Source: Hericium rajendrae
Lineage: Eukaryota; Basidiomycota; Agaricomycetes; Russulales; Hericiaceae
Direction: 5' to 3'
Assembly (NCBI GenBank): GCA_033439255.1
Contig: CM065888.1
Span: forward strand, 2,108,001-2,172,000
Length of the DNA: 64,000 bases
Below the pieces are notes generated by a model, which was not told the DNA's origin, ran no database searches, and worked only from the letters and a program-made list of their open reading frames with translations. Shown in pieces: positions 1-64,000 of the stretch. A program made the position numbers and the translations under genes. The first letter of the stretch is position 1. Each line of letters begins with the position of its first letter.

Positions 1-2
1 GG

Positions 3-449
3 GCCTATCCTCTGAAATTTTTTACTAGCATCAGCAGAGATGTTGCTCAAGCTTGGATCCACTATAGTGAGCAGATTGAGATCAGGCCAGATCTTCTTCA
101 AGCTATTGGCCCAAGAAGGTCCTCTTCTGATCTGTACACCTCTCTCTGCTCTGATCTAAACAAGTTCTGGAGCAAGAAGCTGAATATTCAAGAGGAAATG
201 GATGAGTGGTGGTTGGATAAAGATGCTGACCTTCCTGAAAGCCTACAGCCTTATGTTGGAGATGAATCAAGACCTGTATGGAAGAAGGCTGATGACTATG
301 AGAGTCCTCGCTGGGTGGAAACTCACTTTGAATCATCGTTGGCAGTTTGGGAGACTATAGGTGGGGGCATAGCAGAAGAAGAGCTAGAAAAGAGAAAGAT
401 GGGAGATCAGGATTCAAGTCAGCCATCCAAGAAGACTCGTCACAAATAG
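3..449 (+). CDS. C-terminal part of an unrecognised protein (partial)
   Basis: An open frame runs from the left edge to a TAG at 447-449, about 148 residues, with no internal start needed. The peptide is rich in Trp and charged residues (EEMDEWWLDKDADL, SPRWVETHFESS) and ends in a basic tail (SQPSKKTRHK) that could be a nuclear signal. I do not recognise the family. It lies inside a Helentron-like element next to its 5' terminus, so it may be the 3' end of an element gene or captured host sequence. Composition and codon use look protein-like, unlike the AT-rich sequence after 450. Whether it is expressed cannot be told from this window. Confidence 0.45.
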   Translation, partial: AYPLKFFTSISRDVAQAWIHYSEQIEIRPDLLQAIGPRRSSSDLYTSLCSDLNKFWSKKLNIQEEMDEWWLDKDADLPESLQPYVGDESRPVWKKADDYESPRWVETHFESSLAVWETIGGGIAEEELEKRKMGDQDSSQPSKKTRHK

Positions 450-1101
450 TGATATTACTCTATAGTAGAAATGATTGTATGGCAGGAAAGCAGAGTTTAT
501 TGACTTCTCTTTTATTTTTCACTAAGATAGAGTATAAGAGAGTGATGATGCACAATATAGTTAGTTTTTTGAATTTATTGGGCGGATCATCTACTTCATT
601 CTCACTTTCTCATTATATAATGCTAGGAATGCTACATGTCTGACACAGATAGATGTGGAGAGCTAACTAGTGGTTTATGATCAAATGATCAAATGAGAAA
701 GTTTGCTGTTAAAAAGAGAACCCTTTTGACAAGGATGACAAATGTCAGCTGCAGCTGGCTAGCAAGGATCAAGCCATTGCAGAAAGGTCTACACATATCA
801 AACATTAGCTAAACCAAGCTGTCAACTGCAAGAGGAAACCCTTGAGTTGACAATCAGAAGAGAGAGGAGAGTTAGCCCACAAAAGACTCACTTAAGTGAT
901 ACTTAAGTGATACCTTTAAATCAAGTACACTAAGAGCAAAATGCGAGAGTGCTTTACGTTCTGCAAGTTTTGCATAGATCAAGATGCATAGAATAGGTTA
1001 AAAAATGATGAATGAGTAAATTCTGACACATTTTAGAACAAGTGAATTGGTCAAGAACTCACCGAGTTATAGTAAATAAAACAAAGTGTAAAAGAAAAAG
1101 T
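450..1101. other. AT-rich non-coding interior of Helentron copy iv
   Basis: No convincing gene. The stretch 930-1,080 resembles the degenerate tandem units at 15,990-16,500 and 39,300-39,850, with shared words such as aatgagtaaat, cacattttagaacaagtgaa and gtcaagaactca. This supports common descent of the Helentron-like copies. A short direct repeat of acttaagtgatac lies near 890-912. Confidence 0.5.
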
Positions 1102-1185
1102 CAGGCCAGAGCTGGAATTGAACCTGCAAACTCGTCAGATTGATGATCTTGCAATTACATAAGCCAACTGCCAAATGGGGATGGT
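1102..1185 (-). other. tRNA-like segment with pol III B-box, Helentron copy iv
   Basis: On the minus strand GGTTCAATTCC (1,114-1,124) matches the internal pol III B-box consensus GGTTCRANNCC. A D-arm/A-box-like GGCAGTTGGCTTA lies about 60 bp upstream. The T-stem is imperfect and no complete cloverleaf can be drawn, so this is a tRNA relic or SINE-like module and not a working tRNA gene. The same module occurs at the same distance from the terminus in the other Helentron copies. Confidence 0.55.
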
Positions 1186-1251
1186 CATCGTTTTGGTGTC
1201 GTTTTCGATAGGAAAAGCCGGTATAGAGTAAACGATTCTAAGGAATCGTAA

Positions 1252-1425
1252 TTAGTTAGAGATTAAAAACTTATATATCTGACAATAAATGTCTTTTCTT
1301 GAATGTAAAAGTCTGATCAGATATTTGCTTCTCAAGATTGCTTTCAGGTGGATCAGGTCAATCAGAAGCTGTCAGTAGGGTTAGAAATTGTCAGGTCAAT
1401 CAGAAAGTTGTCAACCTTCCTGATG
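1252..1425. mobile_element. MITE family M2, right part (copy c)
   Basis: This matches the right third of the complete M2 copy at 11,774-12,354 and ends in the same terminal repeat (GAAAGTTGTCAACCTTCCTGATG at 1,403-1,425). Its left part is separated from it by Helentron copy iv and lies beyond the window. Confidence 0.8.
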
Positions 1426-2939
1426 ACCCTCGCCTGAGCCTGCGTGGGCCAGAAACTGCCTCAGCCACCGATTCCTCAGAACTCTGTACTCCATCACCTT
1501 GTACCCTTGTGCCCTTGGATGTTGTCCAGTTGCAGCAGACTTCCTGTAGGTTGTCACCATTGATTCCACTGACCCCCACTTCCAGACCACTGCACCCTTC
1601 CCACTTGAGATCTTCGAGTCCCTTGGAGACTATCATGTTCACACCTTTGCTGGCATTGCCCGGATCCACTTTTCTCACCAAGACGCTACCACCTGCCAGT
1701 GATACTTCGCTGATCATGAAGACTTCCCCTACCTCAAACTCGTTGACTTCGACGTCACCAGAGAGGAACACCACCACCTACACCCAGCCACTCCACCACT
1801 CCTCACCATTGCTCCTCCTAGTGTCGACTCCCCTCCCACATGCATTGAACCCCTCTTTGTACCAACAGGTATCATCTTCAACACCGTTACCAAAAAGTAC
1901 TATGCATACCGTTCCAACTCTCGATGCCTAGTCGTTGGCTGGAGACCAAACCTAGTAGAAGGAAGAGATCAGTGGTTTTGGCAGGCCAGTAGCATTTTTA
2001 TCACTGAACCTGAACTTGCTCTCTCTCACCAAGTCCTAGAAGCATGCAAGCAAGAGCAAGTTAACCGGCTCGCAGTCCTCTGTTCACCGCTACCCCCTCG
2101 TATTCCAACCCCAATACCAGTCCCCTCACCTGCTCCACCTGTCACCGCTGTTACATCCACATCCACTGTCAACGTCAAACCAATTATTGCCCCAGCTCCC
2201 TCTGTTCAGCCAACTGACAACATGTCCAACCCTGAGATCGGCATCAAACCTGCTCCCTTTGAGGGAGATTGTTCCAAGTCCAAGGAGTTTCAGCTGCATA
2301 TTTGCTTATTCCTTCATGCCAACTCTGTCTGGTATAAAGATGCTACCACCCAGATCTCCCTCTTTCTCGACCTCTGCCAAGGCCCTATTGTCGGCCAGTG
2401 GGCCACCCAGCATGTTGAGGAGATCCTTGAGGATGACGACCTCATAGCTGCAAATTCATCTCCAGCCCATGTCCCTCACTACGCCGACCTCACCACCCTT
2501 TGAACATCAGGAACCTTCAAAACTTTCTGATGGATACTACAAAGTCTGATCAACTGCAAGACCTGATTCAGCTGCAAGCTCTAATTAGAGGACAATTTCT
2601 GATCAGAGATTTTATATTTTGAAGTCAATAACTATTGGCAGATATAGTAGTCATCCAACTCTAATCATTAGATGCAACAAAGTCTTCAATATCTAAAATT
2701 TATATGAATCTGATCAGTTCTGATCAGTCTTCAAGCATTCTGCATTGATACTTTTTTGAATCTTGAGGTCAAATATTCTGCAGCTAGCTGAGAGAAGCTG
2801 ATGCTGTCTGAGAGTGTCTGATGTGTCTGATGCAACTGCTACAGATCATGCAGACACTGTCAGATGTTTCGCAGGTCAAACAGAAAGTTTTGAAGGTTCC
2901 TGATGAACTTGCTTCAATTTGGACTTCTCCCTCCTCGAT
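1426..2939 (+). pseudogene. Gypsy-type LTR retrotransposon fragment, leader and gag N-terminal part
   Basis: Plus-strand coding-like sequence rich in Pro, Ser and Thr is followed by a gag-like N-terminus near 2,222-2,503 (MSNPEIGIKPAPFEGDCSK, then a segment with QLHICLFLHAN and FLDLCQGPIVGQW). This resembles the start of Ty3/Gypsy gag proteins of basidiomycetes. MITE M1a is inserted at 2,505-2,905. The fragment ends in TCGAT (2,935-2,939), which is repeated at 44,075-44,079 beyond the Copia insertion, so the Gypsy fragment at 44,080 onward is the other side of the same copy. It is a broken fossil. Confidence 0.65.
2505..2905 (+). mobile_element. MITE family M1, copy a
   Basis: A 401-bp element with terminal inverted repeats CATCAGGAACCTTCAAAAC and its complement, flanked by a 2-bp duplication AA. 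It has no coding capacity and is AT-rich inside, with repeated TCTGAT words. Other full copies lie at 9,175, 33,789 and 37,414, each 399-402 bp and each with its own 2-bp duplication. Confidence 0.9.
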
Positions 2940-3557
2940 TGTTAAAGTGCAAATCTGAGCGATAGAGAGCGACTCAGGAGCACAGGAAGTGAAAGGGAGA
3001 CACAAGGATTGATTAGAGACTGCAGTCCAATGTGAGCAACTCGATACATGAGAAAGAAACACTATAGCGCACCTGCAGTTCAATGTGAGCAACTAAAAAG
3101 CTCACAGTCGATGGGACCGCAGGTGTATGATGCTCTACAGAAGTTGCCGGGCAGTGGCTTCAAAACTGTACAGTAGACACAACCAACAATGGCAAGGCCC
3201 GAAAGAGTGAAAGTGAAGTAAGCCATAAAGTAAGCAGTGCAATAGACAAGGCAATGCGAGCGAGAAAAATAGTCCTGTAACAACAACCAGTTGGCTAAGT
3301 GGTAAAGTGTGCTAGACTGACCTGTAAGAGTCCCGGGTTCAAATCCTGACTAGTGCATTAAAGCATAAGGTCATAGGTTCAACTCCCAAGTAGTGCGCAC
3401 TAAGCAAGGGTCTCTAAGATCGAATCTCAGAGACTACAAGCTAGTCACAAGTCCTAGGTTTGACTCTAGGTGTCCGCATGCTTGCAGAAGGACCTAAGAT
3501 CAAGCCTTGACTGTGCTGTGATTTTGCACTAGGATGCTGAGTCAAAAGACTTCAACA
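2940..3557 (-). repeat. Copia LTR (3' LTR of the minus-strand element)
   Basis: Starts TGTTAAAGTG and ends GACTTCAACA. A purine-rich tract lies next to it on the minus strand (AGGGGAGTGTTG across 3,551-3,565), as expected at the 3' LTR. It contains a tRNA-like module: A-box-like TTGGCTAAGTGG at 3,291-3,302 and a B-box GGTTCAAATCC at 3,336-3,346. Four more B-box-like sites follow at about 40-bp intervals. Confidence 0.85.
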
Positions 3558-3905
3558 CTCCCCTCGGATGAGGCATGTCTGAGCAAAAGAAACAAAAGAG
3601 AGTAAGTGCAGCAAAGCAAACAGAGACCATGAGAGAAAGAGAGAAAGGAAACATAACACCACTCAGCTCCCCCCAAATCTCTCGACTCTCTAACCTTCAA
3701 CCAATCCAAACATCTCCCGGCACTTAACAATGCGATCTCTCGCCAGGGCCTTTGTCAGTGCATCTGCAGGCATGTCCGCAGTCCCAAGGAACACAGGATG
3801 CAACACTCCAGAGTCTACCTGGTCCCTCAACCAGTAGAACCGAAGCTGCATGTACTTCATGTGACCGTGGTGCTCCGGGTGCTTCGAAGAGGCAATGGCA
3901 GACTG
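3558..3905 (-). pseudogene. Copia pol, RNase H C-terminal part
   Basis: Minus-strand coding similarity to the end of Copia pol: words such as HPEHHGHMKYMQLRFYWLRD and DMPADALTKALARD are typical of the RNase H tail just before the polypurine tract. It is cut off by the LTR element at 3,906, whose target duplication is GACTG. Fossil. Confidence 0.75.
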
Positions 3906-4559
3906 TGTAACAGGGCAGGATTACTTTTGTAGAGTTTCCTAGCCTTATGCTATGCATGTACCTAGGGTTAGGGGTCAGCCCAGATATGGTGCTGGGCTTG
4001 CTTAGTAATATGACAATCACTTCTTCTCATCCACTACTTGGCTCGAGCACATACGCTCCCTCTCGCCTTCGGACACTCTCCCTTTTCAGGGTTTCTCTCT
4101 TTTTCTGGCACCTCTCTCCCTCGCGCCCCGTTGCCCAGGGTCCCTCGTCAAGTAAGCAGGGGACGTAGGACTCTCTGGCTTTCTGGTCGCGTGCAGAAAG
4201 GTTGCCTTCTGTGCGTAGGCAGGCTGACCTGGAGATTAGCCTTGCTAGCACACAGTCTCTCTATTACTCTTGCCTTTCAATCCTCCAGACCTCTCGGGCA
4301 AGGGTGCTCTCTCCTGACTCGAGCGCCAGCTCATCACACGCATCACACCATAGCAACCCTCGCCAGCTCCTTCGGGGCAGATTCACGACCCTTGTAGCAG
4401 TTCTCCTGTTACAAAGGTGGACAAGCAGTGGATCTGTCTTCACCTGGCCGGGGTCGCTCCTTGTTCCCCTGGTGTTGCCGAGTTTCGCATTTTGAGTCAC
4501 CTGTTCATTTCCCTCATATCTCCACCAATTCTTCCTCGATTTCCTATCGCATTGGATCT

Positions 4560-6620
4560 TCGGAAACCCCTTCATTGTCGCTTTCCAACGCACCCAAGAG
4601 CGTTGCGACGTGTCATCTTTCCGCGGAGATATGGGATGGTTCATGAGGGCTTGCTGTAGAGGGACTCAGGTACTAGTCCCTTCACCTCTCGCTGGATTCT
4701 GATGCTCTCTGCAAGCGTTTTGGGCGATTCTCTAGCCCTGAATCAGAGCTTTCCAACGAGCCCTCACACATCCCCATCCATCCACCTGTTCCTGCACAAT
4801 TCCTTGTCCAGTCTAGGGGGGGTTCCCTTATGACTCACCAGTTTCTTCGCTCCACAGCGCCGCCAATCCTTATCGCCTGCGCATGCAGCTACCACCGTTC
4901 GAAAGCTAGGTTTTCCAGCTTTCAAACAAGACCTCATACACTGCGATCCGCCCTCAACTCGTCCCAGGAGCGTGCCATCTCTGCAGGAGGTCTTTGTTTT
5001 TCAGGTCCCTGGCTGTCCCTCCCCTATCAAGGCCAATTCCTCGCCGATTCACTTGGTCTCAATTGGATTGGGGAGCTCGTTTCAACTGCGTTCGAACGCG
5101 ACCTTGCGTGCCGCGATCGCACCTGCCGTTCACCCGCTAGATACCGACCTTTGCCTCCTACCTCCTCCTGGTGGGTGTACCTTGCCCCCAGTGCCAAGGG
5201 GCGAGTTCTGCTCCAAGTGACACAGTTCTGGCTGCGTTCGAAATGCACGGTTTACCTGCTTTTGAACGCGCCCTCACATACCCCGTCACGCTCAGAACTC
5301 GTCCCAGGAGCGCTTTATCTCTGGATGGGTGTCTGGTGGCCTGGTGCTCCTCCTATCTCGGCGAGTTCTCCACAGAATTCTTTGATCTCAAGTGCTGTGA
5401 AGAGCCCTCGATAATCGCTTTCGAACGGGACCTCATGCTCCAAGATCTGTCCACGGGTTGGTCCGCTACATCGCGACCTCCCTCTCCTGTCTCCTCCTGG
5501 TGGGTGCCCTTTGCCCCCAGTGTTGTGGGACGAGTTTTGCTCGGATCGCCACGATTTTGGATGCGTTCGATAAGCATGGATACCTGCTTTTGAACGCGCC
5601 TTGAGGGACCTGCTGCGTCTGCCATGCACCCCAGGACTGCTCTGTCTCTGAAGGAGTATAGGGCGATCTGCCCCTGCATTGTTTCTGTCCTATCTTGGCC
5701 AGTTCTCCGCGGATTCCCTTCATCTCAAGTACGTCTGGGAGCGGTTGATAGGACCTTTCAAACGCGACACTGCACGGCCAGATATCACCACCCGTTCCTT
5801 CGGCATCAGAGGATCTCCTCCCCCTGCTCCCTCCTGAGTGCTATCCCTTGTTCCCAGCACTTTGGGCCGAGTTTTGCTCGGATTACCTCGCTCTTAGGCT
5901 TATTTGAAAGATGTTATTCCGCACTTTCAAACGAGGCTCTGTACGCCCATATCCGACTCCAACTCGCCCCAGGAGCAGTGCCTCTGTTTGGGCGCTCCAG
6001 CAAGCAGACCCCCCTCATTGATTGCAAGATTGTGCTGCGAGTTTTGGTTCAAATCTCTCGCTCACAGGCGCGTTCGAAAGCCTTTATTTACATCTTTCGA
6101 ATGGTACCCTGCACGATGCAATAGGCGCGATAACGTTTTCGCGGCGGCCTCATCTTCCTGGCGATCATTTTCGAGTCTTCCCCCTCCTCCTGCCTCAGCA
6201 TCTCTCTGAGTTCTTCATAGTTTCCTTTCATCTCAGTGGGTTCTCAAAGCGTTTATTCCCAAGGTTTCAGATCGTCCCGCGATGTAGTGGTCTGAGCTAG
6301 CGCTCTCCCTGGAGTACTACATCTGTCTTTGGGCTTCCGTTCTCTGGCCCTCCATCAGTCCTCAGGCTGTTCATCTACCAGTTTTAGGCCGATCTACTCG
6401 CATGCAGTCATGTTCGAAAAGCATGGATTCCTGCTTTCTGACGCATCTCTGTACGCCCAAATTGGTCAAGAACTCAGCCAGAGGCACCTGTGCCTTTGCA
6501 GCAGATTCCTCGAAATTCGAGCTAAGTTGTACCTCACCATGAGGGCCGAGTTCTGGACAATTCGACGATATCTTGGGCTTGCCAGAAAGCTATGCATTGT
6601 ATCTTTCCAACGCATCCCTG
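4560..6620 (+). repeat. Degenerate tandem repeat, about 168 bp, inside the LTR element
   Basis: A marker word like TTTCGAACGCGACC recurs at about 4,585, 4,748, 4,918, 5,088, 5,262, 5,420, 5,588, 5,756, 5,926, 6,092, 6,437 and 6,600. The spacing is about 158-174 bp, with one interval near 345. Other shared words include CGAGTTTTGCTCGGAT and ACTCGTCCCAGGAGCG. No reading frame is conserved across units. Confidence 0.7.
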
Positions 6621-6639
6621 GACGTCTCGATCGTCTCTG

Positions 6640-8072
6640 TATCGGCGCCTCTGCATCGAATTTCGCTTCAGCCCTATCCCAGCTGACAGGATCTCCCTCT
6701 CTGCTGCCTTGGTTAAGCCCCTGGACCATTATCTGTCACCTTGGCCTGTTCTGAAAGACATTCCCTATCGTCTTTAAATGCTTTGAAGCTGGCTCCACCA
6801 GGAGACTTCTTTAGGAGATGTTTTACTTCCTCTGGTAGGAGTTCCCTTCTAGACTGCATTGTGCAGTTCCTTCTCAGTCTGTGGATGGACTTTCCTGTTC
6901 ATTGACTTCCCTTAAAGCTTTTCACCCTCACTTTTTGGGAAGTCCCTGTGTCTTGTCCTCACCATTTGACTTGACACTCTTCTTTGTTCCTTTTGAGGTC
7001 CTCTGCCTTCTCTTCGACAGGAGACACTTGCACCCTTCTTCTGCCAACTTCAGCCAGACTTCTAGGATCGACTTCTTGTTCCACCACTCTGTCAGGATGT
7101 AGGGGGACATTTTGCCATGGCTCAGTCAGTCAATGAAGACTGATGTCGACGACTTTGCCATCTGCATAATGTTCCCTATGGGAAGTCTAGATCTAAGGGG
7201 TAATCGCTAAAACGTTCCCTTTGTTGTATCCTCAGATACCCATAATACTTCCAAGCAAAGTGGCTAAGCCTGAGGTCATCCTTCCATGTTCAAAGTCTTT
7301 CAAGTCAATCCTCTTTGTTGGCTTTCTAGAAGCAGAGATGCTTTCATCTGTCTTGAGCTCTTGGCCTTGGACCTCCTCCTCTTCTGGATTGGAGATATTC
7401 TGCCTTGTGCCTCTCCAGTCCTTTAATTATGCTCCCAATTTATGCTCTCCATTTTTCTCCTAAGTCACAGGATCCTTTTCATTTATTTTCATCTTCTTCT
7501 GGTCCAAGTCAAGATCAACTCCTATCCAGCTCAACTTTCTTCCATCCTCATCCCCTCCTCCACCCTTATTGGTCAACTCCATCCTTCTTCAGCTTTTGCT
7601 ACTTGCTTTAGCTTTCGGCTTTAGCTTTCGGCATTTTGCTGTTGGCTTTTAGCTGACGGCTTTTGCTTTTGGCTCTTTCTGGGGTTCCTTTCCTATACCT
7701 GTTCTCTGGTCATGCGATGAGCCTGAGTCCACGCATAGGAAAGTAGGGGGGGTATAGGGGTAGTATGGGGTAGGTCTGGCCTCTAGTAGGCAGACATCTA
7801 GCCTATCCTCACTTGGACCACTTGGAGTAGGCCTTTAGGGAGGTCCTGTGTTGAGGAGTGAGGTAGGAGTGAGGTTGTTAGGAGAGGGACATGGTGAGAT
7901 ACCCTTGAATAAGGGTTAGTACCCTCAGATGGACTTTGGACTTTGGTAATTACTTCTGCCTCAGTATTTTTCTCCCACCCTTCCCTCCCAGATTTTTTCT
8001 TCTTTTTTCTCCTTTATTTTGACTTCACTTTCTTTTTCTGGTGCTTAAAAGCCTAGGAAACTGGGGGGGCTC
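6640..8072. other. Non-coding remainder of the LTR element interior
   Basis: A pyrimidine-rich, gene-free stretch. Short ORFs on both strands have low-complexity composition (Ser, Phe, Leu, Pro) and no recognisable domain. It ends in the polypurine tract just before 8,073. Confidence 0.6.
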
Positions 8073-8585
8073 TGTAACAGGGCAGCATTACTTTTGTAGA
8101 GTTTCCTAGCCTTATGCTATGCATGTACCTAGGGTTAGGGGTCAGCCCAGATATGGTGCTGGGCTTGCTTAGTAATATGACAATCACTTCTTCTCATCCA
8201 CTACTTGGCTCGAGCACATACGCTCCCTCTCGCCTTCGGGCACTCTCCCTTTTCAGGGTTTCTCTCTTTCTCTGGCACCTCTCTCCCTCGCGCCCCGTTG
8301 CCCAGGGTCCCTCGTCAAGTAAGCAGGGGACGTAGGACTCTCTGGCTTTCTGGTCGCGTGCAGAAAGGTTGCCTTCTGTGCGTAGGCAGGCTGACCTGGA
8401 GATTAGCCTTGCTAGCACACAGTCTCTCTATTACTCTTGCCTTTCAATCCTCCAGACCTCTCGGGCAAGGGTGCTCTCTCCTGACTCGAGCGCCAGCTCA
8501 TCACACGCATCACACCATAGCAACCCTCGCCAGCTCCTTCGGGGCAGATTCACGACCCTTGTAGCAGTTCTCCTGTTACAGACTG

Positions 8586-9174
8586 ATTGTCCATGTGCAG
8601 AGTCAAAGGACTTGACAGGACATTATAGCCAAACTCCAAAAGCAGGTTGCGCATCCAGCAGACCTCCTGACCAGCATCGAAGGCAGCAATGTACTCAGCC
8701 TCAGTAGTAGAGGTGGCAACAATTGTCTAAAGCCTCAAATGCCAGCTAACAGCACCAGTACCGATGTGGAGGAGAGGACGTAGCCAGATGTGGAGTGACC
8801 ATTGTCTGGGTTGCCTGCATGATCAGCATCAGAATAGGCAGAGAAAAGCTCAGGCGAAGTCCCAGAGGGACTCGGACCATAAGCAAGCTTCAAGTTGACT
8901 GTGCCCTTGGCCTTCCAATGTGCCATGCCAGGATTGGAGGTGAAGCAGCAAAGGACCCCAACAGCATATGCAATATCTGGGGGCATACCACCTGCGAGAT
9001 AGAGGAGAGAACCAACTGCACTGATGTAAGGGATGTTCTCCATCTCCTGGTGCTCCTGCAGGTTCTGCAGACTCATGGCCTTTGAAAGCTGCAGTCCAGG
9101 CTCCATCGGTGTCGAGAGAGGCTTGCAATCATTGGATTGTAGCGCTCGAGCATATTGAGGATGTACTGGCACTG
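8586..9174 (-). pseudogene. Copia pol, RNase H region
   Basis: Minus-strand similarity to Copia reverse transcriptase/RNase H: PYISAVGSLLYLAGGMPPDI and AYSDADHAGNPDNGHSTSGY are hallmarks, followed by a TTEAEYIA-type motif near 8,690. It is bounded by the LTR element on the left and MITE M1b on the right. Fossil. Confidence 0.85.
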
Positions 9175-9573
9175 CATCAGGAACCTTCAAAACTTTCTGT
9201 TTGACCTGCGAGACATCTGACAGTGTCTGCATGATCTGCAGCAGTTGCATTAGACACATCAGATACTCTCAGATAGCATCAGCTACTCTCAGCTAGCTGC
9301 AGAATATTTGACCTCAAGATTCAAAAAAGTATCAATGCAGAATGCTCACAGACTGATCAGAACTGATCAGATTCATGTAAATTTTAGATATTAAAAACTT
9401 TGTTACATCTAATGATTAGAGTTGGATGACTACTATATCTGCCAATTGTTATTGACTTCAAAATATAAAATCTCTGATCAGAAATTGTCCTCTAATTAGA
9501 GCCTGCAGCTGAATCAGGGCTTGCAGTTGATCAGACTGCAGGGTTCATCAGAAAGTTTTGAAGGTTCCTGATG
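9175..9573 (-). mobile_element. MITE family M1, copy b
   Basis: A 399-bp copy in reverse orientation to copy a, with the same terminal inverted repeats and a 2-bp duplication TG (9,173-9,174 and 9,574-9,575). It is inserted in Copia pol. Confidence 0.9.
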
Positions 9574-9575
9574 TG

Positions 9576-10829
9576 GGAGAGGAAGAGACGACGAGTAGAG
9601 CGATCCCGGGTCACTGCAACACCGAGAAGAAATGAAGTCGCACCCAAATCCCGAAGCTTGAAGTGAGAGGCTAACTCCTCCAAGAGCTCGTCAAGAAGCT
9701 TCTTCGAGTTGGATGCCATCGTCCCATCATCCACAAAGACAGGCACTATGACTCGCACATCACCCTTTTGGAACACATAGATGCTGTTGTCCAAGTGAAT
9801 GCAGGTGAAGCCCATCTTGTGCACGAGGATCTTCATCAACTTCTTCTTCCACAACAGCATAGCCTGCTTCAATCCATAGATGGACTTCATCAGCACAGAC
9901 ACATCACCTGGATCACCCTCTACAAATCCCTCTGGCTGCTTCATATAGACCTCTGCATCGAGATCACCATTGATGAAAGCATAGAAGATGTCAAAAGAGC
10001 AAAGGGAGAGGTCCTCCACTGCTGCAAGAGCAAGGACAGTCTGAATAGAGGCAAACTTGCATGTGGGAGCGAAGGTCTCGTTGAAGTCCATGCCTAGATG
10101 CTGACTGAACCCCTTGGCCACCAATCGAGCCTTGTAACGCTCGATAGAGCCGTCCGGGTTCTGCTTGATCTTGAAGACCCACCAAGACCCAATCGCAGTG
10201 CGACCAGGTGGAAGCGGACCTACAGACCAAGTGCCATTGCGCTTGTGGGCCTCCATCTCCTCCTGACATGCGAGAAGCCAGTCCTGTGCATCAGGACGCT
10301 GCATTGCCTCGTGAAAGGACATGGGCTCAGAATCAGCAGAAGAGAGCATCACATCTTCGGAGAGAAGATCAAGCTCATCAGGGCTGTCTCTCTCCTGTTC
10401 CTCGGGCTCTGAAGCATCAGCTGAAGTCTGCTCGACATCCTCAACATCCAAGCCAGATCCAGATGATGACACTGCAGGTGTAGGCTCCCAAGCTTCATGA
10501 ATGGAGGGTAGAGGAGCTTGGACCTTTGTAGAAGACTTGGCCACAGATTTGATCTTGGACCCAGAGGGCTTGGGATCTGTCTTGGGAGTCTTCCACCACT
10601 TGCCAGGTTGCTTGTGCTCTCGAGTTCCTCGATGCTCTGGCAAGGCAGGCGCAGTCCCTCGAGTCACAGAACGACCCCGGTGAGCAGCAGGCTGGACAGC
10701 AGGGGCTGCAGCAGGTGGCAGAGCAGCAAGGGCTGCAGGCGGAGGAGAGAGTGCCGGTTCAACGTTGTGCTCCTGTTCTTCAGCAGCAGGCCATCTTCTG
10801 ACTGATGGCTGAGAAGAGGGAGCATCACC
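9576..10829 (-). pseudogene. Copia pol, reverse transcriptase region
   Basis: Minus-strand sequence with the Copia RT core: WLLACQEEMEAHKRNGTWSV, RYKARLVAKGFSQHLGMDFN, ETFAPTCK, GFVEGDPGD, SIYGLKQA and the catalytic-box form FVDDG. A Ser/Pro-rich linker precedes it, as in Copia polyproteins. It is bounded by MITE M1b and a solo LTR. Fossil. Confidence 0.9.
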
Positions 10830-10834
10830 ATCCC

Positions 10835-11321
10835 TGTAACGGATGGTTTATCAGTTACTACTATAGTCTTCTACTTTCTTACTCTTTTCTACCTGGCTTA
10901 CTTTTCGAGTTTTGCAGAGTTTCCTTATTAGGATAGCTGAGTTTGAATCATGTACTTAGAGTGGATTTCCTTATTGGGAATAAGCATCTATCTTGCCAAC
11001 TCATCACCATCTGTCTGCTTTTGTCTCAGTCTCTGCTTGTTCTCCTCATATCTGAAAGGTTCTCTTGGGATCCAACCCTCAAAGGAAGGTGTGTGGCCCC
11101 CAAAACCCTCATCAGGAGGTCTATATCTGCTGCTGGCCCTCAGAGGAGGTGCTAGCTCATCACTCATCTGCTTGGCTGCAGGACTGAGACATCCTCGGTT
11201 CTGTTAGCTCTAGCTCGTGGACTCTCTCTAGGAGGTCTACAACACCTTTATACCCTCCTCACTCGCTCGCCTACCTTGGACTTCCCGGGCAGTAGTGGCT
11301 CGACCTCTATCGTCCGTTACA
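10835..11321. mobile_element. Solo LTR, TGTAACGG family
   Basis: A 487-bp LTR starts TGTAACGGATGG and ends CGTCCGTTACA, with a perfect 5-bp duplication ATCCC on both sides (10,830-10,834 and 11,322-11,326). A truncated relative lies at 45,713-46,087. It marks an insertion into Copia pol followed by LTR-LTR recombination. Confidence 0.9.
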
Positions 11322-11326
11322 ATCCC

Positions 11327-11773
11327 CCTCCAGAACCGGTACAATCATCGGAGCAGAATCCTGAGCATCAGGCAAGAAAGCAAGCAAATGCTCAGGAAAA
11401 GAGGGTGTAGACGTCGATGGGGAGTTCCTAGAACGACTAGGAAAGTCATGCTCATTGAAAGTGGCACACTCACTGATTACAGACTTGCGAGTCTGTGGAT
11501 TATAAAACTTCCAACCCTTGTACCCCTCCGGATAACCAATAAAGATGCACTTCTCCATATGAGGATCCAGGGACCTCCTTTTGTCCTTCTGCACATGCAC
11601 ATAGGCCGCACATTCCCACACTTGCAGACGTGAGACATCAGGCTTCGCACCATGCCAGAGTTGGTAGGGAGTGGTATTCTCGACGGCAGAGGTACCCACA
11701 TGGTTCCAAACGTGCACATAGGCTGCCAGACACTCACCCCAAAATGTCTTCAGCAGTCCAGACTCTGTCAGCA
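11327..11773 (-). pseudogene. Copia integrase, C-terminal part
   Basis: Minus-strand similarity to the Copia integrase tail: FWGECLAAYVHVWNHV, TPYQLWHGAKPDVSRLQVWE and CIFIGYPEGYKGWKFYNP are diagnostic. It is bounded by the solo LTR and MITE M2a. Fossil. Confidence 0.88.
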
Positions 11774-12354
11774 CATCAGGAAGGTTGACAACTTTCTGAT
11801 TGACCTGACAATTTCTAACCCTACTGACAGCTCCTGATTGACCTGATCCACCTGAAAGCAATCTTAACAGGCAAATATCTGATCAGACTTTTACATTTAA
11901 GTAAAGACATTTATTGTCAGATATATAAGTTTGTAATCTCTAACTAATAGATATAACAAAATCTCTGATATCTGAAATTTTCTAAATCTGAGAGTGTCTG
12001 ATCTGAGATTTTTTTCAAATCTGGAGGTCAAATATCTGAAAATTATCTGCAACTGTCTGAGAGCATCTGATGGTGTCTGACACTGTCTGATCCATCTGAC
12101 TGATATTTGACCTCCAGATTTGAAATCAGACACTCTCAGATTTTCAAAAATTTCAGATATCAAAGATTTTGATATATCTATTAGTTAGAGATTAAAAACT
12201 TATATATCTGACAATAAATGTCTTTTCTTGAATGTAAAAGTCTGATCAGATATTTGCTTCTCAAGATTGGTTTCAGGTGGATCAGGTCAATCAGAAGCTG
12301 TCAGTAGGGTTAGAAATTATCAGGTCAATCAGAAAGTTGTCAACCTTCCTGATG
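11774..12354 (-). mobile_element. MITE family M2, copy a (complete, fold-back)
   Basis: A 581-bp element with ends CATCAGGAAGGTTGACAAC and complement, flanked by CA on both sides. Its two arms are inverted copies for about 260 bp, so it could fold into a long hairpin. The centre carries repeated TCTGA/TCAGA words. It is inserted in the Copia integrase. Confidence 0.92.
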
Positions 12355-13501
12355 CATCATGGTAACCCCCTCATCCATCGTACAGTTTGCGCACTCAGCT
12401 ACTCCATTTTGCTGAGGCCTGTTCCACACAGTATGTTGATAAGTGATGCCTGCAGCAGTGGTAAAAGCAATGAACTTGTTCGACATGTACTCACCCCCCT
12501 TATCATCTCGCAAGCCCTTGATCTGCGAGTCAAAGTGATTCTCAGCATAAGCTTTGAATGCCTTGAAAGCAGCAAAGGCCCCATCCTTCGTGTGAAGCAG
12601 ATAGATGGCGCGAAAATGGGAGTAGTCGTCAATGAAGCTGATCCAGTACTTGTAACCTCCGATGGACTGAACAATGAGAGGGCCATGAAGATCTGTGTGA
12701 ATAAGCTGCAAAGGTGAGTCTGCACGAGATAAAGAGCTCGGAAAGGGATCTGCATGCATCTTGCCTGCGAAACAAGCGACACAGATTGGATCCGGTGTTG
12801 CAGACGACTGGAGATCAAGGCCAGTAATGAGATCTTCACAAATGAGGCATTGGACACCAGCAATGTGATGGTGACAGAGTCGACAATGCCAGAGAGACAT
12901 ATTGAGAGGTAGAGTCGATGCAAGATGTGCAAAGGCGATCGAGTGGACAGTGTGACCCTCGAGGAAGGCAGAGTTCAAGCCGTTGACTCGAGCAGTGAAG
13001 AACAGCTCACCAGCACGCTCGAATCACATACAGTCGCCTTTGATCACAACAGTGAAGCCCTTGACTCGAGTGAGAAAGAGAACTGAGAGGAGATTATTGC
13101 GGAGATCAGGGACATGAAGGACTCGAGTAAAGATGACTGGCTGCTGCTCCTTTCCTCTGACCACTGGTACAAACTGAACTGAGCCTACTCCTGCAGTATA
13201 AATGACCTTGTTGTCTGCGAGACGAACAGGAATGACGTGAGGAGTGTAGTCGATGAACCAATGGCGATGAGAGGTCATATGAGATGTGGCCCCAGTGTCT
13301 GTATTCCAGGAATTGTCAGCAACAAAGGAGGGTGAGGCAGAGGCTGCAAGAGAGAGTGAGAGTGAAGGACTTGCACTTCCAGCAAACTCTTGAACAACGA
13401 AGGCAGAATGAGCGACCGCGGGAGCTGCAAAGGTAGATCCTGATGCCATTGCCTTCTGCTTCTCATCCCAGGCCTTCCGATGATACTGTTCCTCGCTATG
13501 A
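12355..13501 (-). pseudogene. Copia protease and integrase N-terminal part
   Basis: Minus-strand Copia sequence: a protease-like DTGATSHMTSHRHWFIDYTP, a gag-pre-integrase zinc-binding block (HCRLCHHHIAGVQC, then CVACFAGK), and an integrase core with HTDLHGPL, FIDDYSHF and DDKGGEYMSNKF. It is bounded by MITE M2a and Helentron copy i. Fossil. Confidence 0.88.
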
Positions 13502-13559
13502 CTTGGTGGAAGAGGACCAATGCTGTGCATGGCAAAACGATTCCCTTTTTTTTTATCAT

Positions 13560-14176
13560 CAATAAAGGTATATAAATTATCATCATGTATGGCCATGTAC
13601 AGGTACACTGACATCTTGCATGCAGGCCTGTACCTCATGCCTTATACTTAGCATGTAGCATTGTGCTGGGGCCAGTGCCTCATGCATGCCTGCTACATCT
13701 CATGCCAGCCCACTATGCCTCATGTTCACTGGTCACACCCTATGCTGATCTACCACATCTTGATGTACCTTGTGGATGAGCCAGTGACAGCTTAGAGATG
13801 GCTACAGCTGAATGTCAGCATGTCAGCCAGCACAAGCATATACATACATTGTGTGTTGCTATGTGCAGGTGTATCACCTGCCTGTACCTTGTGCCTCATG
13901 CCTCATACACAGACATACTGAGCCATGCATAGGCTTAGTGCCTTATGCATGCTCACCATGCTACACTACATCTTGCATACAAGCCACCATCCCATAGATG
14001 CTTACTATACTTCATGTACAGGCCCACAGCATCTTGACACCCTGCACATACTTGCAGCACCCTGTGCATGGTCACCACACCCTGTTGATCTCTTGTACAA
14101 GCTAGTAGCATCCCTACATATGGGTCTGCATACCTTATGCTCATCCTCTATGTCTCATGCATGGCTCTCAATATCT
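13560..14176 (-). repeat. Degenerate minisatellite at the 3' end of Helentron copy i
   Basis: A run of loose repeats built on words such as TGCCTCATGCATG, GTACAGGCC and CATACACAG. The same run appears in inverted orientation at 20,400-21,070 at the 3' end of Helentron copy ii. Short ORFs here (Cys/His/Tyr-rich) are by-products of the repeat. Confidence 0.6.
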
Positions 14177-14550
14177 CACACTGTTAGATTCGGTAATTAT
14201 GGCAGCCATTGAGCTTTGCCAAAGTTGTTAAACCTTATCTACAAGTACTTACTGGTGTCATCAACATCCCAATTTAGTTGTGTTGTTTTATTCTGTTGTC
14301 GCTGCACTTGCCGTTTTCAACAGGTTATGGGCCCTGCTCATTCCTAACTCTCGTCATTCTTGCTCGTATTCTGTGGTCTACATCAGGCTTGTTTTGACAC
14401 CTGCTCCTTTCCTTGTGCTTCATCCTCAAACCAATCACTTGCAATGACTGGTAATCATGCATCAACCGTGTTCGGCCTGATCACTTGTCATTCAGCAGTC
14501 TCTCTCTCTATTCCCTATCCTTTCTAGTCATTCTTTTCGACATCACCATC

Positions 14551-15403
14551 ATGCAGTCCACCGAACGTGTTGACAAGCTGAAGAAGGGCAACTATGTGCA
14601 GTGGAGAATGGTCATGGAGGCACTTCTCATTGTAGCAGATCTGTGGGAGGTTGTTGGGCCAGAGGTGTCAGGGCTGGTGCCCAGAGGTGTGAAAGCAGTT
14701 CAGACGAGGGAGAAGAAGAGGTAACAGACATGCTTGAAGATCACGCTGAGTATTAAGTCCTCTCAGATGCCTTTCATCGTGGGTTTGGAGGATCCAAGAC
14801 TTATGTGAAAGACTTTGCAGGATATTCATCGCTCTGGGTCTGTCAATCACATCCTCTCCTTTTGACATCGCTTCTTCAGCATGACCAAGCTTGAGTCTGA
14901 GTCCACCATAGATTGGACTAGTCATGTCCATTTCATAGCCCTTGAGCTATCTCATTTTTCTGTTCCTGTCCAGGACATTGACATCATCCTTGTCATCACT
15001 GATGGTCTCCCTGAGGAGTATCAGTCGATCGTCACTGTCCTCGATGGAATCTCTTTTTCCGATCTCACTCTCAGCAGTGTCATGTCACATATCTCCGGCC
15101 TGGAGTCTCAGCTCAGCCATTCCCAGGACAGGCGCTCAGTATCTGACCAAGCCCTGATCGCTAGGCAGACTCAGTTCACAGGGTCATCCAGCAAGGACGT
15201 TACCTGCTACACCTGTGGTGGAAAAGGTCATACTATAGCAAAGATCTGTCCATCCAGTCAGTCTCATGTCAGGTTTGCAGAGGCAGATTTTGTGGAGAGC
15301 AATGGTGAGGAGTCTGTTCATCTGTTCAATCTGCACAAGTTGATGAACCTTTCCTTTGCCTCTTTTAATTGTTACTTTCTGCCAATGGTTGCCTCATTAT
15401 GTA
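14551..15403 (+). pseudogene. Copia-type gag of the gag-only element
   Basis: Plus-strand gag similarity: an N-terminal KLKKGNYVQWRMVMEALL block, a middle ITDGLPEEYQSIVTVLD block and a zinc knuckle CYTCGGKGHTIAKIC (C-x2-C-x4-H-x4-C) near 15,205-15,250. No protease, integrase or RT follows before the 3' LTR at 15,408. Broken fossil. Confidence 0.8.
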
Positions 15404-15904
15404 GGAGTGTTAGATTCGATAATTACGGCAGCCATTGGGCTTTGCTGAAGTTGTTAAACATTATCTACAAGTACTTACATCAGGAAGGTTGACAACTTTC
15501 TGATTGACCTGACAATTTTTAACCCTACTGACAGCTTCTGATTGACCTGATCCACCTGAAAGCAATCTTGGGAAGCAAATATCTGATCAGACTTTTACAT
15601 TCAAGAAAAGACATTTATTGTCAGATATATAAGTTTTTAATCTTTAACTAATAGATATATCAAAATCTTTGATATCTGAAATTTTTGAAAATCTGAGAGT
15701 GTCTGATTTCAAATCTGGAGGTCAAATATCAGTCAGATGGATCAGACAGTGTCAGACACCATCAGATGCTCTCAGACAGTTGCAGATAATTTTCAGATAT
15801 TTGACCTCCAGATTTGAAAAAAATCTCAGATTACGATTCCTTAGAATCGTTTACTCTATACCGCCTTTTCATAGTGAAAACGACACCAAAACGATGACGA
15901 TGCC

Positions 15905-15980
15905 CATTAGGCAGTTGGCTTATATAATCACATATCTTCAATCTAACGAGTTTGCAGGTTCAACTCCAGCTCTAGCCAAA
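15905..15980 (+). other. tRNA-like segment with B-box, Helentron copy ii
   Basis: GGTTCAACTCC at 15,957-15,967 fits the pol III B-box, with GGCAGTTGGCTTATATAA upstream in the A-box position. The anticodon-arm region is degraded. The position, about 75-150 bp from the element's 5' terminus, is the same in all Helentron-like copies here. Confidence 0.55.
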
Positions 15981-15984
15981 CTTT

Positions 15985-16530
15985 GTTGATTTAATGTAAC
16001 TTGATCAGTTCTCAACCAATTCACCTGTTCTCAAATGCATCTGGATCTGCTCATTTATTGCTTTCTGACAGTATTTTTTGCATCCTGATCTGTGCAGAAC
16101 TCATAGAATGCAATGAATTTCTACATTTTCCCTCTATGACACTTGAACTTGAGCTAACTCAGTCCATTCTTCACCAATTTACTCATTCTCAAATGCGTCT
16201 AAATCTACTTACTTATAGCTTTGCTACCATACTTCATGCATCCAAATCGGTTAAGAACTCACAGAATGCAAAGTGTTTCTTTTTTCCTCTTCTAAAATGC
16301 TTGAACCCTAGCTAACTAGGCCAATTCTCAACCAATTTACTCGTTCTAAAATGCATCAGAATCTACTTATTGATAGCTTTCTGACAGTACGTCATACGTC
16401 AGGATCGGTGCAAAACTCGCAGAATGCGAATTGTTTCTGCATTTTCCCCTAGAATGCTTGAACTCCAGCTAACTTAATCAGTACTCGACCGATTCACTTG
16501 TTCTCAAATGCATCCAAATATACCAGAAAG
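15985..16530 (+). repeat. Tandem repeat, about 155 bp, 3.5 units
   Basis: Units share words such as ACCAATTTACTCATTCTCAA, ATGCATC, GAACTCACAGAATGCAA and CTTGAAC..GCTAACT. They recur at roughly 155-bp steps. Inverted counterparts lie at 39,300-39,850 in Helentron copy i. No ORF is conserved. Confidence 0.65.
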
Positions 16531-16683
16531 CTGGTCTCCAACACAATTTACTGCTTATAGAAAGATACAGCCACTAAAATGATACACAGCAAACAAATGT
16601 ACATACTGTTTATTGATAAAATGAGCAAAAAATGCAATTTATCGGTAGCAGTGGGTCCTGAGACTCGGTCATGTGATCTTACA

Positions 16684-17461
16684 AGACCTTGTGCGGCCGA
16701 ACAAGGTCTTAGCGCCTGCTTACATAAGCATAAGTCGCTTAGAGAGCCAATACACTGTATACAGTGATTGCTTTATAGCTCTGCAACAAAGCAATCAATC
16801 GACAAATGGTAAATTGTGTTCATATACCTTGGATTACATCTTTCCAACCCAATTTAGAATACAAAAATCAGATCACTGTAAGCAGAGATATTCTTCGATT
16901 TATATGCTATATTAGCAAAACAGTATTGTCTCCTATCTCAACAACCAATGGTGCTATGATGTTGTACACTGTATTGTTAGAAAGCTATTGTAAATCTGAG
17001 TTCAACAAGCCCTCATACATCATGATTCATGCAGTATTAGCAGAGCTATAAAGCAAACAGTCTGCCACATCATCATAGACATATAGTCCAATAGGTCAGC
17101 ATTTTGTCATGCTATTTTGTTGTTTGTGGCACTATTCTAGAGCTATTGTAAATCTGATTCTAACAAGCTTTAACTCATTCTGATTGATGTGGTATTGAGA
17201 GCTCTATGGCCTGATCTCTATGCCACATCATCAGCAGAAAGTTGGTGATGGCCCTACACCATCATTGGACACCTCAGCCGCAACTCGCTGCAGATGGGGA
17301 CTGGGCGTGTCCAAGCCTTGTAGTCAGTGTGCACTACTGGTAGTATCACACTGACTTCAAAGCTATCTGAAGAAAAGAAGAGAGAGCAAAGAGCGCAACA
17401 TCAACTACTGCTGACATAAGCTAAGCACAGCCACCAGACCTTGTGCGGCCGAACAAGGTCT
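16684..17461. repeat. 778-bp segment bounded by two identical imperfect palindromes
   Basis: Each end is a 26-bp imperfect palindrome beginning AGACCTTGT, ending ACAAGGTCT, with GCGGCCGA in the centre. The inverted counterpart in Helentron copy i is 38,356-39,141, where the centre reads TTGGCCGC. Identical palindromes at both ends are direct and inverted repeats at once, so this could be a small element with hairpin termini fixed in the ancestor of both copies. Confidence 0.6.
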
Positions 17462-17519
17462 GCTATTGATCACGTGATTGGCCATTGGCTTTGTTCAACA
17501 ATACAATGTTTGACATTGA

Positions 17520-18640
17520 TCATATATTCAATCTTGAATCTTGTTTGATTAGACATACAACTAGACTACTATTATAATTGTAGATATTACAAGTATTTAT
17601 AATATAAGTATATATAATAGTGTATATCATATATCGAGCTGAGTATAATAAGATATGACAAGTGTGTACTGTATTACATACCAGATTATATATATAATAA
17701 GGTACTAAGATATATAACATAGCAGAAAATATAGAGTTATCAGAGGTAGGAGCTGAACTACTCATGATTGAATTAGATTAAATAGTGTTTTTTTATATGC
17801 TTTAGGGTTCGACACGAGTCAGAGTCACCTGTAGGTCAACACAGGTATACCCACGAAATTGACCTGCAGATATCTAACTTGTAGATCTAGATCACCTGGT
17901 GGCTGAGACCTGTACAAATCCAGATCAAAGTTGTGCTCAAACCCATTGACCTGTGAGTGACCTTTGGGTAACCTGCTATCCAAACTTTATTTTGGTTAAC
18001 ATATTATATTGCAAAGTTCAAATCTATATGTCATGATCCCTAACTAACTACATACTATATGTCATCTGCCAACACTAACTTACAGCTCCAATCACATATG
18101 TCCATTATCACTATATCTTGTCATACCTATGAAGTGTACAAAGTCCACAAGCAAGACATGGATTCAAAAGGCTGCATGCGACATACTTGTGGCATCAACA
18201 TGGGCATGTGCATGTCGGTGGGGCAGCTTTGAGTATGTGTGTGCACATGGGCTAGCACATGTGCAAGGGGAGCATATGTGGGTGCTGGTGTACTGGCATA
18301 GCTGTGGGCATGCACACACAAATGACATCACCAGCTTGGATGAAAATTGGGAATGAGACTGGGGAGGGTGCATTTTGATTGTTGAATAGCACTGATGGCA
18401 TATAAAACTTGCCTCACATTGGGCTTCTGTCAGACGAATGATATGACAGCATGCATAGTGGCATGTGTGATGTCCATGGGCACGAATGCACACATGTAGT
18501 TTGAGCAATGGACTATGGGATGGTGGGGGCATGCAGTCAAAAATGTGTATGCTGGCAGGGCATGTATTGGTAGATGTACACTGTCTCAGACATGCAAGGA
18601 TATGCAAAGCTGTTTGTGGACAACTGCGCATTGTTGAGGC
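17520..18640. other. AT-rich non-coding stretch of Helentron copy ii
   Basis: No gene seen. Short ORFs (Met/His/Cys-rich, 18,127-18,640) come from low-complexity TGCATG-type sequence. The same sequence is found inverted at 32,130-32,410 and 35,395-35,690 and, for the left part, at 37,360-38,330. Confidence 0.55.
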
Positions 18641-18959
18641 ATGCTAGGCACTGCTCAGATGATCAGCAAAAAGATGTCAAGCCTTGCTGTTGTAGCAACA
18701 ATGCTGTAGCAACAAGACCTGACAGGCATTGTGAGCCTTGCAGTTGCAGCGCTAGACTGGCACTGTGCATGCTCTTACTGTTGTGAGTGGGAATTAAATC
18801 TCTGGTGCACATGAGTGCTGGTTGTCGAAGATGGGTGAGGGCCGGTTGGCTGGTTGACCTGTTGATGAGGACGATGGAAGAAGCACAGATGGTACACGAG
18901 ATATGGTGGATGATGTCAAAAAATGGTGGGATGTCATAAAACCCATCAAACATCATGAA

Positions 18960-19410
18960 ACTTGTCGAAGAACAGTGAAAAATGAGAGCCTTGCCTGTTA
19001 TCGAGTAAGACTTCTGAGATCAGTATAGTACAATGAAATAAAAGGCTTTTGGACTCACCTAGAAGCCTCTCGAATCTCCATAACACCCATCCTGCCATTG
19101 AATTGAGGAGATATGGTGAAAAGGGGAGGATTAAGATGAAGAAACAAAGAGGAGGGCATCGTAAAAGTGAGACACAACTTTAAGACCAACTGACTTGCAA
19201 GTGACCTGTGATGTCACAGATACCTGACCTGCAGCTCCAGATCACCCAGTGGTGCAAATCTGCATGGATCCAGGTCAGCACCTTGGACAGATAGAATACC
19301 TGCAAGTTCAGATCTAGGTCACCCACGAGTGCACTTGTGTTGAACCCTAATATACTTAAAGTGATGTTTGCACAATTGATGCTCTCAGGCATTTGTATAA
19401 GTTTTTTGTT
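18960..19410 (-). other. Start-exon/intron-like module, degenerate copy
   Basis: The inverse counterpart at 31,280-31,420 reads GGCTTCTAGGTGAGTCCAAAAGCC followed by an imperfect hairpin. Here the corresponding hairpin region is near 18,985-19,015. It resembles the modules in elements Ta-Td. No ORF of substance. Confidence 0.4.
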
Positions 19411-19865
19411 ACTCTAAACCTTCATGCTAATCGACAGGCAATTTTACCAGAAAGTAGTTGCCATATTTGGTCACTAATTTCTGCCAGTATACAAAATATG
19501 GTTTGAAGGTAAGAATTCAATTTTTATAGTATTTTATGCATGTAAAATAGAAAAATACTGACTAGATTATACATTGAAGAGATATAAGCTCTATTAAAAA
19601 AAACTGGTATGATTTATATTATTTTTTGTAAAAGTCAGAAAAAAATCCAAATATAGAAATCAAATTCTGCCTTTGGTGCTAGCAGCAATGCATACAAATC
19701 AATAGAAGGTGCACAGGCTAACAGGAAATGTATGAGGTAGTAGAAGCATACATAAGTTTGTTGTGATGCTCATAGGTTGATACATGTGTAAGCAGATTAA
19801 CAAAAGTATGCATAGGTCAAAAAATGTGAGCCAAGAGTGCATATATGAGTCGGTGTAGTGTGTAT

Positions 19866-20400
19866 CATCTGAAAAATTGAAATTTCATATAGCCCAGTAT
19901 TGATCTATATGTTTTATCATAGCACTATAAGGTCTATCACTATTTATGCTACCACAGTTCTCAACTATGTAAGACTATGAGGCCTATCATAGCTATCATA
20001 ATAGTAGTTGGACACTATATAGTGCTACATGTTTCTGAAGGATAGCTATAGTTCTTGTACAAATCATATAAATTCAAAGGCTTGCTCTGATCTATATGGT
20101 CCCTACTATGATCCCTGCTATTAGTACTGTCTCAGATCAATTAGGTACAAGAGATATAAAGCCAAAATCAATTATATTTCATACAGCTACTAGTACAATC
20201 AAGTATATTACAAGTTCAAACAGTGCACACATGCACAATAGTACACATCATGTACAGGTAGAGCTATGTGCAGGCATGTGTGCACTGGTAAGGCACAACA
20301 AAAGTACATATGTGCATAAGGCACTAGGTTCATACATAAGGCATAATAAGTGTCATAGCTGTGCAGGAGGTCCAGTGGCCATGCTCACCAATGTTAAGCT
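19866..20400. mobile_element. CATCTG-family element Te, one end (copy in Helentron ii)
   Basis: The terminus CATCTGAAAAATTG at 19,866 is followed by a subterminal region dense in TAGCTATCATAGC words. The inverse counterpart ends at 30,095 in Helentron copy i with the same flanking dinucleotide AT. I could not place the other terminus. Confidence 0.5.
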
Positions 20401-21070
20401 GTAGTGGGCCTATATGTAAGATGCAATGCGCAGTGAGGATGTGTAAGATATTGAGAGCCATGCACGAGGCATAAAGAGTGAGCATAAGGCATACAGGCCC
20501 ATATGTAAGGCTGCTACTAGCTTGTACAGGAGATCAACAGGGTGTGGTGACCATGCACAGGGTGCTACAAGTATGTGCAGAGTGTCAAGATGCTATGGGC
20601 CTGTACATGAAGTACAGTAAGCATCTATAGGATGGTGGCTTGTATGCAAGATGTAGTGTAGCATGATGAGCATACATAAGGCACTAAGCCTATGCATGGC
20701 TTGGTATGTCTGTGTATGAGGCATGAGGCACAAGGTACAGGCAGGTGACACACCTGCACATAGCAACACACAATGCATGTATATAGTTGTGCTGGCTGAC
20801 ATGCTCACATTCAGCTGTAGTCATCTCTAAGCTGTCACTGGCCCATCCACAAGGTACATCGAGATGTGGTAGACCAGCATAGGGTGTGACCAGTGAACAT
20901 GAGGCATAGTGAGCTGGCATGAGGTGTAGCAGGCATGCATGAGGCATTGGCCCCAGCACAATGCTACATGCCAAGTATAAGGCATGAGGTACAGGCCTGC
21001 ATGCAAGATGTCAGTATACCTGTACATGGCCATACATGACGGTAATTTATATACCTTCATTGATGATAAA
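20400..21070 (+). repeat. Degenerate minisatellite at the 3' end of Helentron copy ii
   Basis: Inverted counterpart of 13,560-14,176, built on GTACAGGC, TGAGGCAT and TGCATGAGG words. It lies just inside the element's 3' end in both copies. Confidence 0.6.
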
Positions 21071-22619
21071 AAAAAGGAATCGTTTTGCCATGCACAGCAT
21101 TGGCCCTCTTCCACCAAGTCAGACACTCTCAGATTTAGAAAATTTCAGATATCAGAGATTTTGTTATATCTATTAGTTAGAGATTACAAACTTATATATC
21201 TGACAATAAATGTCTTTACTTAAATATAAAAGTTTGATCAGATATTTGCCTGTTAAGATTGCTTTCAGGTGGATCAGGTCAATCAGGAGCTGTCAGTAGG
21301 GTTAGAAATTGTCAGGTCAATCAGAAAGTTGTCAACCTTTCTGATGTACCAGTGTCATCAACATCTGAAAAATTTGCCAGTGGTACATAGCTCTATAAAG
21401 TCTATATAGATCTCCTAGCTTCATAGTATTGCCCTTTATTGTATAGCCCACATAGCCAAAGGGTGATGCTATGTAGTGCTATGAGGCTCAAAGGTGATAC
21501 TATGGAGTGCTATGGAGTGCTATCATAGCTATGAGGGCTGACTATGTAGCTATCATAGTATGACTAGCTATAAAAGCTATCAGTATCTATCAAAGCTATA
21601 AGGCTTATGTGTCTTACATATCCTATATTCAATATGTGTCTCACATATCCTATGTATAATATATGTCTCACATATCCTACATTCAATATGTGTCTCAAAT
21701 ATCTTATATTTAATATGTAGACCTAATATACATATCTCAGCAATAAAATTTATTAAAACATTAGATCTTTTCTACAATTATATCAAAATTAATAACACAT
21801 GATCACACAGATATAAAGTGTTTCAATGCATCAAGATTATATTGATATCACAAACACTACTACTAACTAAAAAGTGAAAATATAAGTAAGAAAATAAAAA
21901 GATAAGATAAGATAAGATAAGATAAGTAAAAGGATATAAGATAAGAGAATATAAGAAACTAGATAAGAAAAACATGAGTCTTAGAAGATAAAGATAACAC
22001 ATAAGAACTTACCAAAGTAACAAAAAGCGAAATCTAAAAAACTAACTTAAAGACATTAGCATAAGTATAAGCAATAAGAGATCAACAATTAAAACATTAC
22101 CTTAAAGACAGCAACAACGAGCAAGAAACAATGAGTGAGCAGAAAACAACGAGCGAGCAGAAAACAACAACGAGCAAGTGAAAAACAACAACGAGCGAGC
22201 AAATGACGTCGACGAAGGCATCGACGTGGCAAGAGATAGTGGGAGTTAAAGAGCAAGAGGCAACGTGCATCGCACGAGCCTTATATATGAATCCTGGGTG
22301 GAGCCAGGATTCGTGACTGCCGGGTGCTTGCTGAGCGTCACGTCAGAGACTGGGGCCAAACCTCACTAAATGGCCTTGGCTCCCTGTGAGCATCGTGTAC
22401 AGTAGATACTTACCATGCTCATTCATTCAAATTGTATGTACAATTTATAGCTCTAATGTTTTTTTCTAAATTTATGTGATTTTATTTGATTTGCTGTGGT
22501 TCAAGAAATGTAGTTTTGCTCGTTTGGTGGCTGAAGCACCAAAACGACGTGTCAAAGTTCGTCTCTATCGCTGTCTCCACCACCTCCACTCTCTACTCTC
22601 TTCCCTCCACCCTCCTCCT

Positions 22620-22758
22620 CTCTCTCTGACTTGTCGGACCGCATGCCGGAGGGACTCAGGAGGATGCAGAGGGCCTAAAAGGTGAGTAAAAAAAGTCTTT
22701 TATTTTGTTTATTCATGCTAATGTCGAGAGTATCGCTCGAATGAGCGATACTCTTGAC
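22620..22758 (+). other. Start-exon / intron / hairpin module in Ta
   Basis: ATGCAGAGGGCC is followed by AAAAGGTGAGTAAAAAAAGTC, a good 5' splice site. Then come a branch-like TGCTAAT and AG, and a near-perfect hairpin AGAGTATCGCTC / GAGCGATACTCT (22,727-22,753). Matching modules lie in Tb, Tc and Td. The conserved splice signals suggest a transcribed leader; the product is unknown. Confidence 0.5.
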
Positions 22759-22899
22759 TTCTTTTGCTCTCCTGTGCTCTCAACCCCCCTCATCTTCGAC
22801 TGCCGCCCCTCCAGCGACACTCTGCTGCCTCGCTCTCGCGCACCCTCTGCGCCCTTTCGACTGCCCACCACCCCATCAACAACACCCTCAGCCCAACCG

Positions 22900-23560
22900 C
22901 AGCCCACCCTCACAGCCCGTGCATGACCCATGCATGACCCACCTGGCATCCGGACCATGACATGAGCAGACGCGGATGACATACAGCCCGTCGAGGCAGC
23001 CCGTCACCGATGCCAACAGCCCATCGCCAACGCCAACAGCCCAGCAACAATGCGGGAATCCCAGCGATGACACAGGAACCCCAGTGACAATGCTGCCAGC
23101 CCAGTGACGATGCCGCCAGCTCAGCGATGATGCAGGACAGCCTGTCGATGATGCAGGCAGCCCGTCGACAATGCAGGATGCCCGTCGACAACATGGGGAG
23201 TGCCCTCACGCATAGGCCCGCATTGGCCCAGTGCCTCATGCACAGGCCCACAGCAGCCCATGCTCTGTGCATGCCCCCTGCACCTCGTGCATGGGCTTGC
23301 TGCCCTCCATGCTTCGTGTACCGCTCATGGGCCTCGCATCTCCTGTATGTAGGCTGCCGTGTTGCGCACGAGCCCGCGACAACCCAGTGCCTTGTGCACG
23401 GACTCATGGCAGCGTGCACAGGCCCACCGCTCCTGACGCTTTGCACACGTCCCCTGCCTCGTGTATGGGCCCGTGCCTCATGTAGAGGCCCACCGCCTCA
23501 CGTACAGGCCCGCCGTCTCACACACGGACCCCATACACCATGCCTTTCACGTGCTGGCCT
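22900..23560 (+). repeat. GC-rich degenerate repeat in Ta
   Basis: First a run of CCCAGCGATGACGC-like words (22,990-23,180), then about 30-bp loose repeats built on TCRTGCACAGGCCC. It is open in several frames on both strands (up to about 178 codons), but these peptides are repeat artefacts. Similar blocks lie in Td, Tb and Tc. Confidence 0.6.
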
Positions 23561-24478
23561 ATCCACCTCGTGCGTGTGTGCACCCTGTCATGCATAGTCT
23601 GAATGCCTACTTAGTTCGTATTTACCGAACCTCTAGTTTAGTAGAACTAGTTACTGTATATCATTCTAGAGTCCACAATATAAATATCTTGAACTCATAC
23701 ATTTGACCTTGGGATGCTCTATCCCTAAAATATCTTTGGGATCTAGATATGCCATGATAAGAGTCATAGCATTGATAGCAACCTTATCATGTTACATAGC
23801 TATCATAGCTGCCACCAGTAACTACATAGCTCTATATATCCTCCATCAACAGCTATGAAAGCTATGATAGATCTCATAGAGCTATATAGCTGTGCTGTCA
23901 AAGCATATAGGGGTCATAGCACTACCATAAGAGTCATACTGTTGGCTGAGAGCTATGTAGAAAACAGATTTTTCAGATGAACATCCCAATTTAGTCATGT
24001 CATTTTATTCCATTGTTACTGTGCTCACCGTTTTCAACACACACATCTTCACTGCGCATTGCATCTTACATATACTAAGGCCCACTACAACTTAATATTG
24101 GTGAGCATGGTCACTGGACCTCCTGCACAGCTATGACACTTATCATGCCTTGTGCATGAACCTAGTGCCTTATGCACATATGTACTTTTGTTGTGCCTTA
24201 CATCTGAAAACCTATGTAGAACTATGAGAGCTATCATAGCTTTGATAACAGACAGTGTGAGATACATAGCCTCCAATGCTGGTAGTATGAAATACATAGT
24301 GCTATCCAACTTAGAAGGGAAGCTATGCTCCCTATGCTTACTATGCTACATCAAAGAGGGCTCCAATTTTTGAAGTCAAATTTTAGTATATTCATGGAAG
24401 GATCTACATATATTTTTACTACATTATCATAACAAAGTATTTAAGGGTCCTGGCTGAGCACACACAGGTGACTGTGCA

Positions 24479-24769
24479 CATCAGTAAACCAGCATTTGTC
24501 TGAATGGTGTCTGACTTTGTCTAATCTGATCTGATTCTGTCTGGTTCTGTCTGGTCCAGATGATCAGACAATCAGACCAATTAGACGAGTCCCTATCGTC
24601 AAGTGCCTTTCAGACATTTTTGTCTGATGTCAGACTGAAGTCTGAGTCTATCTGAGCTCTATATAATAATAATCTATATGTAATTCCATCCATATGTGGG
24701 TCAGAAGTTTAGACATTTCAGACAACTGTCAGACAGTCAGACAGTCAGACATTTCTCCTTTTCCTGATG
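24479..24769. mobile_element. MITE M4 (291 bp)
   Basis: Termini CATCAGTAAACC and TTTTCCTGATG, flanking duplication CA. The interior is dominated by TCTGA/TCAGA words as in M1-M3. Single copy in the window. Confidence 0.7.
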
Positions 24770-25640
24770 CACATAGGCACATCCACGCGTTGGCGGGGCA
24801 GTGCAAGCACAAGGGCGTGTGCAGAGCGGGGCATCAGCACATGGGTCATAGGCAGGGTAGGGGCGTGCAGGTCGTACGGCACCGCACACGAGCATGTGGG
24901 GTGAGGTGGTAGCACGCGAGTCTACGTGACCATGCACGTGTGGGGGCGGGGCAAGGCTATGATGCGAGAGTCATCTATGGCCCTGCACATGTAGTCACTG
25001 GCACATGAGGCCGTGAACAGGGTGTGGGGGCTATGCAAAAGGCACCGGGCTGAGGCGGGCCCATGCACGATGTAGAAAGCCAGCGCACAGGCAGTGCGGG
25101 GTGTTCTGCGCAAAGGCGGAGCACAGGGCACATGAGTGCATCACATGAGGTACTGGCGCAGTGCATGGGGTGCTGGCGTGGCGGTGGCAGGGTTGATGGG
25201 GTGGTGCCACATTGGCGGGGCATGAGAGGGCATTGGCGGGATGTTGGCGGTGTTGACGGGGTGTTGGCAGCATACGCGCCTCACGTACACAAGGCATGGG
25301 GCTTCCACTGGCCTGTGTGCCATGTGGCAGGCCAGCACACAGATAAGCTGAGGTGCTGTGTGCATGGACGAAGCACAGAGGGCATCAGCACGGCATGGGG
25401 TCCATGCACGAGGCACTGGGATGCGGCGGGCTTGCACGAGAGGCGGGCCATGTGTGAGGTGTTGGGCTATTGTGGACCCATGCACGACATGTGCAGCATG
25501 TGCACGTGTGCACGCTGGCATGTCTGCCCCGAGTCGTGGCCCACCGGATGCACAGCGGTAGCCATGGTCGTTGGAGGTGACGCGCCAGGCGCTAGTGATG
25601 TGGTGGCGAGGCGGCGAGGTCAGAGGGGGACGACAATGCA
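24770..25640. repeat. GC-rich degenerate repeat in Td
   Basis: Loose repeats of GCACATGGGCC and TGGCGGGG type. Long ORFs here on both strands (208 and 304 codons) have skewed Cys/His/Ala/Pro composition and no domain, so I reject them as genes. Confidence 0.6.
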
Positions 25641-25654
25641 AGAGGGGATGGCAG

Positions 25655-25795
25655 TGTTGAAAATGGCAAGTGCAGCGACAACGGAATAAAACAACACGTC
25701 TAAATTGGGACATTGATAACACCGGTAAGTACTCGTAGATAAGGTTTAAGGACTTCGGCAAAGCCCGATGGCTGCCGTAATTACCGAATCTAACA
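25655..25795 (-). mobile_element. Solo LTR of the gag-only Copia family
   Basis: A 141-bp LTR in minus orientation, matching 14,182-14,322, with the perfect 5-bp duplication GGCAG (25,650-25,654 and 25,796-25,800). It is inserted in element Td. Confidence 0.92.
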
Positions 25796-25845
25796 GGCAG
25801 TGGGAGGCGAAGGGGTTGAGGGCATGCAGGAGGGCAATAGAAGTT

Positions 25846-25995
25846 GAGAGTATTGCTTGAACGAGTGATACTCTCTGCATTAGCATGTACATATGAAATA
25901 TAGGCTTTTTTACTCACCTTCGTGGCCCTTTGCATCCTGCTAACCTCCTTCGGTGTTCGATTCAACAGGGAAGAGAGAGAGGAGGGAGGAGAGGA
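25846..25995 (-). other. Start-exon / intron / hairpin module in Td
   Basis: On the minus strand, ATGCAAAGGGCCACGAAG is followed by GTGAGTAAAAAAGCC, a branch-like TGCTAAT, and the hairpin GAGAGTATCACTCG / TTGCTTGA...CTCTC region (25,846-25,875). Same order as in Ta, Tb and Tc. Confidence 0.5.
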
Positions 25996-27569
25996 AAGGT
26001 GGAAGGGGAGTGGTGGTGGTAGGGACAATGAGCAAGATGAACTTTGAACGTGCATTTCGGTGCTTCAGCTACCAAACGTGCACAATTCGAATATCTTCGA
26101 GCTTATTAAATCAAATCAAATCGTTTAAATTCTGAAAAAAAGATGAACACTATAACGTACTCATAGAATACGATTGAATGAGCTACATTGCTAAATAATA
26201 CACTGTGTGCTACGAGGCAGCACACTCGACTTAGTGAGATCTGCAAGTTAGTCTCTGTCACGGCACTCAGCAGCAACCGGCCTGGCCACATTTCGAGCTT
26301 TGCTCATCATGTCTACATAAGGCCCGTGTGACGTGCGACTCCTCTTTCCTTTCAACCACTATCATCTCTCGTCATCTTTCCTCTTTGGCTGCCTCAACAT
26401 TTCTTAATGGTAAGTTGTATTACCTTTCTAATTGTCTCTTGGTACTAATGTGTAGTCCATCTGAAAAATGTACCAGTGCTATATTGCTCTATATAAACTA
26501 TATAGAAGCCATAGCTCCATAGCAATCCCCTTTTATATATAGGACTTCATAATTAAAAGGCAGTCTATGATAAGCTATGTAGTCAGATAGGATTGCTATG
26601 CCCTGCTATGATGACTATAATAGCTATCAGAGTATAAGGCATAGCTATGGTAGCTATGAATGCTATGTCAGGTATGCTATATATACTCATTATCATATCA
26701 TATCTAGCTTAATGGGATTGCTATCTACTCTATATCATCTCTGAATAATATATTGCTTAGAATCACTATGAATGTATTCTAGATATCTGAGCTCTTTCAT
26801 AAGCTTAATAATCTTATTACATTTCAGACAAACAAAACATCGAAATTTAAAAGCATTATATTGATTGTCATAATTAACATAAACATTACAAAAGTAAGAC
26901 TACAAAGAAACTACAAACCAATATAGAAGCTATAAAAGACTACATAAGATTACCAAAGTTAAGAAAAAGCGAAAAATAGTCTATCAAAGTAACACATTAT
27001 CAATATAAAGAAGCAGCATAAGAAGGCTTCACAAGACTTACCCAAAAGACAACAAAAGCAAAAATAAAGTCTACAAAGTCAAGACATTAGTACTAGCAAC
27101 AATGAAGAACATAATAGACTTACTAACAATATACAGATATTGAGGTAACATAGGGTAGAGGGAGGAGAAAGATGGGAGAACGTCGAAGGGAGATGGTAGT
27201 GGTTGAGAGGAAAGAGAGGTTGCGCGTCGTGCAGGCCTTATATCACCAGCGCAGTGCAGAGCTCGAAATGTGGCTGCCGGGTGTTGCTGGGTGCCGCGCC
27301 AGAGGCTGGTGACTTAGATTTTACTAAGTTGCCTTGTGCTGCCCAGCAACATAACGTATTGTAGATACATATCTAGCTCATTCATCATGTAGAACTTACA
27401 AATTTATGTGCACTCTGTTTTTTTCGGAATTTAAAAGAATTTCTTTGATTTGTTGTAGTCGAACGTGCGTGAGTCGGGTGCTGTGGCTGGCGCGACTTCG
27501 TGTGTTTCAACTTTCCTCTCTCCATCTCTTCATTTCCCTTTGTCTCCCCCCCCTCTTTCTTCGCACAAG

Positions 27570-27715
27570 CGACGCGACACAATGTCGATCAAGGGCTGGG
27601 AGCTAGCAGGAGGATTTGGGGCCTCCAGGTAAGTAAAATCATAGTTTTTTTTTTTGTTTTTGTACTAATCAAACAAGTATCGTTCGTGAAATTTGTTTTC
27701 ATGAACGATACTCGT
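27570..27715 (+). other. Start-exon / intron / hairpin module in Tb
   Basis: GGGGCCTCCAG then GTAAGTAAAATC, a perfect branch-like TACTAAT at 27,663 and an AG about 10 nt later, then the hairpin at 27,676-27,712. Its interior differs from the other modules while both stem arms stay complementary. Confidence 0.5.
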
Positions 27716-27799
27716 ACGCCTCACCTTCGACACTCCATGCCCACGCCCACGACTCCGCCCCACCCCACTTCCTCGACAATGCCGTCATCGACGTCGATG

Positions 27800-28735
27800 T
27801 CGGGTTTCGTTGCCACAGCAACAAGACCCGACTAAATGTCGTTCGACGTGCCCTGCCGCCACCCTGTACTGCAACACCCACGCGCAAACACTGCCAGCCG
27901 CGAACGCATGCTCGGGGACGCACACTTGTGGCCTTGCCGGCATGCATGGGGCTATGTGCCGGCAAGTCCAGGCATGGCTGCTGACGACCGCCAGCGTGTC
28001 CGCGCATGCGCACGCTGCACGGGCAGCTGCGGGCTGCGTGCACAGAGCACACACACTGGTGGACAACAGCACCAGCGCACGCACGCATGTGGGCAGCCGC
28101 AGATGATCCGGCCAGCGTGCACGCGCGTGCGGGCCTACTCGCGGGCGACCTCAACAGCTGCGGACTGCCCCGCCCGCCCACATACAGCGTGGGCAGCCGT
28201 GTACAGCCTTGCTAGCATGCAGGCTGTCATATACACCCCACCCTGCCCTCGCATGGCCGCAGATGACTGCACCAGCGTGTACGCGCACGGACGCACGGCG
28301 AGTGCCGCCGCGTCCGGCCTTGCCAACGTGCGGGTGGTCGCCCGCAGCGGTGCCCTGCCTGCACACGGTCGTGAATGACTGCACCACGCACGCATGGCAC
28401 AGGCAGCCGTGCACGGCCCTGCCAGTGTGCGAGCTGTCACGCACGGTTCCACCCTGCGTACGGTCACAGATGACTGCGCCAGCGTGCGTACGTACAGCAA
28501 GATGGCCGCGCACGGCCGCACTTATTGTGCCAATGCACGCATGCGATGACAGTGCAGGCAGCCACGTACGGTGCCGTCGCACGTGCGAGACCATGCATGG
28601 CGCCCTCTACACGCCCGAGGCCACGCATGCAGGCGACAATGCGCGAAGCCACGCATGCAGGCGACAGCGTGTGCATGGCAGTCTCGACGACAGGTGCCAT
28701 GTTGTCTGCGCGTACCCTTGTGCGCGCATGCGAGG
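27800..28735. repeat. GC-rich degenerate repeat in Tb
   Basis: Loose repeats of GTGCACGCGCA, CACGCATGCAGG and TGCCAGCGTG type. ORFs of up to 180 codons on both strands are repeat artefacts. Confidence 0.6.
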
Positions 28736-29670
28736 TCTTTAAATAGGAACTTAGTTACTTTAATAATGTAGTAGACTACTTGTAATGTCTCATCCCTTAA
28801 ATTTAAGAAATTTCTTCAGTGTCTATCTCATTGAATATAGCCAATATAGTAATCATAGGAGCCATAGCTCCTCTTACTAAGTAGTATAGCTCTATGTATT
28901 TAATACTACTAGCTATAGAGACTATATATCTTACACTGCCTGCTATGGAGGCTATAGTAGCTGTCATAGCTCTATATAGCTTAACAAGTCAGAACCATAG
29001 ACTCCATAGCTCACCTATAGAACTCATAGTTTGACTCTTTGCTATATAAAAATCAGATTTTTCAGATGTCTTTTGTAGACTTATAATTTTCGCTTTTTGT
29101 TACCTCTGAGTAAGTACCTTTATGATTGTTGTTTACTTATACTGATGATGTGTCAGTTTTGCAGTACTATATTTTTGCTTTTTTAAATACTTAGTAAGTC
29201 TTCTGTTATATGTCTAATTTAACTTACTAATGATGTCTAGATATATCTTATATTATCTTTGTAGCTTGATGTATTAGTATAGTGTTGTGATATTTTTTTT
29301 AAATCAAATCTTTTCTATCTTCTTATGTTTGAGTGATCTGAGATATAATGAAGATCTTGAGTCTATAGAAATCTTTAGACATTTTTAATATTTGTATAGC
29401 ATGTTTTGAATCATATAATGATTAGAGTTGTTATAGATTAAATAGTAATCTAATTGACTAGACATGATATAATAATAATCATAAAAGACATACTATACCT
29501 TATGCTATGATAGCTATGATAGTTGTGCATAGCTATCCTGCCAAAGTATATAGCTTACCATAGACAACCCTATAGCTATAAGAGTCTATCAACTAAAGAG
29601 GATTGCTATGAATCTAGGAGTTCTATGTAAATCATATAGTATAATATAGCATTGGTATTTTTTTCAGATG

Positions 29671-30095
29671 TACCAGTGCACACATGCCTGCACATAGCTC
29701 TACCTGTACATGATGTACACCATTGTGCATGTGTGTACTGTTTGAACTTGTAATATACTTGATTGTACTAGTAGCTGTATGAAATATAATTGATTCTGGC
29801 TTTATATCTCTTGTACCTGATTGATCTGAGACAGTACTAATAGCAGGGATCATAGTAGGGACCATATAGATCAGAGCAAGCCTTTGAATTTATATGATTT
29901 GTACAACAACTACAGCTATCCTTCAGAAACATGTAGCACTATATAGTGTTCAACTACTGTTATGATAGCTATGATAGGTCTCATAGCCTTACATAGTTGA
30001 GAACTGTGGTAGCATAAATAGTGATAGACCTTATAGTGCTATGATAGAACATATAGATCAATACTGGGCTATGTGAAATTTCAATTTTTCAGATG
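29671..30095. mobile_element. CATCTG-family element Te, one end (copy in Helentron i)
   Basis: Ends AATTTTTCAGATG at 30,095 with AT following. It is the inverted counterpart of 19,866-20,290. CTATGATAGC clusters lie inside the end. Confidence 0.5.
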
Positions 30096-30574
30096 ATACA
30101 CACTACACCAACTCATATATGCACTCTTGGCTCATATTTTTTGATCTATGTATACTTTTGTTGATCTGCTTACACATATATCAACCCATAGGCATCACAG
30201 CAAACTTATGTATGCTTCTACTACCTCATACATTTCTTGTTAGCCTGTGCATCTTCTATTGATTTGTATGCATTGCTACTAGCACCAAAGGCAGAATTTA
30301 ATTTCTATATTTGGATTTTTTTCTGACTTTCACAAAAAATAACATAAATCATACCAGTTTTTTTTAATAGAGCTTATATCTCTTCAATGTATAATCTAGT
30401 CAGTATTTTTCTATTTTACATGCATAAAATACTATTATAATTGAATTCTCACCTTCAAACCATATTTTGTATACTGGCAGAAATTAGTGACCAAATATGG
30501 CAACTACTTTCTGGAAAAATTGCCTGTCGATTAGCATAAAGGTCCAGCAGAGTAACAAAAAACTTATACAAATG

Positions 30575-30997
30575 TGTCGAGACTCAGTCGTAGACAGCAG
30601 AGAACTACCCAAGTCACCAGCGATGGTGAGAGCGAGAGAGCAGAGAGCGACTAGCAGTGCAGTGACCTGTATTGGAGGTACAGTACGGTACAGACAAAAT
30701 GGACAATCTAGGGAAATAGGCGAGCGACAGGGAGCCTATAAGTACTGGGACGACAATGGGAAAAGAACAATGGACACCATAATGGGTCGAACAATAGAGT
30801 GAGAACAATGGTGGTCAAAAGGAGAACAATGGGAAGGAGAACAATAGGATGTCCCAAAGGGGAACAAGGGCATGGGTGAAGGATAGCCCCAGGTCATGTG
30901 AGGAAGTGAACATGTGATGGGGCTGCTGGAGCACATGACTGACGTGATGCCTTGATGGCAGAGAGAAAGGCGGAGAGAAATGGAGCGATTCGTGACA
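30575..30997. mobile_element. Solo LTR, TGTCGAGACT family
   Basis: A 423-bp segment starts TGTCGAGACT and ends TTCGTGACA. It is absent from the otherwise matching sequence of Helentron copy ii (near 19,390). A perfect 5-bp duplication AAATG flanks it (30,570-30,574 and 30,998-31,002). It contains repeats of GGAACAATGGG type. No other member in the window. Confidence 0.85.
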
Positions 30998-31279
30998 AAA
31001 TGCATGAGAGCATCAATTGTGCAAACATCACTTTAAGTATATTAGGGTTCAACACAAGTGCACTCATGGATGACTTGGATCTGAACTCACAGGTATTCTA
31101 TCTGTCCAAGGTGCTAACCTGGATCCATGCAGGTTTGCACCACTGGGTGATCTGGAGCTGCAGGTCAGGTACCTGTGACATCACAGGTCACCTGCAGGTC
31201 GGTCGGTCTTGAAGTTGTGTCTCACTTTTACAATGCCCTTCTCTTTGTTTCTTCATCTTAATTCTCTCCTTTTCACCAT

Positions 31280-31745
31280 ATCTCCTCAATTCAATGGCAG
31301 AATGGGTGTTATGAAGATTTGAGAGGCTTCTAGGTGAGTCCAAAAGCCTTTTATTTCATTGTACTGTACTGATCTCAGGAGTCTCGCTCGATAACAAGCA
31401 AGGCTCTCATTTTTCACTGTTCTTCGATAGGTTTCATGATGTTTGATGGGTTTCACGACATCCCACCATTTTTCAACATCATCCACCATATCTCGTGCAC
31501 CATCTGCACTTCTCCCATTGTCCTCATCAACAGGTCAACCAGCCAACCGGCCCTCACCCATCTTCGACAACCAGCACTCATGTGCACCAGAGATTCAATT
31601 CCCACTCACAACGGTAAGAGCATGCACAGTGCCAGTCTAGCACTGCAACTGCAAGGCCCACAATGCCTGTCAGATCTTGTTGCTATAGCATTGTTGCTAC
31701 AACAGCAAAGCTTGACATCTTTTTGCTGATCATCCGAGCAGTGCC
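31280..31745 (+). other. Start-exon/intron-like module, copy in Helentron i
   Basis: TTGAGAGGCTTCTAG then GTGAGTCCAAAAGCC, then a degenerate hairpin (31,380-31,407) and a pyrimidine-rich ORF-like stretch. Inverted counterpart of 18,660-19,160. The similarity to the Ta-Td modules suggests a shared ancestor. Confidence 0.4.
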
Positions 31746-31747
31746 TA

Positions 31748-32128
31748 CATCAGGAAGGTTGACAATTTTCTGATGAGTCTGACAGTTTCTAACCCTACTG
31801 TAGGATCTAATCTGTCTGAGATTACTTTTCAAATGACGATATCTGATTCAGCTTATATATTAAAGAGTTAACATCTATTGTTAGCCATAGTAGTTATCCA
31901 TCTCTAACTATTCACTATAGCATAATTTCTGATATCCAAAATTTATATAAAACTGAGAGCATTCTGAGAAATTTCTGAGCTCAGCTTGAGGTCCAACAAA
32001 CTGATAGTGTCTGATAGTGTCTGATGCTGGCTTATACCATCTGATTCATCTGATTTCACTCGCACGAGTTCTGACAGATGCTATCAGATGGCCGTAGGTC
32101 AATCAGAAAGTTGTCAAGGTTCCTGATG
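31748..32128 (+). mobile_element. MITE M3 (381 bp)
   Basis: Termini CATCAGGAAGGTTGACAAT and GTTGTCAAGGTTCCTGATG, duplication TA on both sides. Ends resemble M2 but the interior differs. It is inserted in Helentron copy i and absent from the matching place in copy ii. Confidence 0.88.
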
Positions 32129-33559
32129 TAGCATGCCTCAACAATGCACAGTTGTCCGCAAACAGCTTTGCATATCCTTGCATGTCTGAGACAGTGCACA
32201 TCTACCAATATATGCCCTGCCAGCATACACATTTTTGACTGCATGCCTCTATCATCCCATAGTTTATTGCTCAAACTACATGTGTGCATTTGTGCCCATG
32301 GACATTACACAACTATGCATGCTGTCATGTCATTCGTCTGGCAGAAGCCCAATGTGAGACAAGTTTTATATGTCATCAGTGCTATTCAACAATCAAAATG
32401 CACCCTCTCCGCATCAGATAAATGTGTAAGTGGTACATAGCTCTAAAAGGTCTATATAGATTTCATAGTTCCATAGCACTGCCCTTTTCTCTATAGCCAG
32501 CATAGCTAAAGAGAAATGCTATGTAGTGCTATGAAGCTGAAGGGTGATGCTATGAAGTGCTATGATAGCTATGATAGCTAACTATGTAGCTATGATAGTC
32601 TAACTAGCTATGAAAGCTATAAGACTTATGTGTCTTACATATTCTATATTCAGTATGTGTCTTATATATCCTACATTTAATATGTGTCTCGCATATTCTA
32701 TATTCAATATTATATTAAAGCAATAAAATCTATTGAAACTATAAATATTTTCTATAATCATATCAGAATTAGTAAGATATGATCACACAAGTATAAGCTA
32801 TTTCAATACATCAAGATTATATTGATATCATAAACACTACTACTAATTAAAAAGCAAAAACATAAGTAAGAAAGTAAAAGATAAGATAAGATAAGATAAG
32901 ATAAGTACAAGATAAGATAAGTAAAAGATAAGAAAACATTAGTCTTAAAAGATAAAGATAACACATGAAAACTTACCAAAGTAACAAAAAGCAAAGTCTA
33001 AAAGACAACTTAAAAGATATTAGTATTAGTATGAGCAATAAGAAAAAAACAATGAAAGGTTACCTTAAAGACAACGAGCAAGTAAAGAATAACAACGAGC
33101 AAGTAAAGAATGATGACGAGCAAGCAAAGGACGTTGATGAAGGCGTCGACATGGCAAGAGATAGTGGGAGTTAAATAGCAAGAGGCAATGCACGTCACGC
33201 GAGCCTTATATACGAATCCCGGGCGGAGCCGGGATTTGTGGTTGCCGGGCGCTTGCCGAGCGTCACGTCAGAGACTGGGCGCTAGACTTTATTATGTTGA
33301 TGCTGCTGCTCAGCAATTCACGGTGCAGTAGATACATAGAACCCTCATTAATTCTGGTTTACTGTATGATCTATCATAGTACTCTTTTTCTTTGAATTTT
33401 TATGATTTTACTTGGTTTGTTAAAGCTCGAATAACGTAGCTTTGCTCGTTCGGTGGCTGAAGCACCGAACGTGCGTCGAAGTTCATCTTGTCCCTACCAC
33501 CATCACTCCCCTGTCTCCCCCATTCACCATCCCTCTTCTTGCTCCCATCGGATCGAACA

Positions 33560-33672
33560 CTGGAGGAGGATAGTCAGATGCCGAGGGCCTCAAAGGTAAG
33601 TAAAAAAAAGTCTCAACTCATCTATTCGTACTAATCTAGAGAGTATCGCTCGTTCGACGAGCGATACTCTCA
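33560..33672 (+). other. Start-exon / intron / hairpin module in Tc
   Basis: ATGCCGAGGGCCTCAAAG then GTAAGTAAAAAAAAGTC, branch-like TACTAAT at 33,629, then CTAG and a perfect hairpin of 15-bp arms GAGAGTATCGCTCGT / ACGAGCGATACTCTC (33,639-33,671). This is the best preserved of the modules. Confidence 0.55.
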
Positions 33673-33788
33673 TCTTCTTTTGTCCTCCCACGCCCTCATC
33701 CCCTCTCGCCTCCGACTGCTGCCTATCCCGCAACACCCTGCCCTCCGCCGACCTTGCCGCCACACCGCCTCGCTGCCACGTCGCTAGC

Positions 33789-34190
33789 GCATCAGGAACC
33801 TTCAAAACTTTCTGATGGACCCTGCAGAGTCTGATCAACTGCAAGACCTGATCTAGCTGCAGGCTCTAATTAGAGGACAATTTCTGATCAGAGATTTTAT
33901 ATTTTGAAGTTGATCACTATTGGCAGATATAGTAGTTATCCAACTCTCATCATTAGATACAACAAAGTTTTCAATATTCAAAATTTACATGAATCTGATC
34001 AGTGCTGATCAGTCTGTGAGCATTCTGCATTGATACTTTTTTGAATCTTGAGGTCAAATATTCTGCAGCTAGCTGAGAGTAGCTGATGTTGTCTGAGAGC
34101 ATCTGATGTGTCTAATGCAACTGCTGCAGGTCATGCAGACACTGTCAGATGTCTCGCAGGTCAAACAGAAAGTTTTGAAGGTTCCTGATG
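33789..34190 (+). mobile_element. MITE family M1, copy c
   Basis: 402 bp, same terminal inverted repeats as copies a, b and d, duplication CG (33,787-33,788 and 34,191-34,192). Inserted in element Tc. Confidence 0.9.
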
Positions 34191-34194
34191 CGCC

Positions 34195-35030
34195 CAGCCC
34201 GTCGCCTCCAACGACCATGATCAGCGGAGTGCGCACGGTCGTCTGCGACTCGGGATGGGCACGCCAGCGCACACACGTCACGCGGGGCCCTGTCCGTCCT
34301 TGTGACGTCTACACCATCGCGCCTCGCGTGCACGCCTGCCGCATTGCGCATGGGCTCGCGGTAGCCTGACGTTTCGTGCCCGGCCCTGCACCTCGTGCAC
34401 GGCCCCACTGCCCTCGACCCTCGCCCACGCCCCTCCATGCACCTCATGCTTTCTGCGTGCAGGTTACTGCATCACACACGAACCCGCGGCAGTCTAGTGC
34501 CTCGCGCACAGGCCTGTGGCCGCCCGACGCTTCATGCACAGACCTGCCGCCCTCGACGCCTCACGCATGCCCTCAGCGTCTCGCGCACAGACCCTACACT
34601 TCACGTGCAGGCTGCTGCCTCACGCACAAGCCCGTGGCAACAGTGCTTCGCGCACGGGCCCACCGCTCCCGACGCTTCGCCCACGCACCATGCGTGCCTT
34701 GCGTCTCCTGCACGCAGGCATGACGCATCGCACACGAGCCTGCGGTGGCCCAGGATCTCACATACAGGTCCGCTGCCTCACGTACGGGCCCTGCACCTCC
34801 TGTGCGCACGTCTGCCACATCGCGCACGAGCCCACTGCCACCCAGTGCCTCGTGCACACCCCACCGTGCCTCGCACATGGCCCTCCCGTCTCGCACGCGC
34901 AGGCCTGCCGTGCCTCGTGTGTGTGCACCTCGTGTCGTGCGCGGGTCGGCCAGTGCACGCACTCTTGTGTACGGGCCCCGGGCCCGCGACAGCCTCTTGT
35001 GCCGTGGATGGATGCCCGCATTGGCCCTAA
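34195..35030. repeat. GC-rich degenerate repeat in Tc
   Basis: Loose, roughly 30-bp repeats of CCTCGCGCACAGGCC type. ORFs of up to 211 codons in several frames on both strands are artefacts of the repeat. Confidence 0.6.
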
Positions 35031-35770
35031 TTACTTATTTACTTTGAATATAGTAGAATTAGCTGTTGTTTATTACTCCTGAGCCCACAATTTAAATATA
35101 TTTTCAACCTAGACAATTGGCTTAAGATGCTCTTGCCTTAGTATATTTTGGGGTTCTAGGTATGGTATGATAGGAATCATAGCATTGATAGCAACCCTAT
35201 GATGTTATATAGCTAGCATAGCTGTCACTCAAAACTACATAGCTCTATATACCCACCACCAACAGCTATAGAACCTATGATAGGTCTTATAGAGCTATAA
35301 AGCTGTGCTGCCAAAATACATAGAGTACATAGAACTATCATAGGAGCCATATCATTGACTGGAAGCTATGTAGAAAACTGATTTTTCTGATGCGGTCTCA
35401 TTCCCAATTCTCATCCAAGCTGGTGATGTCATTTGTATGTGCATGCCCACAGCTATGCCAGTACACCAGCACCCACACATGCTCTCCTCGCACATGTGTC
35501 AGCCCATGTGCACACACATACTCAAAGCTGCCCCACTGGCATGCACATGCCCATGTCGATGCCACAAGTATGTCGCATGCAGCCTTTTGAATCCATGCCT
35601 TGCTTGTAGACTTCATACACTTCATGGGTATGGCGAGATATAGTGATAATGGGCATATGTGATTGGGGCTGTAAGTTAGTGTTGGTAGATGGCATATTAC
35701 GATTCCTTAGAATCGTTTACTCTATACCAGCTTTTCCTATTGAAAACGACACCAAAACGATGACCAACCC

Positions 35771-35845
35771 CATTTGGCAGTTGGCTTATATAATCACAAG
35801 TCAACAATCTGACGAGTTTGCAGGTTCAATTCCAGTTCAATCTTG
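35771..35845 (+). other. tRNA-like segment with B-box, Helentron copy iii
   Basis: GGTTCAATTCC at 35,823-35,833 with GGCAGTTGGCTTATATAA upstream. Same module and position as in copies i, ii and iv. Confidence 0.55.
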
Positions 35846-36386
35846 AATTCTTTTATTTCATTTTACAATCAACATATCTCATTGTCACTGTTCACAATCA
35901 TTATACATAACATTTATATCTCATTATGATTTTTTGGAATCATTTACTCTAACTAATTTCTCATATAAAGTGAGGTTATAAGTTTGATTCTGCCAATTGC
36001 CATTCTTATAATTTTGGATATTTCTTAGAGATATTCAGTCTTTTAAATCTAACTAAATCATTGTTAGACTATATGCATATTCAAGTCAATGCTAGTCATA
36101 TTAGGACCAGAAGTTCTCAGTATGAAAAAGTGCAAACTTGTTACAAGATAGTAGATAAATGTACTTCATAGTAAAGTCTGTATCTTTTTATTGATGTAAG
36201 TGAGTGTGATGTATGGTAATATAATGAGAGCAAATTTTACCTCCTCAGAACATTTGTTTTCATAACAATAGGTCCAGAAATGACTGAGATATGAGCAAAT
36301 CACTTCAAAAGATATCCTTGAGAAGGAGATCCTAGTGATTGCATTGTAATGGAGCAATGAGTGGCGCTATTTACACGCTAAAGATA

Positions 36387-36421
36387 CCGTTGGAAAGGTC
36401 TGATTCGTACCTTTCCAACGG
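36387..36421. repeat. Hairpin, 13-bp perfect arms
   Basis: CCGTTGGAAAGGT (36,387-36,399) and ACCTTTCCAACGG (36,409-36,421) around a 9-nt loop, in Helentron copy iii. Confidence 0.85.
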
Positions 36422-36680
36422 CATATTATACAAGACGATCGGATAAGTATTGAGAAAACGCGGTAGCGATTACTGAAGGGTTGGTATTAGAGGTAGGGGC
36501 AAACTTGTTGAGGCCATATCGTTTTATTGACTCATCCAATTGTAGTGTACCTAGTGTTGTTGAAAAGGTATAATGGAGATCTTTCTGACGCAATCAAGGG
36601 ACCGATGATATCTCCAGTACTTAAGGAGGTACACTCGAATTATCACAAAACCTCCTATTTGACTATTTTCAAGGTTTTAC

Positions 36681-36773
36681 ATAATCCGCAGCATGGGCAA
36701 AATGACATACTCCCGTCCCATGACATTATGAGGGGGACGGGAGTACGTCATTTTGCCCATGCTGCAGATTACA
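36681..36773. repeat. Long hairpin, about 39-bp arms
   Basis: The arms at about 36,681-36,719 and 36,734-36,773 are complementary with about two mismatches: key words are GCATGGGCAAAATGAC and GTCATTTTGCCCATGC, and CTCCCGTCCC and GGGACGGGAG. The loop is about 14 nt. Confidence 0.85.
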
Positions 36774-37093
36774 TAAGTGATTTATAAGCAGGAAAAAATC
36801 GAAAAAATCATCCAAGTCTAGGGCAAATCATCAAATCATCTGAGAATAAACACATACTGAGTAGTATAAAAAATCAGTAAAAATCGTGTTAATATGGTCA
36901 TTGATAGTACTATTCAGAAACACTTGAGTTTATGTTTATAGCTAGATAATTGACAGAGATATAGCCAAATTACTGATTCAGATCCCTAGAAGGCAAAAAT
37001 AAAAATCAATCTAGGTAACATACAACAGTTGACAGACTTTCAAAGGCCACACTTATGTACTTCATAAATGTAAACACAATTTTTGAGAAGTCA

Positions 37094-37131
37094 CATGCAA
37101 CAGCGAGCCTGACCGGGCTCGCTGTTGCACA
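37094..37131. repeat. Hairpin, 13-bp arms with 5-nt loop
   Basis: GCAACAGCGAGCC (37,097-37,109) pairs with GGCTCGCTGTTGC (37,116-37,128) around a short loop. It is GC-rich in an AT-rich context. Confidence 0.85.
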
Positions 37132-37413
37132 TGACCATTATTTTGTCATTGGTTCAACTCTTGCTAGTAACAAAGTTTAAAAATAAAAGATAAGTGTAAA
37201 ACAATATACTTTAAAGATGGAGATCTTTGCAGCATTACAATACTAGTATATTCAATTCTCTGTTATCTTATTAATTCTGTGAGAATAACACTACAAAGTT
37301 AGAACAATTCAAAAGGAATCGTATTGCCGTGCAGAGCATCGGCCCTCTTCTCCCAAGTAGTATGTAGTTAGTTAGGGATCATGACATATAGATTTGAACT
37401 TTGCAATATAATA

Positions 37414-37814
37414 CATCAGGAACCTTCAAAACTTTCTGATGGATCCTGCAGAGTCTGATCAACTGCAAGACCTGATCCAGTTGCAGGCTCTAATTAGAGG
37501 TCAATTTTTGATCAGAGATTTTATATTTTGAAGTCAATAACTATTGGCAAATATAGTAGTCATCCAACTCTAATCATTAGATGCAACAAAGTTTTCAATA
37601 TCTAAATTTTACATAAATCTGAGTAGTTCTGATCAGTCTGTGAGCATTCTGCATTGATACTTTTTTGAATCTTAAGGTCAAATATTCTGCAGCTAGCTGA
37701 GAGTAGCTGATGTTGTCTGAGAGTATCTGATGTGTCTGATGCAACTGCTGCAGATCATGCAGACACTGTCAGATGCCTTGCAGGTCAAACAGAAAGTTTT
37801 GAAGGTTCCTGATG
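37414..37814 (+). mobile_element. MITE family M1, copy d
   Basis: 401 bp, terminal inverted repeats as in the other copies, duplication TA on both sides. Inserted in Helentron copy i; absent at the matching place in copy ii (near 18,000). Confidence 0.9.
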
Positions 37815-38355
37815 TATGTTAATCAAAATAAAGTTTGGATAGCAGGTTACCCACAGGTCACTCGTAGGTCAATGGGTTTGAGCACAACCTTGATCTGGAT
37901 TTGTGCAGGTCTCAGCCACCAGATGATCTGGATCTATAAGTTAGATACCTGCAGGTCAATTTTATGGGTATACCTGTGTTGACCTACGGGTGACTCTAAC
38001 TCATGTTGAACCCTAAAGCATATAAAAAACACTATTTAATCTAATCTAATCATGAGTAGTTCAGCTCCTACCTCTGATAACTCTACATTTTTTACTATGT
38101 TATATATCTTAGCACATTATTTTATATATAATCTTGTATGTTATACAGTACACACTTGTCATATTTTATTATACTCAGCCTAATATATGATATACACTAT
38201 TATATATGCTTATACTATAGATACTTGTAATATCTACAATTATAGTAGTAGTCTAGTTGTATATCTAATCAAACAAGATTCAAGATTGAATATATGATCA
38301 ATGTCAAACATTGTATTGTTGAACAAAGCTAATGGCCAATCATGTGATCAATAGC

Positions 38356-39141
38356 AGACCTTGTTTGGCCGCACAAGGTCTGGTGGCTGTGCTTAGCTTA
38401 TGTCAGCAGTAGTTGATGTTGCGCTCTCTGCTCTCTCTTCTTTTCTTCAGATAGCTTTGAAGTCAGTGTGATACTACCAGTAGTGCACACTAACTACAAG
38501 GCTTGGACACGCCCAGTCCCCATCTACAGCGAGTTGCGGCTGAGGTGTCCAATGATGGTGTGGGGCCATCACCAACTTTCTGGATATCTTCTGATGATGT
38601 GGCATAGAGATTGCACCATAGCACTCTCAATACCACATCAATCAGAATGAGTTAAAGCTTGTTAGAATCAGATTTACAATAGCTCTAGAATAGTGCCACA
38701 AACAACAAAATAGCATGACAAAATGCTGACCTATTGGACTATATGTCTGTGATGATGTGGCAGACTGTTTGCTTTATAGCTCTGCTGATACTGCATCAAT
38801 CATGATGTATGAGGGCTTGTTGAACTCAGATTTACAATGGCTTTCTAACAATACAATGTACAACATCATAGCACCATTGGTTGTTGAGATAGGAGACAAT
38901 ATTGGTTTGCTGATATGACACATAAATTGAAGAATATCTCTGCTTGCAGTGATCCAATTTTCATATTCTAAATTGGGTTAGAAAGATGTAATCCAAGATA
39001 TTTGAACACAATTTACCGTTTGTTGATTGATTGCTTTGTTGCAGAGCTATAAAGCAATCACTGTATACAGTGTATTGGCTCTCTAGGCGACTTATGCTTA
39101 TGTAAGCGGGTACTAAGACCTTGTTTGGCCGCACAAGGTCT
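38356..39141. repeat. 786-bp segment bounded by palindromes, counterpart of 16,684-17,461
   Basis: Both ends carry AGACCTTGT...ACAAGGTCT with centre TTGGCCGC. It is inverted relative to the segment in Helentron copy ii. The two palindromes have changed together relative to that copy. Confidence 0.6.
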
Positions 39142-39299
39142 TGTAAGATCACATGACCGAGTCTCAGGACCCACTGCTACCGATAAATTGCATTTTTTGC
39201 TCATTTTATCAATAAACAGTATGTACATTTGTTTGCTGTGTATCATTTTAGTGGCTGTATCTTTCTATAAGCAGTAAATTATGTTGGAGACCGGCTTTC

Positions 39300-39845
39300 T
39301 GGTATATTCGGATGCATTTGAGAACAAGTGAATCGGTTGAGTACTGATTAAGTTAGCTAGAGTTCAAGCATTCTGGGGAGAAAATGCAGAAACAATTTGC
39401 ATTCTGTGAGTTTTGCACCGATCCTGATGTCTGAGGTACCATCAGAAAGCTATCAATAAGCAGATTCTGATGCATTTTAGAATGAGTAAATCGGTTGAGA
39501 CTTGGCCTAGTTAGCTAGGGTTCAAGCATTTTAGAAGAGGAAAAAAAGAAACACTTTGCATTCTGCGAGTTCTTAACCGATTTGGACGCATGAAGTATGG
39601 TAGCAAAGCTATAAGTGAGTAGATTTAGACACATTTGAGAATGAGTAAATCGGTAAAGAATGGACTGAGTTAGCTCAAATTCAAGTGTTATAGAGGAGAA
39701 ATGTAGAAATTCATTGCACTCTGTGACTTCTGCACAGATCAGGATGCAAAAAATACTGTCAGAAAGCAATAAATGAGCAGATTCAGATGCATTTGAGAAC
39801 AGGTAAATTGGTCAAAAATTGATCAAGTTACATTAAATCAAGAAA
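39300..39845 (-). repeat. Tandem repeat, about 155 bp, in Helentron copy i
   Basis: Inverted counterpart of 15,985-16,530, about 3.5 units marked by GAACAAGTGAATCGGT and related words. Confidence 0.65.
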
Positions 39846-39849
39846 GTTT

Positions 39850-39925
39850 GGCCAGAGCTGGAGTTGAACCTGCAAACTCATTAGATTGAAGATGTGTGAT
39901 TATATAAGCCAACTGCCTAATGGGC
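39850..39925 (-). other. tRNA-like segment with B-box, Helentron copy i
   Basis: On the minus strand GGTTCAACTCC (39,860-39,870) with GGCAGTTGGCTTATATAA upstream. Same module as in copies ii-iv. Confidence 0.55.
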
Positions 39926-39996
39926 ATAGTCATCATTTTGGTGTCATTTTCACTATGAAAAGGTGGTATAGAGTAAACGATTCTAAGGAATCGTAA

Positions 39997-40068
39997 CCAC
40001 CTCTCTTGTAGTATGTGCACGTCACACGTGGGCCTGAGGGCGTATCAGGAGGCTTGTCACCAGTCCGC
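39997..40068 (-). pseudogene. Copia gag fragment between Helentron i and the small LTR element
   Basis: A 72-bp minus-strand piece of Copia gag with the start of a zinc-knuckle-like block. It is bounded by the Helentron end and by the small LTR element (duplication CCGC). Fossil. Confidence 0.55.
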
Positions 40069-42487
40069 TGGAGTAGGCCCAGAGGTCACGTCGCAAGACC
40101 TAGGATAGTGGTGAGATGGGGATTGTGCTACTACATGCTGGCAGCTAACTACTCGAATGATGACTAAGCATAAGGGAAACTCCCACAGATCACGTGCTCT
40201 ATGGCAGTAGGGACCCCCTTGGTCCCTACTCCATCATCCCCCCCTCAAACATGGGCGACGCCCTCGTCGCCTAGGGAAAAAAACAGCGAACTCATGAACG
40301 AACCCATCCGAGACCATGCAAGACACGACCAAGCTCAACGAGACGTGGATCTCCATCCCAATCAAGTGGCACCAACTGCACAACAGAACTCGTGGGAGAG
40401 CATGTCGAAACATGTAGAACTGATGGCCGCCCAGCACGAAGGCCTGCAGGATGATGCCGTGTTACAATGAGAAGAGAAGGTGGAGTCGGCCAAGAGACGT
40501 GACTCTGAGAACGGGGCATAAATGATCGAGGTCGGTGTGACCGACGAGCTCGACGTTGCAAGGAAGCGAATGGCCTTGTTACAGAGTCAGAACGCAAGAC
40601 TGAAAAGTCTCGGAGTGCAGATGAGCATGGTGAGGAGACCACTGGTATGGGGAGCAAGTCGGCGTCATCAGCCCACGATAAAGATTTGCATGGTGTTGCA
40701 GGCATGCCTGCGGGTTGTGCAGCGAAATTGACGTGGGTGGTGATGGGTGCCTTGTCTGTCTGGACAGCAACAGCAGCGCGTGATGGACGGCGTACCTCGA
40801 TGCTGTCTTCTTCGTGCCCCTCTTTCAAACCCACTGCCTTTCCTTCCTGAAACCCTTGCTCTCTCCCTTTCACGGCTCCTATCCTCTTGCCGGCTTCAAA
40901 TCCCTCGCAGAATCCTGCCTTCCGTCCCTCTTGCAAACCTTTCGCATGACCCTCACGAAGAGCAGAGGCCACGATCTTCTCAAGATACACGAGATCGAGC
41001 CGCGCGGGATCGACATCCCCAAGGAGCGACGCGACGGCCATGCGGGGCTCACCCGGTTCGACTCCGGGCGCCGGCGTTTTCGCGTCGTTGTACGCGGGTG
41101 CGGATACGTTGGGAAGGGCGGATGGGGGTGTGGGCTGCAGAGATGGCAGGGCGGGGCTCTCGGTATGCGCGTGCGGGGCTTGTGCTTCGTCACCGCGGGC
41201 TTCACCGCGGTTTCGCGACTCGTCTTCGGTCGTGGGTGGGTGCATGATGCTACTGGGTGGCGCGGGCACGTCGTGTGATGTCGCAGCATGCGTGCGCGAT
41301 GCAGGCGGGACAGGGGTGCGTATCGGGTGTGCGCGTCCTCCCTGCGCATTGCTCACGGTGCGCACGTCCTCCGTACGCGGCCCTGAGCCCTTCTTCGACT
41401 CGGTTTCCGTGGTGCTGGGGCGTATGGTATGTCGAGGTGGCGTGCGCGAGTCGTGGGGGGTTGCGGTAGGCGTGTGGGAGGTGGTAGAGGCAGTGGGGGC
41501 TGCGTGGGTGTTCCCGGCGGCGACTTCGCGCGATTCGCGACTGGTGGCTGCTGGTGGTCTGGCGGGCTCGCGCGCGATCGCAAATGGCGGCAGTGGGTTG
41601 CTGCGTGATGTGGGTGCATCATGCGGGGTTGTTGCGTGCGGGTGGAATGCGGGAAGGGCAGAGGGGAGCGCGGGGTTGGCGGTCACACTGCGGACCTCGC
41701 GCGAGTCGCGTTTGGTCGCTGCGGATGGTGTCTGTGGCTCGCGGGTGATAGCGAATGGCGGCGAGAGGCTGCTGCTGCGCGTAGGAGCGTTGTTCGAGCT
41801 CGTGGAGGTGGTGTGCGATGCGAGAAAGGAGCTGCAAGGCGCGGGACGTGCGGTCTGCGTGTGTACATCGCGTGGCTGCTGCATAGGCGCCAGCGTGGGC
41901 TCTTTCGAATTGATCGCAGCGGGCGCGTCGTGTGCTGTGACGGTGGTGACGAGCGATGGCGCGGGGCTGGTAGGAGGCACGAGAAAGGGTGGGGCTTCGC
42001 CGAACCATGCTGCTCTGCGAGCAGCTGCGGCTGCGCATCTGTTCCGAACCTTTTTGGGTAATTCCATATTCGGACGTCGAGCTCGATCGAAAGACGGTGT
42101 TGGGGCACAGAAAGGAGATGCGGACCCTGGAAAATGCGAACAACGATGATGAGAGAGACTGCAACACAAAAATCACGATAGAGACGCAGGAGAGGACACA
42201 GCACGCGGACTCGAAGATGAAACACAAGGCACGAGGACGCAAAAAAGGCACGAAAAGACTGGAAATCCACTGGCACTATGCAACGCAACACTAGTGGGCC
42301 GAATCCGCTCTCATCACCAAGATGGAGTAGGCCTAGAGGTCACGTCGCAAGACCTAGGATAGTGGTGAGATGGGGATTGTGCTACTACATGCTGGCAGCT
42401 AACTACTCGAATGATGACTAAGCATAAGGGAAACTCCCGCAGATCACGTGCTCTATGGCAGTAGGGACCCCCTTGGTCCCTACTCCA
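40069..42487 (-). mobile_element. Small LTR element (165-bp LTRs) carrying one long ORF
   Basis: LTRs 40,069-40,233 and 42,323-42,487 (TGGAGTAGG...CCTACTCCA), about 2.4 kb in all, flanked by CCGC. In minus orientation a primer-site-like TTGGTGATGAGAGCGG follows the right LTR and a purine tract (GAGGGGGGGATGA) precedes the left one. The LTRs look nearly identical. The size fits TRIM-like elements, but the interior holds one ORF of about 600 codons with no gag, protease, integrase or RT hallmark. It looks whole and recent, and it is inserted in Copia gag. Confidence 0.82.
40292..42169 (-). CDS. Long ORF inside the small LTR element, unrecognised product
   Basis: An open frame of up to 625 codons. 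A plausible start is the internal MELPKKVRNRCAAAAARR. The first two thirds are Pro/Thr/Ala/Ser-rich and low complexity. The last third has an acidic helix start (DVDPARLDLVYLEKIV) followed by a run of Gly every fourth residue (GHAKGLQEGRKAGFCEGFEAG, then KGREQGFQEGKAVGLKEGHE). It ends with KSLSWADDADLLPIPVV and a basic stretch. The Gly-x3-Gly pattern with complex-sequence flanks suggests a real protein. The element could have captured a host gene, or this could be an unusual gag. A long ORF on the other strand is its GC-rich shadow. Confidence 0.5.
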   Translation of the reverse strand: MCCSLSHHRCSHFPGSASPFCAPTPSFDRARRPNMELPKKVRNRCAAAAARRAAWFGEAPPFLVPPTSPAPSLVTTVTAHDAPAAINSKEPTLAPMQQPRDVHTQTARPAPCSSFLASHTTSTSSNNAPTRSSSLSPPFAITREPQTPSAATKRDSREVRSVTANPALPSALPAFHPHATTPHDAPTSRSNPLPPFAIAREPARPPAATSRESREVAAGNTHAAPTASTTSHTPTATPHDSRTPPRHTIRPSTTETESKKGSGPRTEDVRTVSNAQGGRAHPIRTPVPPASRTHAATSHDVPAPPSSIMHPPTTEDESRNRGEARGDEAQAPHAHTESPALPSLQPTPPSALPNVSAPAYNDAKTPAPGVEPGEPRMAVASLLGDVDPARLDLVYLEKIVASALREGHAKGLQEGRKAGFCEGFEAGKRIGAVKGREQGFQEGKAVGLKEGHEEDSIEVRRPSRAAVAVQTDKAPITTHVNFAAQPAGMPATPCKSLSWADDADLLPIPVVSSPCSSALRDFSVLRSDSVTRPFASLQRRARRSHRPRSFMPRSQSHVSWPTPPSLLIVTRHHPAGLRAGRPSVLHVSTCSPTSSVVQLVPLDWDGDPRLVELGRVLHGLGWVRS

Positions 42488-43150
42488 CCGCGGAGGCTTG
42501 GAGAAAGTCTGAAGTGCAGAGGCACCATCCTTGCCTGAAACGTCACCGGATCAATGCATGCGATTGATCTCCTCATTGCGGAACGCTGCCTGAAGCGACA
42601 AATGATGTATCTTCTCGAGTAAGAGCAAGAAAGAGGAGAAGGAGGAGTATTCAGAGGGCAGAGAACAAGTCATAGTCATGCAAACGAGCTCCTCATTGAG
42701 CTTGGTGATGTCAAAGGTCTCCGGACGCAGATTCTGAATGCAGAGAATGGCCTCATCGATGTGGTTCATCAGGAATGCAAGCAACTCCTCCTCACCCTTG
42801 CGGATGGAGAAGAGATCATCGTAGGCATTGAATCGAGCACTGGGACACTGCGAGAGGTGAACAGAATGAAGGGTGGTCCAGATAAGCTTAGCATCAGACT
42901 TGCAAGCCTGGATATGGATGCACTGGTCCGGGGCAATAGCAAGAAACAGCGCACCAAGAGCCTTATCATGCTTCTCCAACCAATTGGCAACCTTATCCAT
43001 CTCCTTCACATCCGGCTTGATCTCAGTACCACTCACAATACCCCATAAACCCCTCAATCTCAAGACCGCAGTGATCTCCTCACTCCACTGAACATAGTTC
43101 GAGGACGAAAGCCTCGAAATTTGCATAAGGTGCAAAAAAGGGTTCGACAT
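42488..43150 (-). pseudogene. Copia gag, N-terminal part
   Basis: Minus-strand gag of the UBN2 type: SRLSSSNYVQWSEEITAVLR, LRGLWGIVSGTE, LGALFLAIAPDQ, AKLIWTTLHSVH and EYSSFSSFLLLLEKI. It begins just after the 5' LTR and leader (43,151-43,455). Bounded on the left by the small LTR element. Fossil. Confidence 0.88.
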
Positions 43151-43455
43151 ATCTAAGTTGGACTGGGGAAGACCAGCAAGGCACTATAGTGTAGCGGGCT
43201 TGATTGTCAATGGTAGAAGTCAATAAAATGAAGGGTTGACACTTTTTGAGAGCAGAGGGGATAGAGATATAAGAGATAGATGCAGAGAGACTCAACGATG
43301 TTAAGACCCGATGGCTCAGCGGATCGGCACGAAAACTTGTGGGCAATGAAGGTACGTAGAGGCGACGTCGTTGGCGAAAGATCGGCGAGATCGGACGAGT
43401 GGATGGGCAGATATCGATGATGTGAAAACTTCGCTAGAGCGCAGGGCCCATCACC

Positions 43456-44074
43456 TGTCAAAGTGCGAATCTGAGTGATAGGGAGCAACTCAGGAGCGCA
43501 GGGAGCGAAAGGGAGACACAAGGATTGATTAAAGACTGCAGTCCAATGTGAGCAACTCGATACATGAGAAAGAAACACTATAGCACACCTGCAGTCCAAT
43601 GTGAGCAACTAAAAAGCTCACAGTCGATGGGACCGCAGGTGTATGATGCTCTACAGAAGTTGCCAGGCAGTGGCTTCAAAACTGTACAGTAGACACAACC
43701 AACAAGGGCAAGGCCCGAAAGAGCAAAAGTGAAGTAAGCCATAGAGTAAGCAGTGCAATAGACAAGGCAATGCGAGCGAGAAAAATAGTCCTGTAACAAC
43801 AACCAGTTGGCTAAGTGGTATAAGTGTGCTAGACTGACCTGTAAGGGTCCCAGGTTCAAATCCTGACTAGTGCATTAAAGCATAAGGTCATAGGTTCAAC
43901 TCCCAAGTAGTGCGCACTAAGCAAGGGTCTCTAAGATCGAATCTCAGAGACTACAAGCTAGTCACAAGTCCTAGGTTCGACTCTAGGTGTCTGCATGCTT
44001 GCAGAAGGACCTAGAATCGAGCCTTGACTGTGCTGTGATTTTGCACCAGGATGCTGAGTCACAAGACTTCAACA
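43456..44074 (-). repeat. Copia LTR (5' LTR of the minus-strand element)
   Basis: TGTCAAAGTG...GACTTCAACA, about 619 bp, partner of 2,940-3,557. The same tRNA-like module is present (GGTTCAAATCC at 43,853-43,863 and further B-box-like sites to about 44,025). The duplication TCGAT follows at 44,075. Confidence 0.85.
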
Positions 44075-44079
44075 TCGAT

Positions 44080-44754
44080 GACTCCAAGGATGCCTCTCAT
44101 GCCATCCAGACCCTCCAGATGGGCATGCGCCCGGTAGTCGACTACATCACCGAGTTTGAGTCCCTCGCTCCTCGCACTGGCTACAACGATGTGGCCCTGA
44201 TCGACTGGTTCCTGCATGGCCTCAACAGTGCCCTGCAGGATGATTGCCAGCACAGCTACCCCACGCCCACCATGCTGGTTGAGTGGAAAGAGAGGGCCCA
44301 TGACAGGAATGCTGCCTATCTCATGCGCACCCAGTTCCAGAGTCCCCATCTTACAACTGGGTGCACCCCAGTGAGCACTTGCTCCCCTCAGTTCACATCT
44401 ACTGGCCAATCCCGCACAGTTGCTGCTACAGGTGCCCAACTGCTCAAACTCTTGGAGCCTGACCGTGAGCACCTCAGGTGTGAGGGCGGTTGCTTCCGCT
44501 GCTGCCAGAAGGGCCATGGCTTCCGTGACTGCCCCTTCAACACTGACTCCAACCCCCATGCCCCAACCCCTCGTGTCCGAGCACTAGAAACCGGCTCTGC
44601 CCTGGGAGTAGCTCCAGAAGATGCAGCTGCCACCCTCGCTGTCCCCACCATCAACAGGTCTATTGCTGACTTATCGTCACAGTTGAAGGACTTGAGCGAG
44701 GAAGAGAGGAAAGAGGCAAAGGCTGCATTGAAGGACATGGTTGAGGGTTTTTAA
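44080..44754 (+). pseudogene. Gypsy gag, C-terminal part with zinc knuckle
   Basis: Plus-strand gag: MGMRPVVDYITEFESLAPRT, ALIDWFLHGLNSALQDD, a zinc knuckle CFRCCQKGHGFRDC (C-x2-C-x4-H-x4-C) near 44,494-44,535, and a coiled-coil-like tail (DLSSQLKDLSEEERKEAKAA). It continues the Gypsy copy at 1,426-2,939 across the Copia insertion. Fossil. Confidence 0.85.
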
Positions 44755-44777
44755 AGTGCCCTCCGGTCACGTCATCC

Positions 44778-45712
44778 GTGGGTGGCAAGAAACATTTCTT
44801 TGATCCATCGAATCGATTCTCTGTACTATCCGACCCCTGTGAGCAATCGTATCCATCGTCTTTGCGCATGTCCGCTATCACGCCCAACTGTCAGACACCG
44901 TCCATTACGCTCCAGACCAAGATTATCACTGTCCCAATCAAGAAACAAATCGACGCTGAGGCACTTCTCGATAGTGGTGCAGAAGGCATCATTATGCACC
45001 CCAAGTTTGCCAAAAAACACCAGTTCCTCCTCAAGAAACTCCCTAAACCCTTTCTCGTTCGCAATGTGGACAACTCCAAAAACATCATGGGCTGGGTCCA
45101 CTATTTAGTCAACCAGAACATCCGCATTTATGCCAAGGACTCGACATCCTTCTATAAGGAGACAGCTGAGTTCTATATTGTTGACATTGGCAACTACGAC
45201 ATCATCCTTGGGACTGATTGGTTACAGGAGCACAACCCTAAAATTGACTGGGTCTCTCGTTGTGTCGACATGACTCGCTGCCCTCCCTCTTGCACTCTGA
45301 ATAAATCCCCGGTCAAGAACCTGTCCACTCGCATGGAACGCTGCCAGTCAGCCCCTCATCTGCCAGTCCTCAGTGCTGCTGCTGTACTGCTTCCCTCACC
45401 TTGCCCTCCTCTATTGCTCTCACTGCCCCTGCCATTTGTCGCTGCTCCACTTTCCAAATACATGATCCCTGCTCGCCGAGTCCAAGATGTCTGCCTTCAC
45501 CACATCCACCTGTCCAAGGTTCCTGCATGTCTGTTTACCGAGGACGATGACCCACAACCTAACATCAATGATGACTGGGTTGAAGAAGGCCTTTGCCTAG
45601 CTGGTGTTCTCCCTAACTGGGACACACCACTCCCACCGGACGATGACCCCGACTACCAACACACCATCTGTATCTGTCGCTCCTTTACCAATGCTCAGAA
45701 ACTGGCTGAGTG
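44778..45712 (+). pseudogene. Gypsy aspartic protease region
   Basis: Plus-strand retropepsin-like sequence: the active-site form LLDSGAEGIIMHPKFAKKH near 44,970, then DYDIILGTDWL-type GNYDIILGTDWLQEHNPKID near 45,195, followed by a Pro/Leu-rich linker. RT is not reached, because the element is cut by the LTR fragment at 45,713. Fossil. Confidence 0.85.
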
Positions 45713-46087
45713 TGTAACGGATGGTTTATAAGTTACTACTATAGTCTTCTACTTTCTTACTCTTTTCTACCTGGCTTACTTTTCGAGTTTTGCAGAGTTT
45801 CCTTATTAGGATAGCTGAGTTTGAATCATGTACTTAGAGCGGATTTCCTTATTGGGAATAAGCATCTATCTTGCCAACTCACCACCATCTGTCTGCTTTT
45901 GTCTCAGTCTCTGCTTGTTCTCCTCATATCTGAAAGGTTCTCTTGGGATCCAACCCTCAAAGGAAGGTGTGTGGCCCCCAAAACCCTCATCAGGAGGTCT
46001 ATATCTGCTGCTGGCCCTCAGAGGAGGTGCCAGCTCATCACTCATCTGCTTGGCTGCAGGACTGAGGCATCCTCGGTTCTGTTAGCT
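45713..46087. mobile_element. Truncated LTR, TGTAACGG family
   Basis: Matches the first 375 bp of the complete solo LTR at 10,835-11,321 almost base for base, then stops at 46,087. The missing part marks the point where the TE stack meets the sequence to the right, a candidate boundary of the KDZ-linked island. Confidence 0.85.
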
Positions 46088-46160
46088 CACATGATTCAGT
46101 ACTGATTTTCCGTAAGACCATGTTGAGCCAAACTGACACCGTCGCATTCTAGATTGGTGA
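46088..46160. other. Junction region left of the palindrome array
   Basis: No gene or known terminus seen. Candidate location of the left end of the KDZ-linked island; ACATGATTCAGTACTG begins right after the truncated LTR. Confidence 0.3.
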
Positions 46161-47530
46161 GCTCACGTTGGCCAACGTCCTGGTGTAGTCATAGTAGTAT
46201 GGCCAGAATGACAATCTTAATTATCATACCGCGTTGCCCAGGAATGTTCGCCTATGCCCCTATACCTGACAGTTAGTTACCATGCAGTATTGTCTGGCCA
46301 AGTATACCATTTCTGCAATCGAATATGCCTGGCCAAGCACAAAATATGCCTCAGCCTACCGCGGCATATTGCAGCATATCAGTATGCTTGGCCAATATCC
46401 AATATGCCGCAAGGCTGCATGACCTTATGATTGGCCAATGTGCATATCCTTTCTGCACCAACATGCCGCTATGGTTGACCAACATCCCATATAATTATAC
46501 GCTACCATTCTGGCTTGATTGGCCAACCTCACATATCTTTAACTGCGGCATGCCTCTGCGGTTGGCCAACGTCCCGTATATTCATACGGTGGCATTCCGG
46601 CTTGGTTGGCCAACGTCGCGCTGAAATAACTCAACCATGCCGCCATGGTTGGCCAATGTCCTACTGTATTTGACTCAACCATTCTGGCTTGGCTGGCCAG
46701 CGTCTGATATTATATACCCCACCATTGCGCCTTGGTTGGCCAGCCTCCGACGTATTTTACCGCGGCATGCCGCCATGGTTGGCCAAACACGTACATCCTG
46801 CCTGCATCATCATCCCGCTATGGTTGGCCAACATCCGAAGTACTATACCATACCATGTGACGTTGGTTGGCCAACACAAATATTGGTGTTTCTGTGTCAT
46901 GCCCGCATGATTGGCCAATGTCAGACATGGTTTACCGCACCATGCCCCTACGGTTGGCCAACATATGAAATAGTGTACCGTACCATGCTGGTATGGTTGG
47001 CCAACGCGGACATCCTGTCTGTGTTGTCATGCTGCTATGGTTGGCCAACTCGCATATTCTCTCTTCAGGACCATGCCCGCATGGTTGGCCAACAGCCGAA
47101 GATACTATTATACCGTGCGACATTGGTTGGCCAACCCACATGTTCGTTCTCCTGTACCATGCCGGCATGGTTGGCCAATGTCTGACTCACGTTACCGCGG
47201 CATGCCCCTATGGTTGGCCAACATCTGACGGACCGTACTATACCGTGCGACATTGGTTGGCCAACCCACATGTTCGTTCTCCTGTACCATGCCGGCATGG
47301 TTGGCCAATGTCTGACTCACGTTACCGCGGCATGCCCCTATGGTTGGCCAACATCTGACGGACCGTACTATACCGTGCGACATTGGTTGGCCAACCCACA
47401 TGTTCGTTCTCCTGTACCATGCCGGCATGGTTGGCCAATGTCTGACTCACATTACCGCGGCATGCCCCTATGGTTGGCCAACATCTGAAATAGTATACCG
47501 TACTATGCTGGTATGGTTGGCCAACACACA
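46160..47530. repeat. Array of about 30 GGTTGGCCAACC-type palindromes, period about 43 bp
   Basis: TTGGCCAA or a one-base variant recurs near 46,168, 46,293, 46,329, 46,388, 46,432, 46,474, 46,516, 46,562, 46,597, 46,647 and then about every 41-46 bp to 47,515. The dominant unit is ATGGTTGGCCAAC followed by about 30 bp ending in a second palindrome-like word (ACCATGCCGGCATGG or CCGCGGCATGCC). From 47,085 to 47,475 three units form a 129-bp higher-order repeat present three times almost unchanged. Reading frames here (WLANVR.. peptides) follow the repeat and I do not regard them as genes. Function unknown. Confidence 0.85.
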
Positions 47531-47712
47531 TTATAGATTGCACATGCTCATTTCTTAGCATACTACATACAATGTCTATTTACCGCTATTTCACGCCACA
47601 CTGCCATACCTACATTGGTTGGTCAGCCATGAACTCACCACTGCTCGTATGGATGCTCTACATCAACAGGGAGGTGATGCTGGTGGTGACCGGCTCCTCG
47701 TGTTGTACCGCA

Positions 47713-48330
47713 ATACGAGCGATGCTACAACCTTATCCAGAAGACCGTACCCCATGCCCGTAACATCCCCAAGCAGCCACGTCCCGTGATTCTCTGCGTA
47801 CCTCTGGTCGTCATTCGTTCCATTATATGCTCATATGGACTTGTATCGCAGACCGAGTGCATGCGTGCTAATGTACTATGCTTCCCAGGTATGCCGCGGC
47901 ATACTTACAGCGTATGCCGCGGTTGATCTCTGGAATGTACAGGAATACGAGCGATGCTACAACCTTATCCAGAAGACCGTACCCCACGCCCGTAACATCC
48001 CCAAACAGCCATGTCCGGAGATTCTCTGCATATCTCTGGTCGTCTGTGGACTTGTATCGCAGACCACGTGCGTGCGTACTAATGTACTATGCCGCCCATG
48101 TATGCCGCGGCATAATCTCAGAATATGCCGCGGCCTAGCTCCAGAATGTACAAGGATACAAGTGATGCTAGAACCTTATCCAGAAGACCGTACCCCATTC
48201 CTGTAACATCTCCAAGCAGCCATGTCCAGAGATTCTCTGCGTATCTCTGGTCGTCTATGGACTTGTATCGCAGACCACGTGTGTGCGTACGAATGTACTG
48301 CATGGCTAATATATGCCGCGGCATAATGTG
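47713..48330. repeat. Tandem repeat of 211-231 bp units with ATGCCGCGGCAT palindromes
   Basis: Units start near 47,713, 47,944 and 48,155 with GAGCGATGCTACAACCTTAT. Each contains AGAAGACCGTACCCCA, a TCTGGTCGTC block, TTGTATCGCAGACC, and one or two ATGCCGCGGCAT-type palindromes about 25-30 bp apart (for example 47,889, 48,102 and 48,313). No conserved ORF. Confidence 0.85.
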
Positions 48331-48823
48331 GACCAATCTCATACAGATGCAATGAGTGGCAGTTCGGAGTTTGACGAACATTCAGGAGCCCGGCCTCATT
48401 TACTACCTTTTGATATATGTGTTGCATTTGTTTTCGATTTCAGAAATTGCAGCGTCCTTGCACTTTCAATATCGTCTGATCTGTCTTGATTCTATGCTCT
48501 CAACGACTTGAAGTGCCCATAATATGTTTCGACAATCCCCACAGATGCCGCCTCAGCTGCCGCGGCATTCGTACGGTCTCTGTCTGGCTTGCATGTAATT
48601 TGGAACACATTGTAGGAGGCTGTCCATGTACTAATTGAAGGAATACAGTTTCCGTCTATGCCGCGGAGACTTCTGTATAGCGTATCCATCCCCATGTCGT
48701 ACAATCATTATAGAATGCCGCCAATGTTGTTATCATTCACGCGGCATTTTGCTGGTATATGAACCTCAATCTCTGATATAAAGTATATCTACCCTACAAG
48801 AATACTAAGATACGGATAGCCAC
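48331..48823. other. Intergenic, no gene recognised
   Basis: A non-repetitive stretch between the tandem array and the 3' end of the next gene. It contains GCCGCGGCATT at 48,562 and ATGCCGCGGAGA at 48,659. A 70-codon minus-strand ORF (48,492-48,704) has no recognisable features. Confidence 0.5.
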
Positions 48824-49970
48824 CTAGTACTTTTCAACTGCCATTCGGTAGCTATCCCGTGCATCCTCTAGGTAACTCTTCATTCTCTCATGGCCTTTCG
48901 CTAACGTTCGGAAGAGGTTTAATTCCGTCTCGAACCGCGCTGCTTCCGCTGCCATGACCTGCTGAGATACCATCATACCGACAGATCCCGGATGGAGGCG
49001 ACGGGACGTGCTGAGATATCGGTGAAACGGGAAGTCCTGTGATATTTTGACCATCAGCTATAGGGACAGTCACTCATCTCAAGTTAAAACGCACCTCGAC
49101 CAATGGTGGCGGACTGCTACTATCCTGTTGGCCAGAAGAGAGGCATCATTAACATCTCATCACACATCAGCACAAAATGTCCGCACCTCAGCCTGTTCAG
49201 TAGCCATGATTACCGGTCCATCACCTCCCTCCACCATTCTCTCCTTTCCCTTTCCCTTACCGGATACCTGGATTAATTTAGGACTTAGTATGTTGGCCGC
49301 GGTCATAGCCATAGTACATACCGATCCCGCGGGACCGCCTACTCCAGCCTTCGCAGGTGTCGCGATGGCATTACGACCCGCCTCGCACTGCACATCCGGG
49401 CTTATGCCATCATCACGAATGACACCGCTGATCGTCGTTTTGGTAAGCGCAACCGCAGCCGATATGTCCCCTGGACCTCGCGAGGCATATCCCACCCCAT
49501 CCGCAGATGCAGACTTCGGTAAATCAGTTTAAATTCAGGTAGAATGGGTTGACAACATACCTCCTCACCCAGAGTAGGACTACCGCATATGTCCATAAAC
49601 ATGCCCTCCATCTCCCGTAGCTCGTCCATTGCTCCCTGAGAAATATCAGCAACCAATTTCCCAGGGCTCGCACCCTACTCACCTTTTCAACTTCCTGGAC
49701 ATCGGACCCTGTGCGCTCGTGAGCCACATTCATAGTCGGCGGATCAAGGACACCGCAGAACATGTCCTCCATCGCCTGAATGTCATCAGGATCTCCCTGC
49801 CCGCTATAAGCGTTGAAATCCAATGCTCTAACAATAGCACTCACCTGGTCCCCGCGTGCTGCCTGGCCTGCGGGCATATGGTTCTGCGGGTTGTCAGAAT
49901 ACATATCCACATCATGTTCAGACTCCTCAGTGAGTCCTACCATGAACGAATCCAGGTCGTCAGCGTTCAT
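48824..49970 (-). CDS. Unknown 294-aa protein, six exons
   Basis: Exons on the minus strand: 49,970-49,845, 49,796-49,683, 49,635-49,561, 49,513-49,187, 49,124-49,095 and 49,036-48,824. All introns are GT-AG, 47-62 bp, and all junctions fall between codons; the total is 885 nt. The acidic N-terminus (MNADDLDSFMVGLTEESEHD) is followed by two similar acidic blocks (DDIQAMEDMFCGVLDPPT and DELREMEGMFMDICGSPT). A Gly/Ala/Thr-rich middle holds a GKGKGKER tract, and the C-terminus is predicted helical (VMAAEAARFETELNLFRTLA). I recognise no domain. It is divergent from the Cys-cluster gene at 50,114 with only 143 bp between the start codons, so the two probably share a promoter. The two EDMF/EGMF blocks may be an exon duplication. 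Confidence 0.7.
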
Positions 49971-50113
49971 TGTAGTAGAGAGTCAACAGTGACACCAGCG
50001 CCAATCTACGCGAGTTCACCGCGCGGCGCGACGGTCACGTGATCTGGCTCTCACTTCCCCGCGGACGCGGCTAAGTCGACATCCTGTCCCACTCTCACTT
50101 TGCACTCACCACC
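49971..50113. promoter_or_regulatory. Bidirectional promoter region (143 bp)
   Basis: Lies between two divergent start codons. It contains GCGCGGCGCG and CACGTGA (an E-box-like CACGTG at about 50,036-50,041) and CCCGCGGACGCGG. No TATA box is obvious. Confidence 0.5.
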
Positions 50114-52589
50114 ATGTCATCCCCCTACACCCCACTTGAAAAGGATGTCATGCGCTGTGCTCTTCGTGTCCTCCTTGCCCTTGGTTCTCTAAAGCACCGG
50201 GACATTATCAGCAGGGATGAGTGGGAGCGACGTTTCACTGCGGAACAAGTACGTTTTCAGTTCTTAACTTCATATGCTGCTGACCACGTTACGTCTCTGC
50301 AGAAATCTCTAGCACAGGCATTTCTGGCCGTGCAACAAGCCGGCGAACGCAAGATAATCCCGCCGCTCGTCATCAGCTGGATGCTTGAGATGGTAGATGC
50401 CCGCCGCATGTCCCGGCCAGTGGACTTCGCTTCCATCTCCTCTGCGGATTCCCGTCTCAAGGAGGAAATGATGGGGCACTACCACTCTGAGTTGTGGCCA
50501 ACAAACTACCATGATCTCGACGATTCCCAGGGCGGCAGTGTGCTCGAAGGTGGGTGGTGGTTAGAGCTAGGTGCGTCGGTATTCGGTCCTGCATCATATT
50601 CAATCCATTGATGTATTGTTAGATCGTAATGAATCCCCAGTTTCCATTGCATCGTCATCCGACCATCCTGCTGGTCGTTCCTCCGCTCAGACCACCCGCC
50701 CCGCCGCCGTACCTACTGCGAAACCTCCCCAGCCTGATCCTGAACGTCGCCAACCCCCACGACCTCGGCCTAAGGTTGTGCTCCAGCCCACGAAGAATGG
50801 CGTTCGCATCCAAATCCCTGCAGATGATGCCGCCGAGGTTGAAGAGCAAATTGATCGCAACCGCGCGTGGGTAGAGGCTTCTAAGACGCCCTCAAGGCCT
50901 GCAGAGCATGTCCCTGCCGCGCCGACCCCACCAGAGCCCCGCCGAAGCAAGCGCCGTGCGGAAGCCATGGCCTCTGATGACAATGCCTTACCCGATGCCG
51001 CCCAACCAAAGACAAAGGCGCAGAAGACGAAGAACGCGCCCGCATCCAAGAAGGCTGCACCAACGAAGGCTGGGGCCAGCAAGACCACTTCCGCCTCGAA
51101 GAAGCCAGCAGCAGGCAAGACCGCTGCGAAGCCCCAAAAGGGCGGACGTGGCCGCAAGAATGCAGCGGCGACTAGCCAAGAAGTCCAGCAGTCGCAGGCC
51201 ATTGAGGACGCCAGAGAGCAGGAGGAGAACCAGCAGGGAGATCAGGGTGTGGAGAGCGAGCAGCAGCAAAATGAGGACCAGCTTCCTCCACAGGTAAGTC
51301 TGTAATTTGTTACCATATTCTTCCAATGCTCACATATACCTTTGCTCCAGCGGGTATTCACAGCTGACGAGCTTCGATACATCAAGCAGGCCAAACTGGT
51401 AGCGGTACGCTTGCAAATTTCATTGTTACTTTATCATAAGCAATACTGATGAAGGTTTCAAATATCTTAGCTGGATTCCTGCGAGCGCTGCGTAACGGAC
51501 CAGAAGCCTTGCTTCCCCAGGGGCCCATGCAACGCCTGCCTCGCCTGCAAGGGCCTCAAGCACAAATGCTCCCACCGGGCCCAAGGCGCGGGCAGCGGGA
51601 ATAGGCGTAACTGGGACCCAGAGGACTACTATGATGTGCTCTGGCGGCATGCAGCTGGGCCGATGCCCAAATGGCCCCTGGACCGCTCTGTCGACTGGGA
51701 ACCTGAGGTGCAGGGTAATGTCTCATCATGGGGCTACTGGTCTGACGCAGCCTCGGCGACAGCTGCCGCAGCTCAGGCAGCCTCGGCTTCGAAGGCGGAA
51801 GCACAGCAGGCCGCGGTTACTCAGGCACCCGCTGACTTTGACGTCGACATGGAGGATGAGCCGCGTATGCCAACGCCGCCAATGCAGGTCAACTTGGATG
51901 ACCGTGCTCCTGGACCATCTCGGCGTAAGGACAAGGGCAAGGCTCCAGTGCGCGCCCAGGACCAACACTTCGACGGTCCTGCACACGCTGATCCAGATCA
52001 CCAGTCTGAAATTCCCCTGGATGTCACCCCTCCTCGCCGACCGAATCTGTCTCCCCATCCCCCTATTGCTTGCATTGACGATCCAATGCCGCAAGACCCG
52101 CGGGAATACGACCCACACTCCCAACAGCTGGTCGAGGATCTTGCCGCGGATATCAAGCGTATCCGCCTGCAATTGGGCACGCACGAAGGTGTCATTCAAG
52201 GCATGGCCCATCTCTCCGCGGACGTGCAACGCCTCTCCGAGCGAGTGTCCAGCATTGACACCACACAAGGCCGCCATCAGGAGTCAGTGGAACAGCGACT
52301 CAAGGAGCATGAGGACCGTCTTCAAAACATTGATAGGGGCCTCACCACACTATCCAGCAACCTGCACACCGACATCTCCGACATGTCCTCCAGGATGGCC
52401 TCCCGGTTCGAAGAGCTGCGTGGCATGGTCAACGTGGCCCCGCAACAAGTTCCGGTTCCCGCGGGACTATTTGGTGGGCGGTTTAGCACGGCTGCGGCGG
52501 TTCAGTGGGGTGGAGCTACTGATGCAGACCGCGGCAATGCTGGGGCCTCATCCAGCCAGCCTAGCACAGGTTCAAAACCTGCCAAGTAG
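50114..52589 (+). CDS. 741-aa Cys-cluster protein with basic middle and coiled coil
   Basis: Exons 50,114-50,248, 50,303-50,549, 50,623-51,293, 51,351-51,404 and 51,471-52,589; introns 54-73 bp, GT-AG, in phase throughout (2,226 nt). Residues 1-130 form a mostly helical N-terminus. About 145-345 are Pro, then Lys/Ala-rich like a histone H1 tail (KKAAPTKAGASKTTSASKK). Residues 373-402 carry a Cys cluster C-x2-C-x6-C-x5-C-x2-C-x2-C-x6-C (CERC...CLACKGLKHKC), whose halves resemble the Zn2Cys6 CxxC-x6-C motif. About 580-690 form a coiled coil (QQLVEDLAADIKRIRLQLGT). Sequence-wise it fits a nuclear DNA-binding protein that oligomerises. The family name is unknown to me; similar Cys clusters with coiled coils are common next to transposons in Agaricomycetes. 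It is not a classical Gal4-type factor, since the cluster is internal and has seven Cys. Confidence 0.8.
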
Positions 52590-53320
52590 GTATATCCATG
52601 CCCGCGGCATCCGGCGGCATTTTCACTATTATTTCATGAGTCCTGCATGCTCTTCGCCCTTGTACTTAAATAGATAATGAATGATCAATCTCTCCTATCT
52701 AAGATAAAATGTGTGACCTGAGATGAATGATTCTTGGGCTTAAGACAGTTATATAACCCGTTTCAAGTCTCGCATGGCAATATCTGTGTATACAACATCC
52801 TGAACTGCGACCAGATATGAGTATCTATGATATGATGCACCAGAGTCTACATCAAATGGAGTATTGACCCCGCCTTTCTCCATGTTCCACACACTGCTTT
52901 GAATCTCCGCGGCATGCTACTGACAACCTAAGGACATCGCCGGACAGCACAACACTGATTTATCATGCCGCGGCATATCTATTGACGTCGCCTATGCTCC
53001 TGCACCCCGCTTCGGGACTTCCAGAGCCATCACCCTCCTCTCTATATCCTACAGCCCACTGTAAATGTTGTTCGCGTCGGCCCACGGCCGCGTGAGGCAT
53101 GTTGAAGCCCCTAGCGTTCGGTATACAATGCCGCGGCATATCTGTTGAAGGATGCCGCATGCCGGCGAGAGTCCAATGGGCTCTCTCAAGCTTTCCTGCC
53201 ACCGGATGGACGTGCTGCAGGGATCGCAACCTCCACTGTCAGCTTCGGATTGCGGCCAGAACGTGGGGGTTGTCTACATTGTGAATCAGCAAGACGCCTG
53301 GGTGCTGACAGCAGCATAAC
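52590..53320. other. Intergenic between convergent genes, with CCGCGGCAT motifs
   Basis: No gene recognised in this 731-bp stretch. It holds CCGCGGCATC (52,602), CCGCGGCATG (52,908), ATGCCGCGGCATATCT (52,965) and ATGCCGCGGCATATCTG (53,128). The last two are near-identical 16-bp words 163 bp apart. Confidence 0.6.
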
Positions 53321-56300
53321 TTACTCAAGGGCCTTAGCCGTCGGCCGCTTTCTCCTAGACCCTTCAACAATGTTCTCATCCTGCACTTCAGGCTTTCTTT
53401 GCCGCCTTGCAGGCGGCTTGATTGGGGGATGCATCGAGCTCGGCCCAGCCTTTGGGGGACTATCAGGAGATCGAAGACGTTTCCCTAGCAGATGGGGGCC
53501 TCCACGATCATTGGCGGCATTGCTGGCCCTCGGGACATTGGCGTTCTGTCCAGAGGATGGAGCCTGCTGCCCGGATAGTTTAGCATCATTGCCGCATAAA
53601 TAAAGAGATAATTAATGTTGCCTACAGTTTCGGTAGTGCCTTCCGGATCATCTAACGCCTTGCAGGCTTTCGTAATTGCAGGGATTATCAGACTCGCAAT
53701 GTAAGCGAAAGCAAGAGGTGATCCGTTCAAATAGCCAGGTCCTGAGCTCTCCTCGTCCGCGTCCTCTGCGAATTGGCCTTCATGCATATCATGTATAGCA
53801 CTACCCATGGCCAAAGCAAAGGTTTCCATGCTTGTCCTAGATCGGACACTCCTCGACCCGTTCTGCGTTGGTGCAGAAAGCCAGGGCTTCGTACCAATCC
53901 ATGTGGTGAGGTCGTCTAGCCCCTCCTGCCTATGAACTTCAGCAGGAAGCCACATTTCCTGGCTCTCCCAGTCTTTCCAGTGCGTTCTCCAGCTTGCTGG
54001 AAGTGGAATTAGTGGCGCAGCACCCGTTCCCTAAGTCCAGTTAGTGTTTGAAACTTTGAGATGTCATAATAGCATCACTCACTCCTTGCATCTGCGCAAT
54101 CAGCTCCAGAAGCTTGCAATACTCCTTTTCATTGGATAACGAGGCCAGGTATTGCATGCGGAGTCGGGTGTGGCGTCGTGTGTCTGCAGGGCATTCCAAA
54201 GTGGCTGGACGATTACCGCGGCGTTGCGGAGCACCACCTGCAGCAGCGAGAGACCCTCCGGCAGGGCCGCCTGAGCTCCCAGTCCACCCAGGAGGTCTCT
54301 CCAGCTCCTGTAGGCTCTGGTCTGCCACTTCGTCCACCATGATCAACACCTCATCCTCCTCATCAGTCGATGGAATTCCAGACTCCTTCTGCTGTCCTTT
54401 GGTTTCCTTTGCCTTCTTCCCCTTCCCAAGCTTCACCAGATTAGCCTTCGTTATGGTCAGTCGTTCCTGATAGGCTTTATTCTTCACCTCCTTCGCTTTC
54501 GTCTTTGCCTCCCTCGCCTTTGCCTCCCTCGCCTTCGCCTCCCTCGCCTTCGCCTCCCTCGCCTTCGCCTCCCTCGCCTTCGCCTCCCTCGCCTCCGCCT
54601 CCCTCGCCTCCGCCTCCCTCGCCTTCGCCTCCCTCGCCTTCGCCTCCCTCGCCTTCGCCTCCCTCGCCTCCCTCGCCTCCTTCGCCTGAGCCTCCGCCTG
54701 AGCCTCCGCCTGAGCCGCGGCCTTCGCCTGAGCCTTCGCCTGAGCCTTCTCCCGGATGGTCTTTGCCGCCGCGGCTTTGGCCTTCATGGCGTTCGCCTTG
54801 GCTGCAATTGCCTTGGCCTCCATCGCCTTGGCCGCCTTAGTGGTTTTCGCTTTTGCCTGCGTGGCATTCTCCTGAGCCACCTGCGCCTCATGCTGTTTGG
54901 CCAGGGTCTGCGTTGCCGCCTTTGGATGCTGTGCGTCACTCTCCAAGTCTATATCAGACGGGTTTGCCTCCTCTACTTCTGCTTCGGAGTCCTCCTCTGC
55001 TGCCGCAGTAATGCCGCTGTAGTCCGCATCAGATAGAACATCCCCTGCCTTGGACGCATCAGTGTCCGAAAGGTGGACGATGTCTTCACCACCTAGTGAC
55101 GACGAGGTAAGGTCCTCATCGGTGTCGTAATCCCTTGGGGGCCTGTCCTTGCCTTTCCGCCTGATTGCAGGTGGCGGGGTGTCTTGTACATCTGGTGACG
55201 ATGGGGTCTGGTCATCCTGGCTGTCGTAATCAACGTGCGCCCATTCCTTGCCTTTTCCCAAGGTCGCCGTCGGTGTACGGCTTTGCGCGGAGGTATTGGA
55301 GAACCCAGCGGCATTCCGGGACGCTGTTGGGGGCCTGTCCTTGCCTTTCCGCCTGATTACAGGTGGCGGGGTGTCTTGTACATCTGGTGACGATGGGGTC
55401 TGGTCATCCTGGCTGTCGTAATCAACGTGCGCCCGTTCCTTGCCTTTTCCCAAGGTCGCCGTCGGTGTACGGCTTTGCGCGGAGGTATTGGAGAGCTCCG
55501 CGGCATTCCCGGACCCTGTGGAGGGGGACATGGCATGGCGGGCCTTCAACGCGGCTTTCCTGCCTTTAGCAGGAGGTCCCTGCATTGGAGTAGGAGCTTT
55601 GGCAAAGCATTGAACAGTGTCATCACCGTCGACCTCCGGAAAATAATCCCACTTGAAGGGAATCAAGCCTTCGTCTATGCGGTCGTGCCAGTGCCTGTAT
55701 ACATCTTCAATGCAATATTGGTTCCACTTTGACGGGTGAATCCAGAATTGGTATCCTGGCGGGAAGCAATCCAGGGAGAAGTAGTCGCTGTCCTCGGTAA
55801 AAACCAATCCCCATGGCACCGCGCCCTTCACTTCACCTATTGCAATATCTGATCTACATGTCAGCTTCTGCTCCACGAGATGATACTCTGGCTTACGGAA
55901 GTGTGCAGTCATCCACTGAGTGATCAAGGCCTTCCGCTCTTGCCTCTCCAGCTTATCGAATACCTCTAGCGATGGCAAGATCGGCCAGCCTTCATCGTCA
56001 TAATCCAGTTCCGGGAGGTCTAGGCTTTCGCTTGGAGCATCTGGAGCTTCGCAAAGCAGGGGATCTGAAGCATGGCATCAGCGCTTGCCAGCCAGATATA
56101 TTGAAGTACTCACCTGATGCCTTTGTTGACCACTCCGTCCATTGTGTAAATATGCCGGTGTCTGCCCAGTTCGGATTTGCCTCGCTGAACCCCTTTGTCC
56201 CAGACAGGTCTTCTGTATAGTCTTGCCTACTCGGGGTTAACTCAAGTCAAATGTTAAAGCAGCAAATGACTTACATGGCATGGGCCAGACGGCCATCAGG

Positions 56301-57058
56301 GCATTTAAAAGATGTGAAAATGATCATTTGCATGCCGCACTGCTGATACATTTCTTTGGCAAAGCCGCGCATGTGGGCGACTGCATATTTGGATGCATTT
56401 CTATTCAGGATTAGCCCCCGCGGTTGTTAGAAGAGAGGTTTGACATGTACTTGCGTTGCACATCAGGCGGGGGGCCCATCTGATTCCACTCATTCGCCAT
56501 CTCCTCATACTTCGCCTTATCCGCGTCACTGAACTTCGCACACCACGCCGTTAGGGTGTTCTGTCGCAATCCAACCCACTTCGGGGACCCGACTTTGACC
56601 CCGTTCACCCGCTCGAAGTATGCATGGAACGAATCCTTCTGCTCATGTGCGGCCACGTTCCTCCAGTCTGCCTTCTTCACGTACTTCTTGACCTGGGTAC
56701 TTGCGGTCTTACGGCCATTATTTCGGAACCAGATCACGACGCGCTGTGCTGAAAGTCAGAAAGGGAGATTTCAAGTAAAACAGATACGGACCTCCTTGAC
56801 CCGACGCCTCCACTTCTTCCAGGGAGCAAACTCGCGGGCAAATTTGACCTCCAGGTGGTCCACACATTCGTTTGCAATGGCCGTCTTTCGGGCAGAGTCC
56901 GCCAAACGATACTCGGCCACTCGTGTGAAGAGATATGCAACGTGGCGGGGCTGGAGGGTGAGCTGGACTTCCAATGCTGCTGAGGTGCTTGCGGTTGCCT
57001 CATCCGCGGCTTTGGACGTGCGCTTGTTGGCTTTGGTTATCTTTTTCGCCCTAGCCAT
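53321..57058 (-). CDS. 1,143-aa protein with WFRNN motif, 64-aa repeats and long Ala/Lys/Glu helix
   Basis: Exons on the minus strand: 57,058-56,792, 56,743-56,451, 56,400-56,275, 56,226-56,114, 56,064-54,083, 54,030-53,626 and 53,566-53,321. Introns are GT-AG, 48-59 bp, in phase (3,432 nt). Residues 1-190 are basic and helical with [20 protein letters not shown] around 80-100. WFRNN recalls the recognition helix of homeodomain-like folds, but I infer this only from the motif. A region rich in Trp and Asp follows (residues 300-425). Two tandem 64-residue repeats (about 453-580) carry [17 protein letters not shown] run of [11 protein letters not shown] (about 650-810) should form a single charged helix. 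The C-terminus is basic ([21 protein letters not shown]). The family is unknown to me, probably TE-associated. It is divergent from the TET/JBP gene. The last intron (53,567-53,625) is the least certain. Confidence 0.75.
54480..54740 (-). repeat. Coding microrepeat for [11 protein letters not shown]
   Basis: CCTCGCCTTCGCCTC and CCTCGCCTCCGCCTC units of 15 bp repeat about 16 times within the WFRNN gene. Length is likely to vary between strains. A plus-strand ORF of Pro/Ser (54,505-54,840) is its shadow. Confidence 0.85.
55140..55530 (-). repeat. Tandem duplication of 192 bp within the WFRNN gene
   Basis: Two copies, about 55,137-55,328 and 55,329-55,520, nearly identical (for example GATGGGGTCTGGTCATCCTG in both), encoding the 64-residue repeats. 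High similarity points to a recent duplication. Confidence 0.85.
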
Positions 57059-57841
57059 TAGGAAGGGGAAATGTAGGGGATGGCCAGAAAGGACATGCGA
57101 CCTTGAACGAATTTTTGCAATATAATTCGTCCGTCTTCCATCACGCACCGGCCAGGATCGAATTGGGAACCCATCCGATCACGCCATGGCAGGTATCGAA
57201 ATACCGGTAAGGCAACCAACAGGGCCAGCCGAAATAATCCTTGCCGAACGGAGAGCAACGGGCATGTTGCTCCATTCGAAAGAAGACAGGTTTCCCATTG
57301 TCACTCGCTACAACAATCACATGCCCATCGCTTCATTTGCCAACTAGTACTGAGATTGAGCATAATGCTAGCTTGATACACATATTCCATGCGTATATCA
57401 TGTATTTCTGGGAAGAGAAGTCAGTAGGATCTTTGAATGTGTCTGTGGATCGATAGACGCAAATAAGAAGTCCGGCGCGCCAAACATCTGGGCACGGCCC
57501 CCACCGGATAATCTATCCACAATCAATCGGTTACTCGTCATAATACATAATACAGCTATCAAGTCCGGTCCGAAGTCCACAATCGTGATGCGAGAAAGCA
57601 TTAATGAGCCATATACACAATTGTGTAGTATCAAAGACTGTGGAGAATGTTGGGTTATTGTGAAGTCTATAGTGTACAATTCCCGAAACATAGATTCATG
57701 CTGATTGAGTCAACCGCTGGACAATAGAAAGGTACAAAAACAGCGGTAGCTTCATAGGACAATAGAATGACATTGGCAATTCCAAATTGATGGGACAATA
57801 GAACAATGTAATATGTGGACAATGGAAGCTCGAGTACGATC
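57059..57841. promoter_or_regulatory. Divergent promoter region between the WFRNN and TET/JBP genes
   Basis: 783 bp between the two start codons. The element GGACAATAGAA occurs at 57,719, 57,758 and 57,793, with a variant GGACAATGGAA at 57,817, all within 110 bp upstream of the TET/JBP start. No TATA box is evident. The repeats could be binding sites for a regulator or for a protein of the island. Confidence 0.6.
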
Positions 57842-59306
57842 ATGGCTGCCTCATTGTCCCTGCAAGTATTTCAGTCTGCGGTATTCCAGAGACAACTATA
57901 CCACAGAGTCATCATGTCTTCCGCACCTACATCCCGTGCGGCATCTTCATCTGCTTGTCCTTATGCCTCAGCCATGGCAGAGTATCTCTCCCACCGATTT
58001 CGCAATGTGCTCAGACAACGTCAATGCGCGGCATTGAACCGGGCTGTGCCTGGTGATATTGACCGTCCTGCTATGACAATACCGATTACTGTTTTATCTG
58101 AGCTCGACTTCGCCGCGGATATGCTTGTCACCGCCTTTTTGGATCGTGGTATGTAATTATGTGTATGCGGCATTCTCCCCCATTGCTTAATTCCCATTAG
58201 TTGTGATCAACTGGGACATGGAGCGCTATGCAGAACGTAAACGAGAGCAGGACTCTCCAGTATTTCTGCAACGATATCCGCGGGTATCAGGACATCCCGA
58301 GTATACCAAGCCCTGCATAGGCATTGATCGGCATGGACGGATTTTCTTCTGGTACTTGCCTGGTCTTATATCCAAGGAGCGCGAGGTATTGTCTTTTGCA
58401 GGTACATACAATCAAAACCACTAATTTCGTTCACAGATCAAGATGGCGAGGGCAACAGAACATTTGAACGCACATGTTCGAAGGTCCAATCCATCTCGGA
58501 AAAAGTCTGGAAGCACCAAGGATGGCACATGGAGGGAATCGCCCCAGCTCTTTCATCCTGCAGAGGCATGTAGCCGATTCACCCCAGGGACGGTGTCTGT
58601 GTCTCCTGCATGGTTTCAGCAGGCGCACACTGTGTGTATCATATTTCCCAATTCATATCTATGTCTCCAGCTCATGCACTGGTTCATATAGGGGCCCAAC
58701 GATGACTTGTTTACTTCGCCACTGATAAACCCGGCAAAACGCAACATTGATGGCGCGAACTGGGTGGCTGACATTGCAGAGTCCGCTGCGCTATTCAGCG
58801 CTATTCTAAGCGTTGTTCATCCAGAGCTCTACGATGCCGCGGCATCCGTCATGAAGGAGCTCAAGGGCATTGAACGACTTGCTCCAGCCCTTCAGCAATG
58901 GCCATCTGTGTTCAACGGAGTTGCGGTCATATCTAACCGGCAAACACCGGCTCATCGCGATGGGCAGAGTCGTGCCTCATGGTATGACATTCTCTGCACC
59001 ATCGGTCCCTATCAGAGCGCAACGTTTGCGCTTCCAGGAACTGGCCTAGAACTGAATTACAAACCCCGCACTGTCATAGCAGTGTCTGGCAAAGCCCTGG
59101 AACATTCAGTCTCAGACTTTGTTGGGGAGCGCATTTGTTACGCATGGTTCATGAGAGATGCCGTGCATGATCGCATTGGGCAGGAGGCAGCCGGATGGAT
59201 GCGGGTCAGCAGGTATGAGACCATGCACGCTGAGGCGGCTGTTGGCGATTCCGAAGATGATCTGGAGCAATCGGTGCTGGATCTCCGGAGATTGGCGTTA
59301 TCTTGA
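57842..59306 (+). CDS. TET/JBP-like 2-oxoglutarate/Fe(II) dioxygenase
   Basis: Exons 57,842-58,148, 58,201-58,385, 58,437-58,631 and 58,692-59,306; introns 51-60 bp, GT-AG, in phase (1,302 nt, 433 aa). A second in-frame ATG at 57,914 is possible. TET/JBP enzymes oxidise methyl groups on thymine or 5-methylcytosine in DNA. Residues 85-145 hold the N-terminal block of the fungal family (CIGIDRHGRIFFWYLPGLIS). The C-terminal half has the catalytic double-stranded beta-helix: QTPAHRDGQ gives the iron motif H317-x-D319, LEHSVSDFVGERICYAWFMR gives the third ligand H367 and the 2-oxoglutarate-binding R376. TSPLINPAKRNIDGANW is a linker. All key residues are present, so it looks active. No CXXC domain. 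Fungal TET/JBP genes are known to be expanded and linked to KDZ transposons; the KDZ gene starts 165 bp downstream on the same strand. Confidence 0.88.
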
Positions 59307-59470
59307 GATCATATGGACATCTAGAATATACCACGGCTTCTCGGAAGCATGTCATTTGCCACCATTTGTTCCTTAGTAATGAGTGTAAAACTGAGGGTCC
59401 TAATCGTTCAAACATTGTGGCGTTATTATATGCGCCTTAACACCAAGGCCCATGCACCATCAGTCCCAGC

Positions 59471-62400
59471 ATGGCCCGCACCAAGCCGGGCAGGAATAAA
59501 GTACGATATACTGCACCCCTCCATGGCAATGTCCATGTCACCCTGGTTGTGCAGAAGACGTCCCGCGGGTGGAACCAAGTCGGAATTGAAAAGGCTGGAT
59601 CACGTAGACTGCTGAGCGAAACCCCTTCTAACCTCACTCCTACGCCTGACAGGGAGGGAAGTGGACCATCCAGGGATGCTGTCTTCAATGCTCTCCCAGG
59701 GCCACGTACTGCCGACTATGAAGTCATGAACAACGACTTTGTAGAGGAGGAGGACGGGATTCGTGACCCATTAGCAGATGTACATCACAAGGTGGGTAGG
59801 ATAACCTCGGCATGCCGCAGGACACGGTGCTGATGCCGCGAGCAAGGGACAGCATGATTACTTGCGCGAATGGCTACCCAAACGTTCAGACTACATCCAT
59901 GCCATGTTGGATACCGAGTGCCCGCCAGTTGATACCCAGTGCGTTACCTGCAAGAGTCAAGAAGGTGTCTGGCGATGTATGGACTGTCTAGGGCAGATGT
60001 TCGAATGCACTCCCTGTTTCTCTAAACGTCATACGGCCTTGCCATTCCACCGCGTCGAACGCTGGACTGGCGAATTCTTTTCTCCATCATGGCTTCGCTT
60101 CGCCGGTGTCAAGATTCATGTAGGCCATTCAGGACATCCTTGCCCTTATGCCAGTCGAGAGGACGTTGAATCAAGTGTGGATCCGGAGGAGGACGCTGAG
60201 GAGGATCCACCAATTGACGATGAGGATCCTACTGCACCATGGCCTGCTGATGATGAGGACCTGCTGTCCTTTCAGACTGACGTCTTGCCGAAGAAGGCCC
60301 GTGATGCCGACGGGAATCCAATTCTATGTATTGTGGACTCGAGTGGTGTGCACCGCATGCCGGTTGTCTGGTGTCAATGTCCTAATGCAGATCCCCTCCC
60401 CCTGCAACTCTTCCGTATGCAGATGTTCCCATCTACATTCCACTCACCTGAGACGGCATTTACCTTCCGCGTTCTGGATGACTTTCGGCTGGACAACCTG
60501 GAATGCAAGACGACGGCTTACCATTTCTATCATAAGTTGCGAAGGCTCACGAATAGTGCATTTCCGTCCAGTGTACCAGTATGTGTCTGTCTCGACGTGG
60601 GCCATCACCATGCTGACTGTAATCCAGGATAGATACCGGGAGTTGTTGAGGGTTGAGCGGCAATGGCGGGATATGAAACTCAGGAAGTGGTTTGGTATGG
60701 GTCACGACCCAGAGGATTCAGAAACACCAGGATGCCGCGCGATGTTCTGCCCTACCTGCGCACAGCCAGAATTCAATCTACCAGATGACTGGAAGACAGC
60801 TGACCCCAGACGGTAACTCGCTCCTCACATGGTGCATGACCTATGGCTTACCGTCCTGCATGTAGTTGGATTTTTCTCAGGACGTTTGTGATGGACGGCA
60901 ACTTTGAGTCCACAGGAAGCAAGATGCGCAGACCGGCCAACGACGTCCAGCTTAGCGAAGGGGCCGGATTCATGGTTGGACAAGCAGAGTACAAGAAGCA
61001 CTTGAAGGCGGCTAATGACCAACGCGAGGTGCGCATCATTTGACCATATCACCAGAACACCGTTGAGGTATCCCGCGGCATATAGCGATCCACCTGCAAC
61101 GAGCACCGGGCGGTCAATCGTGTCAATGCTGATCGCCATCACATTGAACATACCGGAATTGGAGCAACGGCTTGCTGCCATGGGTGCTTCTACCCGCACT
61201 CTACAGTTGATTTTCAGAAGGGCGAGCGGTTGGTCTATGATTTCAGCCATGTGGAATGAACATGCTGACCAGTGTAACAGACAAATGAACATGGACTACT
61301 CCGCGTGTCAGGCCATTAACTTTAGAAGCAAAGGTATAGAAATCGTCATGAAAATATACGACATCATATGCCAGTGGCGCAAGAAATTCCGAGAACGCGT
61401 GGCTAACAGTGAATTCCTATCTCTTCCTGATAGCATCGTCGAGATGAAGGCTGCGATTGGACTGTTTCATGTGCATGGGCACAAGGATGAATGCATCCCA
61501 GCATTTTCACCGAATTATATCATCGGTGCACGGCAATTCGATGGTGAAGTTGTCGAGACGCTCTGGGCTCCACTGAATGAGATTTCTAGAAGCACCAGTG
61601 GCATGTCGACATCCCACCGTCGGGAAGTTCTAGACGACCATATGAATGATTCAAACTGGAAGAAGCTCATTGGAATGGGTACTGATCTGAATCGCCATAT
61701 CCCGTTTATGCCGCTGACCCACTATACAGTGAACTACCTATCGCGGCGGTATCGGGCTGGAAAGGTAGAATTAGAAAAGGCAATCACGGCATTCAAGAGT
61801 ATCAATTCCACGGTCTCACGGGATAAACGGGATGACTGGGCGAACGAGGAGGAAGAGGCACAAAGCAAACGGGAAGATGATCCCATGGTGATGGTCAAAA
61901 TCTATGACACTACGGTAAAGAAAGGTACTGTGGTATCCTGTCCATAACCTGGAGCCAGTACTAATATATTATATGTTGTGGAAGGGCCGACAAGAGCCGA
62001 TATCCTCGTCAGGCTAAACAAATTAGAATTGGACCGTGGACAGGGCCTTGGCGCTGCGGCATGGATAACACTGGGCCTCCGGATTCAAGAGACACAGTTC
62101 GTTGTTTCACCTGACGTATTTGATTTGATCTCAACCTAAATCTCAAACCGCAGGCTGTCTATTGTATCGCTTGTCCGCAAAGTGGGGTCGAGCCCTACCT
62201 CGGCACAAAAGAATGATCTCGAGGACAAACGAAGACGTCTGCAATCCCGTGTGACGACCTTTGAGCGTGCTGCATGCCAGTTTTTACCCTACGACATCGA
62301 TACGGCTAATCACGGCATCCCTCTCTCCGCTGGAGATGGAGATCAGTTTGATCACGTTGGAGAAGAAGACGAGGACAATGATACCCACGCTACTGCAGTA

Positions 62401-63244
62401 CCCCGTAGATCTGGCGGTTACATCCCCATTGAACGCGTGGCTATCAGCCTACCATCTCGTCTTGATAAGGAGGTTCTCCGTGTGCCTCAGATGAAGACAT
62501 TGGTGGAAGCTGAACTGGAATTGCGGGAAGGCCAGGCCAATGATGCATTGCAAAGCTTACGACTAGCCTTGGGATACAAGGCCTATGTTTTCAGGACTGA
62601 TGTGCGGCAGGCCAATAGTCAACGCAAGAAGACACGGGCATGGGAGGGTGTGACCTCTATCGAAAGCACCGTTCAACACCAGGCACGTGTGTATTCAAGA
62701 TGTAGAGAGGCTATGGAAGATCTGGGTGCTAAGGAGGACATGCTCGAGAGGTTCCAATCTCTCCTTCCAGAGCATCTGAAGGTCCGCACTGCTGTCCTGG
62801 ATCCATCGGTCAGGGGTCTACGCAATTCAACTCTGCCTTGGTTCTGGACGATGGATGTCTCTGGTGATTCACTTGAAGGCGAATGGCTTGCAGACTGTAA
62901 GTCGGACATTCAGTCTTTATCAGAGACGTATGCCGCAACATGATTAATTCACACTATTCTCAGTCCACCGAGTTCAGTGGCTTCGTGCACGGGCAAGGAT
63001 GCATCGTTGGCATGAGGAGATGGTTGTTCTTCCATTTGAAATGGATTGGACTGTGAGAGGATTTCAGAAGCGTGCAGATGATTGGGGGAGCAGGGTGGAG
63101 AAGGCCGGCGAAGAGGGGTTGCGCGGCCATGCGGCATATGGTGCACGGCAGAAGGCGATGTGGAAGGAGTTTTCTGGAAGCGCAGACACAATGTTCAAGT
63201 CTGTGTTAGGGGATGATGAACGTTCTAAATATGGTCTAGACTAA
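59471..63244 (+). CDS. KDZ-superfamily transposase with CxC2-like cysteine cluster
   Basis: Nine exons: 59,471-59,791, 59,853-60,578, 60,628-60,812, 60,866-61,028, 61,086-61,228, 61,281-61,924, 61,985-62,096, 62,154-62,896 and 62,964-63,244. Introns are GT-AG, 49-67 bp, in phase (3,318 nt, 1,105 aa). It encodes a DNA transposase of the Kyakuja-Dileera-Zisupton group. After a basic N-terminus (MARTKPGRNKVRY) residues 108-120 read HDYLREWLPKR. At 130-165 lies the Cys cluster CVTCKS...CMDCLGQMFECTPC, as in the CxC2 domain known from these proteins. The RNase H-like core has MDGNF (D421), CNEHRAVN (C469-N476), FQKGERQMNMDY, YDIICQW (D540), FHVHGHKDEC and DGEVVETLWAPLN (E602). The C-terminal VQWLRARARMHRWHEEM is typical. 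No stop or frame loss is seen, so it appears intact. The terminal inverted repeats were not found. Confidence 0.92.
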
Positions 63245-63346
63245 TGTACATGTACTTGGCTGGACATACTATGCTTCACACAAATGTGGATGGATTCTCA
63301 CTGTGATCACATACCGCGGCATATCAGAGATCATTCGAACTGGCCT
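63245..63346. other. Short intergenic between convergent genes
   Basis: 102 bp between the KDZ stop and the stop of the minus-strand gene. It contains ACCGCGGCATATCAG at 63,313, one more instance of the island's CCGCGGCAT word. Confidence 0.6.
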
Positions 63347-64000
63347 TTAGTCATGCAGAGACCTATTCAAGGTTTGCCAGGCCCCGCCTTCATCCTGCAT
63401 CCAATCCTCCATATGTTGCAAGTCGTCGAGGATGACGGAACGCTCCTTGCACCATGCATCGATGTAATTGGACAGATTCTCCGCCACAGATACAGCCTGA
63501 TCCAATGCATAGTAGATGCGGTCTGCACGTCGCACCTACCGCGGCATCAGCAAGATAGCCAATGGCATAGGAGGTATGTACATACCGATTCCACATGGGC
63601 ACGTACAGATAGGGCAAGAGTTCCTAAAATATCAGGGGGCGATGGTGTACGCTGGGCTGCCGTCTGCCCTTGGCCTCCATTACCACTACAGTCTGTCAGC
63701 AGTGTTCTGTGACGCATACCAGACAGGTTCCGCTGACCTTCCGCTCTGCGCAGGTCTGTGCGATTGACCCGCCGTCCTAGTTGTGGTCCGGAGCTCCTCC
63801 CTTATATCGTCTGGCCACCACTGGGAGCGGGGAAGCCACCACCGTGGCATGTATCGCATAATCGGGTCACCCCGCGGGAATGCGGGAGCAGGTGGCAGCG
63901 CTGGATGATGACCTTCGGATAGAGCACGACCAAGGATATCCAGGTTGGTCCCAGTATCCCGTAGCAACGTAGGAATGATAATCGGCGTCTTGGCGAACTC
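63347..64000 (-). CDS. 3' end of an unrecognised spliced gene (cut by right edge)
   Basis: Minus-strand exons: 64,000-63,738 (partial), 63,685-63,586 and 63,535-63,347; introns of 52 and 50 bp, GT-AG, in phase. The visible 184 residues include PTLLRDTGTNLDILGRALS, FPRGDPIMRYMPRWWLPRS, QWWPDDIREELRTT, a Ser/Gln/Pro linker, TPSPPDILGTLALSVRAHV and a helical end, YYALDQAVSVAENLSNYIDA and MEDWMQDEGGAW. I do not recognise the family. The last segment looks like a helical bundle or coiled coil. It converges on the KDZ gene with 102 bp between stops, so it may be further cargo of the same element. The choice of the 52-bp intron (63,686-63,737) rests on phase and length and is less certain. Confidence 0.6.

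Follow-up and report, generated by a model that had tools for sequence, protein, structure and literature searches.

An ATGCCGC motif throughout a Kyakuja-like TET+ KDZ transposon of Hericium rajendrae as a possible address for self-directed demethylation

Among described systems, the closest to the transposon reported here are the TET+ Kyakuja elements of Agaricomycetes, which likewise combine a KDZ transposase with an AG-type TET, a CA start, and Ser and Asp at positions 331 and 337 (Kojima 2025, PMC12730594). The portion of that account drawn on here gives residue roles in AG-type TETs, reports Kyakuja TETs with Ser at the 331 and Asp at the 337 position, and offers the speculation that enzymes of the AG type have no particular target (PMC12730594). 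The Hericium element differs in its element-wide motif, its end array, and its genes A, B, C, and F, all of which go unmentioned in the parts of its main text drawn on here. In Cryptococcus KDZ1, the KDZ transposase is likewise joined to a CxC cluster that chelates Zn; unlike the present element, it is ~11 kb long, with 241-bp inverted repeats, 8-bp duplications, and CxC1, and TET is unmentioned in the sections of the source used here (PMC12810828).

Addressing of an element through its own motif exists in nature, since VANDAL elements contain short motifs in tandem repeats to which their own VANC proteins bind, leading to loss of methylation (PMC5735166). The Hericium element resembles this Arabidopsis anti-silencing system in its short motif and in the tandem repeats of its non-coding DNA, and loss of methylation may by analogy be a further likeness; VANDAL is, by contrast, a plant element of the MuDR group, TET is unmentioned in the relevant parts of these sources, and VANC21 bound motif-less coding probes much less, whereas the Hericium motif also lies in exons (PMC5735166; PMC10398659). 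Spm/En and the soybean Tgmt* CACTA elements with TNPA are, like the present one, large elements with subterminal motif arrays, for which the binder is element-encoded there and predicted here; they differ in transposase superfamily, in their CACTA inverted repeats, and in having motifs described at the ends, and their authors note in the same excerpt that TNPA binding may be impeded when the GC-rich part is methylated (PMC2613891). Cyanobacterial HIP1 is another GC-rich, highly repeated palindrome tied to DNA-modifying enzymes, albeit, in the part of the source used, in bacterial genomes, with a methyltransferase instead of a TET and no mobile element (PMC4390886).

The window, that is, the whole stretch of DNA analyzed, comprises 64,000 nucleotides of Hericium rajendrae (GCA_033439255.1, contig CM065888.1, 2,108,001-2,172,000, forward strand). 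Its right-hand part is apparently occupied by a single Kyakuja-like KDZ DNA transposon, recently inserted and intact, which carries a TET/JBP gene together with four or more accessory genes (Table 1); the element is apparently young, and at least four genes besides the TET/JBP-like enzyme are open. It spans more than 17.9 kb and continues beyond the right window edge, its right end lying outside the window. The left join, at which an LTR is broken, is revealed by an unbroken LTR copy within the window (10,835-11,321), whose sequence from 11,210 onward reads CTAGCTCGTGGACTC... On the element side the left terminus is CACATGATT, and Kyakuja ends start likewise; that lineage is recognized by 5'-CA..TG-3' termini without inverted repeats and a 7-bp target site duplication, one candidate copy of which is seen here. 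An earlier note on this DNA had placed the left edge of the island at 48,824, a position that marks no more than the end of gene A; the element begins earlier, at ~46,088, with the LTR break.

Table 1. Positions of the element, its repeats, and its genes in the 64,000-nucleotide window
Feature	Position	Strand	Basis or remark
TET+ KDZ transposon (Kyakuja-like), from its left end to the edge of the window	46088..64000	.	LTR homology stops at 46,088; 56/57 ATGCCGC matches inside
Candidate target site duplication of 7 bp (GTTAGCT), seen in one copy	46081..46087	.	Final 7 bases of the broken LTR, directly ahead of CACATGATT; second copy would fall outside the window
Left-end array, 30 TGGCCA anchors, 24 (from 46,520) at mean 43.4-bp spacing	46088..47560	.	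Unit ACCATGCC(gcc)ATGGTTGGCCAAC
211-bp tandem repeats, 2.3 copies, containing tag copies	47834..48327	.	
ATGCCGC / ATGCCGCGGCAT tag, 56 matches, 48 merged sites	46361..63547	.	
Gene A, 6 exons, 294-aa acidic protein	48824..49970	-	Hand model
Gene B, 741 aa from 5 exons; Cys spacing like that of Zn2Cys6, basic stretch resembling H1, long helix at the C-terminus	50114..52589	+	Hand model
Gene C, 1171 aa from 8 exons; WFRNN region in the N-terminal part, AREAK repeats	53186..57058	-	Hand model
Gene D, 4 exons, 409-aa TET/JBP dioxygenase; HRD...H, Asp337 equivalent retained	57914..59306	+	Pfam 1.4e-20; CcTet 2.4e-26
Gene E, 9 exons, 1100-aa KDZ transposase with CxC2 cluster	59471..63244	+	KDZ 4.6e-46, CxC2 3.2e-25
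Gene F, 3 exons seen, 183-aa C-terminal part, cut at window edge	63347..64000	-	Hand model

Gene models curated by hand with GT-AG introns gave six genes with 35 exons and 29 introns of 47-73 bp, in phase and with 0 internal stops, in agreement with the earlier note, which had described six multi-exon genes whose frames stay in phase through about 25 introns. Their order is also the one it had given, with two divergent pairs (A(-)/B(+) and C(-)/D(+)), the KDZ gene E(+), and the convergent gene F(-), truncated by the right window edge; the acidic protein it listed is that of gene A, and the Cys cluster, basic stretch, and C-terminal helix are present in gene B. The pairing of a KDZ transposase with a TET/JBP enzyme was likewise confirmed by domains far over the Pfam cut-offs, the KDZ-TET association itself being already published (PMC12730594). 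AG-type TET/JBP enzymes are recognized by the HxD and distal His of the Fe site and by an Asp at CcTet 337, and in the alignment of gene D with CcTet, HRD, LEH, and the Asp337 column are retained (columns counted by hand), with Ser in the CcTet Gly331 column, as is permitted in Kyakuja TETs. Judged by sequence, gene E has the two marks of a KDZ transposon, a transposase domain (PF18758, 157.7 bits against a Pfam cut-off of 26.6) and a CxC cluster (CxC2, 88.8 bits against 27). The PF18758 model covers Kyakuja, Zisupton, and Dileera without distinguishing them. The protein of gene A and the visible C-terminal part of that of gene F had no family match in Pfam or NCBIfam, and no significant family was found in the parts of gene C that were scanned (residues 1-696 and 788-1171). 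A reading of the WFRNN region of gene C as homeodomain-like or HMG was unsupported, the best Pfam matches being Replitron_HUH (E 0.044) and HMG_box_2 (E 0.19), both below cut-off, and the PDB match having an E of 0.57.

The ATGCCGC tag and the TTGGCCAA end array are the strongest non-random features of the element, and neither figures in the earlier note. At its left end, TTGGCCAA palindromes recur at 43.4 bp intervals, and TTGGCCA has 53 matches on both strands of the array against 0.55 in dinucleotide shuffles, a number reached in 0 of 200; single-base variants of the tag are also frequent within the array (ATGCCGG, 6; ATGCCCC, 5). ATGCCGC, for which the palindrome is ATGCCGCGGCAT, has 57 matches in the window, 56 of them within the element against 5.0 expected under an order-2 Markov model of the element, evidence that comes from one element copy in one window. 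Because both strands were counted, 6 full palindromes are each scored twice; the merged sites join matches lying no more than 12 bp apart. In element DNA without exons and end array, ATGCCGC ranks first of 3,078 7-mers (29 vs. 1.16), and it is still first of 2,773 after the 211-bp repeats are also dropped (20 vs. 0.92). It exceeds expectation in the end array (10 vs. 0.60), the left spacer (14 vs. 0.28), and the B-C spacer (8 vs. 0.18), with 0 of 200 shuffles in each, as well as in introns (6 vs. 0.12; 0 of 300), and its 21 single-base neighbors have 0-3 matches each against 29 for the motif in non-coding DNA right of 47,560.

Coding DNA carries the tag as well. With the motif fixed beforehand from non-coding DNA, 17 matches were counted in CDS against 3.36 in synonymous shuffles (0 of 1000) and 16 against 4.80 under a dinucleotide-preserving synonymous null (0 of 1000); in an unbiased scan of CDS 7-mers under the strict null it ranks second, and 22 of 200 shuffles hold some 7-mer at its z. 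These sites occupy all three codon phases and encode differing residues. Gene by gene, exonic copies of the tag were found in B, C, D, and E and intronic copies in D, E, and F; gene A is flanked by the tag on either side, and the exons of A and F have 0 matches. The A-B, C-D, and D-E spacers hold 0 matches, so a role as promoter element in these spacers was ruled out.

The tag may be the address by which the proteins of the element find and un-silence it. The left-end array would be where the KDZ transposase assembles, ATGCCGC/CCGCGG would be read along the element by a dimeric DNA-binding protein that the element encodes, and the TET would oxidize methyl-C at tag sites, including the CpGs inside the tag. 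Through this proposed oxidation the element would escape methylation silencing with the host little affected, which would amount to a sequence-addressed demethylation system. A Kyakuja-like TET+ transposon with an array-bound KDZ transposase and tag-addressed demethylation through a predicted binder is the reading we tentatively put forward, at somewhat less than even confidence.

We infer gene B to be the best candidate for the predicted tag-binding protein, and prefer it because its Cys spacing fits Zn2Cys6, a class reading CGG triplets. The Zn2Cys6 pattern is CX2CX6CX5-12CX2CX6-8C, and the cluster of gene B, read by eye from the translation as CERC-VTDQKP-C-FPRGPCNA-CLAC-KGLKHK-C, has this spacing. 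Typical targets of Zn2Cys6 homodimers are paired CGG triplets, including everted ones, according to the portion of the source drawn on here (PMC5559640). Gene B is not classed as a member of the family, because similarity to it in sequence or fold was not found: there were 0 Pfam matches at E up to 10, no NCBIfam matches beyond chance for the Cys region scanned alone, and no meaningful PDB match, with chains of Pho7 (E 1.3) and C27B12.11c (E 1.2) among the chance matches. Single-sequence AF2 models were poor for the Cys region (pLDDT 54.6) and, for exon 5 (pLDDT 56.0), confident only in helices near the C-terminus.

It is also quite possible, if on balance doubtful, that the tag and the end array are transposition sites alone, bound by the transposase or a TnpA-like partner for excision and without a role in silencing. 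Site density is highest in the left 2.4 kb, and TNPA is known to bind subterminal motif arrays in the CACTA elements covered in the source excerpt (PMC2613891); nevertheless, exons and introns carry further sites as far as 63,541, at a distance of 17.4 kb from the left end, which would be needless for left-end binding alone, the right end being outside the window. A mutational or repair signature, in which modification and biased repair make and keep a palindrome with no functional reader, as proposed for cyanobacterial HIP, seems improbable to us. Such a process would suit a GC-rich palindrome that recurs in coding as well as non-coding DNA next to a base-modifying enzyme, and HIPs are linked to methyltransferases in the part of the source used (PMC4390886), but HIPs are described genome-wide, whereas the tag nearly ends at the element boundary, and the asymmetric 7-mer is over-represented too, beyond the 6 copies of the full palindrome.

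Equally hard to credit is a bias in oligomers or codon context throughout the fungal host, with the scarcity of the tag in the flank due to decayed, CpG-poor retroelement DNA. Left of 46 kb, CpG observed/expected is 0.07-0.45 in 13 of 23 2-kb bins and 0.56 overall, against 0.82 in the element, as expected where methyl-C mutates, a contrast that also speaks for the addressed-demethylation reading; the CCGCGG core alone exceeds expectation in the flank as well (7 vs. 1.58, and 5 vs. 1.68 in its 9 CpG-normal kb), and no host genes were recognized in the window to give a background. Against such a bias, introns and spacers are likewise enriched for ATGCCGC, the tandem arrays contain it, and it is absent from the 9 kb of CpG-normal flank, a weak contrast at 0 vs. 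1.72 expected. Multi-copy repeats are the probable source of over-represented 7-mers that the flank has of its own, at z values up to 9.7; a telomeric reading of its AACCCTA excess was dropped, the 17 matches being scattered, with 0 of TTAGGGTTAGGG.

That a KDZ insertion merely adjoins a gene-rich host island is highly improbable, for although A, B, C, and F have no known family in the parts scanned, the left end lies inside an LTR beyond gene A and the tag extends across the four genes from B to E and reaches an intron of F. The earlier proposal that the partner genes are transposon cargo is supported within this one copy by the LTR-embedded boundary, the tag that runs through or beside the partner genes, and the absence of A-F homologs from the left 46 kb of the window (tblastn, E up to 0.01), and this watermark ties them to the element with no need of comparative data. 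As to recurrence, the collections searched were non-fungal and are silent: no relatives were found in viral contigs (queries: KDZ protein, TET exon 4, KDZ exon, and array consensus) or in prokaryotic genome contigs (query: KDZ exon).

Although TET+ Kyakuja elements are already known, the element-wide tag appears to be new, no description of it being found among the matches listed in a full-text search (titles and abstract starts), nor any fungal-transposon title among those listed for the letters ATGCCGC. In its strongest form, the proposal is that the transposon wrote an ATGCCGC/ATGCCGCGGCAT address through its whole body, coding DNA included, so that a putative binder of its own brings its own TET there and nowhere else, with self versus non-self demethylation resting partly on synonymous sites; this we consider rather unlikely. 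If addressed demethylation is true, the tag and reader pair would lend itself naturally to locus-specific epigenome editing. The tag also offers an internal criterion for gene membership in a large transposon, for which comparative genomics is unnecessary. Transposon-borne TET genes are numerous in some fungal genomes, and an element-wide tag provides a concrete, testable mechanism by which such an enzyme could be aimed at its own element instead of the whole genome.

A single mobile element fills the right 17.9 kb of the window, and we regard its identity as one large KDZ transposon with a TET/JBP gene (TET+) as secure. Its left end was placed by self-comparison of the window, in which 10,835–11,210 is 98.7% identical to 45,713–46,088. 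The unbroken copy extends to 11,321, forming a 487-bp LTR with the edges TGTAACGGA...TCCGTTACA, and the interrupted copy matches up to GTTAGCTC and then runs into ACATGATTCAG, which bears no relation to the LTR. If the shared C is taken as base 1, the element starts with CA (CACATGATT at 46,088, a boundary ambiguous by one base), as is reported for Kyakuja elements (PMC12730594), next to a candidate 7-bp duplication, GTTAGCT, at 46,081–46,087 (left copy). The LTR copies differ at 5 of 376 positions, which suggests a young age for the interrupted LTR and a still younger one for the element insertion. Total length exceeds 17.9 kb, with the right end beyond the window.

At the left end, 30 TGGCCA anchors lie between 46,169 and 47,523, the last 24 spaced 42–45 bp apart (mean 43.4; consensus unit ACCATGCCgccATGGTTGGCCAAC), and 15 of the 30 units have CATGC at the same offset. 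TTGGCCA has 53 matches in this end array (46,088–47,560) versus 11 elsewhere in the window, counted on both strands, so that every TTGGCCAA counts twice. Some 80 bp separate the terminus from the first anchor, an arrangement that resembles subterminal transposase-binding arrays and from which we infer a putative transposase-binding role.

The six spliced genes of the earlier note (A–F) were confirmed and extended: models built by hand with GT–AG introns comprise 35 exons and 29 introns of 47–73 bp, in phase and with no internal stop. The pairing of a KDZ transposase with a TET/JBP enzyme also held, both domains being confirmed, and TET+ Kyakuja elements are already known (PMC12730594). Residues 156–368 of D align to CcTet of Coprinopsis cinerea (E-value 2.4e-26); with columns counted by eye, HRD, the distal His and Asp at position 337 are all kept, and Ser occupies the CcTet Gly331 column, as reported for Kyakuja TETs (PMC12730594). 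Pfam scans of parts of A, B, C and F gave no convincing family. B combines a cysteine spacing of CX2CX6CX8CX2CX6C with a stretch that is lysine-rich and H1-like and with a predicted long C-terminal helix. The tandem array and duplication within C may vary in length between copies.

Genes of the element and repeats in the window
Feature	Position	Strand	Size	Description
Gene A	49,970–48,824	-	294 aa	
Gene B	50,114–52,589	+	741 aa	
Gene C	57,058–53,186	-	1171 aa	
Gene D	57,914–59,306	+	409 aa	TET/JBP dioxygenase
Gene E	59,471–63,244	+	1100 aa	KDZ transposase with CxC2 cluster
Gene F	64,000–63,347	-	183 aa visible in window	
Tandem array in C	54,499–54,695		15-bp unit	12.9 copies, coding AREAK repeats
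Duplication in C	55,135–55,519		192 bp	96%
Inverted pair	15,831–18,003; 37,815–39,996		2.2 kb	94% identity
Minisatellite, both inverted-pair arms	16,009–16,523; 39,306–39,819		158-bp period	about 3 copies
Four-copy repeat	2,504–2,905; 9,175–9,574; 33,790–34,190; 37,413–37,814		~400 bp	92.8–94.5% identity, both orientations

The element is marked throughout by ATGCCGC (the tag), part of a longer palindrome; of its 57 matches in the window, 56 lie from 46,361 rightwards. Both strands were counted, the six full palindromes, all in the element, counting twice, and merging leaves 48 sites. The element-wide expectation is 5.0 (order-2 Markov). Tags occur in the end array, 211-bp tandem repeats and spacers; among the genes, B, C, D and E carry them in exons and D, E and F in introns. 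Against dinucleotide shuffles, counts were 10 versus 0.60 in the end array, 14 versus 0.28 in the left spacer and 8 versus 0.18 in the B–C spacer (each 0/200), and 6 versus 0.12 in introns (0/300). In the left 2.4 kb, tandem duplication gave rise to many of the copies; these are not independent. The 102-bp E–F spacer holds one tag. A promoter element of the divergent gene pairs was rejected as an explanation, since the A–B, C–D and D–E spacers contain none. Two introns, 61,029–61,085 and 63,536–63,585, have the tag at their 3' ends, with CCGCGGCATATAG and GATGCCGCGGTAG running directly into the 3' splice site.

Non-coding element DNA excluding the end array ranks the tag first of 3,078 7-mers (29 versus 1.16), and first of 2,773 (20 versus 0.92) when the 211-bp repeats are also left out; adding the end array moves it to third place, after two TTGGCCAA words, and with exons included and arrays excluded it is first (36 versus 6.8, third-order Markov). 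Right of 47,560 lie 4.7 kb of non-coding DNA, in which the tag's 21 single-base neighbours occur 0–3 times each versus 29 tags. The end array is looser, with 10 ATGCCGC, 6 ATGCCGG, 5 ATGCCCC and seven further variants at 1–3.

Coding sequence carries the same signal, with 17 tags in the six genes against a mean of 3.36 in within-gene synonymous codon shuffles (17 reached in 0/1000). Without the tandem repeats of C, the tag was first of 5,449 coding 7-mers (16 versus 3.37, z 7.1), and a stricter shuffle that also keeps dinucleotides gave a mean of 4.80 and a maximum of 12 (0/1000 reaching the 16 observed). Under this strict null the tag ranks second among all coding 7-mers and some 7-mer attains its z in 22/200 shuffles, so an unbiased exon scan would not pick it out; the directed test is valid because non-coding DNA by itself selects ATGCCGC, even though the tag was first spotted by eye and in whole-window counts. 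The observed count was reached in 0 (C), 0 (D), 2 (E) and 23 (B) of 1000 shuffles, and exons of A and F contain no tag. Coding tags fall in all three codon phases, on both strands and in differing amino-acid contexts, which points to a signal in DNA, not protein.

Element specificity is weakened by the flank left of 46,088, where the tag's core, CCGCGG, exceeds expectation (7 versus 1.58; 5 versus 1.68 in nine CpG-normal kilobases) and where multi-copy repeats abound and other 7-mers are over-represented (z up to 9.7). ATGCCGC itself is absent from those nine kilobases, a weak control given 1.72 expected. Overall, the tag is likely a real, element-specific signal. One flank palindrome, CTGATCAG, is also over-represented (14 copies, 0 right of 38 kb); other element families here may thus bear different iterated words. 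The four-copy repeat may represent a family of solo LTRs or MITEs.

The earlier note had further suggested that the partner genes may be transposon cargo, which is supported within this one copy and on the evidence of the tag: B, C, D and E have it in their exons and F in an intron, it flanks A, and it nearly ends at the left terminus, which argues, from a single copy of the element, that the partners travel with the transposase. No relatives were found in viral or prokaryotic (non-fungal) contig collections, and no host genes were recognised within the window.

VANC proteins of VANDAL elements are reported to bind short tandem-repeat motifs in their own non-coding DNA, leading to loss of methylation (PMC5735166, PMC10398659); in CACTA elements, TNPA binds subterminal motif arrays (PMC2613891), and HIP1 palindromes, frequent in cyanobacterial genomes, track DNA methyltransferases (PMC4390886). 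The present element unites features of Kyakuja, VANDAL, CACTA and HIP1: it has a TET and an end array, and its tag also enters coding DNA. This combination is not described among the literature matches listed, a search outside which lie Kojima's supplement and Iyer et al. 2014, the founding KDZ paper.

CCGCGG consists of two CGG triplets in everted arrangement and contains two CpGs; Zn2Cys6 homodimers typically read paired CGG triplets and dimerise through a coiled coil (PMC5559640). B, whose cysteine spacing would fit that class, is a candidate reader of the tag, a role that stays a proposal because profile and structure searches gave its Zn2Cys6 assignment no support; the CxC2 part of E or the basic N-terminal region of C might serve instead. 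The flank (1–46,087), by eye a nest of LTR retrotransposon pieces with gag/pol-like ORFs, has CpG observed/expected ratios of 0.07–0.45 in 13 of 23 2-kb bins versus 0.82 in the element, which makes methylation-driven decay likely in this host, differing composition or age being the alternatives. A transposon-borne TET would counter such decay; in the strong form, a tentative proposal that we think rather improbable, the tag would address demethylation of the element.
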